Positions 1-64,000 of a stretch of 64,000 nucleotides of DNA are shown in pieces. This DNA is from Agrobacterium pusense. Lineage in GTDB: Bacteria > Pseudomonadota > Alphaproteobacteria > Rhizobiales > Rhizobiaceae. Numbering within the stretch: position 1 is the stretch's first letter; every line of letters begins with the position of its first letter. The notes beneath the pieces are model-generated. The model saw only the letters and a list, made by a program, of their open reading frames with translations. It searched no databases and was not told the DNA's origin. Position numbers and translations under genes: made by a program. The stretch lies in the NCBI RefSeq assembly GCF_900102105.1, contig NZ_FNBB01000009.1:1-64000 (forward strand), in the 5' to 3' direction.

Positions 1-114
1 CGCGCGGCAAGTGGATGCACCCAAACACAGTCGAGCACTCCGAAAACAACCCGGCTTCACAAAGTCCCGGATGCGACCGTGGCCCGAAGCCGTGCTTGCC
101 TGTGCCGATCACGT

Positions 115-459
115 CTACGGCTGCTGCCAATGAGGATAGGTCACATAAGCAGTCAACGCTCCTTCTTCGTGAGAGCGGATCGTAACCCTGTCGCCTTTCT
201 GCATGGCGATGATCTCTCCCGGACCTGCCATCACCGTCTTGTGGCTATCGGAAACGGTAATACTTCCTTCCAGGATGACCATCGTGTCGTGTACGGCCAT
301 TGTTTCTTCGAGAATCTGGTTTGGTCCATAACGCCCGAATCCGATAGTGACTGGCCCGCCATGGCGCTGATCGAGGAGGTTGGCGGTGAAAATGTCACCG
401 TCTTGTCCTGGCGAGCGTTCAAATGCTGCATCAGCAATGGCGAATTTATGAATGACCAT
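115..459 (-). CDS. EutQ-like cupin domain protein
   Basis: A 114-residue protein that is essentially one cupin barrel. The run VHDTMVILEGSITV followed by AGPGEIIAMQKGDRVTI matches the barrel strands of the C-terminal half of ethanolamine-utilisation protein EutQ. The start is the ATG at 459 because AAGGAG lies 7 bases upstream; an 18-codon extension to 513 has no such site. No ethanolamine genes are nearby, so the EutQ likeness gives the fold and not the pathway. It ends in HWQQP. Small stand-alone cupins can bind a metal or a small ligand, but the substrate cannot be read from the sequence. It is alone on this strand, with the 3' end of an AraC regulator 228 bp upstream. Confidence 0.7.
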   Translation of the reverse strand: MVIHKFAIADAAFERSPGQDGDIFTANLLDQRHGGPVTIGFGRYGPNQILEETMAVHDTMVILEGSITVSDSHKTVMAGPGEIIAMQKGDRVTIRSHEEGALTAYVTYPHWQQP

Positions 460-687
460 ACATTGTCTCCTTAAAGGTTTTGCCGTGTGTGGAGCCGGTT
501 TGAACCGCAGCACGTGCTTGTGAACTCCGCCGAGAAGCTTCTTGTCTGGCGATAACGCCGAAAATCTTCATTCAGGATGGCAGCGTTGATCATCAACACG
601 CCGAGGGAATAACCGGAATAGGTCTTCAGTGTTCCGTTTTACGATTATTGCTTGCGGAAGGCTTTGGCCTGCCGTTCCCGGAAGAGT

Positions 688-1581
688 TCAGCGCTGCAGG
701 TCGGCGACGGGCGCCGTGCCAAACATGCTCTTATACTCCCGACTGAATTGCGAAGGGCTTGCGTAGCCCACGTCATACGCCACGCGGGAGACATTGGTGC
801 TTCCAGAGGCGAGAAGCTTTCGGGCTTCCAGCAGGCGTATATGACGCTGGAAGGCCAGGGGGCTAAATCCCGTGACAGCCTTGAAGTGCCGGTGAAAAGA
901 GGTGACGCTCATGCCGGACGAGGCCGCCAGCTCGGGAATGACAATCGGTTCGTTGTGATTGGTGGCAAGCCAGTCGGCCGCCGTCTTGAGTTGCTGGAAC
1001 CGGTCGTTTCGCCGTCCGACCTGCCGAAGCGTATCGCCCATCGAGCTTTGCAGCAAACGATAATAGAGCTCGAACTCGTAGTGTGGCGCGAGCGCGCCGA
1101 CGTCATCGGGCGTGGCCAGAAGTCCGACAAGGCGAACAAATGCATCGCCGACAGGTCCGTTCAGATTGTCTGATGCGACCGCACATGTCCAGCGATCCTC
1201 ATGCTTGGGCATGTCGAGCACGACACGCGTGAGCATTCCGATATCGAGATGAAGGCTCATGCCGATGTAGGGAAGCTCTGGCGTCGCGTCAGTCAGCTGG
1301 TGGATATAGGGCAGGCCGAAGGACGATGTCGCGCAGTCGCCCGCCAGCAGTTCGAAACGATTGGCGCCCATGGTCAAAACCTTCGTGCCCCGTAGAACGG
1401 CGTAGAACATCGGCTCGAACACCGCCGGTGTGGGTGGCGTGGTGCGTGTACTTGTCCATAGCGTCAGGCGCGGGACAGGGGTCGGAATGGCAACGGTTCC
1501 CCCCTGACGCTCAACAAAGGGAGCAACGTCCTTCAGCAGTTGGGTGATTGGTTTCACAGAGCCGGCCATCATCTCAGGCAT
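688..1581 (-). CDS. AraC family transcriptional regulator (YqhC-like)
   Basis: 297 residues with an N-terminal AraC_N-type ligand or dimerisation domain (about 15-165) and a C-terminal pair of helix-turn-helix motifs (about 194-297). The second half shows the family hallmarks IPELAASSGMSVTSFHRHFK and VAYDVGYASPSQFSREYK. The layout is that of the YqhC group, which usually controls an adjacent aldehyde or quinone reductase. It is divergent from an SDR and a quinone oxidoreductase across a 172-bp gap, so those genes are the likely targets (inference). No clear Shine-Dalgarno site precedes the first ATG; the Met codons at residues 4 and 5 are alternatives. Confidence 0.85.
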   Translation of the reverse strand: MPEMMAGSVKPITQLLKDVAPFVERQGGTVAIPTPVPRLTLWTSTRTTPPTPAVFEPMFYAVLRGTKVLTMGANRFELLAGDCATSSFGLPYIHQLTDATPELPYIGMSLHLDIGMLTRVVLDMPKHEDRWTCAVASDNLNGPVGDAFVRLVGLLATPDDVGALAPHYEFELYYRLLQSSMGDTLRQVGRRNDRFQQLKTAADWLATNHNEPIVIPELAASSGMSVTSFHRHFKAVTGFSPLAFQRHIRLLEARKLLASGSTNVSRVAYDVGYASPSQFSREYKSMFGTAPVADLQR

Positions 1582-1753
1582 GTAGTGATTTGGAAGGATC
1601 AGGCAAGTCTCTGGGAAGATCGGGCATGTAGCTTTCGCCGTGCCCGCCTATCTTCAGGCTTAACGAATTGAGCTGCCACGATCCCCGGTAATCAGGTGGA
1701 ACATACCTCGAGACCGCGCATCGGGGCGACATGAGATTGAAAGGGTCCGGATT
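1582..1753. promoter_or_regulatory. Divergent promoter region, araC-type regulator / SDR
   Basis: A 172-bp gap between two head-to-head genes must hold both promoters. I see no convincing palindrome. AAAGGG, the only ribosome-binding-like string before the SDR start, lies 9 bases upstream of its ATG. Confidence 0.4.
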
Positions 1754-2494
1754 ATGCAGGAACTGGCTGGAAAGAACGCTCTGGTAACGGGTGGTTCGCG
1801 TGGCATAGGTGCAGCAATTGCGCGCGCTCTTTCTGGGAAGGGAGCGAATGTAGCAATAACCTATGAGCGGTCAGCCGAGAGCGCCGCGCAACTCGTTCGG
1901 GCAATTCAGGCCGCGGGGGGCACGGCCGTCGCGATCCAGGCTGACAGCGCCGATCCGGCCGCAATACAACACGCCGTGGACGAGACGGTCCGGGCTCTGG
2001 GCGGCCTCGACATTCTCGTCAACAATGCCGCGATAGGACGATACAATAATATTGCCGATTTCGCAGTCGAGGATCTCGACGCGTTGCTGGCGGTTAACGT
2101 CCGCGGGCCTGTTCTGGCGTCGAAGGCAGCCATTCCACACCTCAAGGAAGGTGGCCGGATCATAAATATCGGCTCAGCGGGCGCGGATCGCATCGTCGGC
2201 GTCCCCGGTACGGTCTATTATATGACCAAGAGTGCGCTTCAGGCATTCAATCGCGGACTTGCGCGAGAATTGGGTGCTCGGGACATAACGGTCAATCTCG
2301 TTCAGCCGGGATCGACGAACACCGATTCGAATCCCGAGACGGGAGAATCAGCGGACTACCAGCGCAGCCTGAGCGCGCTTGGCCGCTTCAATCAGCCGGA
2401 AGATGTCGCGGCCGCCGTCGCTTTTCTCGCAACGCCTGCCGCCCGGCAGATCACAGGGACGATCCTTACCGTCGACGGCGGCGCGCTTGCGTGA
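1754..2494 (+). CDS. SDR family oxidoreductase (FabG-like)
   Basis: 246 residues, the usual length of a classical short-chain dehydrogenase/reductase. Visible motifs are the dinucleotide-binding glycine motif TGGSRGIG near residue 14, NNAAIG of the central beta strand, a serine in INIGSAGAD, and the catalytic YYMTK with Tyr and Lys. The C-terminus ends TGTILTVDGGALA, as in FabG-type enzymes. It is a soluble NAD(P)-dependent enzyme of unknown substrate. It is followed 163 bp downstream by a quinone oxidoreductase on the same strand and is divergent from an AraC regulator. That grouping suggests a small detoxification or carbonyl-reduction unit (inference). Confidence 0.85.
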   Translation: MQELAGKNALVTGGSRGIGAAIARALSGKGANVAITYERSAESAAQLVRAIQAAGGTAVAIQADSADPAAIQHAVDETVRALGGLDILVNNAAIGRYNNIADFAVEDLDALLAVNVRGPVLASKAAIPHLKEGGRIINIGSAGADRIVGVPGTVYYMTKSALQAFNRGLARELGARDITVNLVQPGSTNTDSNPETGESADYQRSLSALGRFNQPEDVAAAVAFLATPAARQITGTILTVDGGALA

Positions 2495-2657
2495 AAGCGC
2501 ACTGCAGCCGGTGCTTCGCTCGATGAAAATCGGACGGGGCACCGATCGGTAACCGATCTCTGTTGAAAAATCGGCGCAGTCTGCACATCCATTCGTTCGA
2601 ACCGCGAAGCGAAAAAATAGCGTCGCATCATGCTCCCTGCCAGCCAAGGAAAAATAC

Positions 2658-3614
2658 ATGAAAGCCGCAGTTTACGACAACCCCGGTCCTCCGACAGTTT
2701 TGAGATATGCTGATGTGCCCGATCCGGTTTGCGGGCCGGATGATGTGCTTATTGCCGTCGAGGCGATTTCCATTGAAGGCGGCGATCTGATCAATCGCCG
2801 GTCGACACCACAGCAATCCCCGTGGATTGTCGGCTATGCCGCTGCAGGGACCGTGATTTCCGTTGGTAAAAATGTCCGCGACCGGGCGGTCGGCGAAAGG
2901 GTGGCTGCATTCGATATGCAGGGGTCCCATGCGGAACTCTGGTCCGTCCCGGCCTCGCGCACGTGGCTTTTGCCGGAAGGCGTCGGAATGGCACAGGCCG
3001 CGGCCCTGCCGATTTCGTTCGGCACGGCTCAGCATTGTCTGATCACCAAAGGCGGCTTGCAAAAGGCAGAGACAGTTCTGATACAGGCTGCCGCCGGCGG
3101 CGTGGGTCTGGCTGCCGTCCAATTGGCGCGTGACGCGGGCGCGACCGTCATTGCTGCGGCGGGCGGTAGTGAAAGACAGGCACGCCTGCGCGGCCTCGGC
3201 GCATCACATGTCATCGATCGGCTGGAAAAGGATGTCGTTGAGGAGGTTCTCCGGCTGACCGGTGGCATGGGGGCTGACCTCGTCATCGATCCTGTCGGTT
3301 CGACTTTGCAAGCGTCCTTATCCGCTCTCGCGCCCGAGGGTCGCCTCGTGTTCGTCGGGAATGCAGGTGGCGGCAGCCTCCATGCCGATCTCTGGCCGCC
3401 GATGCAGAACAATCAAACGCTGCACGGTGTCTTCATGGGGCCGCTCTTCGAGAGGCCGGCGGTATACGGAACTGTCATCCAGCTTCTCAAGGCCGTGGCC
3501 GAGGGACGCATGGAGGTCGTGATCGACCGCGTGTTTCCGTTGAGCGACGCCTCGATGGCACATGAATATGCGGAGAGAGCCAAGCCGCTTGGCCGCGTCG
3601 TGATGACACCTTGA
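2658..3614 (+). CDS. Zinc-free quinone oxidoreductase-like MDR protein
   Basis: 318 residues of the medium-chain dehydrogenase/reductase superfamily. The N-terminal GroES-like domain (about 1-120) lacks the cysteine cluster that binds structural zinc. The nucleotide-binding domain shows AAAGGVGLAAVQLARDAGAT. This pattern fits the NADPH:quinone oxidoreductase branch. The start ATG has AAGGA 7 bases upstream. It lies downstream of an SDR on the same strand, and both are probably controlled by the divergent AraC regulator (inference). The likely reaction is NADPH-dependent reduction of a quinone or an activated alkene; the substrate is unknown. Confidence 0.8.
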   Translation: MKAAVYDNPGPPTVLRYADVPDPVCGPDDVLIAVEAISIEGGDLINRRSTPQQSPWIVGYAAAGTVISVGKNVRDRAVGERVAAFDMQGSHAELWSVPASRTWLLPEGVGMAQAAALPISFGTAQHCLITKGGLQKAETVLIQAAAGGVGLAAVQLARDAGATVIAAAGGSERQARLRGLGASHVIDRLEKDVVEEVLRLTGGMGADLVIDPVGSTLQASLSALAPEGRLVFVGNAGGGSLHADLWPPMQNNQTLHGVFMGPLFERPAVYGTVIQLLKAVAEGRMEVVIDRVFPLSDASMAHEYAERAKPLGRVVMTP

Positions 3615-3638
3615 GGTTGCTGCCACCCATTCATGCGG

Positions 3639-4523
3639 TCAGGCGCTTGAGCCCTTCCCACTGCCGAAGCACTCGATCAGCATTTCGGTCAGCACCCGGA
3701 CTTTTCTTGCGGGATGCTGACCCGGCGGCCGGACGACATATATCCCGGCCGGGGGTGGAGGATGACCTTTCATCACTTCCACCAGTTCGCCCGCAGCCAG
3801 ATAATTTTTGACGAGGTCGTAAGGCAGCACGGCGACTCCCAATCCGGCCGCCGCGGCGACAGCAAGAGCAACTCCGTTATCGGCCTTGAACTGTCCCTGC
3901 GGACGAACGGTTATCACCCTGTCTCCGTCCATCACCTGCCAGGTTTCCGTGCCTTGCATGAGAGCCTGATGAGCCACAAGTTCTTCGGGTGTTTGCGGCG
4001 AGCCGTGGACCTTGATGTAATCCGGGCTGGCAACAAAAATTCCATAGAGCGGACCGACGCGTCTGGCGACGAGGCTTGAATCCGGAAGGTTCCCGACCCG
4101 GATCGCGCAATCATATCCTTCGGCGATCAGATCCACGAAACGATCAGTGTAGCAGGTCTGGATCTGAAGCTGGGGATAGCGGCGCGCCATTTGCGCAATC
4201 ACGAGCGCGAAATGCGTTGGGCCGAAAGAGAGCGGCGCTGCAATCCGCAGACGCCCGCGAAGCTCACCAGCCGGAAGAATCGTCTCCCGCGCCATATCGA
4301 TGTCGGCTGAAATCCTAGCGGCATAGTCCCGGAAGGTGGCGCCCGCCTCCGTCAGGGAAGCGCCGCGTGTGGACCTGGCCAGAAGCTGAACGCCAAGTTC
4401 AGCCTCAAGCCGCGCCAGCCGCCTGCTGACCATGGACTTGGATATGCCGAGCCGCACTGCGGCCGAAGAGACACCTCCCGCATCTGCAACTTCGACAAAT
4501 GTCCTGATGTTTTCGATATCCAC
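3639..4523 (-). CDS. LysR family transcriptional regulator (CrgA-like)
   Basis: 294 residues from a GTG start at 4523, chosen because GGGGA lies just upstream and the family normally begins at (M)DIENIRTFVEVAD; a GTG eight codons earlier lacks that spacing. The N-terminal winged helix-turn-helix reads SAAVRLGISKSMVSRRLARLE, and residues about 85-290 form the LysR substrate-binding domain, with SFGPTHFALVIAQMARRYP typical of the CrgA subgroup. It is divergent from the isochorismatase-fold hydrolase, which is the probable target. The 3' end is only 24 bp from the convergent quinone oxidoreductase. Confidence 0.85.
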   Translation of the reverse strand: MDIENIRTFVEVADAGGVSSAAVRLGISKSMVSRRLARLEAELGVQLLARSTRGASLTEAGATFRDYAARISADIDMARETILPAGELRGRLRIAAPLSFGPTHFALVIAQMARRYPQLQIQTCYTDRFVDLIAEGYDCAIRVGNLPDSSLVARRVGPLYGIFVASPDYIKVHGSPQTPEELVAHQALMQGTETWQVMDGDRVITVRPQGQFKADNGVALAVAAAAGLGVAVLPYDLVKNYLAAGELVEVMKGHPPPPAGIYVVRPPGQHPARKVRVLTEMLIECFGSGKGSSA

Positions 4524-4674
4524 TCTGCGTTCCCCATTCTGCAACACAGCTCAACGCTGACAAGGACTACCGCATCATAAACAGGAATGACAAGTTTCCT
4601 CCCGCGGCAACGCCCGAAGGGATGCAGGTCCCTTGCGCAAGCGCCTCGATAAACCGCCAACACAGGATGAACCC
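4524..4674. promoter_or_regulatory. Divergent promoter region, LysR regulator / hydrolase
   Basis: A 151-bp gap between head-to-head LysR and hydrolase genes, the standard place for a LysR box. I found no perfect T-N11-A palindrome that I would defend, so only the location is claimed. Confidence 0.35.
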
Positions 4675-5334
4675 ATGACCTTTCGTAACGGCCTTGATTC
4701 ACTTCTCCGCCCCGAAGATTCCGTCCTCGTTCTGATTGATCATCAGCCCTATCAGCTCGCAAACCTGAACAGCCACGATCCGCAGGCTGTGGTCAATCTC
4801 ACGACGGCGCTGGCGAAGCTGGCCAAAGCCTTCGATGTTCCGACTGTCCTCACCAGCGTAATTGCGGCACGCGGCGGACTTCTCTTCAAGCAGATCACCG
4901 ACGTGTTTCCTGATCAGCAAGTCATCGATCGCACCTGGGTGAACACCTGGCAGGACGAGAATGTAGTGAACGTTGTCAAGGCGACCGGCCGCAAGCAGCT
5001 GATCATTGCCGGACTGTGGACCGAAGTCTGCGTTGCAATGCCCGTGATCCAGGCCGCCGGCGAAGGCTGGGACGTGACCGTGATTACCGACGCATCCGGC
5101 GGGATTTCGAAGGAATCTCATGAAGTTGCCATCCAGCGTATGATCGCGGCGGGCGCAAATGTGATGACGGTAATGGCGCTTGCGGGTGAATGGCAACGCG
5201 ATTGGGCCCGCACCGAGCATGTTGAGGAGCTGACCGAAATTCTCATCCAGCACTTCGGCGGCAGCGGCATCGCCTATCTCTGGGAGCAGCAGTTGCTCAA
5301 CACGCCGGCGCCGTCCACCAAGGGCGGCCACTAA
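4675..5334 (+). CDS. Isochorismatase-fold hydrolase, YcaC family
   Basis: 219 residues with the cysteine-hydrolase fold. VLIDHQPYQL near the N-terminus supplies the catalytic Asp, and AGLWTEVCVAMPVIQAAGEG carries the nucleophilic Cys in the position used by YcaC and related amidohydrolases. The length agrees with E. coli YcaC (about 208). The start ATG is preceded by AGGATG; a 14-codon upstream extension has no site. YcaC itself has no firmly assigned substrate, so only hydrolase or amidase is proposed. It is divergently transcribed from a LysR regulator and is single in its transcription unit. Confidence 0.85.
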   Translation: MTFRNGLDSLLRPEDSVLVLIDHQPYQLANLNSHDPQAVVNLTTALAKLAKAFDVPTVLTSVIAARGGLLFKQITDVFPDQQVIDRTWVNTWQDENVVNVVKATGRKQLIIAGLWTEVCVAMPVIQAAGEGWDVTVITDASGGISKESHEVAIQRMIAAGANVMTVMALAGEWQRDWARTEHVEELTEILIQHFGGSGIAYLWEQQLLNTPAPSTKGGH

Positions 5335-5518
5335 CATAGAGCGGGATGTTGGGGTGGGGGACGGAGAGCTGCGGAAGGCCCACCGTCGCAAGCTTCTTCA
5401 TCCCAGCCCTGCATCCGCATTGCACGAGAAATCCGTCCGTGGCGAGTTTCGTCATGAAGCTGTTACCGAAAGGGACGCTTACCCATGGTGCGGGGCCGCG
5501 GGCAGGAGCTTAAAAGGT

Positions 5519-5548
5519 GCCCGTTGCATCACGGGTGGCGCAACGGGC
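5519..5548. terminator. Hairpin between convergent genes
   Basis: Perfect 9-bp arms GCCCGTTGC / GCAACGGGC enclose a 12-base loop. It lies between the 3' ends of the YcaC-type hydrolase and the Lrp regulator. There is no T-run on either strand, so it is a poor intrinsic terminator but may act in both directions or protect 3' ends. Confidence 0.4.
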
Positions 5549-5553
5549 GCTTA

Positions 5554-5581
5554 TCCGACCTACAAGTGTTTTCAGGTCGGA
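5554..5581 (-). terminator. Hairpin overlapping the Lrp stop codon
   Basis: Perfect 8-bp arms TCCGACCT / AGGTCGGA with a 12-base loop span the stop codon of the Lrp-type gene. No T-run follows. Together with the neighbouring hairpin it gives a double stem-loop at this convergent junction. Confidence 0.4.
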
Positions 5582-6063
5582 CGAGACGGAGGCTCGGTAT
5601 CTGGCACGACCGACAAGGTGTGCTTGAGACATTTGAGTGCAAAGCAGGAGCGCGAATGGCGCACGCCCTCGATCTTGTAGAGCTTGCGGCGCAGAAATTG
5701 CTCGTAACCTGCGGTTCCCGCCACCGCGACCTTGATGAGATAATCATATTCGCCGGTGGTCAGATAAGCTTCCAGCACCTCTGGAAGAGCCGCCATGGCT
5801 TCGCCGAAACGTTCCAGAACCTCATCATCGTGGCGCTCCAGCATGACCTCGATGATTACCGTCTCGGTCAAGCCTAGCTGCGCCTGATCGAGAATTGCCG
5901 TATAGCCGCGGATAACACCTTCCTCTTCCAGCCGCTTGACTCGCTGCCAGCAGGGGCTGGGTGAAAGTCCCACCTTCTCGGATAGTTCCGTATTGCTCAG
6001 CCTGCCGTTTTCCAGCAGGGCGCGGAGTATTTTGCGGTCGATCCTGTCGAGCGGCTTCGTCAT
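5572..6063 (-). CDS. Lrp/AsnC family transcriptional regulator
   Basis: 163 residues. The N-terminal helix-turn-helix is DRIDRKILRALLENGRLSNT followed by the recognition segment KVGLSPSPCWQRVKRLEEEG, and residues about 75-150 form the RAM effector-binding domain (AYLTTGEYDYLIKV). The ATG at 6063 is favoured because GGAGAG lies just upstream and the family starts close to this point; 64 further codons upstream are open but unlike the family. It is divergent from the two PPC-domain genes, and a palindrome sits in the shared gap. It is probably an amino-acid or metabolite-responsive local regulator of them (inference). Confidence 0.87.
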   Translation of the reverse strand: MTKPLDRIDRKILRALLENGRLSNTELSEKVGLSPSPCWQRVKRLEEEGVIRGYTAILDQAQLGLTETVIIEVMLERHDDEVLERFGEAMAALPEVLEAYLTTGEYDYLIKVAVAGTAGYEQFLRRKLYKIEGVRHSRSCFALKCLKHTLSVVPDTEPPSRPT

Positions 6064-6184
6064 GCCGGTCTCTCCCAAACATGCAGCAAAAAAATCTGCC
6101 GCCGATCCGTCGGCGTGCGAAAGAAGTGTTTTGGTTTCGATGCTTTGGCTGCGCCATTCGAAAGCACCTTCGGCTGGTTTTTTA

Positions 6185-6203
6185 GTACCGTACTGCATGG
6201 TAC
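6185..6203. promoter_or_regulatory. Candidate Lrp operator
   Basis: Inverted repeat GTACC - 9 nt - GGTAC with perfect arms, 21 bases upstream of the first PPC gene and in the gap shared with the Lrp-type regulator. Lrp/AsnC proteins bind imperfect palindromes of about this length. Assignment is by position and symmetry only. Confidence 0.4.
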
Positions 6204-6224
6204 AGGCAGCAGGGAGGAGCGGGC

Positions 6225-6791
6225 ATGGCACCGATATCGCAGCAGCATTTTCCAAGACCCAGGACGTTGATCCATCCCGGTATTTCCGCGCCTGTGCGCA
6301 TCAACAGCCTGCGCTCGCCCTCGGCGCGCCATGTCCGGCTGTTCATCAAGCCGGGGCGCAGCCTTTACGACGGCATCGTTCAGCCGCTTGCGGGGGAAGG
6401 CATTGAAAGCGCCTCCCTGACCATACTCGGAGGGAACTTCGATGGATTGTCCTATTGCGTTGCTCCGCCTGATCCATCCGGCAACGCCGTCATCGCTTAT
6501 ACGAAGCCCATCGACGCCGGTGCGGCGTGGCTCATCTTCGGCAACGCCACGCTCGGGCGCAGCATGAAGGGCGAGCCGATCGTGCATTGCCATGCCGCCA
6601 TGCGAACGGCGGCGGGTTTGGTCAGGGGCGGTCATTTGCTGACAGAATCCTGCATTGTCGGCGAGGGTGGCATTTCCGCGCTTGTGACCTCGCTCGACAG
6701 TTTTCTGTTGCAACAGTCTTTCGATCCAGAAACGAATATTCCCCTTCTTCAACCGAAAAATCGCATGGAGCGCGCCGATGAACATGCATGA
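6225..6791 (+). CDS. PPC/DUF296-domain protein, first half of a split pair
   Basis: 188 residues with one PPC (DUF296) alpha/beta domain, about 30-165. The motif IVHCHAAM carries the His-X-His pair that binds metal in bacterial PPC proteins, and GGHLLTESCIVGEGG follows as in the family. The start has GGAGG 8 bases upstream. It aligns along its length with the first domain of the fused protein at 7236-8120 (shared features: HxH segment, GHLL, and D-P/E-ETN-PL). The next gene starts 14 bases before this one ends. Bacterial PPC proteins have no general function assigned; a metal-dependent or ligand-binding role in the adjoining pathway is inferred. Confidence 0.75.
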   Translation: MAPISQQHFPRPRTLIHPGISAPVRINSLRSPSARHVRLFIKPGRSLYDGIVQPLAGEGIESASLTILGGNFDGLSYCVAPPDPSGNAVIAYTKPIDAGAAWLIFGNATLGRSMKGEPIVHCHAAMRTAAGLVRGGHLLTESCIVGEGGISALVTSLDSFLLQQSFDPETNIPLLQPKNRMERADEHA

Positions 6792-7185
6792 TATTGTCGA
6801 ATCCGGTTCCATGGGACGCGTGGCCTATGCCCGCATAGCCCCCAATGAAGATCTTGTGCTCGGCGTCGAGAAACTGTGCCTGGCCGAGGGCTTCCGCAAT
6901 GCCTTCGTGCGCGGTGCGCTGGGCAGCCTGGTGGATGCGTGCCTCGGCACCCGCAGCGGCGATTTTCTGCAGATAAGCGGCCCCGCCGTTGAAATCGTTT
7001 CGATAGCCGGCGAAGTACGCGCCCAGCCTGATGGCTCGTTGCGCGCTGCGCTGACCGGCGTTGTGGCCGATACGGAGGGTGCGGTTTACGGCGGCCCCTT
7101 CATCGCAGGCGCCAACCCTGTCTGCATGACTTTCGAGGTGACGCTGGAGGAATGGCTGCCGACGGAAAAATCGCAAGCGGCGTGA
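6778..7185 (+). CDS. PPC/DUF296-domain protein, second half of a split pair
   Basis: 135 residues forming a second PPC-type domain. It lacks the His-X-His motif of its upstream partner but keeps a distinctive C-terminal block, GANPVCMTFEVTLEEWL, that matches GKNPVCVTFELLL at the end of the fused protein encoded opposite. RGALGSLVDACL corresponds to NGIGSLIGADY. The gene overlaps the preceding one by 14 bases in a different frame, so the two products are probably translated together and form a hetero-oligomer equivalent to the single-chain version (inference). Confidence 0.72.
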   Translation: MNMHDIVESGSMGRVAYARIAPNEDLVLGVEKLCLAEGFRNAFVRGALGSLVDACLGTRSGDFLQISGPAVEIVSIAGEVRAQPDGSLRAALTGVVADTEGAVYGGPFIAGANPVCMTFEVTLEEWLPTEKSQAA

Positions 7186-7235
7186 ACAAAATGGGACGAG
7201 CAGGGGCGCCGTGTCGCCAAACGTCCCTGCGCCGC

Positions 7236-8120
7236 TCAAGCTGCGGCCTCACGTTTCTCCGTCAGAAGAAGTTCGAAGGTGACGCAAACGGGGTTTTTGC
7301 CGCGCACCAACCGCCCGCCGCTGATGTGGCGGGTGAGATCGACCATCGCAATATCCAGCGCCGTGCGTTCACTGTCGGAGCTGATATGACCTGCGCGGAT
7401 AAGGATTTCGCTGGCGTAGGCGGTAATGGTCGTTCCGTCATCGTAGTCCGCGCCAATAAGGCTTCCAATGCCATTGACATCGGCTTCCGGCAGGCCGAAT
7501 TCCGTGCAGGCCGCTTCGAGGGCGAGGCAGACGTCGGTGTTAGGCCGGACAGTGCATAAAAGCGCCCTCAGTCCCGCATCCTGATGCCTACGCGGCCGGG
7601 GGATGGGTGTGAAAAGCGGAAAATTCGTTTCCTCATCCTGCCGAGCGTCGAGGATCGCTCCGTCAAGCGCCAGCGCCTCAAATTGTATTTCTTGGGCAAA
7701 TTCGGCTTCGAAGGGAAGCAGATGTCCCATGGAGACGACGCCCTGAGCATTTTTCCACGAACCATGGCAGTGCAGAAACGGCTGGCCATCGCGCCGTCCC
7801 ATATGAAGGCCGGCATCGATGATCGTGCCCTCAGGCATGGAAAAGGTTTCGCTGTACCAGGCCGCATGGGAGGCATCAGGAGCGGCCGCGGGCATAACGT
7901 ATTCCAGCCGCTTCATCGGCACGTTTTTCAGCCTGATGTAGCCACCTTCGAAACCCCGTTCCGCAAAGGCAGCGGCAATCGCATCGTTGACGCACATGCC
8001 GGCCCGGACGGTTAACGTGACGGGATGGGCACGGCAGCCGATGGCGCGAAAGCGCTCGGGTGTCTCCGGCCCGGGGTGGACGATGCTGCGCGGAAGCGCT
8101 GCCTGTGCCATCGGCGTCAT
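7236..8120 (-). CDS. Tandem PPC/DUF296-domain protein (fused)
   Basis: 294 residues with two PPC-type domains in one chain: domain 1 at about 25-165 with the metal-type motif FLHCHGSW, and domain 2 at about 180-290 without histidines but ending GKNPVCVTFELLL. It is the last gene of the eight-gene minus-strand operon and overlaps the upstream SDR by 4 bases (ATGA). It is the fused counterpart of the two separate plus-strand genes that converge on it 50 bp away. No enzymatic activity can be claimed. Its place at the end of a CoA-ligase/thiolase operon suggests a role in handling the pathway substrate or in sensing it. Confidence 0.75.
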   Translation of the reverse strand: MTPMAQAALPRSIVHPGPETPERFRAIGCRAHPVTLTVRAGMCVNDAIAAAFAERGFEGGYIRLKNVPMKRLEYVMPAAAPDASHAAWYSETFSMPEGTIIDAGLHMGRRDGQPFLHCHGSWKNAQGVVSMGHLLPFEAEFAQEIQFEALALDGAILDARQDEETNFPLFTPIPRPRRHQDAGLRALLCTVRPNTDVCLALEAACTEFGLPEADVNGIGSLIGADYDDGTTITAYASEILIRAGHISSDSERTALDIAMVDLTRHISGGRLVRGKNPVCVTFELLLTEKREAAA

Positions 8121-8896
8121 ACCGCCAGCCCCGCGGTGATGAAGCCGCCATCCACGGCAAGAACCTGACCATTGACGTAGCTCGCATCATCCGACACCAG
8201 AAACGCCACGGCAGAGGCGATTTCATCGGTTCTGCCATAGCGGTGCATGGGAACACGGCTATGCCACTGGTTGCGAACATTCTCGGTATGGACCGCCTGG
8301 GTCAGCGGTGTATCGACCGGGCCGGGTGCAATTGCATTGACGCGGATGCCGGATTGTCCGAGCTCGTTCGCCATCACCATCGTCAGGAGATTGACGCCGC
8401 CTTTCGAGGCACCATAGGCGCTGCGGCCCCGGTTGCCACACATGCCGGAAACCGAGCTGATGTTGACGATGGAGCCGGGAATCTCACGGTCCAGCCAGTA
8501 ACGCGCCGCCGCGCGAGCCACCGCGAAGCTGCCGACGAGATTGACGTCGACGATGCGGCGAAATTCTTCGACGCTGGTCTCGACGGAAAGCTTGTCGATG
8601 CCGATGCCGGCGCTGTTGACGACGGCCACCAGCTCAACCGCCTGTTCAACGCCATTTACCGTCAACGCGGCGAACGCCTCCTCTATCGACGCTTCATCCG
8701 CCACGTTGCAGACGATGCCACGCGAGGCGTCGATACCGAGCTTCTCGCAGGCCGCGTCCAGCGCTTCGCGCTTGAGATCCAGCAGCCAGGGTTGCCATCC
8801 GCGCGCCATCAGCAGCTGCGCGGTGGAAAAACCGATGCCGGATGCTCCGCCGGTGATCGCGACAGCCCCTTTTGTCCCTGCCGTCCGTTGTGTCAT
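8117..8896 (-). CDS. SDR family NAD(P)-dependent oxidoreductase
   Basis: 259 residues with classical SDR motifs: AITGGASGIGFSTAQLL near the N-terminus, NSAGIG in the centre, a catalytic serine in NISSVSGMCGN and the SAYGASKGG Tyr/Lys pair, ending VLAVDGGFITAGLAV. A strong GGGAGGAGAGG lies just before the ATG. It follows the acyl-CoA ligase by 31 bp and overlaps the tandem-PPC gene by 4 bp. In this operon it could oxidise a hydroxyacyl-CoA or reduce a keto group of the imported acid. The substrate is not readable from sequence. Confidence 0.85.
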   Translation of the reverse strand: MTQRTAGTKGAVAITGGASGIGFSTAQLLMARGWQPWLLDLKREALDAACEKLGIDASRGIVCNVADEASIEEAFAALTVNGVEQAVELVAVVNSAGIGIDKLSVETSVEEFRRIVDVNLVGSFAVARAAARYWLDREIPGSIVNISSVSGMCGNRGRSAYGASKGGVNLLTMVMANELGQSGIRVNAIAPGPVDTPLTQAVHTENVRNQWHSRVPMHRYGRTDEIASAVAFLVSDDASYVNGQVLAVDGGFITAGLAV

Positions 8897-8927
8897 ACCC
8901 TCTCCTCCCGGTTGAATGCCGCGCGCG

Positions 8928-10568
8928 TCAGCCTGTCCGCTTTTCCTCGAAAACCGGCATCTGGCCGCGCCTTTCCAGCTCTTCGCGGATCATTTTCTTT
9001 GTGATCTTGCCATAGGCGGATTTCGGCATGGCATCCCAGAACACGACTGTTTTCGGCAGCTTGTAACGGGCCATCTTGCCTTCCAGATAGGTCTTGAGGT
9101 CGATGCCGGCGATGTCAGCGCCTTCTCTCGCCACGCAGACCGCCACGCCCACTTCGCCCCACACCGCATCTGGCACACCCAGAACCGCCGTCTCGCTGAT
9201 ATCGGGATGCATGAGAATTTTTTCTTCGATCTCGCGCGGATAGATGTTCGAGCCGCCGGAAATATACATGTCGGAGGCGCGCCCGGTGATGTAAACGAAG
9301 CCGTTTTCATCGCGGTGGCCGAGATCGCCGGTGCGGAACCAGCCGTTGCGGAAGGCTTTGGCATTGGCGTCGGGGTTGTTGTAATAACCGGCGAAGACGG
9401 CGGGACCGATCACGCAGATCTCGCCGGTTTCTCCCGCCTCCACCTCTTCGCCTGCGTCGTTCTGGATCTGCACCTCCATGCCTGTCCGGTCGAACCCGCA
9501 GGTGCCGACCCGCGCTTCCGGACCGTCTTCTGCGCTATGAAAAGAAGGGGGAAGCACGGTGATATTACCGGTCACTTCGCCGAGGCCGAAATACTGCACC
9601 AGCACCGGACCGAGCTTTGCCAATGCCCGTTTCTGGTCAGCGCGATACATCGGCGCGCCGGCATAGATGACATAGCGCAGCGAGGAATGATCGAAACGAT
9701 CCACGGACGGGTCTTCGACCAGCATTTTCAGAATGGTCGGCACGGTGAAGGCATTGGTGACACGCCATTTCTCGATCAACGCCCAAACGGCTGGGACATC
9801 GAGTTTTTCCGCTGCCGGCAGCACGGTCTTTGCCCCGTGCGCCACCTGCACCAGCTGGTGAATGCCCGCGCCGTGCGAAAGCGGAGCGACAACGATGGAT
9901 GCGTCGCCTGTTCCCGTGCCGGGCATCAGATCGCAGAGATGGTTGGTGATGACAAAGGCCATCTGCCCGTGGGTCAGCACCGCCGCCTTGGGGCGCCCGG
10001 TGGTGCCCGACGTGAAGAAGAACCAGCAGGGATCGTCGCGATCCACCGCCTCGCCCTTGACCTTCTGACCCAGATGACGGGCGACAATCGCATCATAATC
10101 CTCACCGAATTCCGCCTGACCGATGGCGATGGTGAAATCGATCGCTGCGGCTTCACGGCTTGCTTTCGCATGTTCGGGAAAAGCGCTGGCGCAGATCATG
10201 CCGCGTGCGCCGCTGGCCTTTGCCAGGTAGCCGACTTCATCTGGCGATTGGCGGTAATTGGTCGGCACCCACACCGCGCCCACCCGGAAGCAGGCGAACA
10301 TCGATTCGAACATCTGGTTGTTGTTGGAAGACTGCACCAGAATACGGTCACCCTTGACGACACCGAATTCACTGACCAGCGCATGCGCCATGGCGTCGAC
10401 GCGGGCTTCCATTTGCGCCCAGCTCCAGGTCTTTTCACCCCAGACGAAGCCGATATGATGCGGGTTGCGGCGCGCGGCCTGCGTCAGAAAATGCGAAAGG
10501 TTCATCACCCGCGTGGTTGATGGTGTGACACCGCCCGGAGGATGCTGCACGGGGCCAGGTGTCCTCAT
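8928..10568 (-). CDS. Acyl-CoA synthetase (AMP-dependent ligase)
   Basis: 546 residues of the ANL adenylating superfamily. The P-loop-like motif TSGTTGRPKAAVLTHG, the aromatic YFGLGEVTGN, the hinge region GWFRTGDLG, and the C-terminal catalytic lysine in PKSAYGKITKK are all present, so the enzyme looks intact. It should activate a carboxylic acid to its CoA thioester with ATP. The start overlaps the thiolase stop by 4 bases (ATGA), giving translational coupling; an internal Met at residue 22 (10505) better matches the family N-terminus and is the alternative. In this operon it is the probable first step after TRAP uptake. Confidence 0.88.
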   Translation of the reverse strand: MRTPGPVQHPPGGVTPSTTRVMNLSHFLTQAARRNPHHIGFVWGEKTWSWAQMEARVDAMAHALVSEFGVVKGDRILVQSSNNNQMFESMFACFRVGAVWVPTNYRQSPDEVGYLAKASGARGMICASAFPEHAKASREAAAIDFTIAIGQAEFGEDYDAIVARHLGQKVKGEAVDRDDPCWFFFTSGTTGRPKAAVLTHGQMAFVITNHLCDLMPGTGTGDASIVVAPLSHGAGIHQLVQVAHGAKTVLPAAEKLDVPAVWALIEKWRVTNAFTVPTILKMLVEDPSVDRFDHSSLRYVIYAGAPMYRADQKRALAKLGPVLVQYFGLGEVTGNITVLPPSFHSAEDGPEARVGTCGFDRTGMEVQIQNDAGEEVEAGETGEICVIGPAVFAGYYNNPDANAKAFRNGWFRTGDLGHRDENGFVYITGRASDMYISGGSNIYPREIEEKILMHPDISETAVLGVPDAVWGEVGVAVCVAREGADIAGIDLKTYLEGKMARYKLPKTVVFWDAMPKSAYGKITKKMIREELERRGQMPVFEEKRTG

Positions 10569-11734
10569 TTCACGCGCTCCATGATCGAAACATAGTTGGC
10601 AACCGCGGTGCCGCCCATGTTGAAAACGCCGGCAAGCGAGGCGCCGGGGATCTGCATGTCTCCAGCCTCGTCCATCAACTGCATCGCTGCCATTACATGC
10701 ATGGAAACGCCGGTCGCTCCGACCGGGTGGCCTTTCGATTTCAGTCCCCCTGAAGGGTTGATTGGCAAACGGCCGGTCTTCAGCGCGGTGCCTTCGTGCA
10801 CGACCCGGTGCCCTTCGCCTGGTTTTGCGAGCCCCATGGCCTCATATTCGATAAGTTCAGCTATGGTGAAGCAGTCGTGCGTTTCAACGAAGGAAAGGTC
10901 GTCGAGCGTAGCGCCCGCAAGTTCCAGCGAGCCCGCCCATGCGCGGCGGGCGCCCTCGAAGGCCAGCGGGTCGCGGCGGCTCAGCGCCAGAATGTCATTG
11001 ATCTGTTTTCTGCCCCGAAAGCCGATCGCCCGGTGGAGGCTGGCTGCGGTTTCTTCGTCGGCCAAAACGATGGCCGCCGCGCCGTCGGAAATCAGCGAGC
11101 AGTCGGTACGGCGTAGCGGGCCTGCGACATACGGGTTCTTATCGGACACGGTGTTGCAGAATTCGAAGCCGAAATCCTTGCGCATATGGGCATAGGGATT
11201 GACCGCGCCGTTGGCGTGGTTCTTGGCGGCGATCATCGCAAGCTCCTCCGAGCGATCGCCATAACGCTGGAAATAGGCCTGGGCGATGCGACCGAACTGG
11301 CCGGCAAAACCGCCGGGGATATTGGCCTCTTCTGCGCGGTAGCAAGCAGAGAGCAGAATGTCGCCTACCTCGGCGGTGGGAAGCGCCGTCATTTTTTCGG
11401 CGCCCACGACGAGCGCAATGCGGCCCCGCCCCGCCTCGATGAAATCCATCGCGCTGTACAGGGCGGCCGATCCCGTCGCGCAGGCATTTTCGAAGCGCAC
11501 GGCGGGCGTATAGGCCAGTCTTTCATCACCCATTGCCACCAGGGCGCCCTGAAAATCCTGTTTCGAGAAACCATTGTTCATCACACCGACAAAAATGCCG
11601 TCGATATCGCCAACGTCGATGCCCGCATGGTCTATGGCCGGCGCGACTACTGACGCCATCAGCTGTTCGGTATTTTCAAGGGTCGATTTGCCGAAAGGCG
11701 AATGCGCCCAGCCGACGATCTGCGCTTTGCTCAT
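10565..11734 (-). CDS. Thiolase family protein, SCP2/SCP-x type
   Basis: 389 residues. The nucleophilic cysteine lies in FENACATGSAAL, the motif ETHDCFTIAE is the HDCF signature of SCP2-type thiolases, and SGGLKSKGHPVGATG supplies the catalytic histidine. The GVFNMGGTAVANY tail replaces the CxG motif of classical acetyl-CoA acetyltransferases, as is usual in this branch. It should cleave a 3-ketoacyl-CoA, perhaps branched or ring-derived. It overlaps by 4 bases with the IclR gene before it and the ligase after it. Confidence 0.87.
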   Translation of the reverse strand: MSKAQIVGWAHSPFGKSTLENTEQLMASVVAPAIDHAGIDVGDIDGIFVGVMNNGFSKQDFQGALVAMGDERLAYTPAVRFENACATGSAALYSAMDFIEAGRGRIALVVGAEKMTALPTAEVGDILLSACYRAEEANIPGGFAGQFGRIAQAYFQRYGDRSEELAMIAAKNHANGAVNPYAHMRKDFGFEFCNTVSDKNPYVAGPLRRTDCSLISDGAAAIVLADEETAASLHRAIGFRGRKQINDILALSRRDPLAFEGARRAWAGSLELAGATLDDLSFVETHDCFTIAELIEYEAMGLAKPGEGHRVVHEGTALKTGRLPINPSGGLKSKGHPVGATGVSMHVMAAMQLMDEAGDMQIPGASLAGVFNMGGTAVANYVSIMERVK

Positions 11735-12588
11735 TTGCTCGTTCTCCTTGCCTGTCGCTTCGGTTCGCCGTCGCCGCGCGTGCGTGCGCGGCTGGCCATC
11801 ATTTCTGCGATGCGTGTTTCGATACGTGTCACCTCTTCGCGCAGCAGCGCCGCCAGTTCTGGCTGACGCTCCGGCCGCATGCGGCTATCGACGGCGGCGA
11901 TGCTCAACGCTCCCGCCACCGCTCCATCCGGCGTGCGGATTGCGACACCGATACCCCATGAATTGGAAAGGATGAGGCCTGGATTGAGCGAGTAGCCGTT
12001 CGCCCGGGTCAATTCGACATCACGGCGTAGCCCGTCGAGCGTGATGCCGGGATAATTCGCGGCGATGAGGCCGCTATTGGCGGCAATGACGCTATCCACT
12101 TCGGCATCGGGCAGGGCGGCCAGCATGGCGAGAGATCCGGCGCCGATACCCAGCGGGTGCTCGAAACCGGCCTGGAGCGCATGGGTACGCACGGGCCAGG
12201 TGCCTTCCTCGCGATAGAGGCAGAGAGAAAACGTATCGCGGCGTACCGAAAGGAAGCTCGAATCCTCGGTACGGCGGGAAATACGCGTCAGTCCGTCCTG
12301 TGCCATCTGTAACAATCCGAAACGGCGTGACGACAGGCTGCCCAGCACGTAGGCTTCCTCGCCGAGATAATATCGGCGTGTCTCTTCGTCCTGTTCCACG
12401 AGGCCTGCCCGGATCAACGCCAGCAGCAGGCGGCGGGCCGTTGGCTTGTTCAACCCGCTTTCGGCGACGATGCCGGAAAGCGACACACCGCGTTCGGCGT
12501 GCCGCCCCACCATGGACAGCAGCGCCAGCGCCCGGTCCACGGCACGTGCCCCTGTCAGATCGTTTTCCGCCGCAACCACCGTGGCCAT
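11731..12588 (-). CDS. IclR family transcriptional regulator
   Basis: 285 residues from the ATG at 12588, which follows the upstream SDR stop by a single base (TGATATG). The N-terminal winged helix-turn-helix contains VSLSGIVAESGLNKPTARRL, and residues about 85-270 form the IclR effector domain with GIGAGSLAMLAALPDAEVD. A 50-codon extension upstream would run into the SDR and is unlike the family. It is embedded in the middle of the operon it probably controls, so it may autoregulate. Its ligand is likely the imported acid or a CoA ester (inference). Confidence 0.87.
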   Translation of the reverse strand: MATVVAAENDLTGARAVDRALALLSMVGRHAERGVSLSGIVAESGLNKPTARRLLLALIRAGLVEQDEETRRYYLGEEAYVLGSLSSRRFGLLQMAQDGLTRISRRTEDSSFLSVRRDTFSLCLYREEGTWPVRTHALQAGFEHPLGIGAGSLAMLAALPDAEVDSVIAANSGLIAANYPGITLDGLRRDVELTRANGYSLNPGLILSNSWGIGVAIRTPDGAVAGALSIAAVDSRMRPERQPELAALLREEVTRIETRIAEMMASRARTRGDGEPKRQARRTSK

Positions 12589-12589
12589 A

Positions 12590-13405
12590 TCAGGTAAACG
12601 CCCCCACTGCGCAACTTTGGCCGCCGTCGACCGGCAGGCAGATGCCCGTGATAAATTTTGCTTCATCGGATGCCAGAAAAACGGCGGCGCGGGCGATATC
12701 GAAGGCATCACCCATGCGCCCCACGGGCACCGCGGCATTACGCGCCGCCACCATTTCCTCGACGGAGGCGTACTGGCTGCTGATCTGCTTGTAGATCAGC
12801 GGCGTATCGATCATGCCCGGCAGAACGCAATTGGCGCGAATACCTTGCCGTGCGTATTGCATCGCCAGCGCCACGGTGGCCTGGTTGACCGCGGCCTTCA
12901 TGGCGTAATAGGCGAAATAAGGATAGCCGGTCCAGCGGATCGAGGCGAGTGAGGAAATATTGACGATGGCGCCGCCGCCCTGCCTCAGCATCACCGGCAG
13001 AACAGCCTTGGCGGTGCGATAGACAGAGCCGATGTTGAGATCGACGGAGGCGCGAAAGCGCTCCTCATCCAGCTCCACCGGCCCGCCCATATGCGTCACG
13101 CCGACATTATTGTGCAGAATGTCGATGCCATCAAAGGCATCGCAGGTTCGTGCAACTGCCGCTGATACGGATTCCAGCTTCGTGACATCGGCGGCAACGG
13201 CGATTGCCTCAAAACCTTCTTCGCGGATGATCTGCGCGGTTTCTTCAGCCGCGCCGGCGGAGAGGTCGACACAGGCCACGCGCGCGCCCTCACGGGCAAA
13301 TTGCACGGCCGCAGCCTTGCCATTGCCAAAGCCCGGCCCCGATGATCCTGCGCCAAATACAAGCGCGCGTTTTCCCGTCAGGCGACCTGTCAAAACAGTC
13401 TCCAT
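12590..13405 (-). CDS. SDR family oxidoreductase
   Basis: 271 residues with a modified nucleotide-binding loop FGAGSSGPGFGNGKAAAV, a central NNVGVTHMGG, serine in INISSLASIR and the catalytic YFAYYAMKAAVNQ, ending TGICLPVDGGQSCAVGAFT. The extended glycine loop with two extra residues differs from the TGGxxGIG form of the other SDRs here, so this is a separate subgroup. It is located between the TRAP binding protein and the IclR regulator. It probably performs one redox step on the imported substrate. Confidence 0.85.
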   Translation of the reverse strand: METVLTGRLTGKRALVFGAGSSGPGFGNGKAAAVQFAREGARVACVDLSAGAAEETAQIIREEGFEAIAVAADVTKLESVSAAVARTCDAFDGIDILHNNVGVTHMGGPVELDEERFRASVDLNIGSVYRTAKAVLPVMLRQGGGAIVNISSLASIRWTGYPYFAYYAMKAAVNQATVALAMQYARQGIRANCVLPGMIDTPLIYKQISSQYASVEEMVAARNAAVPVGRMGDAFDIARAAVFLASDEAKFITGICLPVDGGQSCAVGAFT

Positions 13406-13429
13406 TAAAACAGCCAGAAGTGATCGGAT

Positions 13430-13452
13430 CGGCCCCGCTTGCGGCGGGACCG
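13430..13452 (-). other. Intercistronic stem-loop after dctP
   Basis: About 9 paired bases around GGTCCCGCC / AGCGGGGCC (one G.U pair in the minus-strand RNA) lie 17 bases beyond the binding-protein stop codon and before the SDR start. A stem in this position often protects the upstream message and lowers expression of downstream genes, which would suit a periplasmic binding protein needed in excess. Confidence 0.4.
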
Positions 13453-13468
13453 ATTATTTGCTGACCGG

Positions 13469-14479
13469 TCAGGTCAGGCTGGCGCCAACGGCCTTTTCGA
13501 GAATGGCCCAGGCTTCGTCGCCATATTTGCTTTTCCACTCCGAATAGAATCCGGCTTCCTTGAGGGCTGCACGGAAGAGCGATGCGTCAGTATCGTTGAA
13601 GGCCATGCCCTTGCTGATCAAGTCTTCCTTCACCGAGGCGTTGAGCTTCGCCACGTCGGCGCGTTCATCCTTGCCGGCCTGATTGAGGTTCTTGGCAACG
13701 ATGGTGCGCAGGTCGTCCGGCAGCCGCTCCCACGCGCGCTTGTTGGCGAGGAACCAGAAACCATCCCACATGTGATTGGTAACCGAGCAGAACTTCTGCA
13801 CTTCGAAGAGCTTCGCGGTGGAAATGATGGCCAGAGGGTTTTCCTGGCCGTCGACGACGCCGGTCTGCAACGCGGTGTAGACTTCCGCGAAGTTGATGGA
13901 AGCGGGAGCCGACTTGAAGGCCTTGAACATCGAGGTCCAGAGAGGGCTCACCGGCACGCGGATCTTGAAACTTTCGAGATCGGCAGGCGTGGTGATGGGT
14001 TTCGACGCGCTGGTGATCTGGCGGAAACCGTTGTCCCAGATCGTATCCATGGCGACGAGATTCTGTTTGGCAATTTCACCGCGTACATATTTGCCGAGAT
14101 CGCCGTCCATGGCCGCCCATACGGAATCATAATCCGGGAAGGCAAAGCCGATGCCGCTGATGGACGCGTTTGGTACCAGCGTGGACAGGATCAGCGGCGA
14201 GAGCGTGAAGAATTCAACGCCGCCGGAACGCACCTGGCTCAGCATGTCGGTATCGGCCCCCAACTGGCTGCTGGGGAATATCTTGATATTGACCCGCCCG
14301 TCGGTTTCTTTCTCGATACGATCGGCCGCTTCCTTGGCGCGCACGTTCATGGGGTGCGCAGCCGGCAGGTTATTGGCATATTTGTAGCTGAATTCCGCGG
14401 CGCGTGCGCGCGATACGAACGCGGTGGCAAGAACGGCAGAACCGGCGCCCGCGAGCATGGTACGTCTGTTGATGATCAT
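13469..14479 (-). CDS. dctP: TRAP transporter substrate-binding protein, DctP family
   Basis: 336 residues with a Tat-like leader (NRRTMLAGAGSAVLATAFVSRARA, cleaved near residue 28) and the DctP fold. The family segment KIRVPVSPLWTSMFKAF contains the arginine that binds the carboxylate of the ligand, and VVDGQENPLAII is the conserved block after it. GGAGGAGAAAG precedes the start. It delivers an organic acid to the fused membrane component encoded 65 bp upstream. The downstream ligase, thiolase and SDR genes suggest a CoA-dependent degradable acid. Confidence 0.9.
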   Translation of the reverse strand: MIINRRTMLAGAGSAVLATAFVSRARAAEFSYKYANNLPAAHPMNVRAKEAADRIEKETDGRVNIKIFPSSQLGADTDMLSQVRSGGVEFFTLSPLILSTLVPNASISGIGFAFPDYDSVWAAMDGDLGKYVRGEIAKQNLVAMDTIWDNGFRQITSASKPITTPADLESFKIRVPVSPLWTSMFKAFKSAPASINFAEVYTALQTGVVDGQENPLAIISTAKLFEVQKFCSVTNHMWDGFWFLANKRAWERLPDDLRTIVAKNLNQAGKDERADVAKLNASVKEDLISKGMAFNDTDASLFRAALKEAGFYSEWKSKYGDEAWAILEKAVGASLT

Positions 14480-14544
14480 TGCTTTCTCCTCCCAAATAAA
14501 AGCATGTGTCGTTCGTCGGCATGGCGGGCGGACCCGCCACGGTG

Positions 14545-16422
14545 TCAGAGCAGAATTGTGGATAGACCCGGAATTCCGGCAATCAGCAGCAGGCCGATGA
14601 CCATGGCTGCGAGATAGGGCCAGATGGCACCCATGGCTTCATCGGGCGAGACATTGCCGATCTTGCAGGCAATGTAGAAGCCGATGCCGATGGGCGGCGC
14701 CATCAGGCCGATATTCATGGCGACCACCACGACCATCGAATAATGGATGTCGTTGATGCCGAGCGTGCGGGCAATGGGGAACATGATCGGCGCGAGCAGA
14801 ACGATTGCAGGCAGTCCTTCCAGCACGCAGCCGAGGATCATGAAGATCAGGATCGACACGATCATGTAGGTCATCCAGCCGCCCGGCAGGTCGGTTATCA
14901 TGGCGGTCAATTCGAAGGCGAAACCGCTTTGCGTCAAACCCCAGGCCATGGCGGAGGCGCAGCCGAGGATCAGCAGGATCGCGCCCGAGAGCGCCGCTGT
15001 CTCCACCAGCATGGAGTAGAGTTTTTTCAGGCTGATCCCGCCATAAAGCACCGCGCCGATAATCATGGCATAGAGCACTGCAATGGTGGATACTTCGGTC
15101 GCCGTTGCCACACCGCCGCCCACAAGGCTGCGGATGAGGAAAGGCAGAACCAGAGCGGGGGCGGCAACCAGTGCCGCCTTGCCGACCAGCGGCCAAGGGG
15201 TGCGTCTGGCGCCATCCATGTTTTCGTTGCGTGCTTTCCACCGGGCCAATACCGCCAGCACCAGAAGCAGCACCATGGCGATCATGAAGCCGGAGGTAAA
15301 CAGGCCGGCAATCGATACGCCCGCTGCCGAACCGAGGACGATGAGAACGATGGACGGCGGAACGGTATCGGCCATGGCGGCGCCGGTGGCCAGCAGTGCG
15401 ATCATTTCCTTGGGCTTGTGGCCGCGTCGCTTCATTTCCGGAAACAGCGCAGGTGCGACCGTTGCCATATCTGAAACCTTGGAGCCGGAAATGCCCGAGA
15501 CCAGAAACAGCGAACCGAGCAGAACATAGGACATGCCCGCGCGGATGTGGCCGAACATTGAGGACAGCAGTTCGACGATCGCCTTGCCCATGCCGGTTGC
15601 GTCAAGGACGCAGCCCAGCAGCACGAATACCGGCACCGACAGCAGAATGATGCCCGACATTCCTTCATCCATGCGCCCGACCATAACGATCATCGGAACC
15701 CAGGTGGTGAAAGTTAGATAGGACAATGTTCCAAGGCCGAAACAGAAGGCAATGGGCACGCCGAGCGCCAAAAACACCGCCACGAACAGGCCGAGGAAGA
15801 TCGCCAGGTTAAAATTGCCAAAGGATTCCAGTGTGGGCGACGCCAGAAACAGCAGGCCGGCCGCCACCGCAACCGTGACGATAGCGGCGACGATGTCCCG
15901 CAGCCTTTCCCTCCGGAGGAGGTTGTTCATGACCAGGAGCAACATCAGGGAGGCGCCGAATGGCAGGGCTGCGGCGCGGAAAGTCATGGGAATGTTCAGC
16001 GCCGCCGATGTGACGACCCATTCCTCGATGGCGTATTCGATTGCGGGCTTGATGATAGCCGCAAGAAATGTCGCCACCAGCACCAGCGCCAAAGAATTGA
16101 TGTAACCCAGAAAACGCTGCGGAAACATGTTGAGGAACAGCGTCAGGCGCAGGTGCTCGCTACGGTCGATGGCAATGGCCGCACCCAGCATGGCAAACCA
16201 CAGGAAGCACAACGACGCCGTTTCATCGATCCAGACAATCGGCAGATGCAAGGCATAACGTGATGTCACGCCGAGCAGAAGCAGGCCGATCATCAGCGCC
16301 AAAAGAATGGCTGCCATGGCCTCGACCGGCCGCATGAACCAGGAGCCTGTTACCGGCTCCGTGTGCAGTAGCTCGCCGTCGAGCACAAAGACGTCGTCAT
16401 TCGCGTTTGCGGTCATGGTCAT
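14545..16422 (-). CDS. TRAP transporter fused small and large permease (DctQM)
   Basis: 625 residues combining both TRAP membrane subunits. Residues about 30-200 are the four-helix DctQ part (GVTSRYALHLPIVWIDETAS is its signature region) and about 215-625 the twelve-helix DctM part, which contains SGISGSKVSDMATVAPALFP and the C-terminal NIGLMAPPIGIGFYIACKIG. The ATG at 16422 is chosen because GAGAGGAGG lies just upstream. It is the first gene of the operon. The transporter should be driven by a sodium gradient, as in other TRAP systems. Confidence 0.9.
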   Translation of the reverse strand: MTMTANANDDVFVLDGELLHTEPVTGSWFMRPVEAMAAILLALMIGLLLLGVTSRYALHLPIVWIDETASLCFLWFAMLGAAIAIDRSEHLRLTLFLNMFPQRFLGYINSLALVLVATFLAAIIKPAIEYAIEEWVVTSAALNIPMTFRAAALPFGASLMLLLVMNNLLRRERLRDIVAAIVTVAVAAGLLFLASPTLESFGNFNLAIFLGLFVAVFLALGVPIAFCFGLGTLSYLTFTTWVPMIVMVGRMDEGMSGIILLSVPVFVLLGCVLDATGMGKAIVELLSSMFGHIRAGMSYVLLGSLFLVSGISGSKVSDMATVAPALFPEMKRRGHKPKEMIALLATGAAMADTVPPSIVLIVLGSAAGVSIAGLFTSGFMIAMVLLLVLAVLARWKARNENMDGARRTPWPLVGKAALVAAPALVLPFLIRSLVGGGVATATEVSTIAVLYAMIIGAVLYGGISLKKLYSMLVETAALSGAILLILGCASAMAWGLTQSGFAFELTAMITDLPGGWMTYMIVSILIFMILGCVLEGLPAIVLLAPIMFPIARTLGINDIHYSMVVVVAMNIGLMAPPIGIGFYIACKIGNVSPDEAMGAIWPYLAAMVIGLLLIAGIPGLSTILL

Positions 16423-16581
16423 TGGGGCCTCCTCTCCCGCAGAACAACCTTCGCAATGGATGGTGGTCAGCAAGGCAGAATGTCCGGGCCCCAGCCACGA
16501 TCATGGCCGGCATCAGGATATATCTGTCATCGCAAGACCGGCCAGACCCCTCCAAAAGTCTGAGCGTATCGGTATATCGCC

Positions 16582-16594
16582 TCCACGATATGGA
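16582..16594. promoter_or_regulatory. Candidate operator copy 1 (TCCA-N5-TGGA)
   Basis: TCCACGATATGGA, an inverted repeat with a 5-base spacer, 160 bases upstream of the DctQM start. A second copy with the same half-sites lies 108 bases further. IclR proteins bind short palindromes of this size, and an IclR gene is in the operon. Confidence 0.4.
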
Positions 16595-16689
16595 CCGTTA
16601 CAAAACCATACGTTCGGGATACACAGGAAGAATGATAAAATCAATAGTAAAAGGCCGCAATTACGCAGTTTTAGACTCGCGTATAGAGG

Positions 16690-16702
16690 TCCATATAGTG
16701 GA
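16690..16702. promoter_or_regulatory. Candidate operator copy 2 (TCCA-N5-TGGA)
   Basis: TCCATATAGTGGA has the same half-sites and spacer length as the copy at 16582. Flanking AG and CT extend the symmetry after one mismatch. Pairing of two such sites supports a shared regulator. Confidence 0.4.
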
Positions 16703-16841
16703 TCTTACTTTGGCCCATTCGAGCTTGTGCCTGTACGATGATCCGGGCGACAGCCGCCATCCTGCCTGAAAAGTGAACATCGTCGGCATCGAATGATCCC
16801 CTCGATGCGCCCTGGGGCCGGGCCGCAACGCGACCCGCGCC

Positions 16842-18878
16842 TCAAATGTCCTTTGCGAGGCGCAGGGCGTCGTAGATCGCCGCATGGGTGTTGCGCGCCG
16901 CGACGGCATCGCCGATGCGGAACAACCGATATGTGCCTGTCGGATTGCGCGCGACGGTCTGAGCCTCTCCGGCGAGCAGGGCGTCATAGGAAACCTCCCC
17001 GAGATTTGTCGAGCCGGGCTTGAGTTCGAAATACAGTTCTTCCAGCGGGACTGTACCGTGATTGACGACGATCTGGTCGACGGTGCGCTGTCTGGAAATG
17101 CCGCCATAGTCGCTGCCGACGTGGGCGACGATCTGGTTGCCGCTTCTTTCGGCTGCTTCCAGCCGGTAAGTGACGGTAAATGTGGCGTCGAGCTTTTGCA
17201 GCGAGCGCATATAGGGAACGAGATTCATGGCCATAACTTCAGGGGCGAAGGAGCGATCCGGTGTCATGATTTCCACCTTGCCGCCAGCCTTGGCGATGAG
17301 CTCGGCCGCCTGAAGGCCGGCATGGTCTCCCGCGTCGTCATAGACGAGAACATTGGCACCCGGCCTGACGTCTCCGGAAATAATATCCCACGCGGAGACG
17401 ACCAGTTCGTTGCCCTTAGACAGCACCTCGGTATGCGGCAGCCCGCCTGAGGCGATGATCACCACATCGGGTTTTTGCGAGAGAACCGTGTCCGCTTCCG
17501 CCCAGCTGTTGAAGTGGAAGACGACACCGAGCTTTTCGCACTGGCTCATGCGCCAGTCGATGATGCCGGTCATTTCCCGGCGGCGTTCGCTCTGCGCGGT
17601 GAGGCGAATCTGCCCGCCCGGATGGCTCGCTGCCTCGAAGACCACGACCGTATGGCCGCGTTCGGCACAGACCCTTGCGGCTTCGAGGCCTCCCGGCCCG
17701 GCGCCGACGATAACCACCTTCACGCTTTTCGCAGCCTTGGTGATGGCGTGCGGCATGGTTTCCTCGCGGCCGGTTGCCGGATTGTGAATGCAGAAGGCAA
17801 GGCCGCCCTGATAGATGCGGTCGAGACAGTAATTAGCGCCGACGCAGGGGCGGATATCGTCCTCCCGCTTTTCCACGATCTTGCGCACGATATGCGGATC
17901 GGTCATGTGCGCGCGGGTCATGCCGACCATGTCCACCTTGCCGGTGGCGATGGCATGCCGGGCTGTGGCAACGTCCTGAATTTTGGCGGCATGGAAGGTC
18001 GGGAAACGTGTCGCTGCACGGATTTCCCCGGCAAAATCGAGGTGTGGCGCACTTGCCATGCCCTGAATCGGGATAACGTCGGTCAGGCCGGCATCGGTGT
18101 CGATATGCCCCCTGATGACGTTGAGATAATCGATCAGACCGCTTTCTTTCAGCAGTCTGGAGATTTCGAGGCCTTCTGCCTTTCCGGTGCCACCCTCCAG
18201 ACATTCATCGGCGGTGTAACGAACACCGAGGATGAAGTCCTCGCCCACGCGCCTGCGTATCGCCCGGAAAACGTCGAGGCAGAAACGCATGCGGTTTTCG
18301 AGCGAGCCACCATAGGGGCCATCCAGCTCGTTGGTCAGCGGGGAGACGAACTGATCGATGAGATGACCATAGGCCTCCAGCTCCACCCCGTCCATGCCGC
18401 CAGCCTTCATACGCTCGGCGGCGTCGGCGAAATCCTTGATGACACGCTCAATATCCCAATCCTCGATTTTCTTCGGAAAGGCGCGATGAGCGGCTTCCCG
18501 CTGGTGTGAAGGTGCGAGCACCGGCAGCCAGTCACCCTTGTCCCACCGGGTGCGCCGGCCAAGATGAGTGAGCTGGATCATGATTGCCGACCCCGCCTCG
18601 TGGACGGCGTCGGTCATTTCCCTGATCCACGGAACGATTTCATCCTTGTACGCGAGCAAATTGTTGAAGACGGGAGGGCTGTCTTTCGAAACGGCGGCTG
18701 AGCCTGCGGTCATCGTCAACGCCACGCCGCCTTTCGCACGCTCGACGGTATAGGCGCGATAACGCCCTTTCGGCATGCCGTCTTCCGGATAAGCGGGCTC
18801 ATGCGACGTCACGATGATACGGTTGCGCAGCGTCAGGTGCTTCAGCTGATAGGGTTGAAGAAGGGGATCGTTCGACAT
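16842..18878 (-). CDS. stcD: NADH:flavin oxidoreductase, StcD-like N-methylproline demethylase
   Basis: 678 residues from the ATG at 18878 (TTGGAG upstream). Residues about 1-360 form an old-yellow-enzyme TIM barrel; 370-678 are FAD/NAD-binding, with VVIVGAGPGGLEAARVCAERG. Length and sequence pattern match, from memory, the S. meliloti stachydrine-locus protein StcD, thought to demethylate N-methylproline; dimethylglycine demethylases are close relatives. The iron-sulfur motif reads CVGANYCLDR, so Ala replaces one cysteine seen in 2,4-dienoyl-CoA reductase and trimethylamine dehydrogenase. It is single in its unit and divergent from a TetR regulator. No other stachydrine genes are in the window, so the substrate is provisional. 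Confidence 0.72.
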   Translation of the reverse strand: MSNDPLLQPYQLKHLTLRNRIIVTSHEPAYPEDGMPKGRYRAYTVERAKGGVALTMTAGSAAVSKDSPPVFNNLLAYKDEIVPWIREMTDAVHEAGSAIMIQLTHLGRRTRWDKGDWLPVLAPSHQREAAHRAFPKKIEDWDIERVIKDFADAAERMKAGGMDGVELEAYGHLIDQFVSPLTNELDGPYGGSLENRMRFCLDVFRAIRRRVGEDFILGVRYTADECLEGGTGKAEGLEISRLLKESGLIDYLNVIRGHIDTDAGLTDVIPIQGMASAPHLDFAGEIRAATRFPTFHAAKIQDVATARHAIATGKVDMVGMTRAHMTDPHIVRKIVEKREDDIRPCVGANYCLDRIYQGGLAFCIHNPATGREETMPHAITKAAKSVKVVIVGAGPGGLEAARVCAERGHTVVVFEAASHPGGQIRLTAQSERRREMTGIIDWRMSQCEKLGVVFHFNSWAEADTVLSQKPDVVIIASGGLPHTEVLSKGNELVVSAWDIISGDVRPGANVLVYDDAGDHAGLQAAELIAKAGGKVEIMTPDRSFAPEVMAMNLVPYMRSLQKLDATFTVTYRLEAAERSGNQIVAHVGSDYGGISRQRTVDQIVVNHGTVPLEELYFELKPGSTNLGEVSYDALLAGEAQTVARNPTGTYRLFRIGDAVAARNTHAAIYDALRLAKDI

Positions 18879-18931
18879 GGGCCTGCTCCAAGGGGGGTTA
18901 TGGTGCGAGGCTAAGAGGAAATGTACATATG

Positions 18932-18969
18932 TGTCAATTAACAAAACACCAGTGTCTATAAGTTAGACA
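18932..18969. promoter_or_regulatory. Divergent promoter with candidate TetR operator
   Basis: A perfect inverted repeat TGTCTA-TAAGT-TAGACA occupies 18953-18969, about midway between the stcD-like gene and the TetR gene. A TTGACA hexamer on the minus strand (18937-18932) could be the -35 of the stcD-like gene, so a repressor on the palindrome would sit just upstream of it. Length and symmetry suit a TetR dimer. Confidence 0.5.
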
Positions 18970-19021
18970 AGAGTGTACGCCTCGCCTTGTCGCGCAGGGA
19001 CTGATTTGGTACTCAACTGTC

Positions 19022-19660
19022 ATGGACGCGACATTGAACGAAACCGGTTGGCGTGGATCGCAGGAGGGTTGGCTTGAGGCCGCCTACGAGTCCCTGCTGG
19101 AATCGGGGGTGGATTCCGTCAAGATTTTGCCGTTGGCGAAGAAGCTCAATCTCTCGCGCACCAGCTTTTACTGGTTCTTCAAGGATCGGGAGGAGTTGCT
19201 GGCGGCGCTTTTGTCCCGCTGGCGCGACAAGAACACGGGAAGCATCCTCAGGCAATCGGAGGCCTACGCGGAAACCTTGGCCGAGGCGATGCTGAACGTC
19301 TTCGATTGCTGGCTGGATCCCTCGCTTTTTGACAGCAAATTCGAATTCGCGGTGCGCAGCTGGGCGCTGCAGTCCGATGATATTCTTGCCGAGGTTCGCA
19401 AGGCGGATGCTGTGAGAATGGAGGCGCTTTCGCGCATGTTCGTCCGTTTCGGCCATCCCGAAAATACTGCGGATGTGCGCGCCCGCACCACTTATCTCGT
19501 GCAGATCGGCTACATTTCCATGCAGGCCGAGGAAGATGTGGCAGTGCGGATGAAGAGAATTGCGGATTATATCGCCATCTATACCGGCGAGGTGCCGCAA
19601 CAACGGGAGCTTGATCGATTTTATGCGAGGCACGGATACAGGCCAGGCCCCGGGGCCTGA
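19022..19660 (+). CDS. TetR/AcrR family transcriptional regulator
   Basis: 212 residues. The N-terminal helix-turn-helix covers about 15-60 and includes VKILPLAKKLNLSRTSFYWF, where the recognition helix is well conserved. The rest is an all-helical ligand-binding domain that is not conserved between subfamilies. It is divergent from the stcD-like demethylase gene across 143 bp containing a perfect palindrome, so it most likely represses that gene and itself (inference). Confidence 0.87.
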   Translation: MDATLNETGWRGSQEGWLEAAYESLLESGVDSVKILPLAKKLNLSRTSFYWFFKDREELLAALLSRWRDKNTGSILRQSEAYAETLAEAMLNVFDCWLDPSLFDSKFEFAVRSWALQSDDILAEVRKADAVRMEALSRMFVRFGHPENTADVRARTTYLVQIGYISMQAEEDVAVRMKRIADYIAIYTGEVPQQRELDRFYARHGYRPGPGA

Positions 19661-19854
19661 CGCCTGCGTGCGGATGTCGACAGGCGCGGACAACCCTCGG
19701 GACAGCGATAAGTGGCGCGGCCAACGCCTTCGATGCCAGTCGGATTACGCCGTTGGGATGGTACAAGAAGAAGGGGCGGCCGGGCTGCAATCTATCTGCA
19801 ACATTCATCAATCAGTGGTGGGGATGGCAAGAGCTCATCTTTGGGGGAAAGTCA

Positions 19855-20529
19855 TTGCGAATCCTGCTTCTCGAGGACGAACCCGAAATGGCGCGTGCGC
19901 TGCTCGAAGCCTTGCGCCGGCGCGATGTGCTTGCCGATCATGTCAGTACCATCAGCGATGCCGATGTCCTTGCGCGTGACGGCTCCTACGATGTGCTTGT
20001 CCTGGATCGCCGCCTGCCCGATGGTGAGGGGCTGAATCTTGTATCGGCGCTTCGCCGCAGCAAACATTCCGTACCGATCCTTGTCCTGACGGCGCTTGGA
20101 AGTGTCGATCACCGCGTTGACGGGCTGGATGCCGGCGCGGATGACTATCTCGCCAAGCCTTTTGCGATAGAGGAACTGCTCGCCCGCCTCAGGGCCCTTC
20201 ACAGGCGCGGCCCTTCCATTTCCGACAGATATGCGATTTTCGGAAATCTGAGCATTGATCAAAGAAGCAATGAAGTCAGCGTTGCCGGCTCCATCCTCGA
20301 GTTGCGGCGTCGGGAATATCTGGCGCTCGAAGCCCTGATGCGGCGCCCGAACCGTATCGTGACGCGGTCCAACCTGATCGAGGCGGTTTATACGTTCGAC
20401 GACGAGATCGAGTCCAATGCGCTCGATGCCCACATCTCCCGTATCAGGAAGAAGCTGGCGCAGGCGGGAGCCACGGTGGAGATTAGAGCTGTGCGCAATA
20501 TCGGTTATCTCATTCGGGCAAAGTCATGA
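19855..20529 (+). CDS. OmpR-family response regulator
   Basis: 224 residues from a TTG start at 19855, chosen because GGGGGAAA lies just upstream and the receiver domain begins at once with RILLLEDEPEMA. The upstream in-frame ATG at 19753 would add 34 residues with no homology. The phosphoacceptor is Asp51 (VLVLDRRLPDGEG), Lys101 lies in LAKPF, and residues about 128-222 form the winged-helix DNA-binding domain (ESNALDAHISRIRKKL). It overlaps the histidine kinase gene by 4 bases (ATGA). It belongs to the QseB/PmrA-like group. The outer-membrane barrel gene downstream is a possible target. Confidence 0.9.
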   Translation: MRILLLEDEPEMARALLEALRRRDVLADHVSTISDADVLARDGSYDVLVLDRRLPDGEGLNLVSALRRSKHSVPILVLTALGSVDHRVDGLDAGADDYLAKPFAIEELLARLRALHRRGPSISDRYAIFGNLSIDQRSNEVSVAGSILELRRREYLALEALMRRPNRIVTRSNLIEAVYTFDDEIESNALDAHISRIRKKLAQAGATVEIRAVRNIGYLIRAKS

Positions 20530-21956
20530 GTTCGCAGCACAACCAATCCCTGCGTTGGGGGCTGATGAAGCGCCTTCTCGTCCTGCAGGCTTTCTTGCTC
20601 GTTCTCTTCGTCGTTCTTCTCGTTGGCTGGATCTGGATCATCGATCCAAGGCTGGAAGGCGCCAATGAAGAGGCTGTGCGCATCATTGCGGAAAGCGTGA
20701 CAAAGGATGGGCAGGGGCGGACACAGGTGTCGGCTACACCCGATCTGGAGGCGCTGAAACAGCGCTATCGCAATCTCTGGTTCATGGTGCGGGACGCGGA
20801 AGGAATCGACCTTCGATATGGAGATATCCCCACTTCCGTCGTGACGGGGGCATTTCCTTTGGGCATCGAAAGGGCGCGTCTGGAGGCTGGGGAAACAGTC
20901 CGGGCCACGATGGAGAACCGCGATACGCCCGCCGGACGGCTGCAGTTTATTGCCGGGACGGAAAAAGGTCTCGCGAATGATGGCGTGAATATCTGGATCA
21001 ACATACAGCTGGATCTGGAAAAGGATGCGGATGGTGCCATTCGCTGGTTGACCGTGCTGCCGGGAATTGGGTTCATCATTCTTGTGGCCGTGGTGCCCAT
21101 GTTGCTGCTGACGGGTATTGCGACATTGCTGGTGACCCCACGTGCGGTCGGCCGTTCACTGAGTGGCCTCATGGAAACGGTCACCCAAGCGCAGTCGATC
21201 AATTTCGAGAACCGGTCCGCCCGTATCGCTCGCTCGAAGGTGCCGAGTGAAATCATTCCGCTGGTGGATGCCTTCAATGTTGCCCTCTCGAAACTGGACG
21301 AGGGCTATAATCGCCGCAACCGCTTCCTGGCCGACGCCGCCCATGAACTGAGGACGCCGATTGCGATCGTGCGCGTCCGCGCCGATCTTCTTCCCGATGA
21401 CGCGCTGAGCCGGCAGCTGCGGACGGATATCGACCGGCTTACCCGCGTCGCACACCAGCTTCTCGAAATGCAGGCGGTGGGCGCGGTAGACCTGCCTGCG
21501 GAAGAGCAGGATTTGAATGTTCTCGTCGAACGCATCGCGACCGATCTTGCCCCGATTGCGATGGATGCCGGTTACGAGTTCGATTTCGAGCCGAGCGAAA
21601 AAGAAGCCCTGCTGACGGTCCAGACGTCGATCATTGAGATGGCGGTCGTCAACCTCATCCGCAATGCCATCGATCACGGCGGCGGCAGGGGCGCCATTGT
21701 CGTCCGGGTGGGTGCAGCAGGAACCATAGATGTCTGCGATGAAGGTCCGGGCATACCCGTTGACGAACGCGAGCAGGTGTTCGAACCGTTCCATCGCATC
21801 AACACCAGCTCCTCCGGTGCCGGCCTTGGCCTCAATCTCGTGCAGAAAGCAGCTGAGTTGCATGGGGGCAGGGTGCTGTTCCTCGACCTTGATCCCGGCT
21901 TCTGCGTTCGGCTGGAGATCCGCTCCGTCACGCCAGGGAGCGGTGCGGGGCCATGA
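20526..21956 (+). CDS. Sensor histidine kinase
   Basis: 476 residues. Membrane helices at about 17-39 and 176-203 enclose a periplasmic sensor of about 135 residues; a HAMP linker follows, and the phosphoacceptor is His273 in DAAHELRTPIAIV. The ATPase part shows NLIRNAIDHGGG (N box), DEGPGIP (G1) and GAGLGLNLVQKAAELHGG (G2). All catalytic motifs are intact. It is translationally coupled to the response regulator and forms a complete two-component system. The periplasmic domain does not resemble a sensor type I can name, so the stimulus is unknown. Confidence 0.9.
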   Translation: MSSQHNQSLRWGLMKRLLVLQAFLLVLFVVLLVGWIWIIDPRLEGANEEAVRIIAESVTKDGQGRTQVSATPDLEALKQRYRNLWFMVRDAEGIDLRYGDIPTSVVTGAFPLGIERARLEAGETVRATMENRDTPAGRLQFIAGTEKGLANDGVNIWINIQLDLEKDADGAIRWLTVLPGIGFIILVAVVPMLLLTGIATLLVTPRAVGRSLSGLMETVTQAQSINFENRSARIARSKVPSEIIPLVDAFNVALSKLDEGYNRRNRFLADAAHELRTPIAIVRVRADLLPDDALSRQLRTDIDRLTRVAHQLLEMQAVGAVDLPAEEQDLNVLVERIATDLAPIAMDAGYEFDFEPSEKEALLTVQTSIIEMAVVNLIRNAIDHGGGRGAIVVRVGAAGTIDVCDEGPGIPVDEREQVFEPFHRINTSSSGAGLGLNLVQKAAELHGGRVLFLDLDPGFCVRLEIRSVTPGSGAGP

Positions 21957-22213
21957 ATCGCCTCCGGGAAGTCCGGACTCCTGAAGTTCTTAAAATAAGA
22001 TTAAAGAAGTAAGTATAATCACATGAAAAATAACAATTATATTTAAATAAAACAGCCGCGTGTAATCCAGGCGCAATTCTCGCGCGGAAAATGCCCGTAT
22101 CTGCTGCGCTCATTCGCACAGGAGACCATAGGAGCCGGTTTCCGGTTCTTCAACGCGAACGGAAATCCTGGCGCCTCAGATTGAGACGCCCCTGGTTTCG
22201 TCTGGAGTCATTC
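21957..22213. promoter_or_regulatory. A+T-rich leader of the outer-membrane barrel gene
   Basis: 257 bp without a gene. Positions about 21985-22060 are strongly A+T-rich (TTAAAATAAGATTAAAG and ATATTTAAATAAAA), in contrast with the G+C-rich surroundings, and probably hold the promoter of the barrel protein and possibly binding sites for the adjacent response regulator. Confidence 0.4.
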
Positions 22214-22834
22214 ATGTCGTTCATTGCAAAATCGCTTGTTGCCATCAGTATTATGGCGGCACCGAGCGCCTATTCCGCTGATCTTGCCAACTACAATGCG
22301 CAGCAATTCGATTATACCAGTCCGCCAGCCTTTTCCTGGAATGGGGCTTATATCGGCGCACATGGCGGCGTCGCCTCACCAAAAGTCAATCCTCTGGCCA
22401 GTGGCCGTGGTCTGACGGGTGGCGTACAGGCCGGTTACAATTTCCAGTTCGGCTCCGGTGTCGTCGGGGCGGAGCTGGAGGGCTCGTATCTCGGCAACGA
22501 GGCGCGGGTGCCGAATGGCCGCCTGAGAGAGCGTTTTCGTGGCGCCGCCAAGCTGAAGGCCGGTGTGGCGCTTGATCGTACCCTTCTTTACGGCACCGCA
22601 GGTCTGACCACGACGAAATTCAAGGATGGAAACGGCGTTACCGGACCGGACGACTGGAAGCGGGGCTATCTCGTGGGAGCGGGTGTCGAACAGAGTTTCG
22701 GCGGCGGCCTGTCGGCCAAGTTCGAATATAACTACGTGAACACGGGAAATGTATCGACGACGACCTCCAGCGGCAGAGCGAAGACGGATGTCAGCGATCA
22801 CGTCGTCAAGGCGGGCCTGAACTATCGTTTCTGA
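22214..22834 (+). CDS. Outer-membrane beta-barrel protein (Omp25/31-like)
   Basis: 206 residues from the ATG at 22214, which has CTGGAG 6 bases upstream; a longer open frame to 22091 has no such site. A signal peptide (SLVAISIMAAPSAYSA, about 1-21) precedes an eight-stranded barrel pattern with FSWNGAYIGAHGGVA and ends in phenylalanine (VVKAGLNYRF), the C-terminal signature recognised by the BAM machinery. It resembles the Omp25/Omp31/RopB group of rhizobia and brucellae. It lies downstream of a two-component system on the same strand. Confidence 0.87.
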   Translation: MSFIAKSLVAISIMAAPSAYSADLANYNAQQFDYTSPPAFSWNGAYIGAHGGVASPKVNPLASGRGLTGGVQAGYNFQFGSGVVGAELEGSYLGNEARVPNGRLRERFRGAAKLKAGVALDRTLLYGTAGLTTTKFKDGNGVTGPDDWKRGYLVGAGVEQSFGGGLSAKFEYNYVNTGNVSTTTSSGRAKTDVSDHVVKAGLNYRF

Positions 22835-22863
22835 TCCGCTGACATGTGCCCCAGAAGCATAAG

Positions 22864-22891
22864 ACCGCCGCTTTCGGGTCGAAGCGGCGGT
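22864..22891. terminator. Hairpin between barrel and lipoprotein genes
   Basis: Perfect 10-bp arms ACCGCCGCTT / AAGCGGCGGT with an 8-base loop lie between two convergent genes. There is no T-run, so it probably works as a bidirectional or Rho-assisted stop, or as a 3'-end stabiliser. Confidence 0.55.
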
Positions 22892-22931
22892 AAGGGGAAA
22901 TGGCTCGAACGGCGAGGGGGCCGTAAGAGGT

Positions 22932-23321
22932 TCATTCGCATTCGAGTGAGGGTTGCCGGAAGCTCGTTACATACCAGTCGTTACCGGAACTGCGGGTGTA
23001 GAAGGTGTAGTAGCAATCGATGCGCTCGACATAACCAGGCGTTTCGGACACTTCGTAACGCTCGCCATGCCGCGTCGAGCGGACCTCGCCGCTTGATGAT
23101 CCGGCCACAACCTGCGTCTTGTTCTTGCGCCACTGATAGGCCTGCTGGCCGGGGCCGAGGCTATAGACATTGTCAGGCGGCCCATAGTCCAGCATCACGC
23201 TGGTGATGGGTGCGCCGACATAAGTTTTCATCACGGTTGATGCGCAGGCTGTGAGCAAGAGCGATGTGGCGGCGATGAGGGTGATTGCCGGCGGGACTGC
23301 AAGTGATGACCTGTCGGACAT
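22932..23321 (-). CDS. Small lipoprotein of unknown function
   Basis: 129 residues with an N-terminal hydrophobic leader ending in the lipobox LLTAC, so Cys26 is the predicted lipidated residue and the protein should be membrane-anchored in the periplasm. The mature part contains YGPPDNVYSLGPGQQAYQWR and two further cysteines (in ERIDCYYTF and the terminal LECE) that could form a disulfide. AAAGGA precedes the start. I recognise no named family. It stands alone, convergent with the outer-membrane barrel gene. Confidence 0.7.
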   Translation of the reverse strand: MSDRSSLAVPPAITLIAATSLLLTACASTVMKTYVGAPITSVMLDYGPPDNVYSLGPGQQAYQWRKNKTQVVAGSSSGEVRSTRHGERYEVSETPGYVERIDCYYTFYTRSSGNDWYVTSFRQPSLECE

Positions 23322-23609
23322 GGGAATTCCTTTCAGCTGCGGTAAATTTCAGCAGGGATAGGAACAGGTCATTGCAGGTACATTACACTAGCAGACGGCG
23401 CGATGGACGGTCGTCTCGACGGGCCCGTGCTTCAGCGGGGCGCACCTGAACGGAATTTCGGCTTTGGTGCGCTGACAGGCTGTTGTTGACTGTGATGATA
23501 CTGCTCTACAGCACCAGGGCTACGGGCGGGATTGACCGCCCTGACACTGGCCACCGGAGCCAGTATCAGCTTCCATCCGAGAGCCAGCCAGCCTTTTCAG
23601 GCAGACGAG
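23322..23609. other. 288-bp intergenic region
   Basis: No coding signal was found. It contains the upstream region of the lipoprotein gene and the 3' flank of the DUF1217 gene. A GGGCGG-GATTGA-CCGCCC hairpin at 23524-23541 might end the DUF1217 transcript, though no T-run follows on the minus strand. Confidence 0.35.
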
Positions 23610-26003
23610 TTAGCGGCTGCGGGCGTTCCGAAGCTGGGCGAGGGTTGCCAGCGTATTGCCGCTGATGGACATTTTGCCATTGCCGAACAAGTCGAGACGG
23701 GGATCGGAAGGCGAATTGTTCATTTCATACCTCAGCAAAAAGCGGTCAATCAGCTTGTCGACCTTGCCGGCTTCCTGCAGGTCCCTCATCTTCAGTTTCT
23801 TTTCGATCATCTTTGCCTGCATCTCGACCTTGGAATTTGTGGTTTCCGCGGGAATTCCAAGGGCGGTGCGGGTGAATTCCGAAAGCGCATTGTCAGCCAG
23901 TATGTCGTAGGCATTGGAAATGCCGCCGGCCATCCGCTTGAAATAGAGAGCAAGACGAACACCGGCGTTTTCTTCTCCCGCCCTTTCCTCCAGCGTCTGC
24001 CGAACGTATTTGTCACGCGTTTCCATCAGGCCGCGGTTGTTCTGGACATGCTGGCTGGCTGTCGCGCGAATATTCCCCTTGGTGTCGAAGTTGAAGGAAC
24101 CGGCAAGCGCGCGAAAGCGGGGATCCTTTTCGGCGTTGGCGAAGCTTTTCGGGTCTTTAAGGTCGGATTTGAAGATCTTTTTCAGATAATCGGTGCTGAC
24201 CGATTTGGGGTCGATGCGTTCGGCAACAAGCATGAAATCCACCAGACGGCGGTCGGCAAGCAACTGATCAACGGTTTCCAACGTCTCCATCTGCTGGCGG
24301 TAATAGGCGGCCTCCGTCTTTGCCTTTTCCTTTATCTTGTCTTTGCTGTTTTTCTGGCGATAGGCGGCGAGTTCCTCATCCTGCTTGCCTGTCGTCTCCC
24401 TGCTCTTCGAGGCCGTGTTCCATCGGGTCATTTCGAGAACGTAGTTCCGGGAGATGCGGGTAATCTCGTTTTCGGCCTGGGCCAGCCGTGGCGAGCCGAT
24501 CCTGCCTTCGGTATCAAAATTATAGGCTTTCGCCAGTCGAACGAACCTGTCGTCTTTGAGGTTGCGGACATAACTTTTCGGGTCCGACAGGTCACTGGTG
24601 AAGACCTTCTTCAACTTGAACGTGGAAACCTCTTCGGGGCTGATGTTGAATGCCTTCAGCGCGAAATTGCGAATGGTAACGGCTGCCGGTGCAGCGGAGA
24701 GGAAGTCCTCCAGGTTTTTCGTCAGGCCGATATAGCGTCTGTAGTCCTTGATCGTCTTTTGGTCCGCCGCCTCCTGTGCGTCGTCGTAGCGGCTAAAATA
24801 AAGTGTCATCATCGTACTGAGCTGGGCGGCGGTCTGGATCGTCTTTCCGGCAGCGATCTTGCCTTCCCCGTCGAAATTGAACGCTCTCGCAAGATCGATG
24901 AAGCCTTTGTCCTTTTCGGCGTGAAGCGCGCTTTGCGGATCGTCGGGATTTTCGCGAAGCGCCCACTGGATTTTCTTGTCGGTATCGGTGTCGTCCCTGA
25001 GGTTGAAGGCGACGATCAACATCGTTCTAAGACGGGAATTGGATATGAGTTGTTGGGCATCGGTAATCTCGTTCATCTTTTGCGCGAAGAAGTCGCGATT
25101 GAGAACTGCGCCGGTCTGCGTCAGGCGAGGATACGATAAAACATAGGTTTCGTTGATCAGCCGCTTCTGGGTTGCCGTCTGCGCTTTCGTGCCGTCAGCC
25201 ACGAAACCGTCATCGCGGAAATTAAACGCTGCCGCCATTTCGAAGAGCTTGTGTGCATTGGCGATGCGCTTGTTGTACTGGCCGAGCAGATAATCGATTT
25301 TGGCGAGCGACGCCTTATCGGCGGAGGGGACTTTTGCGCGTTCGATGCGCAGATCGGCGGTCTTTGCCTGCCATTCTTCGACCAGAGGTTTGTAGGTTCT
25401 GTTGACGTAACTGTCGGCGCTGCTGATATCGCTGGTCAGAACATCCCGCAGATGTTTGTAGTTGAAGGCTTCGGCGTCGATGCCGAAGGATTTGAAAACA
25501 TAGTTCCGCAACCGCGTGTTTTTGAAGATGTCATCCACATGGCCGACCGTGTCGATGACGATGTTGTAATACCGCGTTTCCTCCTTCAGTTCGTCGTCTC
25601 GTTGTTTGTGTGCATCGTGATAGGCGGCAACCAGTCGGTCCTGCTGGGTTTGCGTTTGAACCGTTTTTTCCGATTTGATAGTGCCGAAATCAAACGCCGC
25701 CGCGAAGTCGCGGTAGCGGGTGTCCTTCAGCTTGTTGGCGAAACTGTTCGGGTCGTTGAGATTGCTTTCCAGCACCTTCTTCATGAAGGCGGCGGCGTAG
25801 GTCATCTCGCCCAGGCCATAGGCCTTCATGGCGTAGGAATATAGCCTGTGGTCCTTCAGAAACTCATCGAGATTTTTGATCTTGCCAATATTGTCGGCGT
25901 AATATTTGGCGTCGCGCGATACGATCGGATCGTTTGCGACGCGTTTCAGTGACGATGCCAGGTCGCGATTATAGAGGGTGTAAGTTGTATATACGGGCAG
26001 CAC
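23610..26003 (-). CDS. Multi-repeat DUF1217 protein
   Basis: 797 residues from a GTG start at 26003, preferred because GGAGG lies 6 bases upstream and the family begins close to VYTTYTLYNRDLASSL; an ATG eight codons earlier has no binding site. It contains five DUF1217-type units. Each pairs an alpha-helical segment with the linker motif DPKSF/Y followed by AFNFDxxG, at about residues 84, 195, 355, 474 and 617 (unit length 110-160), and a coiled C-terminal tail. DUF1217 proteins occur in Rhizobiales, some near flagellar genes. No flagellar genes are here, so the function is unassigned. No signal peptide is visible. Confidence 0.75.
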   Translation of the reverse strand: MLPVYTTYTLYNRDLASSLKRVANDPIVSRDAKYYADNIGKIKNLDEFLKDHRLYSYAMKAYGLGEMTYAAAFMKKVLESNLNDPNSFANKLKDTRYRDFAAAFDFGTIKSEKTVQTQTQQDRLVAAYHDAHKQRDDELKEETRYYNIVIDTVGHVDDIFKNTRLRNYVFKSFGIDAEAFNYKHLRDVLTSDISSADSYVNRTYKPLVEEWQAKTADLRIERAKVPSADKASLAKIDYLLGQYNKRIANAHKLFEMAAAFNFRDDGFVADGTKAQTATQKRLINETYVLSYPRLTQTGAVLNRDFFAQKMNEITDAQQLISNSRLRTMLIVAFNLRDDTDTDKKIQWALRENPDDPQSALHAEKDKGFIDLARAFNFDGEGKIAAGKTIQTAAQLSTMMTLYFSRYDDAQEAADQKTIKDYRRYIGLTKNLEDFLSAAPAAVTIRNFALKAFNISPEEVSTFKLKKVFTSDLSDPKSYVRNLKDDRFVRLAKAYNFDTEGRIGSPRLAQAENEITRISRNYVLEMTRWNTASKSRETTGKQDEELAAYRQKNSKDKIKEKAKTEAAYYRQQMETLETVDQLLADRRLVDFMLVAERIDPKSVSTDYLKKIFKSDLKDPKSFANAEKDPRFRALAGSFNFDTKGNIRATASQHVQNNRGLMETRDKYVRQTLEERAGEENAGVRLALYFKRMAGGISNAYDILADNALSEFTRTALGIPAETTNSKVEMQAKMIEKKLKMRDLQEAGKVDKLIDRFLLRYEMNNSPSDPRLDLFGNGKMSISGNTLATLAQLRNARSR

Positions 26004-26334
26004 CCCAAGCCTCCGGACAATATTCATTCGTGAAAACTGTCAATATTGTCTCGGATATAACTTGCATGTGGCTGTATTATTTAATTTATACTTCATATAA
26101 TTCGTTAGTGTTTAATTTATAAAATATTGATTCATTTAATTATTTTGTTCGCAGCGGTGTCGGTACAATACATCGTGGCTGGAAGTGGCAGAAAAATCGG
26201 CGGTTTATCCAAAGCAGGGGAACGGGAGCGCGCGCCCGGATCGGGGCGCAACGGCATGTCGAAATCTCCGCGGGGACAGTCCTGCGCGTTGGGTTATCCA
26301 TCGCGTGCTTGGCCGCAAGGCAGGAGCGGCTGCG
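26004..26334. promoter_or_regulatory. A+T-rich intergenic region telA-DUF1217
   Basis: 331 bp with no gene. Positions about 26040-26155 are very A+T-rich (runs such as TTTAATTTATAAAATATTG). They lie upstream of the DUF1217 gene and are the likely promoter. The half nearer telA is ordinary G+C-rich sequence with no clear terminator. Confidence 0.4.
26016..26050. promoter_or_regulatory. Inverted repeat over the DUF1217 start
   Basis: Perfect 9-bp arms GACAATATT / AATATTGTC separated by 17 bases, just upstream of the GTG start and covering the alternative ATG. It could be an operator or an mRNA stem around the start region. Confidence 0.4.
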
Positions 26335-27666
26335 CTATGGATTGCTGCGGGAAACCGGTGCAATGGCGGCCATTTGCTGCAATGCCCGCTCGTTCGTGCG
26401 CTTTGCCCGTGCAAGCGCATCGTCTCGATCCTCCGGCAGCGTGTAGGTCATATAGGAGAGGGAGGTTTCGAGATCGTTGTTGTTATGCCCGAGAATGGCG
26501 GCGAAATAGCTGTTCTTGGTCACGTGGGGAGGTGCGAAATTATGATAAGCCACCTCCGCATAGAGATGCCGAAGACCATAGGGCTTGGGAAGCTCCTCCT
26601 TCGGCCAGAGATCTTCGAACAGGTTAAAAACCGTGTCCCTGAGCAGCAGGCGCGTCTCCGATGAAAAATCATCGATCGACATGCCGTGCCACAATTTTCC
26701 CTGCCCGCTTTCGCGCAGGCGCTTGTAGGCGGCAAGAATGGTTTCCGAGCGCGCAAGCACCGGGATCTCATAGGTCACACCGTATTTCGTTCCCTCGCCC
26801 TGTTTTGTCTTGGCCTGGCCGTTGAACAGGATGCTCCATTTGGAAACGCCCTTGCCATAGGGAGCAGGCGAAAATTCCGCCTGGGTAAAGACTTCGTAGG
26901 GTCGGCGTCCGGTCATGCCGATCAGGCCGATGCCGATCATAAGGGGATCGGCTGACAGGAGTTTGTCGGCACAGATCTTCAGAACCTGGCGGTAATTCTC
27001 GAAGGTGATCAGCGCGCCGTGCTTTCTGGCGATCTTCTCCATCTTCACCCGTCGCGCATCGTCATACATCGCAGCGTCGCCGGTGGCGATTTTCAGCATC
27101 GGGTGATCGTCGCCAAACGCCTCGCGGATGGCGTTGCGATATTTGGTGATGTAGGAGATGATCGTTGTCTGGGCTCTGCCCTTCATGGTGCTGATTTCAG
27201 CATTCCACAGGGTCTGCATCTCTTCTTTCGTGCCGATGCCGTTCATCGCAGAAATGAAATCCGCGATGCGCAGAAGAACGGTGGGTTTGCGGCCGGCTGT
27301 ATTAAATTCCGCGCGTTCGATTTTCTCGACGATCGAGGTTGCTACGCCCGTTTTCGGATAGTCGGCACGTTCGATGTAGGTTTTCAGCCGCTCGCGCAGT
27401 TTTTTCATGTTGCAAATGGCAAGCGGCGTGCTCTTGGGACCGAATTCGGCCTTCAAGGCGTTACGGTACTTCATGATGTAAAGTTCGAGAGTCTTTTCGG
27501 TGCGCCCATTGTCGAAATGGTAGCGGACCTCGGCGTCCCACAGATCGCGGATCTTTCTGTTGCGCGAGGCGTCGTCGTTTTTCATCGCCTCTTTGACCTG
27601 TGCGACAAAGTGGTCGATGCGTTCCACCAGGACCGGCGTTTTTGTTTTTCGTTTTGAGGAAAGCAT
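26335..27666 (-). CDS. telA: Telomere resolvase (protelomerase) TelA
   Basis: 443 residues, nearly the same length and sequence as the characterised A. tumefaciens TelA. The enzyme cuts replicated telomere junctions and reseals each end as a covalently closed hairpin, which lets a linear chromid segregate. It uses a tyrosine-recombinase-like active site: Arg255 (MTGRRPYEVF), Lys286 (GQAKTKQGEG), Arg366 (YGLRHLYAEV), His394 (ILGHNNND) and the nucleophile Tyr405 (TSLSYMTYTL) are all present, so it looks functional. The N-terminal third is the DNA-binding and hairpin-forming part. GGGAG lies before the start. It stands alone between DUF1217 and acvB genes. No telomere repeat is in this window. 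Confidence 0.95.
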   Translation of the reverse strand: MLSSKRKTKTPVLVERIDHFVAQVKEAMKNDDASRNRKIRDLWDAEVRYHFDNGRTEKTLELYIMKYRNALKAEFGPKSTPLAICNMKKLRERLKTYIERADYPKTGVATSIVEKIERAEFNTAGRKPTVLLRIADFISAMNGIGTKEEMQTLWNAEISTMKGRAQTTIISYITKYRNAIREAFGDDHPMLKIATGDAAMYDDARRVKMEKIARKHGALITFENYRQVLKICADKLLSADPLMIGIGLIGMTGRRPYEVFTQAEFSPAPYGKGVSKWSILFNGQAKTKQGEGTKYGVTYEIPVLARSETILAAYKRLRESGQGKLWHGMSIDDFSSETRLLLRDTVFNLFEDLWPKEELPKPYGLRHLYAEVAYHNFAPPHVTKNSYFAAILGHNNNDLETSLSYMTYTLPEDRDDALARAKRTNERALQQMAAIAPVSRSNP

Positions 27667-27890
27667 GCGGCGGCTCCCTGAACCGGTCCGGATATATAAA
27701 TCGATGGTTTGCGATCAACAGCAGCAGGGTTGCAGAAATAGATCAACATCCACTGCAGTCCGGTTCTTTTGAATAATAGTTTAGGCGATTCCGCAAGCGC
27801 GATGCGGAAAAGCGTCGGCGGCCCATTCGCCGCCAAGGATTGTCGAGGGCTCCTGTCGTAGCCCGGGTCAAGGTGGTGAGTGAGACGCCG
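27667..27890. promoter_or_regulatory. telA upstream region
   Basis: 224 bp holding the telA promoter and the 3' flank of acvB. I saw no strong hairpin and no long palindrome resembling a telomere. Confidence 0.35.
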
Positions 27891-29276
27891 TTATTTTGGC
27901 AGCCGGGTCTTCAGCGATGTCACGATACGCTTGGCCAACCCCTCATAATCCTCGTCAAAGTGGTGGCCGCCCTCGATGCCGACCGCCTCCACGCCCTTGG
28001 CTTTCAGGCCGGGGCAGGGGTCTTCGTCTTCTTCTTCCGTGCCATATATGCATTGCACCAGCTTCGGATCGATCTTGGCGATGTCATCCACCGTTTTGCC
28101 GCCCTTGCCTTCGCCGGCCACGCCAAGCCAGCCTTCGACGGAAATTTCGAAATCCACTTCGGTGGAAAGACCCATCAGGGTCAGCTGCACGACATGCGAT
28201 TTGTCGCGGTCGGGCAGCAGATTATAGGTGGCGGGGATAATATCGGCACCGAAGGAATAGCCGATCAACACCACATTGCGGACTTTCCATTCCTTGCGAT
28301 AGGTATCGATGATGCGGCCGAGATCGCTTGCGACCTCCTGTGGTTTCTTTTCCTTCCAGAAATAGCGGAGTGAATCGACGCCGATGACGGGTATGCCTTC
28401 CTTCTGGAAGGCGCCGCCCACTTCTTCGTCAAGATCGCGCCAGCCGCCGTCGCCGGAATAGATCACCGCCATGGTGTCCATGACAGGGCTGGTTTCCAGA
28501 ACCTTGATCGGCAGGCCGAGCGGACTGTCGGTGTCGCCTGCGGCGTCGACCTGGTCGGAGAGGGTCTGGGTCAGAACCTCGTCCGCCTTATCATCCACAT
28601 CCGTCACGTCGATATCGGGATGCAGCTTCACGAGCGCGTTGACGTGGTCGCGGCCCTTCTGATCCGCAGCAGAGGTGAACAGCACGCTGACGGGGGCAGG
28701 AAGGGGACCGTCGGTCAGACCATAAACGGTTTCGCCATCCACTTTATCCTTGGTGGCGGGGGTACAGAGGATCTTCTCGAGAGGCAGGCCGGCCTTGGGG
28801 TCCACGGTGATGGCCTCCCGCACGGTGGAGACAGGGCTCTGCGCAATCATCGCCAGCGCCAGCGTTCCGCCCTTGCCGATGCCGGAAAGGATGGGCTGGC
28901 GATAGCTGCTGGTGCCAGCGGTGCGCTGGATCTGCTGCGAGAGTGACTCGATGTCCGAGATCATATAGATGCACTCGTCATCGTCGGCCTCGAGCGCCTT
29001 CAGATATTCCTTGAAGTCGATGCCGACCACGGCGGCGCCCTTTTCTACCAGCGCCTTGGCACGGGTCTCATCGGCCGCCGACCATCCGTCCGCATCGGAA
29101 ATCAGGAAGACGCTGGCGAGGATGTCGCCATCAGGCACCATGATGTGCCCGGCGGGGATCATGCCGGTTTCGTATGCGGGCTTGTCCTCAGCAAAAACGG
29201 CGCTAGAAACGAACAAGGGGGATGCAAACAGGGCGGAGGCGGCCAGAACTGCTTTGAGCATGCTGAATCTTCTCAT
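27891..29276 (-). CDS. acvB: AcvB, periplasmic hydrolase of aminoacylated phosphatidylglycerol
   Basis: 461 residues from the ATG at 29276, which overlaps the mprF stop by 4 bases (ATGA). A Sec signal (LKAVLAASALFASPLFVSSA, about 6-29) directs it to the periplasm. It has two alpha/beta-hydrolase halves: the first contains GIGKGG in place of a serine elbow and looks catalytically degenerate, the second carries GYSFGAD with Ser341 and GGHHFDED with His438/439. AcvB, related to VirJ, was first noted for its effect on virulence and later reported to hydrolyse lysyl-phosphatidylglycerol. Pairing with the synthase gene agrees with that role. Confidence 0.92.
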   Translation of the reverse strand: MRRFSMLKAVLAASALFASPLFVSSAVFAEDKPAYETGMIPAGHIMVPDGDILASVFLISDADGWSAADETRAKALVEKGAAVVGIDFKEYLKALEADDDECIYMISDIESLSQQIQRTAGTSSYRQPILSGIGKGGTLALAMIAQSPVSTVREAITVDPKAGLPLEKILCTPATKDKVDGETVYGLTDGPLPAPVSVLFTSAADQKGRDHVNALVKLHPDIDVTDVDDKADEVLTQTLSDQVDAAGDTDSPLGLPIKVLETSPVMDTMAVIYSGDGGWRDLDEEVGGAFQKEGIPVIGVDSLRYFWKEKKPQEVASDLGRIIDTYRKEWKVRNVVLIGYSFGADIIPATYNLLPDRDKSHVVQLTLMGLSTEVDFEISVEGWLGVAGEGKGGKTVDDIAKIDPKLVQCIYGTEEEDEDPCPGLKAKGVEAVGIEGGHHFDEDYEGLAKRIVTSLKTRLPK

Positions 29277-31873
29277 TTTCCGATCACTCCTCTGACACCG
29301 CCGCTGATCAGAACCGTCGCATCCATCAGCGCCAGAGCGGCATCTGCACCGTTCTGTACGGCGAGGTAACGCGGTTCCCATTTCGGGTGGAACTTGGCCT
29401 TGAAGGCGCGAAGCCCCTTGAAGTTGTAGAATCGTTCACCGTGTTCGAACAGTGTGCTGCCGATCCGGTCCCAGACGGGCGCCGCGTCGCGTTTAGACAT
29501 GCCGGACATGGGCGCCATGCCGAGATTGAAGCTCTCGTAACCGGCCTCGCGCAGATATTGCATGATGCTGACGAAGAGAAAGTCCATCGAGCCGCGCGGC
29601 GCATCAGGCGAAAAGCGCATGAGATCGACGGTGGCTTCCTTTTTCGTATCCGTCACCATCAGATTGGCGAAGGCGGTGATCTTTCCACCCTTGCGCAGCA
29701 CGGCAACGGGTTGCGACAGAATGTAGTCCGGCTCGAAAGCACCGAGCGAAAAGCGTTTTTCGCGGGTGTTATGGTGGGCGAGCCAGCCGTCGGAAACCTG
29801 TTTCAGCTCTTCCAGAACATCCTGCACCTGGGTCTTTTCGATGACCTCGAAGGTCAGCCCGTCGCGCGCGCCGCGGCTCAGCGACTGGCGAAGATTGGCA
29901 AGCTTGCCACCTTTGAGTTCGAATGCGGTGAGATCGACCAGGGCCAGTTCGCCCAGCTTGAAGGCGCGCAGACCCGCGTCGGCGCAATGGGACAGCAGGA
30001 AGGGCGAAATCTGATAGAAGGCGGCACGTGCGCCAGCCGCACGGGCTCCTTCGACGAATTGCCACACGAGATCAGGGAAATCATCTTCATCGCCGACCGG
30101 ATCGGCAAACGCGATCCATGAGCGGCCCTGAATGCCGTACATGATGAAGGCATTGCCGCTTTCGGAAAACATCACGTGCTTGTCGCCCATGCGCACCAGA
30201 TTGGCATCGGCCGCATCCTGCTTCATGACAATGTCTGTAGCACTTGCGATATCTTCGGCCTTGATGGCATCCGGGCGGAAGGCCACCGGCCTCATGAGGC
30301 TGAAGATGGCGATGGTGGAGGAGGCAAGCACGAGGCCTAAAAGGGCGCGCAGTCCGCGTGGCGCTTCCTCGGAGAATTCGAACTGCCACCAGAGCGTATG
30401 GCTGTAATCGGTATCGCGATAGACGAAGAGAAGGATGGTGGCCGCGCCGGCGACGATGACGGCCATGGCCGCGAGCCAGCTTGGCCCGAGCGCCTGTTTG
30501 ACCAGAGAGGCGTGACGGTTGAAGCTGCGCATGTTGGCGGCGAGCGCGACGATGAACAAGCCGAGAAAGATCGCTTCGAAAACCGCGATCGCCTTGAGAA
30601 GCGAGAGAATGAGCGCCAGAGATGCCGCAACGAGGGCGATCCACCATGCGCCATCCAGTCTCTGCCCCAAGCCGCGGGAGGCGACGACGAGGCCAAGGCC
30701 GAGAATGCTGGTCAGAAAGTGAGCGGCCTCGATGATAGGCAACGGGACGAAGTTCGAGAGGAAATCCAGGTTGCTGCCCGGCGTCGGTGTCACGCTCGAG
30801 AAAATCAGCATGGTGCCGAGAATGATCGCGAATGTGGACAGCAGCGGTGGCGCCAGCCGCACGGCAAGCTGGCTGATATCGGATACAACGGGCTTTGCCG
30901 CAAACTGCTTCATTTCCGAAACGATCATCACCAGAATGGCGACCACCAGCGGCAGCACGTGGTAAATGACGCGATAGAGAACGAGGCTTCCGAGCAGCTG
31001 ATCAACGCTGATCGCATTGCCGAGACCGGCGACCATCACGGTTTCGAAGACCCCGAGGCCGGCGGGCACGTGGCTGAGAACGCCAAGCCCCACGGCCGTG
31101 GCATAGATCGCGAAGAAGGTCGGCCAGCCGAGATGCGTTTCCGGCAAGAGCACGTAAAGAACGGATGCCGAAGCGGCGATGTCGAATGCAGACACCAGGA
31201 ACTGACGCGAAGACGTACGGCTGTCTGGAAGGCGCAGCCGCCATTTGCCGAGGCGTATCGCTCTGCCATTGCGCCCGATATAGGCCGTGGCCACGAGAAT
31301 GGCGATGACGGCGAGCGCCGCGCCTCTCAGCACGAGCGGGTCGAAACCGATGATTGCGGCGATGCGGGGCGCGACGATGAAGGTTGAAAGCGCGCTCACC
31401 GACAAAAGCCCAAGGCCGAACGACAGCGTGACGAAGGCGATGACCCGTGCGATGTCTCCCGGGGAAAGCCCCAGCCGGGAATAGGCGCGGAAGCGGATGG
31501 CGCCGCCGCTCAGCGGCCCGAAGCCAGCGGTGTTGCCGATGGCATAGGCCGCGAAGGCCGTGACCGCCATTGACGGAAACCGCACTTTCTTGCCGACATA
31601 TTCGATGGCATTGGCGTCATAAAAAATCAGTGACAGGAAGCTCAGCGCGGTAAAGAGGATAGCAAGAAGAACCGAGGAAAAGGACGTGTCGAGAAGGGCC
31701 GCAATCACATCGTCGTATCTTACTTCCGAGGTGAGACGATAAATTGCAAACGTCATCATCACGAAGATGAGCGTTATGGCCGCGGCCGTCAGGTAGGCAC
31801 GGTTCCTGGCAAAAAAGCTTTCAACCGCGGAGTCGGCAATATCGGTCTCTGTAATTTCGCTCTTGTCTGCCAT
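29273..31873 (-). CDS. mprF: Bifunctional lysylphosphatidylglycerol flippase/synthetase MprF (LpiA)
   Basis: 866 residues. The N-terminal two thirds hold about 14 membrane helices (flippase part), and residues about 540-866 form the soluble aminoacyl-PG synthase domain with MYGIQGRSWIAFADPVGDED and RGSMDFLFVSIMQYLREAGY. It transfers lysine from Lys-tRNA to phosphatidylglycerol, giving a cationic lipid that protects against acid and cationic peptides; in rhizobia the gene is acid-inducible (lpiA). It is the first gene of the pair with acvB, and divergent from a small membrane-protein gene 276 bp away. Confidence 0.92.
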   Translation of the reverse strand: MADKSEITETDIADSAVESFFARNRAYLTAAAITLIFVMMTFAIYRLTSEVRYDDVIAALLDTSFSSVLLAILFTALSFLSLIFYDANAIEYVGKKVRFPSMAVTAFAAYAIGNTAGFGPLSGGAIRFRAYSRLGLSPGDIARVIAFVTLSFGLGLLSVSALSTFIVAPRIAAIIGFDPLVLRGAALAVIAILVATAYIGRNGRAIRLGKWRLRLPDSRTSSRQFLVSAFDIAASASVLYVLLPETHLGWPTFFAIYATAVGLGVLSHVPAGLGVFETVMVAGLGNAISVDQLLGSLVLYRVIYHVLPLVVAILVMIVSEMKQFAAKPVVSDISQLAVRLAPPLLSTFAIILGTMLIFSSVTPTPGSNLDFLSNFVPLPIIEAAHFLTSILGLGLVVASRGLGQRLDGAWWIALVAASLALILSLLKAIAVFEAIFLGLFIVALAANMRSFNRHASLVKQALGPSWLAAMAVIVAGAATILLFVYRDTDYSHTLWWQFEFSEEAPRGLRALLGLVLASSTIAIFSLMRPVAFRPDAIKAEDIASATDIVMKQDAADANLVRMGDKHVMFSESGNAFIMYGIQGRSWIAFADPVGDEDDFPDLVWQFVEGARAAGARAAFYQISPFLLSHCADAGLRAFKLGELALVDLTAFELKGGKLANLRQSLSRGARDGLTFEVIEKTQVQDVLEELKQVSDGWLAHHNTREKRFSLGAFEPDYILSQPVAVLRKGGKITAFANLMVTDTKKEATVDLMRFSPDAPRGSMDFLFVSIMQYLREAGYESFNLGMAPMSGMSKRDAAPVWDRIGSTLFEHGERFYNFKGLRAFKAKFHPKWEPRYLAVQNGADAALALMDATVLISGGVRGVIGK

Positions 31874-32149
31874 TTATCTTTTCCAGCGCCGTCCCGTCGG
31901 TTGGCGAACCACAGGATTGTGTCGCTAATTCGTTTCAGTTGCGGAAATTTGCTTAGCAGAAATGCGTGACGTGTCGATGTGAAGTTTGGACAGGTTTCCG
32001 GATGATTTTGCCAATTATATTCCGATGAATGCAACCACGAAATGTGCGATTTCCGAGTTTGATGAAAACGCGACGAAATTGATCGCGCCGGTTGCTTGGT
32101 GGCGGCATTTGATGCAACTACACGCTCCTTTGGATTGAAGGAGATACCA
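31874..32149. promoter_or_regulatory. Divergent promoter region mprF / small membrane protein
   Basis: 276 bp between head-to-head genes. It should contain the promoter of the acid-inducible lipid operon, but no motif was identified with confidence. Confidence 0.35.
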
Positions 32150-32443
32150 ATGAACATGCCCACAAGAATAGTCGTTTCACTCGTCGTCGCGCTCGTGGCG
32201 GGCGCCGGATATATGGCGGTGGACAAGATGCGCGGTGCCGAATGGGTCGTTTCGCCGCAGCAGATTGCCGAGGCTAAGGCAAAGGGCCAGATGGGTTACG
32301 AATCGCAGCCGGGAACCGTAACCGTGCTGCCGATCCGCAGCGAGACGGCGGACGTGCTGCCGATGAAATGGGCCATGATCGGGCTGGTGGCCGGGCTTCT
32401 CACCTTCCGTGCGACCGGCAGGAAAAAAGCGGCAAAGGCCTGA
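32150..32443 (+). CDS. Small membrane protein of unknown function
   Basis: 97 residues with a clear ribosome-binding site (AAGGAGA, 5 bases before the ATG). Two hydrophobic segments, VVSLVVALVAGAGYMAV (about 7-23) and WAMIGLVAGLLTF (about 74-86), flank a polar stretch, which predicts a two-helix membrane protein or one with a cleavable leader. The C-terminus is basic (RATGRKKAAKA). No family recognised. It is divergent from the mprF-acvB operon and could share its regulation. Confidence 0.7.
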   Translation: MNMPTRIVVSLVVALVAGAGYMAVDKMRGAEWVVSPQQIAEAKAKGQMGYESQPGTVTVLPIRSETADVLPMKWAMIGLVAGLLTFRATGRKKAAKA

Positions 32444-32463
32444 AGGCCCGCCGCTTTCTGTCT

Positions 32464-32480
32464 CCGGCGCTTTGCGCCGG
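32464..32480. terminator. Hairpin between convergent genes
   Basis: CCGGCGC-TTT-GCGCCGG, a tight 7-bp stem with a 3-base loop, between the convergent small membrane-protein and dipeptidase genes. The following plus-strand sequence is only moderately T-rich. Confidence 0.5.
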
Positions 32481-32501
32481 GGATGAAACTTTATTTCTGC
32501 C

Positions 32502-33542
32502 TCACGCGCCCCAGGTCTTTTCCAGCACCCGAATCCAGTTGCCGTGGCAGATTTTGGCAAGCGCCACGTCGTCATAACCGCTCTTGCGCATCGCTTCGAC
32601 CAGCAATTGCAGATCGGCCGCATCCTTCATGGCGGCGGGTATGGTGGTGCCGTCGAAATCCGAACCGAGCGCCACGTGATCGATGCCGATGCGGTTCACG
32701 ATGTAGTCCACATGGCGGACGAGTTCGTTGAGATCGGTATCCGGGTTCTTCACGCCGTCCTGACGCAGGAACAAGACACCAAAGTTGATGCCAGCGAGGC
32801 CACCCGTATCGCGGATGGCGTCCAGCTGACGATCCGTCAGGTTGCGGCTGTGGTTGCAGATTGCGTAAGCGTTGGAGTGTGATGCCACCAGCGGTGCATC
32901 CGATATCCTGGCGATGTCCCAGAAACCCTGTTCGTTCATATGCGACAGGTCGACCATGATCTTCAGTTCGTTGCAGGTCTTTATCAGCCGCTTGCCGGAA
33001 TCCGTCAGGCCCGGGCCGATATCCGGTGTTGAGGGGAAACGGAAGGGAACGCCGTAGGCGAAGATGTTCGGGCGGCTCCAGACAGGTCCGAGTGTGCGCA
33101 GGCCCGCCTCGTGAAGAACGTGGAGGGCATCCAGATCAGCACCGATCGCTTCTGCGCCTTCGATATGGAAGACGGAGGCGAAGGCGCCCTCGGCCATGGC
33201 CTTGCGGATATCGGCGGCCGTGCGGCAGACCTTCAGCGCGTCCTTTGACTGCTTCTCGGCCCGGAACAAAAGGCCCGCCATGGCAAGCGTCGCCTTCAGC
33301 GCATCCGCCTCGGTGGGCGTCGGGTAGTCGCCGTTGGCGTCCTTATCCATGCCGGGCGAAGGTACATAGACGGCGCAGAGGCCACCGGCGAGGCCGCCTT
33401 TTTTTGCACGAGGCAGATCGATATGGCCGACGGTATCGCCTTCGATCAGAAGTGTTTCGGGAGAAGCGTTGCCCGATCGCCATAACCGCAGAAGCACGTC
33501 ATTGTGGCCGTCGAAGACGGGTACGGTTTTTTGATCGGTCAT
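32502..33542 (-). CDS. Membrane-dipeptidase family (M19) peptidase
   Basis: 346 residues from the ATG at 33542 (AAGGTGAG upstream). Zinc-site features of renal-dipeptidase enzymes are present: FDGHNDVLLRLW supplies His-X-Asp, VFHIEGAEAIG the bridging glutamate, and SHSNAYAICNHSRN and LGSDFDG the remaining ligands. M19 enzymes cleave dipeptides, often with a D-residue at the C-terminal position. It has no signal peptide and should be cytoplasmic. It is divergent from the dipeptide-type ABC importer operon 231 bp away, which would supply its substrates. Confidence 0.9.
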   Translation of the reverse strand: MTDQKTVPVFDGHNDVLLRLWRSGNASPETLLIEGDTVGHIDLPRAKKGGLAGGLCAVYVPSPGMDKDANGDYPTPTEADALKATLAMAGLLFRAEKQSKDALKVCRTAADIRKAMAEGAFASVFHIEGAEAIGADLDALHVLHEAGLRTLGPVWSRPNIFAYGVPFRFPSTPDIGPGLTDSGKRLIKTCNELKIMVDLSHMNEQGFWDIARISDAPLVASHSNAYAICNHSRNLTDRQLDAIRDTGGLAGINFGVLFLRQDGVKNPDTDLNELVRHVDYIVNRIGIDHVALGSDFDGTTIPAAMKDAADLQLLVEAMRKSGYDDVALAKICHGNWIRVLEKTWGA

Positions 33543-33773
33543 GGTCTCACCTTCGGAAATGGGATTGCGCGGACGCGCCTGCGGACAAGTTTTCGGAATT
33601 GGTAGAGGAAAGGTCAAGGCGGGAGCAAATGCAATCCGTGCATAGGCTCTGCCAAATTTGGAATTGGTCGGGCCTCGTTTGCTCGTGGTAATCGCGGGAA
33701 AACATAAAAAAAACGACTGGATTGGGGCAAACCCACCATTTTCCGAAAAATAAGGTCCGAAAGGGGATTTTCG
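33543..33773. promoter_or_regulatory. Divergent promoter region, dipeptidase / ABC importer
   Basis: 231 bp between head-to-head genes. It includes the 10-bp perfect palindrome CCAAATTTGG at 33652-33661 and an A-rich run near 33705-33712. A shared regulator is expected; the LysR protein encoded at 40688 is a candidate. Confidence 0.4.
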
Positions 33774-35369
33774 ATGATTTCAAGACGCAACCTGTTGATT
33801 GCCGGCGCCGCCGTTCCGTTCCTGTCCTATGCGCGCATCCCGGCCTTTGCCGCCACGCCGAAGGATATTCTGGTCGTTGCGCAGCAGCTGGACAACATGA
33901 CGAGCCTTGACCCACATGAAGGTTTCGAGGCTGTCGGCGGTGAAATCATCTCCAACATGTATCAGAAGCTGGTGCGCGCCAACCGCGAGGATTCCACCAA
34001 GGTCGATCCCGTCATCGCCAAGTCGTGGGAAGCCGATGCGGACAGCAAGGTCTTCACCTTCACCATCGGCGACGACGCGACCTTCTCGAGCGGCGCCAAG
34101 GTCACGGCGGAAGACGTTGCCTTCTCGCTGCAGCGCGCCATCAAGATGAACAAGAGCCCGGCCTTCATCATCAGCCAGTTCGGCTTTGCGCCTGACAATG
34201 TCGAGACGACCATTGTTGCCGCCGACGAGAAGACGGTGAAGCTGACGACGGCGAGGCCGACCGCCATCTCCTTCCTGCTTTATTGCCTCTCGGCCAATAT
34301 TGGCGCGATCGTCGAAAAGAAGGTGGTTCTTGCCAATGCTTCCGGTGAAGACCTCGGCAATGGCTGGCTGCAGAAGAACAGCGCCGGTTCCGGCGATTTC
34401 GTGCTGCAGGCCTGGAAACCCAGCGAAAGCGTCGCGCTCAACGTCAACCCGAACGGTCCCTACAAGGGCAACATCAAGCGTATCATCCTGCGTCACGTTA
34501 CCGATCCGTCTTCCCAGCTGCTGATGCTGCAGAAGGGCGATATCGACATTGCCCGTGACCTGACCTCGGAGCAGCTGCGTACCGTCAAGGACGACGCCAA
34601 CATTGAGCTGGAGCGCAAGTCCATCGCTTCGCTGGTGCTGATCTCGCTCAACCAGGGCAATGAGAACCTTGCGAAGCCGCAGGTCTGGCAAGCGATCAAG
34701 TGGGCGCTGGACTACAAGGGCATGCAGGAAAACATCGTGCCGCTGACGCACGAAATCCACCAGAGCTTCGAGCCGAAGGGCTTCCCCGGCGCCGTCAACG
34801 ACATTCCGTTCCAGCGCGATGTCGAAAAGGCCAAGGCACTGATGGCCGAAGCCGGCCTTGCCGATGGTTTCGAAATCAGCATGGACCATTATTCCGCCCA
34901 GCCTTATCCGGATCTGGCGCAGGCCATCCAGGCAAACCTTGCCGATATCGGCATCAAGGTGCGCCTGCAATCTGCCGAGAACCGCCAGGTTCTGACCAAG
35001 ATGCGCGCCCGCGAACACCAGATGGCGCTGTCGGCCTGGGGCACGGATTACTTCGATCCGCATTCCAACGCCGATGTCTTCAACATCAACAAGGACAATG
35101 GCGACGACGCCAAGTCGAAGCCCTTCCTGTGGCGTTCGCGCTTCAAGAACGACGACTTTGCCGCCAAGGCGGAAGCCGCGCGTGACGAGAAGGATCCTGC
35201 AAAGCGCGTGGAGCTTTATGAAGCCCTGCAGCGCGAGCACATGGAAAACAGCCCCTTCGTGTTCATGTTCCAGACCACCAAGACGGCAGCCTTCCGCAAG
35301 GGCGTTTCCGGTTTCGAACTCGGCGTTCTCTCCGAGGGCAATTCCTACCACGATGCGAAGAAAGCGTGA
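33774..35369 (+). CDS. ABC transporter substrate-binding protein, dipeptide/oligopeptide type
   Basis: 531 residues of the DppA/OppA family with a twin-arginine-like leader (MISRRNLLIAGAAVPFLSYA, cleavage near residue 27). The family segment IISNMYQKLVRANREDSTKV and the late GTDYFDPHSNADVFNIN agree with the peptide class. AAAGGGGA lies before the start. It binds the ligand in the periplasm and passes it to the two permeases encoded next with 4-bp overlaps. The nearby D-peptidase genes suggest D-containing dipeptides as the cargo (inference). Confidence 0.9.
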   Translation: MISRRNLLIAGAAVPFLSYARIPAFAATPKDILVVAQQLDNMTSLDPHEGFEAVGGEIISNMYQKLVRANREDSTKVDPVIAKSWEADADSKVFTFTIGDDATFSSGAKVTAEDVAFSLQRAIKMNKSPAFIISQFGFAPDNVETTIVAADEKTVKLTTARPTAISFLLYCLSANIGAIVEKKVVLANASGEDLGNGWLQKNSAGSGDFVLQAWKPSESVALNVNPNGPYKGNIKRIILRHVTDPSSQLLMLQKGDIDIARDLTSEQLRTVKDDANIELERKSIASLVLISLNQGNENLAKPQVWQAIKWALDYKGMQENIVPLTHEIHQSFEPKGFPGAVNDIPFQRDVEKAKALMAEAGLADGFEISMDHYSAQPYPDLAQAIQANLADIGIKVRLQSAENRQVLTKMRAREHQMALSAWGTDYFDPHSNADVFNINKDNGDDAKSKPFLWRSRFKNDDFAAKAEAARDEKDPAKRVELYEALQREHMENSPFVFMFQTTKTAAFRKGVSGFELGVLSEGNSYHDAKKA

Positions 35370-36385
35370 CATTGAACAAGCGCGTTAAAAGCATATCGTC
35401 GATACTGAGCAGCGTCCTCCTGACGCTGTTCGGTTTGATGATCATCACCTTCATGATCGGGCGCGTCATGCCCGTCGATCCCGTCATCGCGGCGGTCGGC
35501 GACAATGCGCCCGAAGACGTCATCGTGCGGGTCCGGGCCGAAATGGGTCTCGACCAGCCGCTGGTCGTGCAGTTTTTCCATTATGTCACGCAGGTTCTGC
35601 ATGGCGATTTCGGCAATTCGATCCTGACCCGCAATCCGGTCTGGATCGATATCAAGCGCGTTTTCCCCGCCACCTTCGAACTTGCCACCGCAGCGCTCAT
35701 TCTTGCCGCGCTGATCGGCATTCCGCTTGGTGTCTGGGCCGCCGTCAAGCAGGGCAAGCTGACGGATCAGGTCATCCGCGTCGTCTGCCTTGCCGGCCAC
35801 TCCGTGCCGGTCTTCATGCTGGCGCTTATTTCGCTGCTCGTCTTTTACGCCACGCTTGGCGTCGCACCGGGGCCCGGGCGTCAGGACATCATCTATGACG
35901 GCATGATCACGCAGGTTACCGGCCTGATGACGGTCGACACGCTGCTTGCGGGCGACTGGGACGCCTTTTACGACGCCATCGCCCATATGGTGCAGCCCGT
36001 CTGCATTCTCGCCTATTTCAGCATGGCCTATATCACCCGCATGACGCGCGCCTTCATGATCGACGCGCTGAAGGGCGAATATGTCATCACCGCCCGCGCC
36101 AAGGGGCTTTCTGCCATGACCGTGATCTGGGGACACGCCTTCCCGACGGTCGCCGTGCAGCTCGTCACGGTTCTCGCGCTCACCTATGCCGGCCTTCTCG
36201 AAGGCGCCGTGGTGACGGAAACCGTCTTCAGCTGGCCGGGCCTTGGTCAATATCTCACCGTCTCGCTCATGAACGCGGACATGAACCCCGTCGTCGGAGC
36301 AACCCTGTTGATCGGCTTCATCTATGTCGCCCTCAACCTGCTCGCAGACGTGCTTTACAGAGTTATGGATCCTCGCGTTCGATGA
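35366..36385 (+). CDS. ABC transporter permease, DppB-like
   Basis: 339 residues starting with GTG inside the binding-protein stop (GTGA overlap of 4). Six membrane helices and the EAA-loop region TRAFMIDALKGEYVITARAKG, followed by VVTETVFSWPGLGQYL, are diagnostic of DppB/OppB-type permeases. A longer than usual periplasmic loop occurs between the third and fourth helices. It pairs with the DppC-like protein encoded next, again by a 4-bp overlap. Confidence 0.9.
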   Translation: MTLNKRVKSISSILSSVLLTLFGLMIITFMIGRVMPVDPVIAAVGDNAPEDVIVRVRAEMGLDQPLVVQFFHYVTQVLHGDFGNSILTRNPVWIDIKRVFPATFELATAALILAALIGIPLGVWAAVKQGKLTDQVIRVVCLAGHSVPVFMLALISLLVFYATLGVAPGPGRQDIIYDGMITQVTGLMTVDTLLAGDWDAFYDAIAHMVQPVCILAYFSMAYITRMTRAFMIDALKGEYVITARAKGLSAMTVIWGHAFPTVAVQLVTVLALTYAGLLEGAVVTETVFSWPGLGQYLTVSLMNADMNPVVGATLLIGFIYVALNLLADVLYRVMDPRVR

Positions 36386-37284
36386 TGTTAGCTAATTTCA
36401 GAAACTGGGCGCTGGATGAGACGCCGCATTCGCGAACACAGGCTGCCTGGGGCAACCGGTATCGCATCTGGCTCAACCTCAAGTCCAATCCGCTGGCGGT
36501 GGTCGGTCTAACGATCATCGTCCTCTTCATCGCGCTGTCGCTGCTGGCGCCGCTGCTCGCTCCCTACGATCCGGCGACGCAAAACCTCGGCAACCGTCTG
36601 GCGTTCCCGAGCGCCGAGCACTGGTTCGGCACGGATGAGCTTGGCCGCGACATTCTCTCGCGTATTCTCTACGGTGGTCGCGTCACGCTTGGCATGGTCA
36701 TTGCCGTCGTCGTTCTCGTCGCCCCCATCGGTCTCGCCATCGGCTGCATCGCCGGTTATTTCGGCGGCATCGTCGATACGGTGCTGATGCGCGTGACGGA
36801 CGTGTTTCTAGCGTTTCCGCGGCTCATCCTTGCGCTTGCCTTTGTCGCGGCGCTAAAACCGGGCGTCGAGAGCGCCATTCTCGCCATCGCGCTCACCGCC
36901 TGGCCGCCTTATGCGCGTCTGGCCCGCGCCGAAACCATGACGGTACGCGGCAGCGACTTCGTCGCGGCCTATCGCCTCACCGGTGCTTCCGCCTGGCGCA
37001 TCATCGCCCGTCATATCGCGCCGCTCTGCGTGCCGAGCCTTATCGTGCGCATCACGCTCGACATGAGCTCCATCATCATCACCGCCGCCAGCCTCGGCTT
37101 CCTCGGCATGGGCGCGCAGCCGCCTTCGCCGGAATGGGGCGCGATGATTGCGACAGCCAAGCGCTTCATCTTCGAACAATGGTGGGTCGCCACCATTCCC
37201 GGTATCGCCATCTTCCTCGTTTCGCTCGCCTTCAACTTCCTCGGCGATGGCCTGCGCGACGTTCTCGACCCGAAGGGACATTGA
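36382..37284 (+). CDS. ABC transporter permease, DppC-like
   Basis: 300 residues with a cytoplasmic N-terminus and six helices. The typical GTDELGRDILSRILYGGRVT precedes the transport domain, and the EAA loop lies in FVAAYRLTGASAWRIIARHI. It overlaps the DppB-like gene by ATGA and is followed 3 bases later by the first ATPase gene. Confidence 0.9.
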   Translation: MMLANFRNWALDETPHSRTQAAWGNRYRIWLNLKSNPLAVVGLTIIVLFIALSLLAPLLAPYDPATQNLGNRLAFPSAEHWFGTDELGRDILSRILYGGRVTLGMVIAVVVLVAPIGLAIGCIAGYFGGIVDTVLMRVTDVFLAFPRLILALAFVAALKPGVESAILAIALTAWPPYARLARAETMTVRGSDFVAAYRLTGASAWRIIARHIAPLCVPSLIVRITLDMSSIIITAASLGFLGMGAQPPSPEWGAMIATAKRFIFEQWWVATIPGIAIFLVSLAFNFLGDGLRDVLDPKGH

Positions 37285-37287
37285 GCC

Positions 37288-38118
37288 ATGCTGGTCGAAA
37301 TCGAAAATCTGAAGATCGCCTTCCAGACCCGCACCAGCCGTTTCGAGGCGGTGCGTGGTGTCTCCATGAAACTCGGAACCGAAAAACTCGGCATCGTCGG
37401 CGAATCCGGTTCCGGCAAGAGCCTGACGGCCCGTGCGCTGATGAAGCTCCTGCCCTCCAATGCCGATATCCGCGCAGACAAGCTCGCTTTTGACGGCATC
37501 GACGTGCTGTCCGCCAGCGAAAGGCAGATGCGCCAGATCCGCGGCAAGCGGGCCGGCTTCATCCTGCAGGACCCGAAATATTCGCTGAACCCGGTGAAGA
37601 CTATTGGTGCGCAGGTGGCCGAAGCATGGCGCACCCACAAGGGCGGCAGCAAGCGAGCCGCCATGGAAGCGGCAATCGCGCTGCTCGATCAGGTGAAAAT
37701 CCGCAATCCGCGTCAGGTCGCCTCGTCCTATGCGCATGAGGTTTCAGGCGGTATGGGCCAGCGCGTGATGATCGCCATGATGCTCGCCCCCGATCCGGAG
37801 CTGCTGATTGCCGACGAACCGACCAGCGCGCTCGACGCCACGGTGCAGGCGGAAATCCTGCGGCTGATCGAGGAGCTGGTGTCGGAGCGGGGCATGGGTC
37901 TTATCCTCATCAGCCATGACCTGCCGCTCGTTTCGCATTTCTGCGATCGTGTTGCGGTGATGTATTCCGGCCGGGTGATGGAGGAGCTGAAGGCTTCCGA
38001 GCTTCTGAAAGCCCAGCATCCTTATACGCAGGGACTTTTGAACTGCATTCCCTCGCTGACGCATCCGCGCGAGCGTCTTCCCGTTCTCAACCGTGATGCA
38101 GCGTGGTCCAGCCAATGA
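37288..38118 (+). CDS. ABC transporter ATP-binding protein, DppD-like
   Basis: 276 residues. Walker A GESGSGKSLTARAL, Q-loop FILQDPKYSLNP, ABC signature SGGMGQRVMIAMML and Walker B LLIADEPTSALD are intact. It ends soon after TQGLLNCIPSLTHP and carries only a short version of the C-terminal extension of oligopeptide ATPases (usual length 320-330). It overlaps the second ATPase gene by 4 bases. Confidence 0.9.
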   Translation: MLVEIENLKIAFQTRTSRFEAVRGVSMKLGTEKLGIVGESGSGKSLTARALMKLLPSNADIRADKLAFDGIDVLSASERQMRQIRGKRAGFILQDPKYSLNPVKTIGAQVAEAWRTHKGGSKRAAMEAAIALLDQVKIRNPRQVASSYAHEVSGGMGQRVMIAMMLAPDPELLIADEPTSALDATVQAEILRLIEELVSERGMGLILISHDLPLVSHFCDRVAVMYSGRVMEELKASELLKAQHPYTQGLLNCIPSLTHPRERLPVLNRDAAWSSQ

Positions 38119-38855
38119 TCGACGTCGATAATCTCCGTATCAAGTTCGGTGACCGCGAAGTGGTGAAGGGCGTCTCCTTTTCGGTGGAAAAGGGCGGCAG
38201 CTTCGGCATCGTCGGTGAAAGCGGCTCGGGCAAGTCCACCATCCTGCGCGCCATGGCCGGCCTCAATGAAAGCTGGGAAGGGCGTATCGCCTTTGCCGGC
38301 AAGGATGCCCCTCTGCGTCGTACGCCGGAATTCTTCCGGCAGGTGCAGATGGTGTTTCAGGACCCCTACGGGTCGCTGCATCCGCGCCAGACCATCGACC
38401 GTATCCTCAGCGAACTGCCGCTGGTGCACGGCATGGACAATATCGAAAAGCGCATCCAGCAGGCGCTCTCGGATGTGGCGCTGCCGCAGGCGGTGCGGTT
38501 CCGTTTTCCGCATCAGCTTTCCGGTGGCCAGCGCCAGCGCGTGGCGATTGCCCGCGCCTTGATCGCCGATCCGCAGGTGCTGCTGCTTGATGAGCCGACG
38601 TCGGCGCTCGATGTGTCGGTGCAGGCGGAAATCCTCAACCTGTTGCAGGACCTGCGTGCCGCGCGCAACCTCACCTATATTCTCGTCAGCCACAATCTGG
38701 CTGTCATTGCGCATCTTTGCCCGCACGTGGGCGTGATGTTGAATGGGGAGATGGTGGAGCAGCTGAGCGCGGGTGATCTGCGCGAGGGACGGACAAAACA
38801 TCCGCATACGGAAGAGCTGCGTAGCCTGAGCATCCGGCTGGAAGAGCCGGCCTGA
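38115..38855 (+). CDS. ABC transporter ATP-binding protein, DppF-like
   Basis: 246 residues from the ATG at 38115, which overlaps the previous stop (ATGA); a GTG at 38103 is the alternative. Walker A is GESGSGKSTILRAM, the signature LSGGQRQRVAIARAL and Walker B LLDEPTSALD. The C-terminal extension of DppF (about 80 residues) is missing, as in its partner, so this ATPase pair is a compact variant. It is followed 116 bp later by the D-aminopeptidase gene on the same strand. Confidence 0.9.
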   Translation: MIDVDNLRIKFGDREVVKGVSFSVEKGGSFGIVGESGSGKSTILRAMAGLNESWEGRIAFAGKDAPLRRTPEFFRQVQMVFQDPYGSLHPRQTIDRILSELPLVHGMDNIEKRIQQALSDVALPQAVRFRFPHQLSGGQRQRVAIARALIADPQVLLLDEPTSALDVSVQAEILNLLQDLRAARNLTYILVSHNLAVIAHLCPHVGVMLNGEMVEQLSAGDLREGRTKHPHTEELRSLSIRLEEPA

Positions 38856-38971
38856 GTCCACGCGACCATGGACCGAGCGGGTGCCGCTCGCTTCTTCTCC
38901 CCGGCGGGAAGAAGAAAAAAGCGGCGGTGCCGAGGCTTTTCTGTAAAAACGACGAGATAAGAGACCAAACC

Positions 38972-40483
38972 ATGCCACAGCAACTCGACTGGAACGCCGC
39001 GTCAGCCCTTTCAGAGACCTTCGTCTCGCAGTGGACAGGCAACGAGCCGGGCGGGGCGGTCATCGGTTTTGATCTCGATGGCATCCGTTTTACCCATGCC
39101 GGCGGTGTCGAGAGCCTCTCGACCTTTGCGCCCTTCACGCCGCAGAGCGTGGTGCGGTATGCCTCCGTCACGAAACACGTTTTCTGCGCCATGGTGCTGG
39201 CCAATGCAGATCTGATCGGGCTCGACGATCCGCTCGGCAAACATCTGCCGGAGCTGCAATCGCCGCTCCGCGATGTCACGGTCGGGCAGGCGCTGGATAT
39301 GAGCGGCGGCCTGCCGGATACGCGCGAGTGTCTCTCCTTGCTTGGGCTTTCCGTCTATACCGAAACGAAGGCCGGACCGCTTCTCGAATACCTGTCCCGG
39401 CTGACCCGGCTGAATTTCGATGCCGGCAGCGAAGTTTCCTATTCCAATACCGGTTACCGTCTGGTGGAAGCGGCGCTGGAACGCAATGGTTTCCGTTTTG
39501 ACGATTTCGTGCAGCAGCATATTGCCGCGCCGTTCGACGTGTTTCTGAAAGCGCCTGACGTCTGGAACGATCCGGTCAACGGCCTGGTGCCGGGTTACTG
39601 GAAGTCTGAAGAGAACTGGCAGCTTTCTGCTGCCGGACTGCATATCTCCGCATCCGGCAGCCTTGCAGGCAGTGCCGACGCGCTGGCTCGCTGGCTGCAG
39701 GGGCTGATGCGGGGCGAGGGCAGCTTTGCGGGTGTTCTCGACAGGCTTTCGGCTGAGCGGCCGCTCGCCGACGGGCGGATGAGCGAATATGGCCTCGGTC
39801 TGCGCTGGTCGCATTTGGGCGGCCGCCGGTTTGTCGGCCACGGCGGTTCTCATCCCGGCTACAAAACTTACTTCCTGCTCGATCCCGAAAACGGCACGGG
39901 ATTCGTCGTGGTGTCCAATCGCGAAGATACCAACGGTTTCAAGATCGCGCTTGAAAGCATGGCGGCTTTGACCGGCCTGCCTTTGCCCAAGCCGGCCGCC
40001 AACCTGCCGGAAGGCCTCTATGTCACCGAAAGCGGTCCGTGGTGGCTGGAGATCAAGGGCAGCACATCCACCTTCATCGATGGCGATGACACGCTCTATG
40101 AAGATGTCGATGGCTGGGTTTCTTCCCGCTCCGCATCGTCGCCCATGCGTCTCAGGTTAGATGGCGATGCCATCGTCGGCGAGGCCGGTCATGCCCCGCG
40201 CCGTTTCCTGCCTGTCGGGGAGCATACGGTGCCGGATGATCTGTCGGGGTCGTGGCGTTCGGATGAGGGCGCTGAATTTTCGATCAACGGCTCCTCACTG
40301 ACGATGGGCATCGGCCCCGTCCGCCGCAGCATGCCCTTGAAGGCGCTCGGCAATGGCCGTTTCCTCTTCACGCTGATTGATGGGCCATGGACGAAGCGTG
40401 TCTGCCTCAATCGTCTGGGGGACGACCGGATCGAGCTGGTTTGCAGCCGGGCGCGGATGATTGAATATTCACGGAGCCGCTAA
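38972..40483 (+). CDS. dap: D-aminopeptidase (penicillin-recognising enzyme family)
   Basis: 503 residues, close to the 520 of the Ochrobactrum anthropi D-aminopeptidase, from the ATG at 38972 (AAGAGA upstream). The first 330 residues are a penicillin-recognising domain with Ser65-Val-Thr-Lys68, Tyr157-Ser-Asn159 and His290-Gly-Gly. The rest is two beta-barrel domains, one of which reaches the active site in the known enzyme and excludes penicillins. It removes N-terminal D-residues, preferably D-Ala, from short peptides. No signal peptide, so it acts on imported peptides. It follows the Dpp-like ABC genes on the same strand. Confidence 0.88.
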   Translation: MPQQLDWNAASALSETFVSQWTGNEPGGAVIGFDLDGIRFTHAGGVESLSTFAPFTPQSVVRYASVTKHVFCAMVLANADLIGLDDPLGKHLPELQSPLRDVTVGQALDMSGGLPDTRECLSLLGLSVYTETKAGPLLEYLSRLTRLNFDAGSEVSYSNTGYRLVEAALERNGFRFDDFVQQHIAAPFDVFLKAPDVWNDPVNGLVPGYWKSEENWQLSAAGLHISASGSLAGSADALARWLQGLMRGEGSFAGVLDRLSAERPLADGRMSEYGLGLRWSHLGGRRFVGHGGSHPGYKTYFLLDPENGTGFVVVSNREDTNGFKIALESMAALTGLPLPKPAANLPEGLYVTESGPWWLEIKGSTSTFIDGDDTLYEDVDGWVSSRSASSPMRLRLDGDAIVGEAGHAPRRFLPVGEHTVPDDLSGSWRSDEGAEFSINGSSLTMGIGPVRRSMPLKALGNGRFLFTLIDGPWTKRVCLNRLGDDRIELVCSRARMIEYSRSR

Positions 40484-40687
40484 CGAGACCGAGGCCAACT
40501 CCGCCGCGCGCCACATGCTCGGACCTGTCCAGAGGATGTGCAAGCCGAGGGATGACGAGAATGGGGCTCGGGCTATTTCCTCAACAGCCTGAAACCTTCT
40601 AACGGGTTTCAATCAGCTCCTATTCCTCCTAATAAAGAGCCGTGTTCCCGGAAGGCCGGGATGGCATCTTTGTGGGAGAACAGACCC
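40484..40687. promoter_or_regulatory. Region upstream of the LysR gene with a palindrome
   Basis: 204 bp. TGAAACC-N8-GGTTTCA at 40590-40611 is a perfect 7-bp inverted repeat about 77 bases before the LysR start. It could be a regulatory site or the end of the upstream transcript; no T-run follows. Confidence 0.4.
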
Positions 40688-41584
40688 TTGGAAGTCAAAT
40701 GGCTCGAGGATTTCCTGGCATTGGCCGGAACGCTGAATTTTTCGAAGGCGGCGGATGAGCGGCATGTGACGCAATCGGCTTTCAGCCGGCGCATCAAGCA
40801 GCTGGAAGCCTGGGTGGGCGCGACGCTGGTCGACCGGGCGTCCTATCCTTCCCGGCTGACCGAGGCGGGGGCGAAATTCGTGCCTGTCGCCCAGGAAACG
40901 CTGAAACAGCTTTACCACGCACGGCGCACGCTTCTTCAGGAGGAGGGGGCGGATGCCAGGACGGTGCGGCTGACGGCGCTGCATACTTTATCCTTCACTT
41001 TCTTTCCCGACTGGTTGAAACGGGTGAACGAAAAGGCGGGCCCGCTGTTTTCCGTGCTGCGGCCCGATTCCGGCAGCATGGAGGAAAACCTCAATTCGCT
41101 GGTGGACGGGCAGAGCGATTTCCTGCTGACTTATGCCCATCACGAAGTGCCGATGCTGCTCGATTCGCAGCTTTTCGAGTTTCGCGTGCTGGGTGCGGAA
41201 AAGATCATTCCCGTTTCAGCGCCCGCGAAAGACGGTTCACCGCTGCACGCGCTTCAGCAAGATGCGAAAAAACCCTTTGCCTATCTGGATTATGAAAAAG
41301 CGTCGTTCTTTGGGCCTTTGTTGCGCGATCTCCTGAGCGCGCGGTTGCCGCAATTCGAGCGGGTGCATGAGGGCAGCATGTCGGTGGGGCTCAAGGCCAT
41401 GGCGATGGCCGGCTGGGGTGTGGCCTGGGTACCGGAAAGCCTGATGCGGCACGAGCTTGATAGCGGCGCTCTGGTGCGGGCCGCAGACCCGACCTACGAT
41501 ATCGCGGTCGATATCAGGCTCTATCGCTCCAAGGAGAACCGCCGGCCCGTTGTCGAGCGCATCTGGGCGGTTCTCGAAGACTAG
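40688..41584 (+). CDS. LysR family transcriptional regulator (HypT/YjiE-like)
   Basis: 298 residues from a TTG start at 40688, preferred since GGGAGA lies 8 bases upstream and the family begins (M)EVKWLEDFLALAGTLNFSKA; an ATG nine codons earlier is possible. The helix-turn-helix is followed by SAFSRRIKQLEAWVGATLVD, and the effector domain spans about 90-295. The sequence has the look of the YjiE/HypT branch, whose E. coli member senses hypochlorite, but here the setting between a D-aminopeptidase and a D-amino-acid transaminase suggests control of D-peptide use. It is convergent with the transaminase gene. Confidence 0.85.
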   Translation: MEVKWLEDFLALAGTLNFSKAADERHVTQSAFSRRIKQLEAWVGATLVDRASYPSRLTEAGAKFVPVAQETLKQLYHARRTLLQEEGADARTVRLTALHTLSFTFFPDWLKRVNEKAGPLFSVLRPDSGSMEENLNSLVDGQSDFLLTYAHHEVPMLLDSQLFEFRVLGAEKIIPVSAPAKDGSPLHALQQDAKKPFAYLDYEKASFFGPLLRDLLSARLPQFERVHEGSMSVGLKAMAMAGWGVAWVPESLMRHELDSGALVRAADPTYDIAVDIRLYRSKENRRPVVERIWAVLED

Positions 41585-41638
41585 AGCATTTCCGGCCGCG
41601 GTTCTCCGACCGGAATGCGATAAACAAAACGCGTTCGA

Positions 41639-42505
41639 TCAGATCGCCGTGCGGCGTGCGTTTTCGAGGTAGAGCGCGCGCAGGCGGCTTACCATCGGTC
41701 CAGGCTTTCCGTTGCCTACCGGCTTGCCGTCGATCTTCGTGACCGAAACCACGAAGTTGGAGGCGCTGGTCAGGCAGGCTTCATCGGCATTCAGCGCCTC
41801 TTCCAGCGTGAAGGGGCGTTCCTCCAGCGTGAAGCCTGCTTCCTTTGCCAGTTGCAGGGCGGCGAGGCGGGTGCAGCCGGGCAGGGTCTTGTTGCTGTTG
41901 CCGCGGGTGATGATCTTCTTATCGGCGGTGACGATATAGGCGGTGGAGGACGCGCCTTCAGTGACGAAACCGTTCTCGATCATCCACGCCTCGTCACAGC
42001 CTTCGGCCTTCGCGATGCGCTTTGCCATGACCTGCGGAAGCAGGCAGACGCTCTTGATGTCGCGACGTTCCCAGCGCTGGTCGGGAACCGACTTGACGGC
42101 GATCCCGACCTCTTCGACCGGAGTGCCGATCAGCTTCTTCGCCTGGGTGAACATGACCAGCGTCGGCTTCAGATCGGCAGAGAACAGGAAGTTGCGATCT
42201 TCCGCACCACGCGTCAGCTGCAGATAGATCATGCCTTCGACGAGATTGTTGTCGGCGACCAGGCGACGTTCGGCCTCGACGATCTCGCCGGTCGTGACCG
42301 GCAGGGCGACATCGATCTCGCGGGCGCTGCGTTCCAGCCGCGCCATATGCAGGTCGCTGTCGATCAATTTGCCTTCCAGAACGGAGGTGACCTCGTAGAT
42401 GCCGTCGCCAAACAGGAATCCTCGGTCGAAGATGGAAAGGCGGGCGTCCGCTTCGGGCAGGAACTCGCCGTTGACGTAAACGATGCGACCGGATGGGCTA
42501 GTCAT
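41639..42505 (-). CDS. dat: D-amino-acid transaminase
   Basis: 288 residues of the class IV PLP-dependent aminotransferases. Lys151 (RRDIKSVCLLPQ) is in register with the PLP lysine of Bacillus D-amino-acid transaminase, Glu183 (GFVTEGASSTAY) with its pyridine-nitrogen partner, and YLQLTRGAEDR is the motif that separates the D-enzymes from branched-chain ones. It converts D-Ala and other D-amino acids plus 2-oxoglutarate to keto acids and D-Glu. GGAG precedes the start. It lies 20 bp after the DmpA-like peptidase gene and is probably in the same transcript. Confidence 0.88.
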   Translation of the reverse strand: MTSPSGRIVYVNGEFLPEADARLSIFDRGFLFGDGIYEVTSVLEGKLIDSDLHMARLERSAREIDVALPVTTGEIVEAERRLVADNNLVEGMIYLQLTRGAEDRNFLFSADLKPTLVMFTQAKKLIGTPVEEVGIAVKSVPDQRWERRDIKSVCLLPQVMAKRIAKAEGCDEAWMIENGFVTEGASSTAYIVTADKKIITRGNSNKTLPGCTRLAALQLAKEAGFTLEERPFTLEEALNADEACLTSASNFVVSVTKIDGKPVGNGKPGPMVSRLRALYLENARRTAI

Positions 42506-42525
42506 GAAAACTCCGTCTGGAAAAG

Positions 42526-43584
42526 TCAGGGTGAAAGAAGGGTTTTGAGGGTGTCGATGGAAATGGCTTCGACCGTGGAGGTCTTGCCGGTGCCGGCATT
42601 GAAGCCGGTTGTCGTTTCTGCTGCGCAGAGCGAATTGAGGATCGCTTCCTCCGTCGCCTCTATCGTGGCTTCGAAGAGCGGCGAGATCGCGTCGTTGGAA
42701 AGCTCGGGGTAGTCCGTAACGGCCTTGCGGCGCGCAGGCGTGCGGCGCAGGCGCTGATCGGTGGAAAATGCCAGCGCATAATCACCGGAGCCATTACTGA
42801 GTGCCGCACCCGTGCGGGCAAGTCCGCCGAAGCTTCTGGCCGCCAAGCGCTTCAGATTGCGGGAAGAGAGCGGCGCGTCGGTGGCGACAATGATGACGAT
42901 GGAGCCATCCTTGTCCTGGTGATCAGGGCTGACATAGGGTTTGCCGCAGACCAGCAGATGGCCGCCATAGTTGGATTGTACGAGAACGCCGATGGTGTAA
43001 GCATCACCGGCAATGGTGACGATGCGGGAGGCGGTGCCGATGCCGCCCTTCATGCCGAAGGCGACCGTGCCGGTTCCTGCGCCCACCCCGCCCTCTGCGA
43101 TGGGGCCGATGGTCGCATTTTTCAACGCGGACGAGATTTCCTCAACGGTCGGGCGGCCGGCGCGGATGTCGTTCAGGCGGGAATCGTTGGTCTCGCCGAC
43201 GACGGCATTGATCGAGACGACTTTTTCATTCCCCGGCTGCGCCAGCGTATGGCGGTTGATCGCCTCGATGGCACGACCGGTTGCCAGCGTATTGGTGAGA
43301 AGGATCGGTGTCTCCAGTTCGCCGAGTTCCTCGATCTGGGTCGAGCCGGCAAATTTACCGAAGCCGTTATAGACGGCGAAGGCGGCGGGCACCTTGTCCT
43401 GAAACAGGTTGCCGTCATGCGGCAGGATCGCGGTTGCGCCGGTGCGGATCGTCTCACCTTCGGTAACGGTCGAATGGCCAACGGCCACCCCTTCGACATC
43501 GGTGATGGCGTTGAGCCGGCCGGTTTCGAAATGGCCGGGCCGGAAACCGATATCGCGCAGTCTCGGGCGGGTCGTCTGATGCAT
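42526..43584 (-). CDS. P1 family peptidase, DmpA-like (L-aminopeptidase/D-Ala-esterase)
   Basis: 352 residues from the ATG at 43584, where the family N-terminus begins (RPRLRDIGF). DmpA enzymes are Ntn hydrolases that self-cleave before a nucleophilic serine; here the site is Gly265-Ser266 in ALSNGSGDYALAFST. SINAVVGETNDS and VGAGTGTVAFGMKGGIG are family blocks. The known Ochrobactrum enzyme releases N-terminal L-residues from peptides and D-residues from amides and esters. It fits with the D-aminopeptidase and D-amino-acid transaminase nearby. The transaminase gene follows after 20 bp. Confidence 0.88.
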   Translation of the reverse strand: MHQTTRPRLRDIGFRPGHFETGRLNAITDVEGVAVGHSTVTEGETIRTGATAILPHDGNLFQDKVPAAFAVYNGFGKFAGSTQIEELGELETPILLTNTLATGRAIEAINRHTLAQPGNEKVVSINAVVGETNDSRLNDIRAGRPTVEEISSALKNATIGPIAEGGVGAGTGTVAFGMKGGIGTASRIVTIAGDAYTIGVLVQSNYGGHLLVCGKPYVSPDHQDKDGSIVIIVATDAPLSSRNLKRLAARSFGGLARTGAALSNGSGDYALAFSTDQRLRRTPARRKAVTDYPELSNDAISPLFEATIEATEEAILNSLCAAETTTGFNAGTGKTSTVEAISIDTLKTLLSP

Positions 43585-43727
43585 CGGGCGATCACTTTTG
43601 CGGAATGCGGGCTGAGGTCGAGGCGAGCGCATCTTGCGAAAAGCTTTGCTCTGACTTGACGTTAGCCTAGTTCGCCGGGAAACGGCATCGCAAAAATGGA
43701 ATAGTTTTATGCGGGCAATGGATGCCC

Positions 43728-44687
43728 TCAGGAGGCGCGCAGCGCGGGTTCGCCATCACGCTCCTGCCATTGCCGTATCGCGTCTTCCGTCTCTTCGCGC
43801 GTCGGTGCGCCGGCCCGGCCGCCGAAGACCGTGCATTTGAGCGCGGCAGCAACGGAGGAGAGGCGGATGGCGGCGCGGCTTTCCATGCGCTCAGCCATTG
43901 CGAGCGCAAACGTGCCGTGGAAAATATCGCCCGCCGCCAGCGTGTCGACTGCTTCGACCTGCATCGTTGACTGGAAATGCACCGTGGGATCACCCGCTTC
44001 CGTCCACCAGCAGCCTTGCGGACCGGCGGTGACGGCGATGAAGGTCTCAGGATATCGCGCATGCAGCACCGGCAGCATGTCTTTCACCGTTTCAAGCCCC
44101 GTCAGCCGGGCAGCAGCGGGTTCGGAAAAGACGATATGGCTCGCGGCTGGTGCAAGCTTCTCAAGGATTTCGACGGGTGCAACGTCTCCATCGAGAATGG
44201 CGGGTTTGCCAAGCGTGCGCGCCACCGTGAGCACATCAAGCGCCAGTTCCGGCCAGCGCACATCCACCAGAACGGCGTCGAAAGGCGCGATGTCTTGCGG
44301 CGTGCACGACCGCTTCTTCTCGTGCAGCCGGTGATCGTAGAACGGCACGATCAGCCGCTCTCCCCTGTTATCGATGATGATCGTTGACAGGGCCGAGCGT
44401 GCGCCGGTCGCGACCGTCATACCGCTCGTGTTGATGCCGCTTTCGCTAAGATCGCGCAGGATACGGCTTCCGGTCTCATCGTCGCCCACCGCTCCCCACA
44501 GGCTGGCGCGGCCGCCCATGCGATGCACGGCATAGGCAGCGCTGGACGCCATGCCTTCGGCGATCTGCAGCATTTCATAGGGCAGGACCTTGCCTTCGCC
44601 CTTTGGCATGTCGTGAACGCGAAACAGGGTGTCGAGCACGGCTGCCCCCACGCAGAGGACATGCTTGCCGCCCTGATTGTCTGCCAT
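43728..44687 (-). CDS. PfkB-family sugar kinase, YihV-like
   Basis: 319 residues from the ATG at 44687 (GGAG 8 bases upstream). The fold is that of ribokinase: VLCVGAAVLDTLF, GAVGDDETG, and the catalytic Asp254 in DTLAAGDIFHGTFA. Compared from memory with E. coli YihV (6-deoxy-6-sulfofructose kinase), it shares VDVRWPE, ILDGDVAP, HIVFSEPAAARLTG and VAALKCTVFGGRAG. Lys33 and Arg144 fall where YihV has sulfonate-contacting residues, but the Asn is replaced near VPFYD. So it may phosphorylate a related acidic or ketose sugar. It is the last gene of the carbohydrate operon. Confidence 0.78.
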   Translation of the reverse strand: MADNQGGKHVLCVGAAVLDTLFRVHDMPKGEGKVLPYEMLQIAEGMASSAAYAVHRMGGRASLWGAVGDDETGSRILRDLSESGINTSGMTVATGARSALSTIIIDNRGERLIVPFYDHRLHEKKRSCTPQDIAPFDAVLVDVRWPELALDVLTVARTLGKPAILDGDVAPVEILEKLAPAASHIVFSEPAAARLTGLETVKDMLPVLHARYPETFIAVTAGPQGCWWTEAGDPTVHFQSTMQVEAVDTLAAGDIFHGTFALAMAERMESRAAIRLSSVAAALKCTVFGGRAGAPTREETEDAIRQWQERDGEPALRAS

Positions 44688-44707
44688 GCTGCTCACTCCT
44701 GCCGTAT

Positions 44708-45766
<1,059 letters not shown>

Positions 45767-45798
45767 GTGCAGGTTCCCGTATTTATTTGTTTGATGGT

Positions 45799-46635
45799 TC
45801 AGCCGCCCTTGACGGCGCCGGCGGTCAGGCCCGCCACGATCTGTTTCTGTGCGAACATGGTGAGCAGCAGCACTGGCAGCGTCACAATCAACGCGGCTGC
45901 AGCCAGCGGACCCCAGCTCACCTGTTCGAAGGACAGCATGTTGTAGACCGCGACCGGCAGGGTGCGGGTTTCACGGCTGGCCAGCACGATGCCGAAGACG
46001 AAGTTGTTCCACGAGAAGATGACCGCCAGAATGAAGGAGACGACGATGCCGGGCTTGGCGATCGGCAGCGCCACGAGGCGAAACACCTGCCAGGAGGATG
46101 CGCCATCGATGCTTGCGGCCTCTTCCAGCTCTTTCGGTGTCGTCTCGAAATAACCGATCATGATCCAGACGACGATCGGCACCGTTACGACAAGATGGAT
46201 GATGATCTGCGGCCAGAGCGTGCCGAGCAGGTTCAGCCATTGGAACAGCAGGAAGAGCGGAATGAGGAAGGAGAGACCGGGCGTCATGCGGGCGATCATG
46301 ATCACGACCGCCGACTTTTCCGCCTTCAGCCTCGCGATGCCGTAACCGGCGGGCACACCGATGACGAGCGCCAGAATGGTGGCCGCCCCTGTCACGAGAA
46401 CCGAATTCCAGAAATAGAGGAAGAAATTATTCTCCTCGAACACCTTCACATAATTCGACCAGGCAAACCGTTCGGGGATCAGGATCGGCGGGTAGGCGCC
46501 GTTGTCGATTTCATATTTCAGCGATAGCGAGATCATCCAGATGAAGAACAGGATAACAGGCGAAATCATCACCAGCGCCACGAAGAACAGGCCGAGCCGG
46601 TCGAGATTTCTGCGTTTCAGGATTTTTGCGGACAT
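45799..46635 (-). CDS. Carbohydrate ABC transporter permease, MalG/UgpE-like
   Basis: 278 residues from the ATG at 46635, which shares one base with the stop of the partner permease (TGATG). Six helices are visible, and the EAA-type loop ELEEAASIDGASSWQVFRLV identifies the MalG class. It forms the membrane channel with the product of the next gene upstream. Confidence 0.92.
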   Translation of the reverse strand: MSAKILKRRNLDRLGLFFVALVMISPVILFFIWMISLSLKYEIDNGAYPPILIPERFAWSNYVKVFEENNFFLYFWNSVLVTGAATILALVIGVPAGYGIARLKAEKSAVVIMIARMTPGLSFLIPLFLLFQWLNLLGTLWPQIIIHLVVTVPIVVWIMIGYFETTPKELEEAASIDGASSWQVFRLVALPIAKPGIVVSFILAVIFSWNNFVFGIVLASRETRTLPVAVYNMLSFEQVSWGPLAAAALIVTLPVLLLTMFAQKQIVAGLTAGAVKGG

Positions 46636-47573
46636 CAGCGTTCCTCCATCTCGTTCCATTGCGAGCGCTGGCGCACCATCAGAAGCACGAAGGAAAGCGC
46701 CACGATGATGATGAAGAAGACGACGGCCATGGCCGAGCCGTAACCGATGTCGTAATAAGCAAACGCCGTATTGTAGAGATAGATGTTGATGGTTTCGGAG
46801 GCCGTGCCCGGCCCGCCCTGGGTCATCGCATAGATGATGTCGAAGCTCTTGACGGCATCGATGGAGCGGATGATGACGGCGATCATCAGGAACGGCGCGA
46901 TCATCGGCATGGTGAGATAACGGAACTTCTGCCAGGCATTGGCGCCGTCGATTTCCGCACTTTCATAGGGTTCGCGCGGAACAGCCGCCAACCCACCGAG
47001 CACGATCAGCATGACGAGCGGCGTCCATTGCCAGGTTTCTACCAGTACCAGCGACGGAATGACGGTCGACTGATTGTAGATCCATTCCAGCGGGCCGATG
47101 TGGATGAAGGACAGGAGATAGTTCAGGACGCCGAGCTGCGGATGGAACATCATGGTCCAGACGAGCGCGATGGCGACCGGGGTCGCCATCATCGGCATCA
47201 CGAAAACGCCGCGCAGAAAACCGCGCAGCGGAAACTGCGCATCGAAAACCAGCGCCGCCAATGTTCCGAGGAAGAGCGGAGCGACAACTGACAGCACGGT
47301 ATAAACGAGCGTGTGCCAGAGCGATTCCCAGAACCTGGCGTCGCTTGCGAGCCTTACGTAGTTCTCGAAACCGATAAAGCTCTGCTCCTGCCCGAGCGTC
47401 CAGCGATGCGCGCTCATCCAGAGGGTGAAGACCCATGGAAAAACGATGACAGCCGAAATGACGACAAGTGCCGGTATGACGAAGGGCCAGTAGTTGGGAG
47501 CAAGCCTTGCCGGCCTGCTCCCTTCTTTGCGACTGACGCCTGTCTTGGTGTTTTCGATGCTCACGGAGGCCAT
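46635..47573 (-). CDS. Carbohydrate ABC transporter permease, MalF/UgpA-like
   Basis: 312 residues with six helices and the EAA loop YESAEIDGANAWQKFRYL. A cytoplasmic N-terminus of about 28 residues precedes the first helix (PFVIPALVVISAVIVFPWVF). The start shares one base with the stop of the binding-protein gene (TAATG), and its own stop shares one base with the next permease start, so all three are translationally coupled. Confidence 0.92.
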   Translation of the reverse strand: MASVSIENTKTGVSRKEGSRPARLAPNYWPFVIPALVVISAVIVFPWVFTLWMSAHRWTLGQEQSFIGFENYVRLASDARFWESLWHTLVYTVLSVVAPLFLGTLAALVFDAQFPLRGFLRGVFVMPMMATPVAIALVWTMMFHPQLGVLNYLLSFIHIGPLEWIYNQSTVIPSLVLVETWQWTPLVMLIVLGGLAAVPREPYESAEIDGANAWQKFRYLTMPMIAPFLMIAVIIRSIDAVKSFDIIYAMTQGGPGTASETINIYLYNTAFAYYDIGYGSAMAVVFFIIIVALSFVLLMVRQRSQWNEMEER

Positions 47574-48901
47574 TATCCCTCGCTACGCGCCAGAACGGGT
47601 GTGAACTGTTCCGTTGCCTTCTTGAGTTCCGCCGCCGGGTCGGCGCCGCCGATCATGTTGGTGAGGCCGACGCCGTAGATGTCGCGGAACTCCGTCACCG
47701 GAATGATAACGGGAAGGGCAAGCTGCGAGACCTTGCCGGAACCGACAACGGCATCCAGCCAGGCGGCCGGCATCTTGACGCCCTCGCGGACCTTCTGGTC
47801 TTCGAGGATGGACTGGCGGAACGGGACACCTGCACCTGCCTGCAACAGGCGAGCGCCCATTTCATGCGAAATCGCCCACTGGCAGAAGAGGTAAGCGGCT
47901 TCCTTCTTGCTGCTGGCTTCGACAACACCGAGGCCATCACCGAATGTGCCAGCGGCCTGCGCTGCCGGGCCCTTCGGCATGACGCCATAACCGACCTTGC
48001 CAACGACGCGGGATTTTTCCGGGTTCTCGATCGGCGGCGCAAAACCGACGCCATCGAACCACATGCCGATCTTGCCCTGCAGGAAGGCAGACTGCGCTTC
48101 CGCCCAGTTGAAGCCGGAGACGCCTGGAGGCGCGGCTTTGGTCATCAGGCGCTGATAGAGCTTGGCCGCTTCAACCGCCTCCTTGGACTCGGTGTTGACC
48201 TTGCCGTCGACAATCGGCTTTGCGCCGTAGCCAAGCATCAGCGAGGTCCAGACCGGCGTATTGGCGTTCTTGAGGCCACGCGCCACGAAACCATAGGTAT
48301 TGGTTGCGGGATCGGTGATTTTTTCCGCGGCCGTTACCAGCTCCTCGAAAGTTTCGGGGTATTTCAGGCCCTTGGCTTCGAAGAGCTCCTTGTTCCAGTA
48401 GACGATCCAGTAATCCACCGAGAAGGGCAGCGAGCGCAGCACGCCGTCGCTATCCTTGGCAAACAGCATGCCGGCCTCGGCAAAGTCCTTTTCGGTAAGC
48501 GACGGATCGGTGAGTGACGGGTCTTTCAGGAAGCCGCTGATATCAGCCAGCCACTTGCCCTTTTCGAACTGGCGCTTCTGCACATGGTAGCTCAGATGCA
48601 CCACGTCGAAGCTCGGCTTGCCGGAGGAGAGTTCGATAACCACCTTCTGGCGCTGCTGCTGTTCCGGTGTCGCTTCGGCATTGACCTTGATGCCGGTCAG
48701 CTCTTCGAACTCGCCGAGATATTTGATCAGCGTTTCGCTGCGCGGGCTTTTGACGAGATTGACTTCAAGGGTAGTGCCCGCGTGTTTCTTCCAGTTCACC
48801 GCCGCCGATGCCGGGCGAATGCCGAGCACCGCGCTGCCGCCAAGCGCCGCCGTGCCTGCCAGAAAGGCGCGGCGCGTGGGGTTGAGCAATGAATGCGTCA
48901 T
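47573..48901 (-). CDS. Carbohydrate ABC transporter substrate-binding protein
   Basis: 442 residues with a twin-arginine leader (NPTRRAFLAGTAALGGSAVL, cleavage near residue 34) and a family 1 extracellular solute-binding fold (DVVHLSYHVQKRQFEKGKWL, GKIGMWFDGVGFAPP). GGAGGAG precedes the start. The ligand cannot be deduced; UgpB-like proteins bind sugars, polyols and glycerophosphodiesters. The kinase and aldolase in the operon point to an acidic sugar. Confidence 0.9.
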   Translation of the reverse strand: MTHSLLNPTRRAFLAGTAALGGSAVLGIRPASAAVNWKKHAGTTLEVNLVKSPRSETLIKYLGEFEELTGIKVNAEATPEQQQRQKVVIELSSGKPSFDVVHLSYHVQKRQFEKGKWLADISGFLKDPSLTDPSLTEKDFAEAGMLFAKDSDGVLRSLPFSVDYWIVYWNKELFEAKGLKYPETFEELVTAAEKITDPATNTYGFVARGLKNANTPVWTSLMLGYGAKPIVDGKVNTESKEAVEAAKLYQRLMTKAAPPGVSGFNWAEAQSAFLQGKIGMWFDGVGFAPPIENPEKSRVVGKVGYGVMPKGPAAQAAGTFGDGLGVVEASSKKEAAYLFCQWAISHEMGARLLQAGAGVPFRQSILEDQKVREGVKMPAAWLDAVVGSGKVSQLALPVIIPVTEFRDIYGVGLTNMIGGADPAAELKKATEQFTPVLARSEG

Positions 48902-49001
48902 GTCTGTTCTCCTCCAGTTAGCCGGAAATTCTCCTCACCCCGGCTTGTTGCTTATTCCCTGCAAGGCCGGCGCAGACCCTCTTTGTCCCGCCGGATTTGC
49001 C

Positions 49002-49658
49002 TTAAACCGCCAGCGCCCTGTCCCTTGCGTTGCGGATATGGGCGGTCAGCCGTTCCACGGCGTCTTCCACGGATCGCCTCTCGATGGCTTCGAGAATGGC
49101 GAGATGTTCCTTCATGACCGACTTCACATGGCCGGCGATGCGAAAGCGCTCCTGATTGATGAGGCGCATCTTGATGGAATTGACCCGGTAGGCATTCGAG
49201 ATGATCGAATTGCCGAGCGCATCGATGAAGGCATCGTGCATGCCCCAGTCCACCTGCTGCGCGTGCTGCTCAAGTTCCGGCGATTCCCCGCCATTTTCGG
49301 CCGCTTCGGCGATATCGCGATGCTGTTTCAACAGTTTCGCAATAGCTGCGTCTGAGGCAGAACGGGTAAACAGCGCCACGGCCTCCTTTTCGAGGAAGAT
49401 ACGGAACTGGAATGCTTCGCGGATGAGATTGATGTCGATATGGGCGACCTGTAATCCCCGCTGCGGCACGGTCTTGATCAGCCCTTCCGCCTCCAGCCGC
49501 GAAATTGCCTCCCGGATTGCGCCGAGCGGCAGACCCGTCAGTTCCACAAGGCGGCGCTGCGAGATGAATTGCCCCGGGCGAACATCACGCGAGAGAAGGT
49601 GATGCGTAAAGCTCTCATACGCCCGTTCCCGCAATGTCTGTTCGCCGGTATCGTCCAT
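49002..49658 (-). CDS. GntR family transcriptional regulator, FCD domain
   Basis: 218 residues from the ATG at 49658 (AAAGG upstream); a TTG two codons earlier is the alternative. The winged helix-turn-helix covers about 8-75 (ISQRRLVELTGLPLGAIREA), and the C-terminal FCD domain (about 85-215) is all-helical with the His/Asp metal ligands typical of FadR-type regulators. It sits between the aldolase and binding-protein genes and likely represses the operon, with a substrate-related acid as inducer (inference). Confidence 0.88.
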   Translation of the reverse strand: MDDTGEQTLRERAYESFTHHLLSRDVRPGQFISQRRLVELTGLPLGAIREAISRLEAEGLIKTVPQRGLQVAHIDINLIREAFQFRIFLEKEAVALFTRSASDAAIAKLLKQHRDIAEAAENGGESPELEQHAQQVDWGMHDAFIDALGNSIISNAYRVNSIKMRLINQERFRIAGHVKSVMKEHLAILEAIERRSVEDAVERLTAHIRNARDRALAV

Positions 49659-49678
49659 GCTCAACCTTTCAGCTCCGT

Positions 49679-50563
49679 TCAGGCGGCCTGCCTGCGAAAC
49701 AGCGCGTCGAAAGCGCCTTCGATCTGCCGCCGATCCTCAGGTGAAATCGCCACCAGCGGTGCACGCACATCCGACCAGATATTTTCCCCTGTCGTGTGTG
49801 ATACCAGCACCTTGACGGCTGGTGTAACCGGGAATTTCAGAAGTTCCACAACAAGATCCTCGACGCGCTTGTCATCCTTGCCGTCGACGGCCATGGCGCG
49901 CACTTCCTGTGTCAGGAAATTGGCTACGCCCGATATCGCACCCTGACCGCCGAGGCGAACACCCTTGGCCAAGTCGCGCTCATCGCCGATCAGGATTGCG
50001 AGATCGCCGTGCTCTTTCAGCAGGCGCTCGGTGTGGCTCCAGTTGCCGGAGGAATCCTTCACGCCCGTGACGACGCCGGGAAATGCCTTTTTCAACCTTC
50101 CGACCAGTTCCACGGACAAGGTGACCATGGTTACGGAAGGAATATTGTAGACGAGAATGTCGCGTGCACCCTTGCCGATTTTTTCGAACACCGCCGAGAA
50201 CCAGGCAAACAGGCCGTCATCGCTGACATTCTTGAAATAGGAGGGTGGCGCGAGCAGAATATTGCGGGCGCCGGCTTTCAGCGCTTCAGCCGACTGGTCG
50301 GCCGCGTCCTCGATGGAATCCACCAGAACGCCGGTGACCAGACGGACAGGCGCAACACCCGCCTCGATGAAGCGGGAGAGAATGACCTGCCGCTCGCGGC
50401 TGCCGACCGAGCATCCTTCGCCTGTCGTACCGAAAAGCGTCACGCTGTCGCAGCCATTGGACAGGCAGCGGCGGGCATGGGCGATCATGGCATCGATATC
50501 GACCGTTCCGTCCGTTTTGAAAGGGGTTGTCAGGGCTGCCGAAAGGCCGAATTTCTGGGTCAA
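49679..50563 (-). CDS. DapA-family (dihydrodipicolinate synthase/KDG aldolase-like) aldolase
   Basis: 294 residues, a TIM-barrel class I aldolase or lyase. GTTGEG (about 45-50) binds the carboxylate of the keto acid, DILVYNIPS has the catalytic Tyr and GVKDSSGNW the Schiff-base Lys. The start is a TTG at 50563, supported by a strong GGAGGAG 8 bases upstream and no ATG nearby. As first gene of a sugar-uptake operon it is more likely a 2-keto-3-deoxy-sugar-acid or sialic-acid-type lyase than a lysine-biosynthesis enzyme (inference). It is 20 bp from the GntR gene. Confidence 0.82.
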   Translation of the reverse strand: MTQKFGLSAALTTPFKTDGTVDIDAMIAHARRCLSNGCDSVTLFGTTGEGCSVGSRERQVILSRFIEAGVAPVRLVTGVLVDSIEDAADQSAEALKAGARNILLAPPSYFKNVSDDGLFAWFSAVFEKIGKGARDILVYNIPSVTMVTLSVELVGRLKKAFPGVVTGVKDSSGNWSHTERLLKEHGDLAILIGDERDLAKGVRLGGQGAISGVANFLTQEVRAMAVDGKDDKRVEDLVVELLKFPVTPAVKVLVSHTTGENIWSDVRAPLVAISPEDRRQIEGAFDALFRRQAA

Positions 50564-50857
50564 TTAAGATGCTCCTCCAAGGTGACTATGAATTGATGGC
50601 ATGCTGACATGTTAGTTGTAAAGAGCTAATTGCAATATGATTGTCCGGAAGTGCGATTTGAGGTTTCTCTTCGTTTCAGGCCGCGCCGTCAGGTGTTGAG
50701 ATGAAAGGTCAAGCAAGTTTAGAGTAGGCTGCCCTGCCAGGGAGATGGCGGCCCCATGCTCTTTCCAAGGCGTGTCGATAGTGCGAAAATAAATTTGACT
50801 GTTGGAGTAAAGATTTTTATCAGGCAGTCTGAATATAGGGATAAAGGGATCATCATC
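50564..50857. promoter_or_regulatory. Divergent promoter region, aldolase operon / heme oxygenase
   Basis: 294 bp between head-to-head genes. Near the aldolase a TTAG-N10-CTAA inverted motif occurs at about 50614-50631. Before the heme oxygenase there is TTGACT followed after 17 bases by TATCAG, a modest promoter candidate. No convincing iron-regulator box was found. Confidence 0.35.
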
Positions 50858-51469
50858 ATGACCATCGCCGAGCCGGCAGCGCCTGTAGCAGAGATCGAGC
50901 AGAGCCGCGTCAAGCGCCTGAAAGCTGCAACCCGCCGTGCGCATGGCGATCTGGATGCCTTCATCATGGCGGCGAAGCCGTTCGAGAGCCGGGAGAACTT
51001 CGGCAAATTCGTGGAAACGCAATATCTCTTCCACCGCGATCTCGATGCCTTTTTCTCCAATCACACGCTTGATGGTCTGCTCCCCGACCTCAAGGGCCGT
51101 CGTCGTCTTCCCATGATCGAGCAGGACCTTGCCGATCTCGGTCTTGCCATTCCGGAAACGTCCGAACCGCGCTTTACCGCCGAAACGCCCTTCGATCTGC
51201 CGGAGGCCATGGGCTGGCTTTACGTGGTCGAGGGCTCCAATCTTGGCGCTGCCTTCCTGCTGAAGGATGCAGCCAAGCTCGGTCTGGATGAAGAATTCGG
51301 CGCGCGCCATCTGGCCGGCGCACCGGAAGGACGCGGCCTGCACTGGCGCACGTTTACTGCGGCCCTCGATGAAATTTCGCTGACGGTGGAAGAAGAAGAG
51401 CGTGTTGTTGCCGGCGCCGAAGAGGCGTTTCGGGCGGTCCATGCCTATGCGCAGCAGCGGATGGGCTGA
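50858..51469 (+). CDS. Biliverdin-producing heme oxygenase
   Basis: 203 residues from the ATG at 50858 (AAAGGGA upstream). The all-helical heme-oxygenase fold is recognisable; the proximal histidine lies in ATRRAHGDLDAF, and LYVVEGSNLGAAFLLKDA is the distal-helix glycine-rich region. It opens heme to biliverdin, CO and iron. In agrobacteria such enzymes supply bacteriophytochrome chromophore or recover iron. No phytochrome or heme-uptake gene is adjacent, so which role applies is open. It stands alone, divergent from the aldolase operon. Confidence 0.85.
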   Translation: MTIAEPAAPVAEIEQSRVKRLKAATRRAHGDLDAFIMAAKPFESRENFGKFVETQYLFHRDLDAFFSNHTLDGLLPDLKGRRRLPMIEQDLADLGLAIPETSEPRFTAETPFDLPEAMGWLYVVEGSNLGAAFLLKDAAKLGLDEEFGARHLAGAPEGRGLHWRTFTAALDEISLTVEEEERVVAGAEEAFRAVHAYAQQRMG

Positions 51470-51560
51470 GGGTTTCGCATAACTGCGCGGTTGTTGTCCT
51501 CATCGCGCAGAACGCCCCCTCGCGCGTGCGCATTTGATTGAGTCTTAACTCCCTACCGCC

Positions 51561-51671
51561 GTCACCCCGGACTTGATCCGGGGTCTGGTGCGATCAAGTC
51601 CTTGATCGCGAAAGATTCCATTCACGGCGCAGACGCGCCGTGAATGGATGCCGGATCGGGTCCGGCATGAC
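51561..51671. repeat. RIME-like intergenic repeat, copy 1
   Basis: A 111-bp element beginning GTCACCCCGGACTTGATCCG and ending in CCGGCATGAC. It contains two perfect internal hairpins: GCGATCAAG-TC-CTTGATCGC (51590-51609) and TTCACGGCGC-AGAC-GCGCCGTGAA (51621-51644). The same element recurs in the same orientation at 56200-56310. It resembles RIME mosaic elements of Rhizobiaceae. Confidence 0.85.
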
Positions 51672-51771
51672 GGAGGAGGGCCTTCGGATTTCTTAAATCG
51701 GTCTGCGACTGGGTAAGGGCCACTCGCCTTTGATGTGCCGCTCTCAATATTTGCCGAATAAACAGGCAAAT

Positions 51772-51793
51772 ATTTTTACCAAATGATAAAAAT
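51772..51793. promoter_or_regulatory. rut operator candidate 1
   Basis: ATTTTTA-N8-TAAAAAT, perfect 7-bp arms. It shares TTTT--CCA--TGATAAAA with the second palindrome 56 bases downstream. Confidence 0.5.
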
Positions 51794-51827
51794 TTTGTCT
51801 TTTGATCAACGCTCTACGCAGCCCAAA

Positions 51828-51848
51828 ATTTTATCCATTTGATAAAAT
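51828..51848. promoter_or_regulatory. rut operator candidate 2
   Basis: ATTTTATC-CATTT-GATAAAAT, perfect 8-bp arms with a 5-base spacer, 15 bases upstream of the sigma-54-like promoter. It is unlike the TTGACCANNTGGTCAA box of E. coli RutR, so another regulator is implied. Confidence 0.5.
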
Positions 51849-51862
51849 TATTGTATTTGGTC

Positions 51863-51878
51863 TGGCACAGAACCTGCT
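51863..51878 (+). promoter_or_regulatory. Sigma-54-type promoter of rutABCDEF
   Basis: TGGCAC-AGAAC-CTGCT: the GG of the -24 element and the GC of the -12 element are exactly 10 bases apart, as sigma-54 requires. Predicted start of transcription is about 51889, 40 bases before the rutA ATG. NtrC-dependent control of pyrimidine nitrogen use is established in E. coli and would fit. Confidence 0.6.
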
Positions 51879-51928
51879 ACTCTTTTCTCAAGTCAGGAGA
51901 CACCTGACGCAAAAAAGGGAACAGCAAA

Positions 51929-53020
51929 ATGGAAGTTGGTGTTTTTATCCCGATCGGGAACAATGGGTGGCTTCTTTCCGAAAACGCGCCGCAATACAAA
52001 CCGAGCTTTGATCTGAACAAGGCGATCACGCTGAAAGCGGAGCAGTATGGTTTTGACTTTGCGCTGTCGATGATCAAGTTGCGCGGCTTTGGCGGCAAGA
52101 CCGAATTCTGGGATTACAATCTGGAATCCTTTACGCTGATGGCGGGGCTGGCCGCCGTCACCTCCAAGATCAAGCTGTTCGGCACCGCCGCGACGCTGGT
52201 CATGCCGCCGGCCATCGTCGCGCGTATGGCGACGACGATCGATTCCATTTCCGGTGGCCGTTTCGGCATCAACCTCATTACCGGCTGGCAGCGGCCGGAA
52301 TATAGCCAGATGGGGCTCTGGCCGGGCGATGATTATTTCGGAGACCGTTACGAATATCTCGGCGAATATACGACTGTGCTCAAAGAGCTGCTGACGGAAG
52401 GTCAGTCGGACTATAAGGGCAAGTTCTTCCAGATGGACGATTGCCGCATGAAGCCGGTGCCGCAGGGTGATGTGAAGCTCATCTGCGCCGGGTCGTCCAA
52501 TTCCGGCATGGCGTTTTCGGCCAAATTCGCCGACTACAGCTTCTGCTTTGGTGTTGGCGTCAACACGCCAAAGGCCTTTGCGCCCACCAATGAGCGGCTT
52601 CTGGCGGCAACGGAAAAGTCCGGCCGCGAGGTTAAATCCGTGGTGCTGACCATGATTCTTGCCGAGGAAAAATCCGAAGATGCCTGGGCGAAGTGGGAGC
52701 ATTACAAGGCAGGTGCCGACGAGGACGCCATCAAGTGGCTCGGCCTGCAGAGCGCCGTTGACACCAAATCCGGCTCCGACACCAATGTCCGGCATATGTC
52801 CAACCCCGTCTCTGCGGTCAATATCAACATGGGAACCTTAATCGGCTCCTATGGGGAAGTGGCGGCCATGCTGGATGAAATGAGCGAGGTGCCGGGAACG
52901 GGGGGCGTGATGCTGACCTTCGATGATTTCCTCGAAGGGGTCGAAAAATTCGGCAAATACGTGCAGCCGCTGATGAAGAGCCGCGCGCATGTTCAAGCGG
53001 CACTGGAGGCAGCGGAATGA
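51929..53020 (+). CDS. rutA: Pyrimidine oxygenase RutA
   Basis: 363 residues of the bacterial luciferase-like flavin monooxygenase family. Motifs such as [35 protein letters not shown] and [17 protein letters not shown] are characteristic of RutA. It uses FMNH2 and O2 to open the uracil ring between N3 and C4, giving ureidoacrylate or its peracid. The reduced flavin would come from RutF. It is the first gene of the operon and overlaps rutB by 4 bases. Length equals that of the E. coli protein. Confidence 0.95.
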
Positions 53021-53757
53021 GCGAAGCCGTCGTGGCAGGTTACAAGGGCCCGAAGAGCCGTTCGGAAAGTGTCACGCTTCCCGCAAGGCCGGAGCCGATT
53101 ACCCTGAAACCCAGCGAGACCGCCGTTGTCGTGGTCGACATGCAGAACGCCTATTCGACCGAGGGCGGTTACGTCGATCTGGCCGGTTTCGACATCTCAG
53201 GCGCAAAGGGCACCATCGCCAACATCAAGAAGACGCTGGATGCGGCGCGGGCCGCCGGTGTCCAGGTCATCTATTTCCAGAATGGCTGGGACAAGGACTA
53301 TGTCGAGGCGGGCGGGCCGGGTTCGCCCAACTGGCACAAGTCCAATGCGCTGAAGACCATGCGCAAAAGGCCGGAACTGCAGGGCCAGCTGCTGGCCAAG
53401 GGCACATGGGACTACGCCATTGTCGATGAGCTGCAACCGCAGCCCGGCGATATTCTGGTGCCGAAGACGCGTTATAGCGGTTTCTTCAACACCAATATGG
53501 ACAGCGTATTGCGCGCCCGCGGCATCCGCAATCTGGTCTTTGTCGGCATCGCCACCAATGTCTGCGTGGAAAGCTCGCTGCGCGATGCTTTCCACCTCGA
53601 ATATTTCGGGGTGATGCTGGAGGATGCCACGCATCATCTGGGGCCGGACTTTATTCAGCAGGCGACGGTCTACAATGTCGAGAAGTTTTTCGGCTGGGTC
53701 GCCACCGTCAATGATTTCTGCGGCGTCATCTCGCAGGCAGCACCTGTCACCGATTGA
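53017..53757 (+). CDS. rutB: Ureidoacrylate amidohydrolase RutB
   Basis: 246 residues with the cysteine-hydrolase fold. [11 protein letters not shown] holds the catalytic Asp, the Lys lies in the [11 protein letters not shown] region, and [17 protein letters not shown] the nucleophilic Cys. It hydrolyses ureidoacrylate to aminoacrylate, CO2 and ammonia. It overlaps rutA by 4 bases. [20 protein letters not shown] is the long insertion seen in RutB relative to simpler isochorismatases such as the YcaC-type protein at 4675. Confidence 0.94.
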
Positions 53758-53783
53758 TTGAGAAACACAAAGAGGAGAACGAA

Positions 53784-54170
53784 ATGCCGAAAAAGATCAT
53801 CGTACCTGTTGGCACCAGCAAACCCATCGCTCCCTTTTCGCCGGGAACCCTCGCCGATGGCGTGGTTTACGTGTCCGGCACGCTGCCCTTCGACAAGGAC
53901 AACAATGTCGTGCATGTGGGCGATGCCAGCGCGCAGACCCGCCATGTTCTCGAAACCATCAAGTCGGTCATCGAGACCGCCGGCGGCACGATGGAAGACG
54001 TGACGATGAACCACATCTTCATCACCGACTGGGCGAATTATCAGGCCGTCAACACAGTCTATGCGGAATATTTCCCCGGCGACAAGCCGGCGCGTTATTG
54101 CATCCAGTGCGGCCTCGTCAAGCCCGATGCGCTGGTGGAAATCGCCACCGTCGCCCATATCGGCAAATAG
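53784..54170 (+). CDS. rutC: RutC, Rid-family aminoacrylate deaminase
   Basis: 128 residues from the ATG at 53784 (GAGGAG upstream). The YjgF/Rid trimer fold is evident, with the substrate-binding Arg in [12 protein letters not shown] and the Glu in [10 protein letters not shown]. It releases ammonia from aminoacrylate. It lies 26 bp after rutB and 13 bp before rutD. Confidence 0.94.
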
Positions 54171-54183
54171 GGCGAAAAGGCAG

Positions 54184-54975
54184 ATGATGCATTTCGAGGT
54201 TCATGGTCGCACCGAGCCTGAGGCCCCCACTATCCTGTTGTCCTCGGGACTGGGCGGATCGGGTGCTTACTGGACGCCGCAGATCGAGGCTCTTTCCGGC
54301 CATTTCCGGGTCGTCACCTATGACCATCGCGGAACAGGCAGGACAGGCGGCAAGGTGCCGGAAGATGGCGGCATATCGGCGATGGCGGATGATGTGCTGG
54401 AGATCGTTTCGGCCCTGAACCTCGAAAAATTCCACTTCATGGGACATGCCCTCGGTGGCCTGATCGGCCTTGATATCGCGCTGCGGCGGCCCGGCCTTAT
54501 CGACCGGCTGGCGCTTATCAACGCGTGGAGCAAGGCCGATCCACATTCCGGGCGCTGCTTTGATGTGCGGATCGAGCTTCTGGAAAAGTCGGGTGTCGAG
54601 AGTTTTGTTAAGGCGCAGCCGCTGTTCCTTTATCCGGCGGCGTGGATGTCTGAAAATCAGGAGCGGCTGGCACGGGACGATGCCCATGGCGTGGCGCATT
54701 TTCAGGGCAAGGACAATGTGCTCCGCCGCATTGCGGCGCTGCGGGCCTTCGATATGGACGCACGGCTTGGCGAGATAGGCAATCCGGTGCTGGTGGTGGC
54801 GACGAAGGACGATCTTCTGGTGCCCTATACCCGCTCGTTGCGTCTTGCCGACGGTTTGCCGCAAAGCGAGCTTTGCCTTCTCGATTTCGGGGCTCACGCG
54901 GTCAATATTACCGAACCCGACCTTTTCAACGCCCGGCTTTTGCAGTTTCTGCTGCCGGTTGGCCAAACATTCTGA
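54184..54975 (+). CDS. rutD: RutD, alpha/beta-hydrolase
   Basis: 263 residues from the ATG at 54184 (AAAGG upstream). The alpha/beta-hydrolase fold is clear (SSGLGGSGAYWTPQI, oxyanion region; FGAHAVNITEPD, catalytic His). The nucleophile elbow reads GHALGG, with Ala where Ser is usual; as I recall E. coli RutD also has Ala there, so it is a family trait. Proposed role: removal of carbamate or aminoacrylate in the pathway. It is coupled tightly to rutC. Confidence 0.93.
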   Translation: MMHFEVHGRTEPEAPTILLSSGLGGSGAYWTPQIEALSGHFRVVTYDHRGTGRTGGKVPEDGGISAMADDVLEIVSALNLEKFHFMGHALGGLIGLDIALRRPGLIDRLALINAWSKADPHSGRCFDVRIELLEKSGVESFVKAQPLFLYPAAWMSENQERLARDDAHGVAHFQGKDNVLRRIAALRAFDMDARLGEIGNPVLVVATKDDLLVPYTRSLRLADGLPQSELCLLDFGAHAVNITEPDLFNARLLQFLLPVGQTF

Positions 54976-54992
54976 CAGGATTTTAGAGCACG

Positions 54993-55583
54993 ATGACGAA
55001 AGCACTGGATGATGCAGCACTCGCAACGCTTTTCACCGAAGCACGCACCCACAATGGCTGGACGGACAAGCCGATCAGTGACGAGACGCTGCACGCGCTT
55101 TACGACCTGACGAAGATGGGACCGACTTCGGCCAATTGCTCGCCGGCACGTTTCGTCTTTGTGCGCAGCCCGGAAGCCAAGGAAAAGCTTCGGCCGGCAC
55201 TCTCCTCGGGCAATCTCGAAAAGACCATGGCCGCGCCGGTCACGGTCATCGCCGCCATCGACAGCGAATTTTACGAGAAACTGCCGGAACTGTTTCCGCA
55301 CGCCGATGCGCGTTCGTGGTTTACCTCCAGCCCTGCCGTGGCCGAAGAAACTGCCTTTCGCAACGCCACGCTTCAGGCCGGATATCTGATCCTTGCCGCC
55401 CGCGCGCTGGGGCTGGATACCGGGGCCATGTCTGGATTCGATAAGGGTAAGGTGGATGCGGCGTTTTTTGCCGGCACGACGTGGAAATCCAATTTCCTGA
55501 TCAATCTCGGTTATGGCGATCCGTCAAAGCTCTTTGGCCGCCTGCCGCGCCTTGGCTTTGACGACGCCTGTGTGCTGGCTTGA
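54993..55583 (+). CDS. rutE: RutE, malonic semialdehyde reductase
   Basis: 196 residues of the nitroreductase family with a compact flavin fold. [15 protein letters not shown] and [20 protein letters not shown] are typical for RutE. It reduces the toxic pathway product 3-oxopropanoate (malonic semialdehyde) to 3-hydroxypropanoate with NAD(P)H. It follows rutD by 17 bp. The Shine-Dalgarno (AGGA) is weak and distant. Confidence 0.93.
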
Positions 55584-55642
55584 TGGCCTGTTAAGGAAGG
55601 ATGGGTTAGATGCAGATGATGTCTCTTGAAAAGGAAGCGGCA

Positions 55643-56134
55643 ATGGAGACGAAGACTGCAGAGCAACGCAGCCTCGATTATAGAAACGCCATGGCGCGGC
55701 TCGGTGCGGCGGTCAATATCGTCACGACGGATGGTGCCGTAGGCCGGGCAGGCTTCGCCGCGACGGCGGTTTGCAGCGTTTCCGACAATCCGCCCACGCT
55801 TCTCATCTGCCTCAACCGCAATTCTTCCGCTTACAGGGTGGTGAAGGCCAATGGTGTGGTCTGCGTCAACACGCTCGCCGCCCATCATGAGGTGCTGAGC
55901 ACGCTTTTCGGCGGCAAGACGCCTGCCGAGGAACGTTTCGCTGCGGGCAACTGGGGCGTGCTCGAAACCGGTGCGCCGGTTCTCGAAGATGCGCTCGTCT
56001 CATTCGATTGCCGTATCCGCGAGGCCCATGACGGCGGCACGCACGATATTCTCATCTGCGAGGTCGTGGATATGAAGATCAATGCGGGTGATGAGGCGCT
56101 GATGTATTTCAACCGGCGTTACCGGGTGCTTTGA
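55643..56134 (+). CDS. rutF: RutF, flavin reductase
   Basis: 163 residues from the ATG at 55643, chosen since AAGGA lies 7 bases upstream and E. coli RutF is of the same length; an ATG at 55610 adds 11 residues and is poorly spaced. The flavin-reductase fold is seen in [20 protein letters not shown] and [18 protein letters not shown]. It provides FMNH2 for RutA. It is the last gene of the operon. No RutG permease or RutR gene follows. Confidence 0.92.
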
Positions 56135-56199
56135 AGGCGGTCTATCGACAACATCCCGCGGGACGATTCTGTTTGGCGCGGCCATAGCATCCGCACACC

Positions 56200-56310
56200 G
56201 TCACCCCGGACTTGATCCGGGGTCCAGCGCGATCAAGTCCTTGATCGCGTAAGACTCTTTTCACGGCGCAGACGCGCCATGGCTGGATGCCGGATCAAGT
56301 CCGGCATGAC
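56200..56310. repeat. RIME-like intergenic repeat, copy 2
   Basis: 111 bp, same length and orientation as the copy at 51561, with about a dozen substitutions (near 89% identity by eye). The GCGATCAAG-TC-CTTGATCGC hairpin is kept, while the second hairpin has lost some pairing (GCGCCATGGC). The two copies bracket the whole rut operon. Confidence 0.85.
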
Positions 56311-56343
56311 GGACGAAACGTATCGTCGTTTCTCAGAAATTCG

Positions 56344-56378
56344 AAGGGCGCTCCCGGTCTCCCGGAAACGCCCTTTTT
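56344..56378 (+). terminator. Intrinsic terminator after rutF
   Basis: AAGGGCG / CGCCCTT arms around an 18-base loop, followed by five T on the plus strand. It should end the rut transcript, and lies 4 bp before the convergent pntB stop. Confidence 0.65.
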
Positions 56379-56381
56379 CAT

Positions 56382-57827
56382 TTACTTGATCAACGGCAGA
56401 AGATCGTTGATCGACTTTTTCGCATCGCCATAGAACATCCGCGTATTGTCCTTGTAGAACAGCGGGTTCTCGATGCCGGAATAGCCCGTGCCCTGGCCGC
56501 GCTTGGAGACGATGACGAGTTTCGACTTCCACACTTCCAGAACCGGCATGCCCGCGATGGGCGAGTTGGGGTCGTCCTGCGCTGCCGGGTTGACGATGTC
56601 GTTGGAGCCGATGACGATGACGACGTCGGTGCTTGGGAAATCGTCGTTGATCTCGTCCATTTCGAGCACGATGTCGTAAGGCACCTTCGCTTCGGCGAGC
56701 AGCACGTTCATGTGGCCCGGAAGACGGCCAGCCACCGGATGGATGGCGAAGCGCACGGTCTTGCCGTCGGCGCGCAGCTTGCGGGTCAGTTCCGATACGG
56801 CCGATTGCGCCTGCGCCACCGCCATGCCGTAACCGGGGACGATGATGACGCTGTCGGCATCGTTCAGCGCTGCGGCCACGCCTTCGGCGTCGATCGCGAC
56901 CTGTTCGCCCTCGATTTCCATCGCCGGGCCCGTCGTGCCGCCGAAGCCGCCGAGGATGACCGAGATGAAGGAGCGGTTCATCGCCTTGCACATGATGTAG
57001 GAGAGAATCGCACCCGAGGAGCCGACCAGCGCGCCCGTGACGATCAGCAGATCGTTGCCGAGCGTGAAGCCGATGGCTGCTGCCGCCCAGCCGGAATAGC
57101 TGTTCAACATCGAGACGACGACAGGCATGTCGGCGCCGCCAATGCCCATGATCAGGTGGTAACCGATGAAGAAGGCGGCAAGTGTCATCAGGACGAGCGT
57201 CCATGCGCCTGCGCCGTTGCAATACATGATGAGCAACACCAGCGACAGGATCGCAGCACCGGCGTTCAGCAGATGCCCGCCCGGCAGCTTCTTCGCCTTG
57301 CCATCCACCTTGCCGGCAAGCTTGCCGAAGGCAACGACAGAGCCGGTGAAGGTCACCGCGCCGATGAAGACGCCGAGGAAGACCTCGACCTTCATGATCG
57401 CCAGTTCCACCGGCGTCTTGTGGGCGAGGATGGCGGAAAAGCCCGTCAGCAAGGAACGCGCGTTTTCATCGAGCGAGGCGACATGCGCTTCCTCGATATG
57501 GGCGTTGAAGCCGATGAAAACGGCGGCAAGGCCAACGAAGGAGTGAAGCGCCGCCACAAGCTGCGGCATCTCGGTCATCTGTACACGGCTTGCGACGAAG
57601 TAGCCGAGCACGGAGCCGCCCGCCAGCATCAGGAGCACGACGAGCCACTGCCCGACGCCCTTGCTGATTTCAGGGCCGAAGACGGTGGCGATGATGGCGA
57701 GGCCCATGCCTGTTATGCCGTACCAGACGGCACGTTTGGCGCTTTCCTGTCCGGAGAGACCGCCGAGCGAGAGGATGAAAAGAACGGCTGCGGCAACGTA
57801 GGCCGCGGAAACAATACCAATGGTCAT
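56382..57827 (-). CDS. pntB: NAD(P) transhydrogenase subunit beta
   Basis: 481 residues. The N-terminal half has about nine membrane helices, and residues about 300-481 form the NADP-binding domain III with [14 protein letters not shown] and the conserved MPVLEVWKS. With PntA it couples hydride transfer from NADH to NADP+ to proton entry, making NADPH. It follows pntA by 21 bp on the minus strand. Length fits the E. coli protein (462). Confidence 0.95.
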
Positions 57828-57848
57828 TTATTTGATTCCCCGCTTGGC

Positions 57849-59423
57849 TCAGGACTTCTGGAACATGGCGAGCATGCGCCGTGTCACGAGGAAACCGCCG
57901 ACGATGTTGATCGTCGCGATCAGGACGGAAAGCGAGGCGAGGATCACCACCAGCCAGTTGCCGGAACCGATCTGCAGCAGCGCGCCGATGATGACGATGC
58001 CGGAAATCGCGTTGGTCACGGCCATCAGCGGCGTGTGCAGCGAGTGACTGACATTCCAGATCACCTGGAAGCCGACGAAGCAGGCAAGCACGAAGACGAT
58101 GAAGTGGCTCATGAAGCTTGCCGGCGCGTAGAGGCCAACGAGCAGCAAGACGGCCGTGCCGGCGACCAGAAGCCCGACCTGGTTCTTGGTCTGTGCCTTG
58201 AACTCGGCCTTTTCCCTGGCATGTTTCTCCTCCGGCGTCAGCTCTTTTGCTTTTTCCTTCGGTTTCTGCGCGGCAATGGCCTGAATTTTCGGTGGCGGCG
58301 GAGGATATGTGATTTCACCCCGATAGGTGACCGTCGCGCCGCGGATGACGTCATCTTCCATGTTATGAACGACCTTGCCATCCTTGGCAGGCGTCAGATC
58401 GGTCATCATGTGACGGATATTGGTGGCGTAGAGGGTCGAGGCCTGCGTCGCCATGCGGCTTGGGAAATCGGTGTAGCCGATGACGATGACGCCGTTGTCG
58501 GACACGACGCGCTGGTCGGGAACCGTCAGATCGCAATTACCGCCGCGCTCGGCGGCGAGGTCGATGATGACCGAACCCGGCTTCATCATCGCCACCATGT
58601 CGGCAAGCCACAGCTTCGGCGCGTCGCGGCCCGGGATCAGCGCCGTGGTGATGACGATGTCGATCTGCGGTGCAAGTTCGCGGAATTTTTCCAGCTGCTT
58701 CTCGCGGAATTCCGGCGAGGAGGGAGCGGCATAACCGCCGGTCGCTGCGCCATCCTGCTGCTGGTCGGCAAAATCGAGATAGACGAATTCCGCGCCCATG
58801 GATTCGATCTGCTCGGCCACTTCAGGGCGAACGTCGAAGGCATAGGTGATCGCGCCGAGCGATGTGGCCGTGCCAATGGCGGCAAGACCGGCAACGCCGG
58901 CACCGATGACCAGCACCTTGGCGGGGGGCACCTTGCCGGCGGCGGTGACCTGCCCGGTGAAGAACCGGCCGAAATTATTGCCCGCCTCGATCACCGCGCG
59001 ATAACCGGCGATATTGGCCATGGAGGAGAGCGCGTCCATCTTCTGGGCGCGGGAAATGCGCGGCACCATGTCCATGGCGATGACGTTAGCGCCCTTTTCC
59101 TTCGCCTGCTCCAGAAGGTCCTTGTTCTGGGCGGGATAGAAAAACGAGATCAGCGTCTTGTCAGAAGACAGGCGATCAATCTCCGATGTTTCAGGCGGAC
59201 GAACCTTGGCGATGATGTCGGAGCCGGTGTAAAGCGCCTCAGCGCTGTCGACCACGGTCACGCCTGCGGCGCGATAGGCGTCGTCAGAAAAACCGGCCGC
59301 CTTGCCGGCGCCGGCTTCGATGACGCAATCATATCCCAGTTTCTGCAAAGCCTGCGCGCTATCCGGCGTCATGCCAACGCGGGCTTCGCCCTCATATAAT
59401 TCCTTAGGTGTCCCGATTCTCAA
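57849..59423 (-). CDS. pntA: NAD(P) transhydrogenase subunit alpha
   Basis: 524 residues from a TTG at 59423 with GGGAGAG just upstream, giving (M)[19 protein letters not shown], the usual PntA beginning; an ATG 12 codons earlier has no binding site. Residues about 1-380 bind NAD(H) ([21 protein letters not shown]), and the C-terminus holds four membrane helices. Thus this is the full-length E. coli-like alpha chain and not the split PntAA/PntAB found in some alphaproteobacteria. It is co-transcribed with pntB. Confidence 0.93.
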
Positions 59424-59562
59424 AACTGCTCTCCCATTCCCGTCCTGATAAGCCGTCATAGCCCATTTCGAGTGTTTTTGTCTTGTTCTTGCTGTTTTTC
59501 TACCTGCGGCGGATTGACAGGCTGGAAAAGCCCATTTTCGGCGATGGCGGTACGGCGGCAAC

Positions 59563-59589
59563 AAAAAACCCGGCGCCGAAGCGCCGGGT
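59563..59589 (-). terminator. Intrinsic terminator after the MHS transporter gene
   Basis: ACCCGGCGC-CGAA-GCGCCGGGT, perfect 9-bp stem with a tetraloop, followed on the minus strand by six T (59568-59563). It lies 27 bp beyond the transporter stop and separates it from pntA. Confidence 0.85.
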
Positions 59590-59615
59590 GATTGCTGCGT
59601 TTCATCGACTGCCAC

Positions 59616-61499
59616 TCAATCCATGGCGTGGATATCACGATCCTTGGTTTCCGGCAGGAACAGCATGCCGATGACTAGCGTGATGCCTGCAAAGATGATC
59701 GGATACCAGAGGCCATAATAGATGTCCCCCTTGGCCGCGCTCATGGCGAAGGCGGTGGCGGGCAGAAGGCCGCCGAACCAGCCGTTGCCGATGTGGTATG
59801 GCAGCGACATGCCGGAGTAGCGGATGCGGGTCGGGAACAGTTCGACCAGCAAAGCTGCGATCGGGCCATAGACCATCGTCACGTAGATCACGAGGACGGT
59901 GAGAACCGCGATGATGACAACCCAGTTCACGGCAGCCGGATCGGCCACCATGGAGAAGGCGCCGCCGCCGGCCACGGTGTAAACGGCCATTTCGGCTGCA
60001 CCACCGGTTTCGGCCGGGGTCAGCAGCTTGTCAGCCACCAGCTTGTCGGTCGCAACCATCTTCTTGTCGGCAGCGCGAACGGCGTCTGCATTGAGGTTCA
60101 GTTCCGGGTTTGCGGCAATGAAGGCGTCCAGTTTCGCGTCCGGCACCTGTGCCGCGCCACGCACCAGCGGGTAACCGCCATCGTGGAGCGCCGTGTTGAC
60201 CTGCTTCTGGAACGCCTTGTCCTTGGCTGCCGCGTCCGCGCCGGCGGCGACGGCGTCGTAGCTGGTAATGGTGGCGTCGCCGATCTTCACGGTGGCCGGC
60301 TGGCCGGCTGCGCCCGCAACCACGTCGTAAGGCACCGAGTTGCGTGTCAGGAACGAGGTGGCGATATCGCAGGACGTGGTGAACTTCGCCGTGCCCGTCG
60401 GGTTGAACTGGAACTTGCAGTCGCCAGGGGCTGCGGTCACGGTGGCGCGAACGCTCGCCTGTGCCTGTGCAAGCGCCGGGTTGCCTGCCCAGGTCAGTGC
60501 CTTGAACAGCGGGAAGTAGGTCAGCATGGCAAGGATGAGGCCGGCCATGATGATCGGCTTGCGGCCGATCTTGTCTGAAAGCCAGCCGAAGATAACGAAG
60601 AAGCTGGTGCCAAGAATGAGCGCTGCCGCCACCATGATGTTGGCCGACTGTCCGTCGACCTTCAGAATGCTCTGCAGGAAGAAAAGGGCGTAGAACTGGC
60701 CCGTGTACCAGACAACGGCCTGGCCGATGACGGCACCGACAAGCGCGATGAGCGCGATCTTGGCGTTCTTCCACTGGCCGAAGGCTTCGCTGAGCGGCGC
60801 CTTCGACGTCTTGCCCTCTTCCTTCATCTTCTTGAAGGCGGGGGATTCGTTCATCTTCAGACGGATCCAGACGGATACGCCAAGCAGCAGAACGGAAACG
60901 AGGAAGGGAATGCGCCAGCCCCAGGCAGCGAAAGCTTCCTTGCCGAGCGCGAACTGCACACCGAGGATAACCACCAGCGACAGGAACAGGCCGAGCGTTG
61001 CCGTCGTCTGGATCCAGGAGGTGTAATAGCCCCTGCGGCCGTTCGGTGCGTGTTCGGCCACGTAAGTTGCAGCTCCGCCATATTCACCGCCGAGTGCAAG
61101 ACCCTGCAGCATGCGCAGGACGATCAGGATGATCGGAGCGGCGATGCCGATCTGCGATGCGCTGGGCAGCACGCCGACGAGGAAGGTGGACACACCCATG
61201 ATGAGGATGGTGATGAGGAAGGTATATTTGCGGCCGACGATATCACCGAGGCGGCCAAAGACCAGCGCGCCGAAGGGGCGGACGAGGAAGCCAGCGGCAA
61301 AGGCCAGCAGAGCGAAGATGTTACGCGTCGTTTCCGGATACTGGCTGAAGAAGTTCGCGCCGATGTAAATCGCCAGCGAGCCATAGAGATAGAAATCGTA
61401 CCATTCGAAGACTGTTCCGAGAGAAGAGGCGAAAATCACCTTCTTCTCTTCACCCGTCATCGGACGGGCGGCGCCGCTTACGGCTGCAACATTTGCCAT
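59616..61499 (-). CDS. MHS-family MFS transporter with large periplasmic insertion
   Basis: 627 residues from the ATG at 61499 (GGAGGA upstream). The first half has MHS hallmarks: FEWYDFYLYGSLAIYIG, GRLGDIVGRKYTF, RMLQGLALGGEYGGAATYVA. Such carriers are proton symporters for compounds such as dicarboxylates, proline/betaine or shikimate. Between the ninth and tenth helices (about 337-523) lies an insertion of roughly 185 residues that is Ala-rich and has two cysteines, 361 and 377. By topology this loop is periplasmic, so a disulfide is possible. The gene stands alone and ends at a strong terminator. Confidence 0.88.
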   Translation of the reverse strand: MANVAAVSGAARPMTGEEKKVIFASSLGTVFEWYDFYLYGSLAIYIGANFFSQYPETTRNIFALLAFAAGFLVRPFGALVFGRLGDIVGRKYTFLITILIMGVSTFLVGVLPSASQIGIAAPIILIVLRMLQGLALGGEYGGAATYVAEHAPNGRRGYYTSWIQTTATLGLFLSLVVILGVQFALGKEAFAAWGWRIPFLVSVLLLGVSVWIRLKMNESPAFKKMKEEGKTSKAPLSEAFGQWKNAKIALIALVGAVIGQAVVWYTGQFYALFFLQSILKVDGQSANIMVAAALILGTSFFVIFGWLSDKIGRKPIIMAGLILAMLTYFPLFKALTWAGNPALAQAQASVRATVTAAPGDCKFQFNPTGTAKFTTSCDIATSFLTRNSVPYDVVAGAAGQPATVKIGDATITSYDAVAAGADAAAKDKAFQKQVNTALHDGGYPLVRGAAQVPDAKLDAFIAANPELNLNADAVRAADKKMVATDKLVADKLLTPAETGGAAEMAVYTVAGGGAFSMVADPAAVNWVVIIAVLTVLVIYVTMVYGPIAALLVELFPTRIRYSGMSLPYHIGNGWFGGLLPATAFAMSAAKGDIYYGLWYPIIFAGITLVIGMLFLPETKDRDIHAMD

Positions 61500-62010
61500 T
61501 GTCTGTCCTCCACAGATGTCCCAATCGACGCATTGCGGAGCCCAACTCTCTCCTCTGGACTCACCTTGCGGCTGCAATGCGCGGATCATGAGAGTGACAG
61601 AAAATTAACCCCAATAAGAGCGATGCTTTCGGATTATGACTTTAGTCTAATGTTAAACGTCCCGAATATGTCGCTGCGGCGATTTGTGCTTTGGTCCGAG
61701 CGGCTGCATGACGCGCCTTTTTCCTTGACAGAACCGAGAAACCTTCTAATAGCTTCTCGCGAAGAAGGAGCATCACCTTGCGCATGCATGTTGCAGACAT
61801 GTTCGTCATGGAAGGACCGGCACAATCCGCCGGCGATGATCCGCGCCTTTCTTATTCTATCCGAATTACGGCCAAAACGACGATTAAAACCGTCTGACGT
61901 CTCTGGCCACCGCTCTCTCCCCGGTTTGGCTGGGGATCGAGGAAGCCGCGATCTGATGATGCGGGTTCCCACCTCACCAAAAAGAGGAGAGACAGAAAGA
62001 GAGCTTGATC
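61500..62010. promoter_or_regulatory. 511-bp region between MHS gene and asd
   Basis: The region holds both divergent promoters and a possible leader peptide. TTGACA at 61724 followed after 16 bases by TAATAG is a candidate sigma-70 promoter for asd. The asd message would then have a leader of about 250 bases. Confidence 0.45.
61778..61897 (+). CDS. Possible 39-residue leader peptide upstream of asd
   Basis: A TTG start with AAGGAG 7 bases upstream opens a 39-codon frame ending in ITAKTTIKTV. It lies downstream of a TTGACA promoter candidate and 113 bp before asd. The end is rich in Thr and Lys, both products of the asd pathway, which recalls amino-acid attenuation peptides; a GGGG/CCCC-based stem follows the stop at about 61918-61937. 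No homology is known to me, so coding status is uncertain. Confidence 0.3.
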   Translation: MRMHVADMFVMEGPAQSAGDDPRLSYSIRITAKTTIKTV

Positions 62011-63045
62011 ATGGGTTTCAAAGTTGCAATTGCAGGCGCCACCGGCAACGTCGGTCGCGAAATGCTCAATATCCTGGCCGAACGCGGTTTTCCCGCCGAT
62101 GAAGTCGTGCCGCTCGCTTCCGCCCGTTCGCAGGGCACGGAAGTCTCCTATGGCGACCGCACGCTGAAGGTCTCGAACCTCGAGAACTACGATTTTTCCG
62201 ACACGGATATCTGCCTGATGTCTGCAGGCGGCGATGTTTCCAAGAAGTGGTCGCCGAAGATCGGCCAGCAGGGCTGCGTCGTCATCGATAACTCATCCGC
62301 ATGGCGCTACGATCAGGACGTTCCGCTGATCGTTCCGGAAGTCAACGCCGATGCGGTTGCAGGCTTCACCAAGAAGAACATCATCGCCAACCCCAATTGC
62401 TCCACGGCGCAGCTTGTTGTCGCGCTGAAGCCGCTGCATGACTTCGCCAAGATCAAGCGCGTCGTCGTCTCCACCTATCAGTCGGTGTCCGGCGCCGGCA
62501 AGGAAGGCATGGACGAGCTTTTCCAGCAGACCCGCGCCGTTTTCGTGGCTGACCCGGTCGAAGCCAAGAAGTTCACCAAGCGCATCGCCTTCAACGTCAT
62601 TCCGCACATCGACGTCTTCATGGAAGACGGCTACACCAAGGAAGAATGGAAGGTTCTGGCCGAAACCAAGAAGATGCTTGATCCGAAGATCAAGGTGACC
62701 TGCACGGCCGTGCGCGTTCCTGTCTTCATCGGCCATTCGGAATCGGTCAATATCGAGTTCGAAAACGAGATCACCGCCGATCAGGCCCGTGACATCCTGC
62801 GCGAAGCACCGGGTTGCCTCGTGATCGACAAGCGCGAAAACGGCGGTTACATCACGCCGGTTGAATCCGCTGGCGAAGACGCGACCTACATCTCGCGTAT
62901 CCGCGAAGATGCGACGGTCGAAAACGGTCTCAACCTGTGGGTTGTTTCTGACAACCTGCGCAAGGGTGCTGCCCTTAACGCCGTCCAGATCGCCGAACTG
63001 CTGATCAATCGTGGCTTCATCAAGCCGCGCAAGGCGGCCGCCTGA
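62011..63045 (+). CDS. asd: Aspartate-semialdehyde dehydrogenase
   Basis: 344 residues from the ATG at 62011. AGATGNVGREML binds NADP, the catalytic Cys130 lies in IANPNCSTAQL, and VVSTYQSVSGAGKEGMDEL follows as in the family. It makes aspartate semialdehyde from aspartyl phosphate, the branch point to lysine/diaminopimelate, threonine and methionine, and is normally essential for the cell wall. It is monocistronic, with its own terminator. Confidence 0.96.
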   Translation: MGFKVAIAGATGNVGREMLNILAERGFPADEVVPLASARSQGTEVSYGDRTLKVSNLENYDFSDTDICLMSAGGDVSKKWSPKIGQQGCVVIDNSSAWRYDQDVPLIVPEVNADAVAGFTKKNIIANPNCSTAQLVVALKPLHDFAKIKRVVVSTYQSVSGAGKEGMDELFQQTRAVFVADPVEAKKFTKRIAFNVIPHIDVFMEDGYTKEEWKVLAETKKMLDPKIKVTCTAVRVPVFIGHSESVNIEFENEITADQARDILREAPGCLVIDKRENGGYITPVESAGEDATYISRIREDATVENGLNLWVVSDNLRKGAALNAVQIAELLINRGFIKPRKAAA

Positions 63046-63079
63046 TCCGAGATACGAATTTTTAAGGTTCGTTAAGTAT

Positions 63080-63114
63080 AACCCGTCTGTTCTGTGTGGG
63101 GCAGGCGGGTTTTA
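63080..63114 (+). terminator. Intrinsic terminator after asd
   Basis: AACCCGTCTG / CAGGCGGGTT stem (10 bp with one G.U pair), 12-base loop, followed by TTTTA. It lies 34 bp beyond the asd stop. Confidence 0.75.
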
Positions 63115-63266
63115 TAATTGGCGAGATCACGGCCAGTTTATTTGCAGGCCTTGCTGCCGAAAGGCAATTTAGGCCGCCAAAAGACAGTTTTGGCACCTGA
63201 ATCATACAGTATTGACGGTTTGGTTCTCGGGAAAAACTCCCCAAAGGATATCGAAGGCAGATTTTG

Positions 63267-64000
63267 ATGCGGGCAATGAAGGTAATTCTGGCTGGTGTGG
63301 CCATGGTCTCGGTTCTGGCAGCGACGCCGGTTATGGCCGCGCAATGCGGCAACACTTCGGCGGGCTTCGATGCCTGGGTCAGCGCCTTCAAGCAGGAAGC
63401 GGCGGGTCGCGGCGTCAGCGCCTCGGTGCTCGACCGGGCTTTCTCCGGCGTCTCCTACAACCAGGCGACGATCCGCGCCGATCGCGGTCAGCACAGCTTC
63501 AAGCTGTCCTTCGAGCAGTTCATGCAGAAGCGCGGCGGTCAGACGATCATTTCGCGCGGCAAGACCATGAAGAAGAACAACGCCGCACTGTTCGCCTCCA
63601 TCGAGCGTGCCTATGGCGTGCCGGCTGGTCCGCTGCTCGCCATCTGGGGCATGGAAACAGGCTTTGGCGGTTTCATGGGCAACCAGCACACGCTTTCCGC
63701 CGTTTCAACGCTTGCTTTTGACTGCCGCCGTTCGGACTATTTCACCGAGCAGCTTTATGCGGCTCTGAAACTCGTCGGCAGCGGCTCGCTGAATGTCAAC
63801 GCCAAGGGTGCCGCCCATGGTGAAATCGGCCAGACGCAGTTCCTGCCGCTGAACGTCGTGCGCTACGGCGTGGATTTCGACCGCGACGGTCGGATCGATC
63901 TCGTCGGTTCGCGCGCCGACGCGCTGGCGTCCACCGCAAACTTCCTCGTCGGCCATGGCTGGCAGCGCGGTGCAGGCTACCAGCAGGGGCAGGCGAATTA
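63267..64000 (+). CDS. Lytic murein transglycosylase, MltB-like (partial)
   Basis: The first 244 residues are in the window; the gene runs off the right edge. A signal peptide (VILAGVAMVSVLAATPVMAA, cleavage near residue 25) precedes a soluble-lytic-transglycosylase fold of the SLT_2/MltB class. The catalytic Glu130 lies in LLAIWGMETGFG, and AAHGEIGQTQFLPLNVVRYG matches the substrate groove region. It cleaves peptidoglycan glycan strands with formation of 1,6-anhydro-muramyl ends in the periplasm. No lipobox is present. The start has AAGG about 9 bases upstream. Confidence 0.88.
   Translation, partial: MRAMKVILAGVAMVSVLAATPVMAAQCGNTSAGFDAWVSAFKQEAAGRGVSASVLDRAFSGVSYNQATIRADRGQHSFKLSFEQFMQKRGGQTIISRGKTMKKNNAALFASIERAYGVPAGPLLAIWGMETGFGGFMGNQHTLSAVSTLAFDCRRSDYFTEQLYAALKLVGSGSLNVNAKGAAHGEIGQTQFLPLNVVRYGVDFDRDGRIDLVGSRADALASTANFLVGHGWQRGAGYQQGQAN

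Follow-up and report, generated by a model that had tools for sequence, protein, structure and literature searches.

A conserved Agrobacterium operon with a tandem PPC/DUF296 protein beside a CoA ligase, and its possible role in the catabolism of an acetolactate-like acid

3-Oxo-isoapionate is, by structure, a doubly hydroxylated acetolactate, and DUF35 proteins are non-catalytic partners of some SCP2-thiolase-like enzymes. Work on the PPC (DUF296) family has so far centred on nuclear proteins of plants and, among bacteria, on a regulatory role: LmiA of E. coli O157:H7 is described, in the accessible text, as a single-domain DUF296 protein that regulates positively and probably has a zinc site (PMC7667037). 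Relatives of OiaK- and OiaX-type enzymes act on 3-oxo-isoapionate-4-phosphate, according to the available part of PMC6302742, and a review credits Vetting et al. 2015 with adding 2-acetolactate to the known TRAP ligands (PMC5812351). That such acids can be present extracellularly is seen in engineered yeast, which builds up acetolactate and 2,3-dihydroxyisovalerate outside the cell (PMC5678825). Our literature search, which lay mostly outside subscription journals and included the accessible parts of PMC7667037 and PMC10434189, found neither a metabolic role for DUF296 nor a described pathway for the ligase and PPC core reported here.

The window (the whole 64,000-nucleotide stretch of Agrobacterium pusense DNA that was analysed) belongs to a 5.28-Mb genome and contains eight genes that probably import a small branched acid, add coenzyme A to it and cut it (Table 1). 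Open reading frames and family matches confirmed that the eight are intact, lie on the minus strand and follow the order given in the first-pass annotation. The gaps are 65 bp (DctQM–DctP), 63 bp (DctP–SDR1), 4 bp (SDR1–IclR, presuming the IclR ATG at 12585; a longer ORF starts at 12738), −4 bp (IclR–thiolase), −4 bp (thiolase–ligase), 31 bp (ligase–SDR2) and −4 bp (SDR2–PPC), which bears out the earlier count of five junctions that overlap or span less than 35 bp. A Pfam search found the DctP, DctQ and DctM domains of a TRAP transporter all present. The thiolase belongs to the PRK07516 family by its NF005704 score and its conserved Cys, HDCF and GHP motifs, with C85, H286-D287-C288 and H336, which we take to be the catalytic residues, conserved in 36 of 36 aligned homologues. 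Pfam and NCBIfam searches of the eight proteins matched no acyl-CoA dehydrogenase or hydratase family, as had been claimed; the eight genes lack the acyl-CoA dehydrogenase and enoyl-CoA hydratase of a β-oxidation operon, and the earlier statement that this is not ordinary β-oxidation holds for the operon itself. The proposed succession of uptake, CoA activation, oxidation and thiolysis is consistent with the protein families and the thiolase residues; the reaction steps themselves we infer.

Table 1. Features of the operon and its immediate surroundings in the window.
Feature	Coordinates	Strand	Remarks
Lrp/AsnC regulator	5572..6255	-	beside PPCb/PPCc
PPCb, split-type first PPC domain	6225..6791	+	PF03479 22.4 bits (below cut-off 25); HCH...GGH motif
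PPCc, split-type second PPC domain	6778..7185	+	PF03479 46.7 bits; without HxH...GH motif
Tandem PPC/DUF296 protein	7236..8120	-	PF03479 on C half; H117-C-H119...G-H133 in N half
SDR2 oxidoreductase	8117..8896	-	PF13561
Acyl-CoA synthetase/ligase (NF005676/PRK07470)	8928..10568	-	981 bits against cut-off 774
SCP2-type thiolase (NF005704/PRK07516)	10565..11734	-	669 bits against cut-off 412
IclR-family regulator	11731..12585	-	PF09339 + PF01614
SDR1 oxidoreductase	12590..13405	-	PF13561
DctP TRAP solute-binding protein	13469..14479	-	PF03480; 73% identity to PDB 4OAN
DctQM fused TRAP permease	14545..16422	-	PF04290 + PF06808
Second, inverted palindrome copy TCCACGATATGGACC	16582..16596	+	one of two exact genome matches
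Operator-like palindrome TCCACTATATGGACC, upstream	16688..16702	-	presumed IclR-type site; one of two exact genome matches

In an alignment of the region upstream of dctQM from seven Agrobacterium loci, the window's included, conservation started at GATCCACTAT[AG]TGGACC. The upstream palindrome is conserved in all seven loci, and the conserved stretch takes in the second, inverted copy, the starts of the two copies being 106 bp apart. A genome-wide search for TCCACNATATGGACC returned two exact matches, both upstream of dctQM, and two more sites at one mismatch, located on other contigs; the reversed control gave none. When up to three mismatches were allowed, the window by itself gave 8 matches where 3.2 would be expected, which leaves only the exact pair as informative; we presume these twin palindromes to be IclR-type operators. 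Promoter-like sites in the window were about as frequent as chance predicts (5 against 4.6), and terminator-like sites numbered 19 against 12.3 expected (s.d. 3.2), many of them within genes. As judged from sequence, the gaps, the synteny and the unique palindrome pair before dctQM support the single transcription unit first proposed. The genome search for a conserved gene order, suggested at the same time, found the same order in other genera, which makes the arrangement more than chance. Paracoccus denitrificans PD1222 is one carrier of the operon.

A minus-strand gene 419 bp upstream of the operon (16842–18884) encodes a FadH/OYE-type flavoenzyme of 680 aa, which matches mycofactocin OYE 2 as its top-scoring NCBIfam model (487.8 bits, below the cut-off of 793). 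Its inclusion as a ninth gene was unsupported, with no match at half coverage or more in loci L022–L042; absence from L022–L027 says little because five of them (L022–L025 and L027) include no more than ~1.7 kb before dctQM and L026 includes no upstream sequence, and the longer loci tell more. Elsewhere in the window, two adjacent minus-strand ORFs (27891–31873) presumably correspond to an lpiA/acvB pair, which they resemble by sequence.

With the tandem PPC as query, matches came from 14 of 61 relatives (12 of the 37 in the genus), 18 of 385 genomes in a class sample (14 from other orders, 13 of those split-type) and 34 of 398 in a phylum sample. Of the last, 11 belong to other classes; nine of these match only over a short part, and two (G963, G1057) are pairs of halves. 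A further 56 plasmid records were matched. Excluding the window, 78 loci were reduced to 70 by removing 8 repeats of one place, and eight of the 70 are close Agrobacterium copies. A ligase lies within 1.2 kb of PPC in 65 of these 70 distinct loci. Of 15 split-type loci, 14 have a ligase within 1.2 kb of the split PPC pair, which in other lineages is itself the partner placed after the ligase. Five loci have no ligase inside 1.2 kb: in L031 it is one gene further off, with an SDR between, in L131 it is ~7 kb away, L146 is a contig of just 5.4 kb, and the others are L033 and L176. The Skermanella tandem PPC of L033 (14001–14873), without a nearby ligase, adjoins parAB-like genes. Among the 56 loci longer than 12 kb, a thiolase was found within 4.5 kb in 41, an IclR gene in 33 and a DctP of the same clade in 34, the last figure being inflated because 18 of the 70 loci were drawn from 40 regions fetched by DctP similarity and counted for their PPC. 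The TRAP genes are replaced by those of another clade in L031, L039 and L042 (25–29% identity), and no thiolase lies within 4.5 kb of the PPC–ligase pair in, for example, L028, L032, L038, L141 and L142. Because the transporter is exchangeable and the thiolase sometimes missing nearby, ligase and PPC are the core, usually with an SCP2-type thiolase, in many alphaproteobacterial families.

Behind the R. leguminosarum WSM2304 copy (L040, 7745–11542) come genes for an acyl-CoA dehydrogenase and an enoyl-CoA hydratase together with mmsB, a set like that of valine breakdown. The split-type loci L144–L157 contain AcuI-like reductase or cluster genes in 11 of 14 cases, and the two reductases tested scored 442 and 440.5 bits against the acrylyl-CoA reductase equivalog cut-off of 440. 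A PRK09060 dihydroorotase-like gene is present in 9 of these 14 loci, and all three tested were above cut-off.

The tandem PPC protein belongs to PF03479 (37.4 bits, gathering cut-off 25) through its C half, which lacks the histidine motif carried by its N half. This combination of one metal-type and one degenerate domain is kept in all 30 tandem PPCs aligned; 32 had been called as genes, two being omitted for length (L028, in which the motif is present, and L031). The split-type alignment comprised 14 PPCb sequences minus one and 15 PPCc sequences minus two. In the window, PPCb is 29% identical to the N half of the tandem protein and PPCc 35% identical to the C half, the pair sitting just downstream of the operon in convergent orientation. 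Within the genus 12 genomes bear PPC: PPCb, PPCc and the Lrp gene are all present at that place in 10 of them and all absent in two (L012, L013). On average the tandem PPCs share 38% identity with their counterpart in the window, and the thiolases 69%.

The tandem PPC appears to have a fold like that of acetolactate decarboxylase (ALDC), and this protein, usually labelled 'DNA-binding', may instead be a metal enzyme of ALDC-like shape. Direct sequence homology to ALDC was unsupported: one comparison gave a probability of 0.2% (E 0.32) and a second 1.0% (E 0.056), with the metal motif as the sole aligned stretch. In the Pfam search at E ≤ 0.001, the tandem protein matched PF03479 and not PF03306 (ALDC). 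Classical ALDC was found in 0 of 61 genomes, including the window's own, by a search that recovered it from 3 of 14 known genomes as a control, and in 5 of 200 genomes of the phylum. According to the first-pass annotation, no role of PPC in such pathways is known; the literature covered here gave DUF296 no metabolic role either, but PPC is here a near-strict partner of the ligase and its fold appears ALDC-like.

The best solved relative of the window's DctP is 4OAN (E 3.2e-154; next relative, E 1.1e-41), an entry that we take to model (S)-2-acetolactate as its ligand. A structure prediction of DctP from 7 near-identical sequences had a mean pLDDT of 36.2. A tree built from 4OAN and 53 DctP relatives places 4OAN and the window's DctP in one clade, in which a CoA ligase lies near 39 of the 40 other members (L115 has none); these ligases are of the PRK07470 type, with or without PPC, or belong to a PRK08162-like cluster. 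An OiaK-like kinase lies near eight of the ten outer tips, most with RuBisCO-like or VOC genes (L159 and L160 have neither), and a mixed branch holds L119 (none), L131 (ligase) and the second DctP of L133 (kinase). The OiaK-like and RuBisCO-like proteins tested beside outer TRAP loci scored below equivalog cut-offs (437, and 546 or 478, against 700). In L133–L140, TRAP genes whose DctP is 55–63% like the window's stand beside an OiaK-like kinase, a RuBisCO-like protein and VOC genes, and these neighbourhoods are possibly an undescribed relative of apiose pathways. In L101–L112 the 4OAN-like TRAP genes adjoin a different acyl-CoA synthetase cluster (12 of 12; the one tested is PRK08162), and at least 7 of the 12 genomes have a PPC match elsewhere. 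The transporter ligand, the outer pathways and the PPC fold each point weakly to α-hydroxy-β-oxo acids; where the first-pass annotation had given no substrate, we hypothesise acetolactate-like acids.

Our preferred reading, which we hold tentatively and at somewhat below even confidence, is that the genes form one inducible operon for the catabolism of a short acetolactate-type acid (α-hydroxy, α-alkyl, with a keto or hydroxy group on the β carbon), the PPC pair being a metal enzyme with an ALDC-like site. DctPQM would import the acid and the ligase would form its CoA thioester, acetolactyl-CoA in the case of acetolactate. An SDR would oxidise a β-hydroxyl where needed, so bringing in β-hydroxy forms, and the thiolase would split the α-branched β-keto thioester into acetyl-CoA and a 2-hydroxyacyl-CoA (lactoyl-CoA from acetolactate), a route that would require neither hydratase nor dehydrogenase. 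The PPC pair, with its metal-type and degenerate domains, would act on the ligase's product or substrate, perhaps by ketol rearrangement or epimerisation of the thioester to give the right isomer, or by cleaving it directly at loci that lack a nearby thiolase. IclR would govern the unit via the twin palindromes. More doubtful is the general proposal that tandem and split PPC/DUF296 proteins are ALDC-fold metalloenzymes on CoA thioesters of α-hydroxy-β-oxo acids, in an undescribed CoA-dependent alphaproteobacterial route for acetolactate-like acids; this would be the first catalytic role of the domain.

PPC could instead be a metal-dependent dehydratase or hydratase of a CoA thioester, the ligase activating a hydroxy acid, PPC dehydrating it and, in split-type clusters, AcuI reducing the enoyl-CoA, as in 3-hydroxypropionate-like assimilation. 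The AcuI-type reductases of the split-type loci fit this role better and are, like the dihydroorotase-like genes, unexplained by the acetolactate reading; a dehydratase would also supply the missing hydratase and suit PPC–ligase pairs with no thiolase nearby. We nevertheless consider it unlikely, as the AcuI cluster has no members in the window or any mapped tandem-type locus and the SCP2-type thiolase would be left unexplained. Slightly less credence goes to an ordinary operon for an unrelated acid with a coincidental acetolactate link. Aromatic acids are favoured solely by the paa or pca genes adjoining two Paracoccus copies, which do not appear as a cluster common to the mapped loci; the presumed 4OAN ligand and the ALDC-like fold agree in direction.

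That PPC is a DNA-binding regulator without a catalytic part, as database names have it, seems improbable to us. Some PDB relatives bear titles that call them putative DNA-binding proteins, one plasmid record calls PPCc a 'PPC domain-containing DNA-binding protein', and LmiA is reported as a positive regulator in the accessible text of PMC7667037; against this, AF0104 is titled 'metal-containing', the operon already has an IclR gene, and PPC follows the ligase also at loci without a detected IclR. The constant pairing of a live and a dead metal-type domain fits an active site, although a zinc site is proposed for LmiA too. Least probable is a non-catalytic, DUF35-like partner of the thiolase: the thiolase is the usual neighbour and no DUF35 match was found among the eight proteins (Pfam), but PPC and ligase also occur together with no thiolase within 4.5 kb.

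The operon is real, conserved and tightly organised, the outline first drawn for it holds, and PPC is its interesting part. If the PPC pair is an enzyme, as in our preferred reading, a domain family that is widespread in prokaryotes would acquire a catalytic function, and a route for branched hydroxy-keto acids would open.

Compared with known systems, the operon shares with SCP2-type β-oxidation the thiolase family and its conserved residues, and differs in having neither acyl-CoA dehydrogenase nor enoyl-CoA hydratase. Relatives of the OiaK kinase and the RuBisCO-like OiaX of the 3-oxo-isoapionate pathway occur beside outer DctP relatives; family searches of the eight proteins found neither enzyme in the operon, which has a CoA ligase in place of the kinase. 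Its DctP is 73% identical to 4OAN and falls within the same CoA-ligase clade, whereas of 13 mapped relatives of 4OAN at 81–87%, 12 stand beside another ligase cluster (one tested, PRK08162) and one (L113) has PPC, ligase and thiolase. LmiA has the same Pfam domain and the same three-histidine spacing (85, 87, 101), but it is reported as a regulator, and the accessible text mentions no tandem or split pair or ligase (PMC7667037). The HxH...GGH metal motif of ALDC resembles the putative metal motif of PPC, but the spacing from the second to the third histidine is 11 in ALDC and 13–14 in PPC, and the PPC proteins also differ from ALDC in having a CoA ligase as their genome partner.
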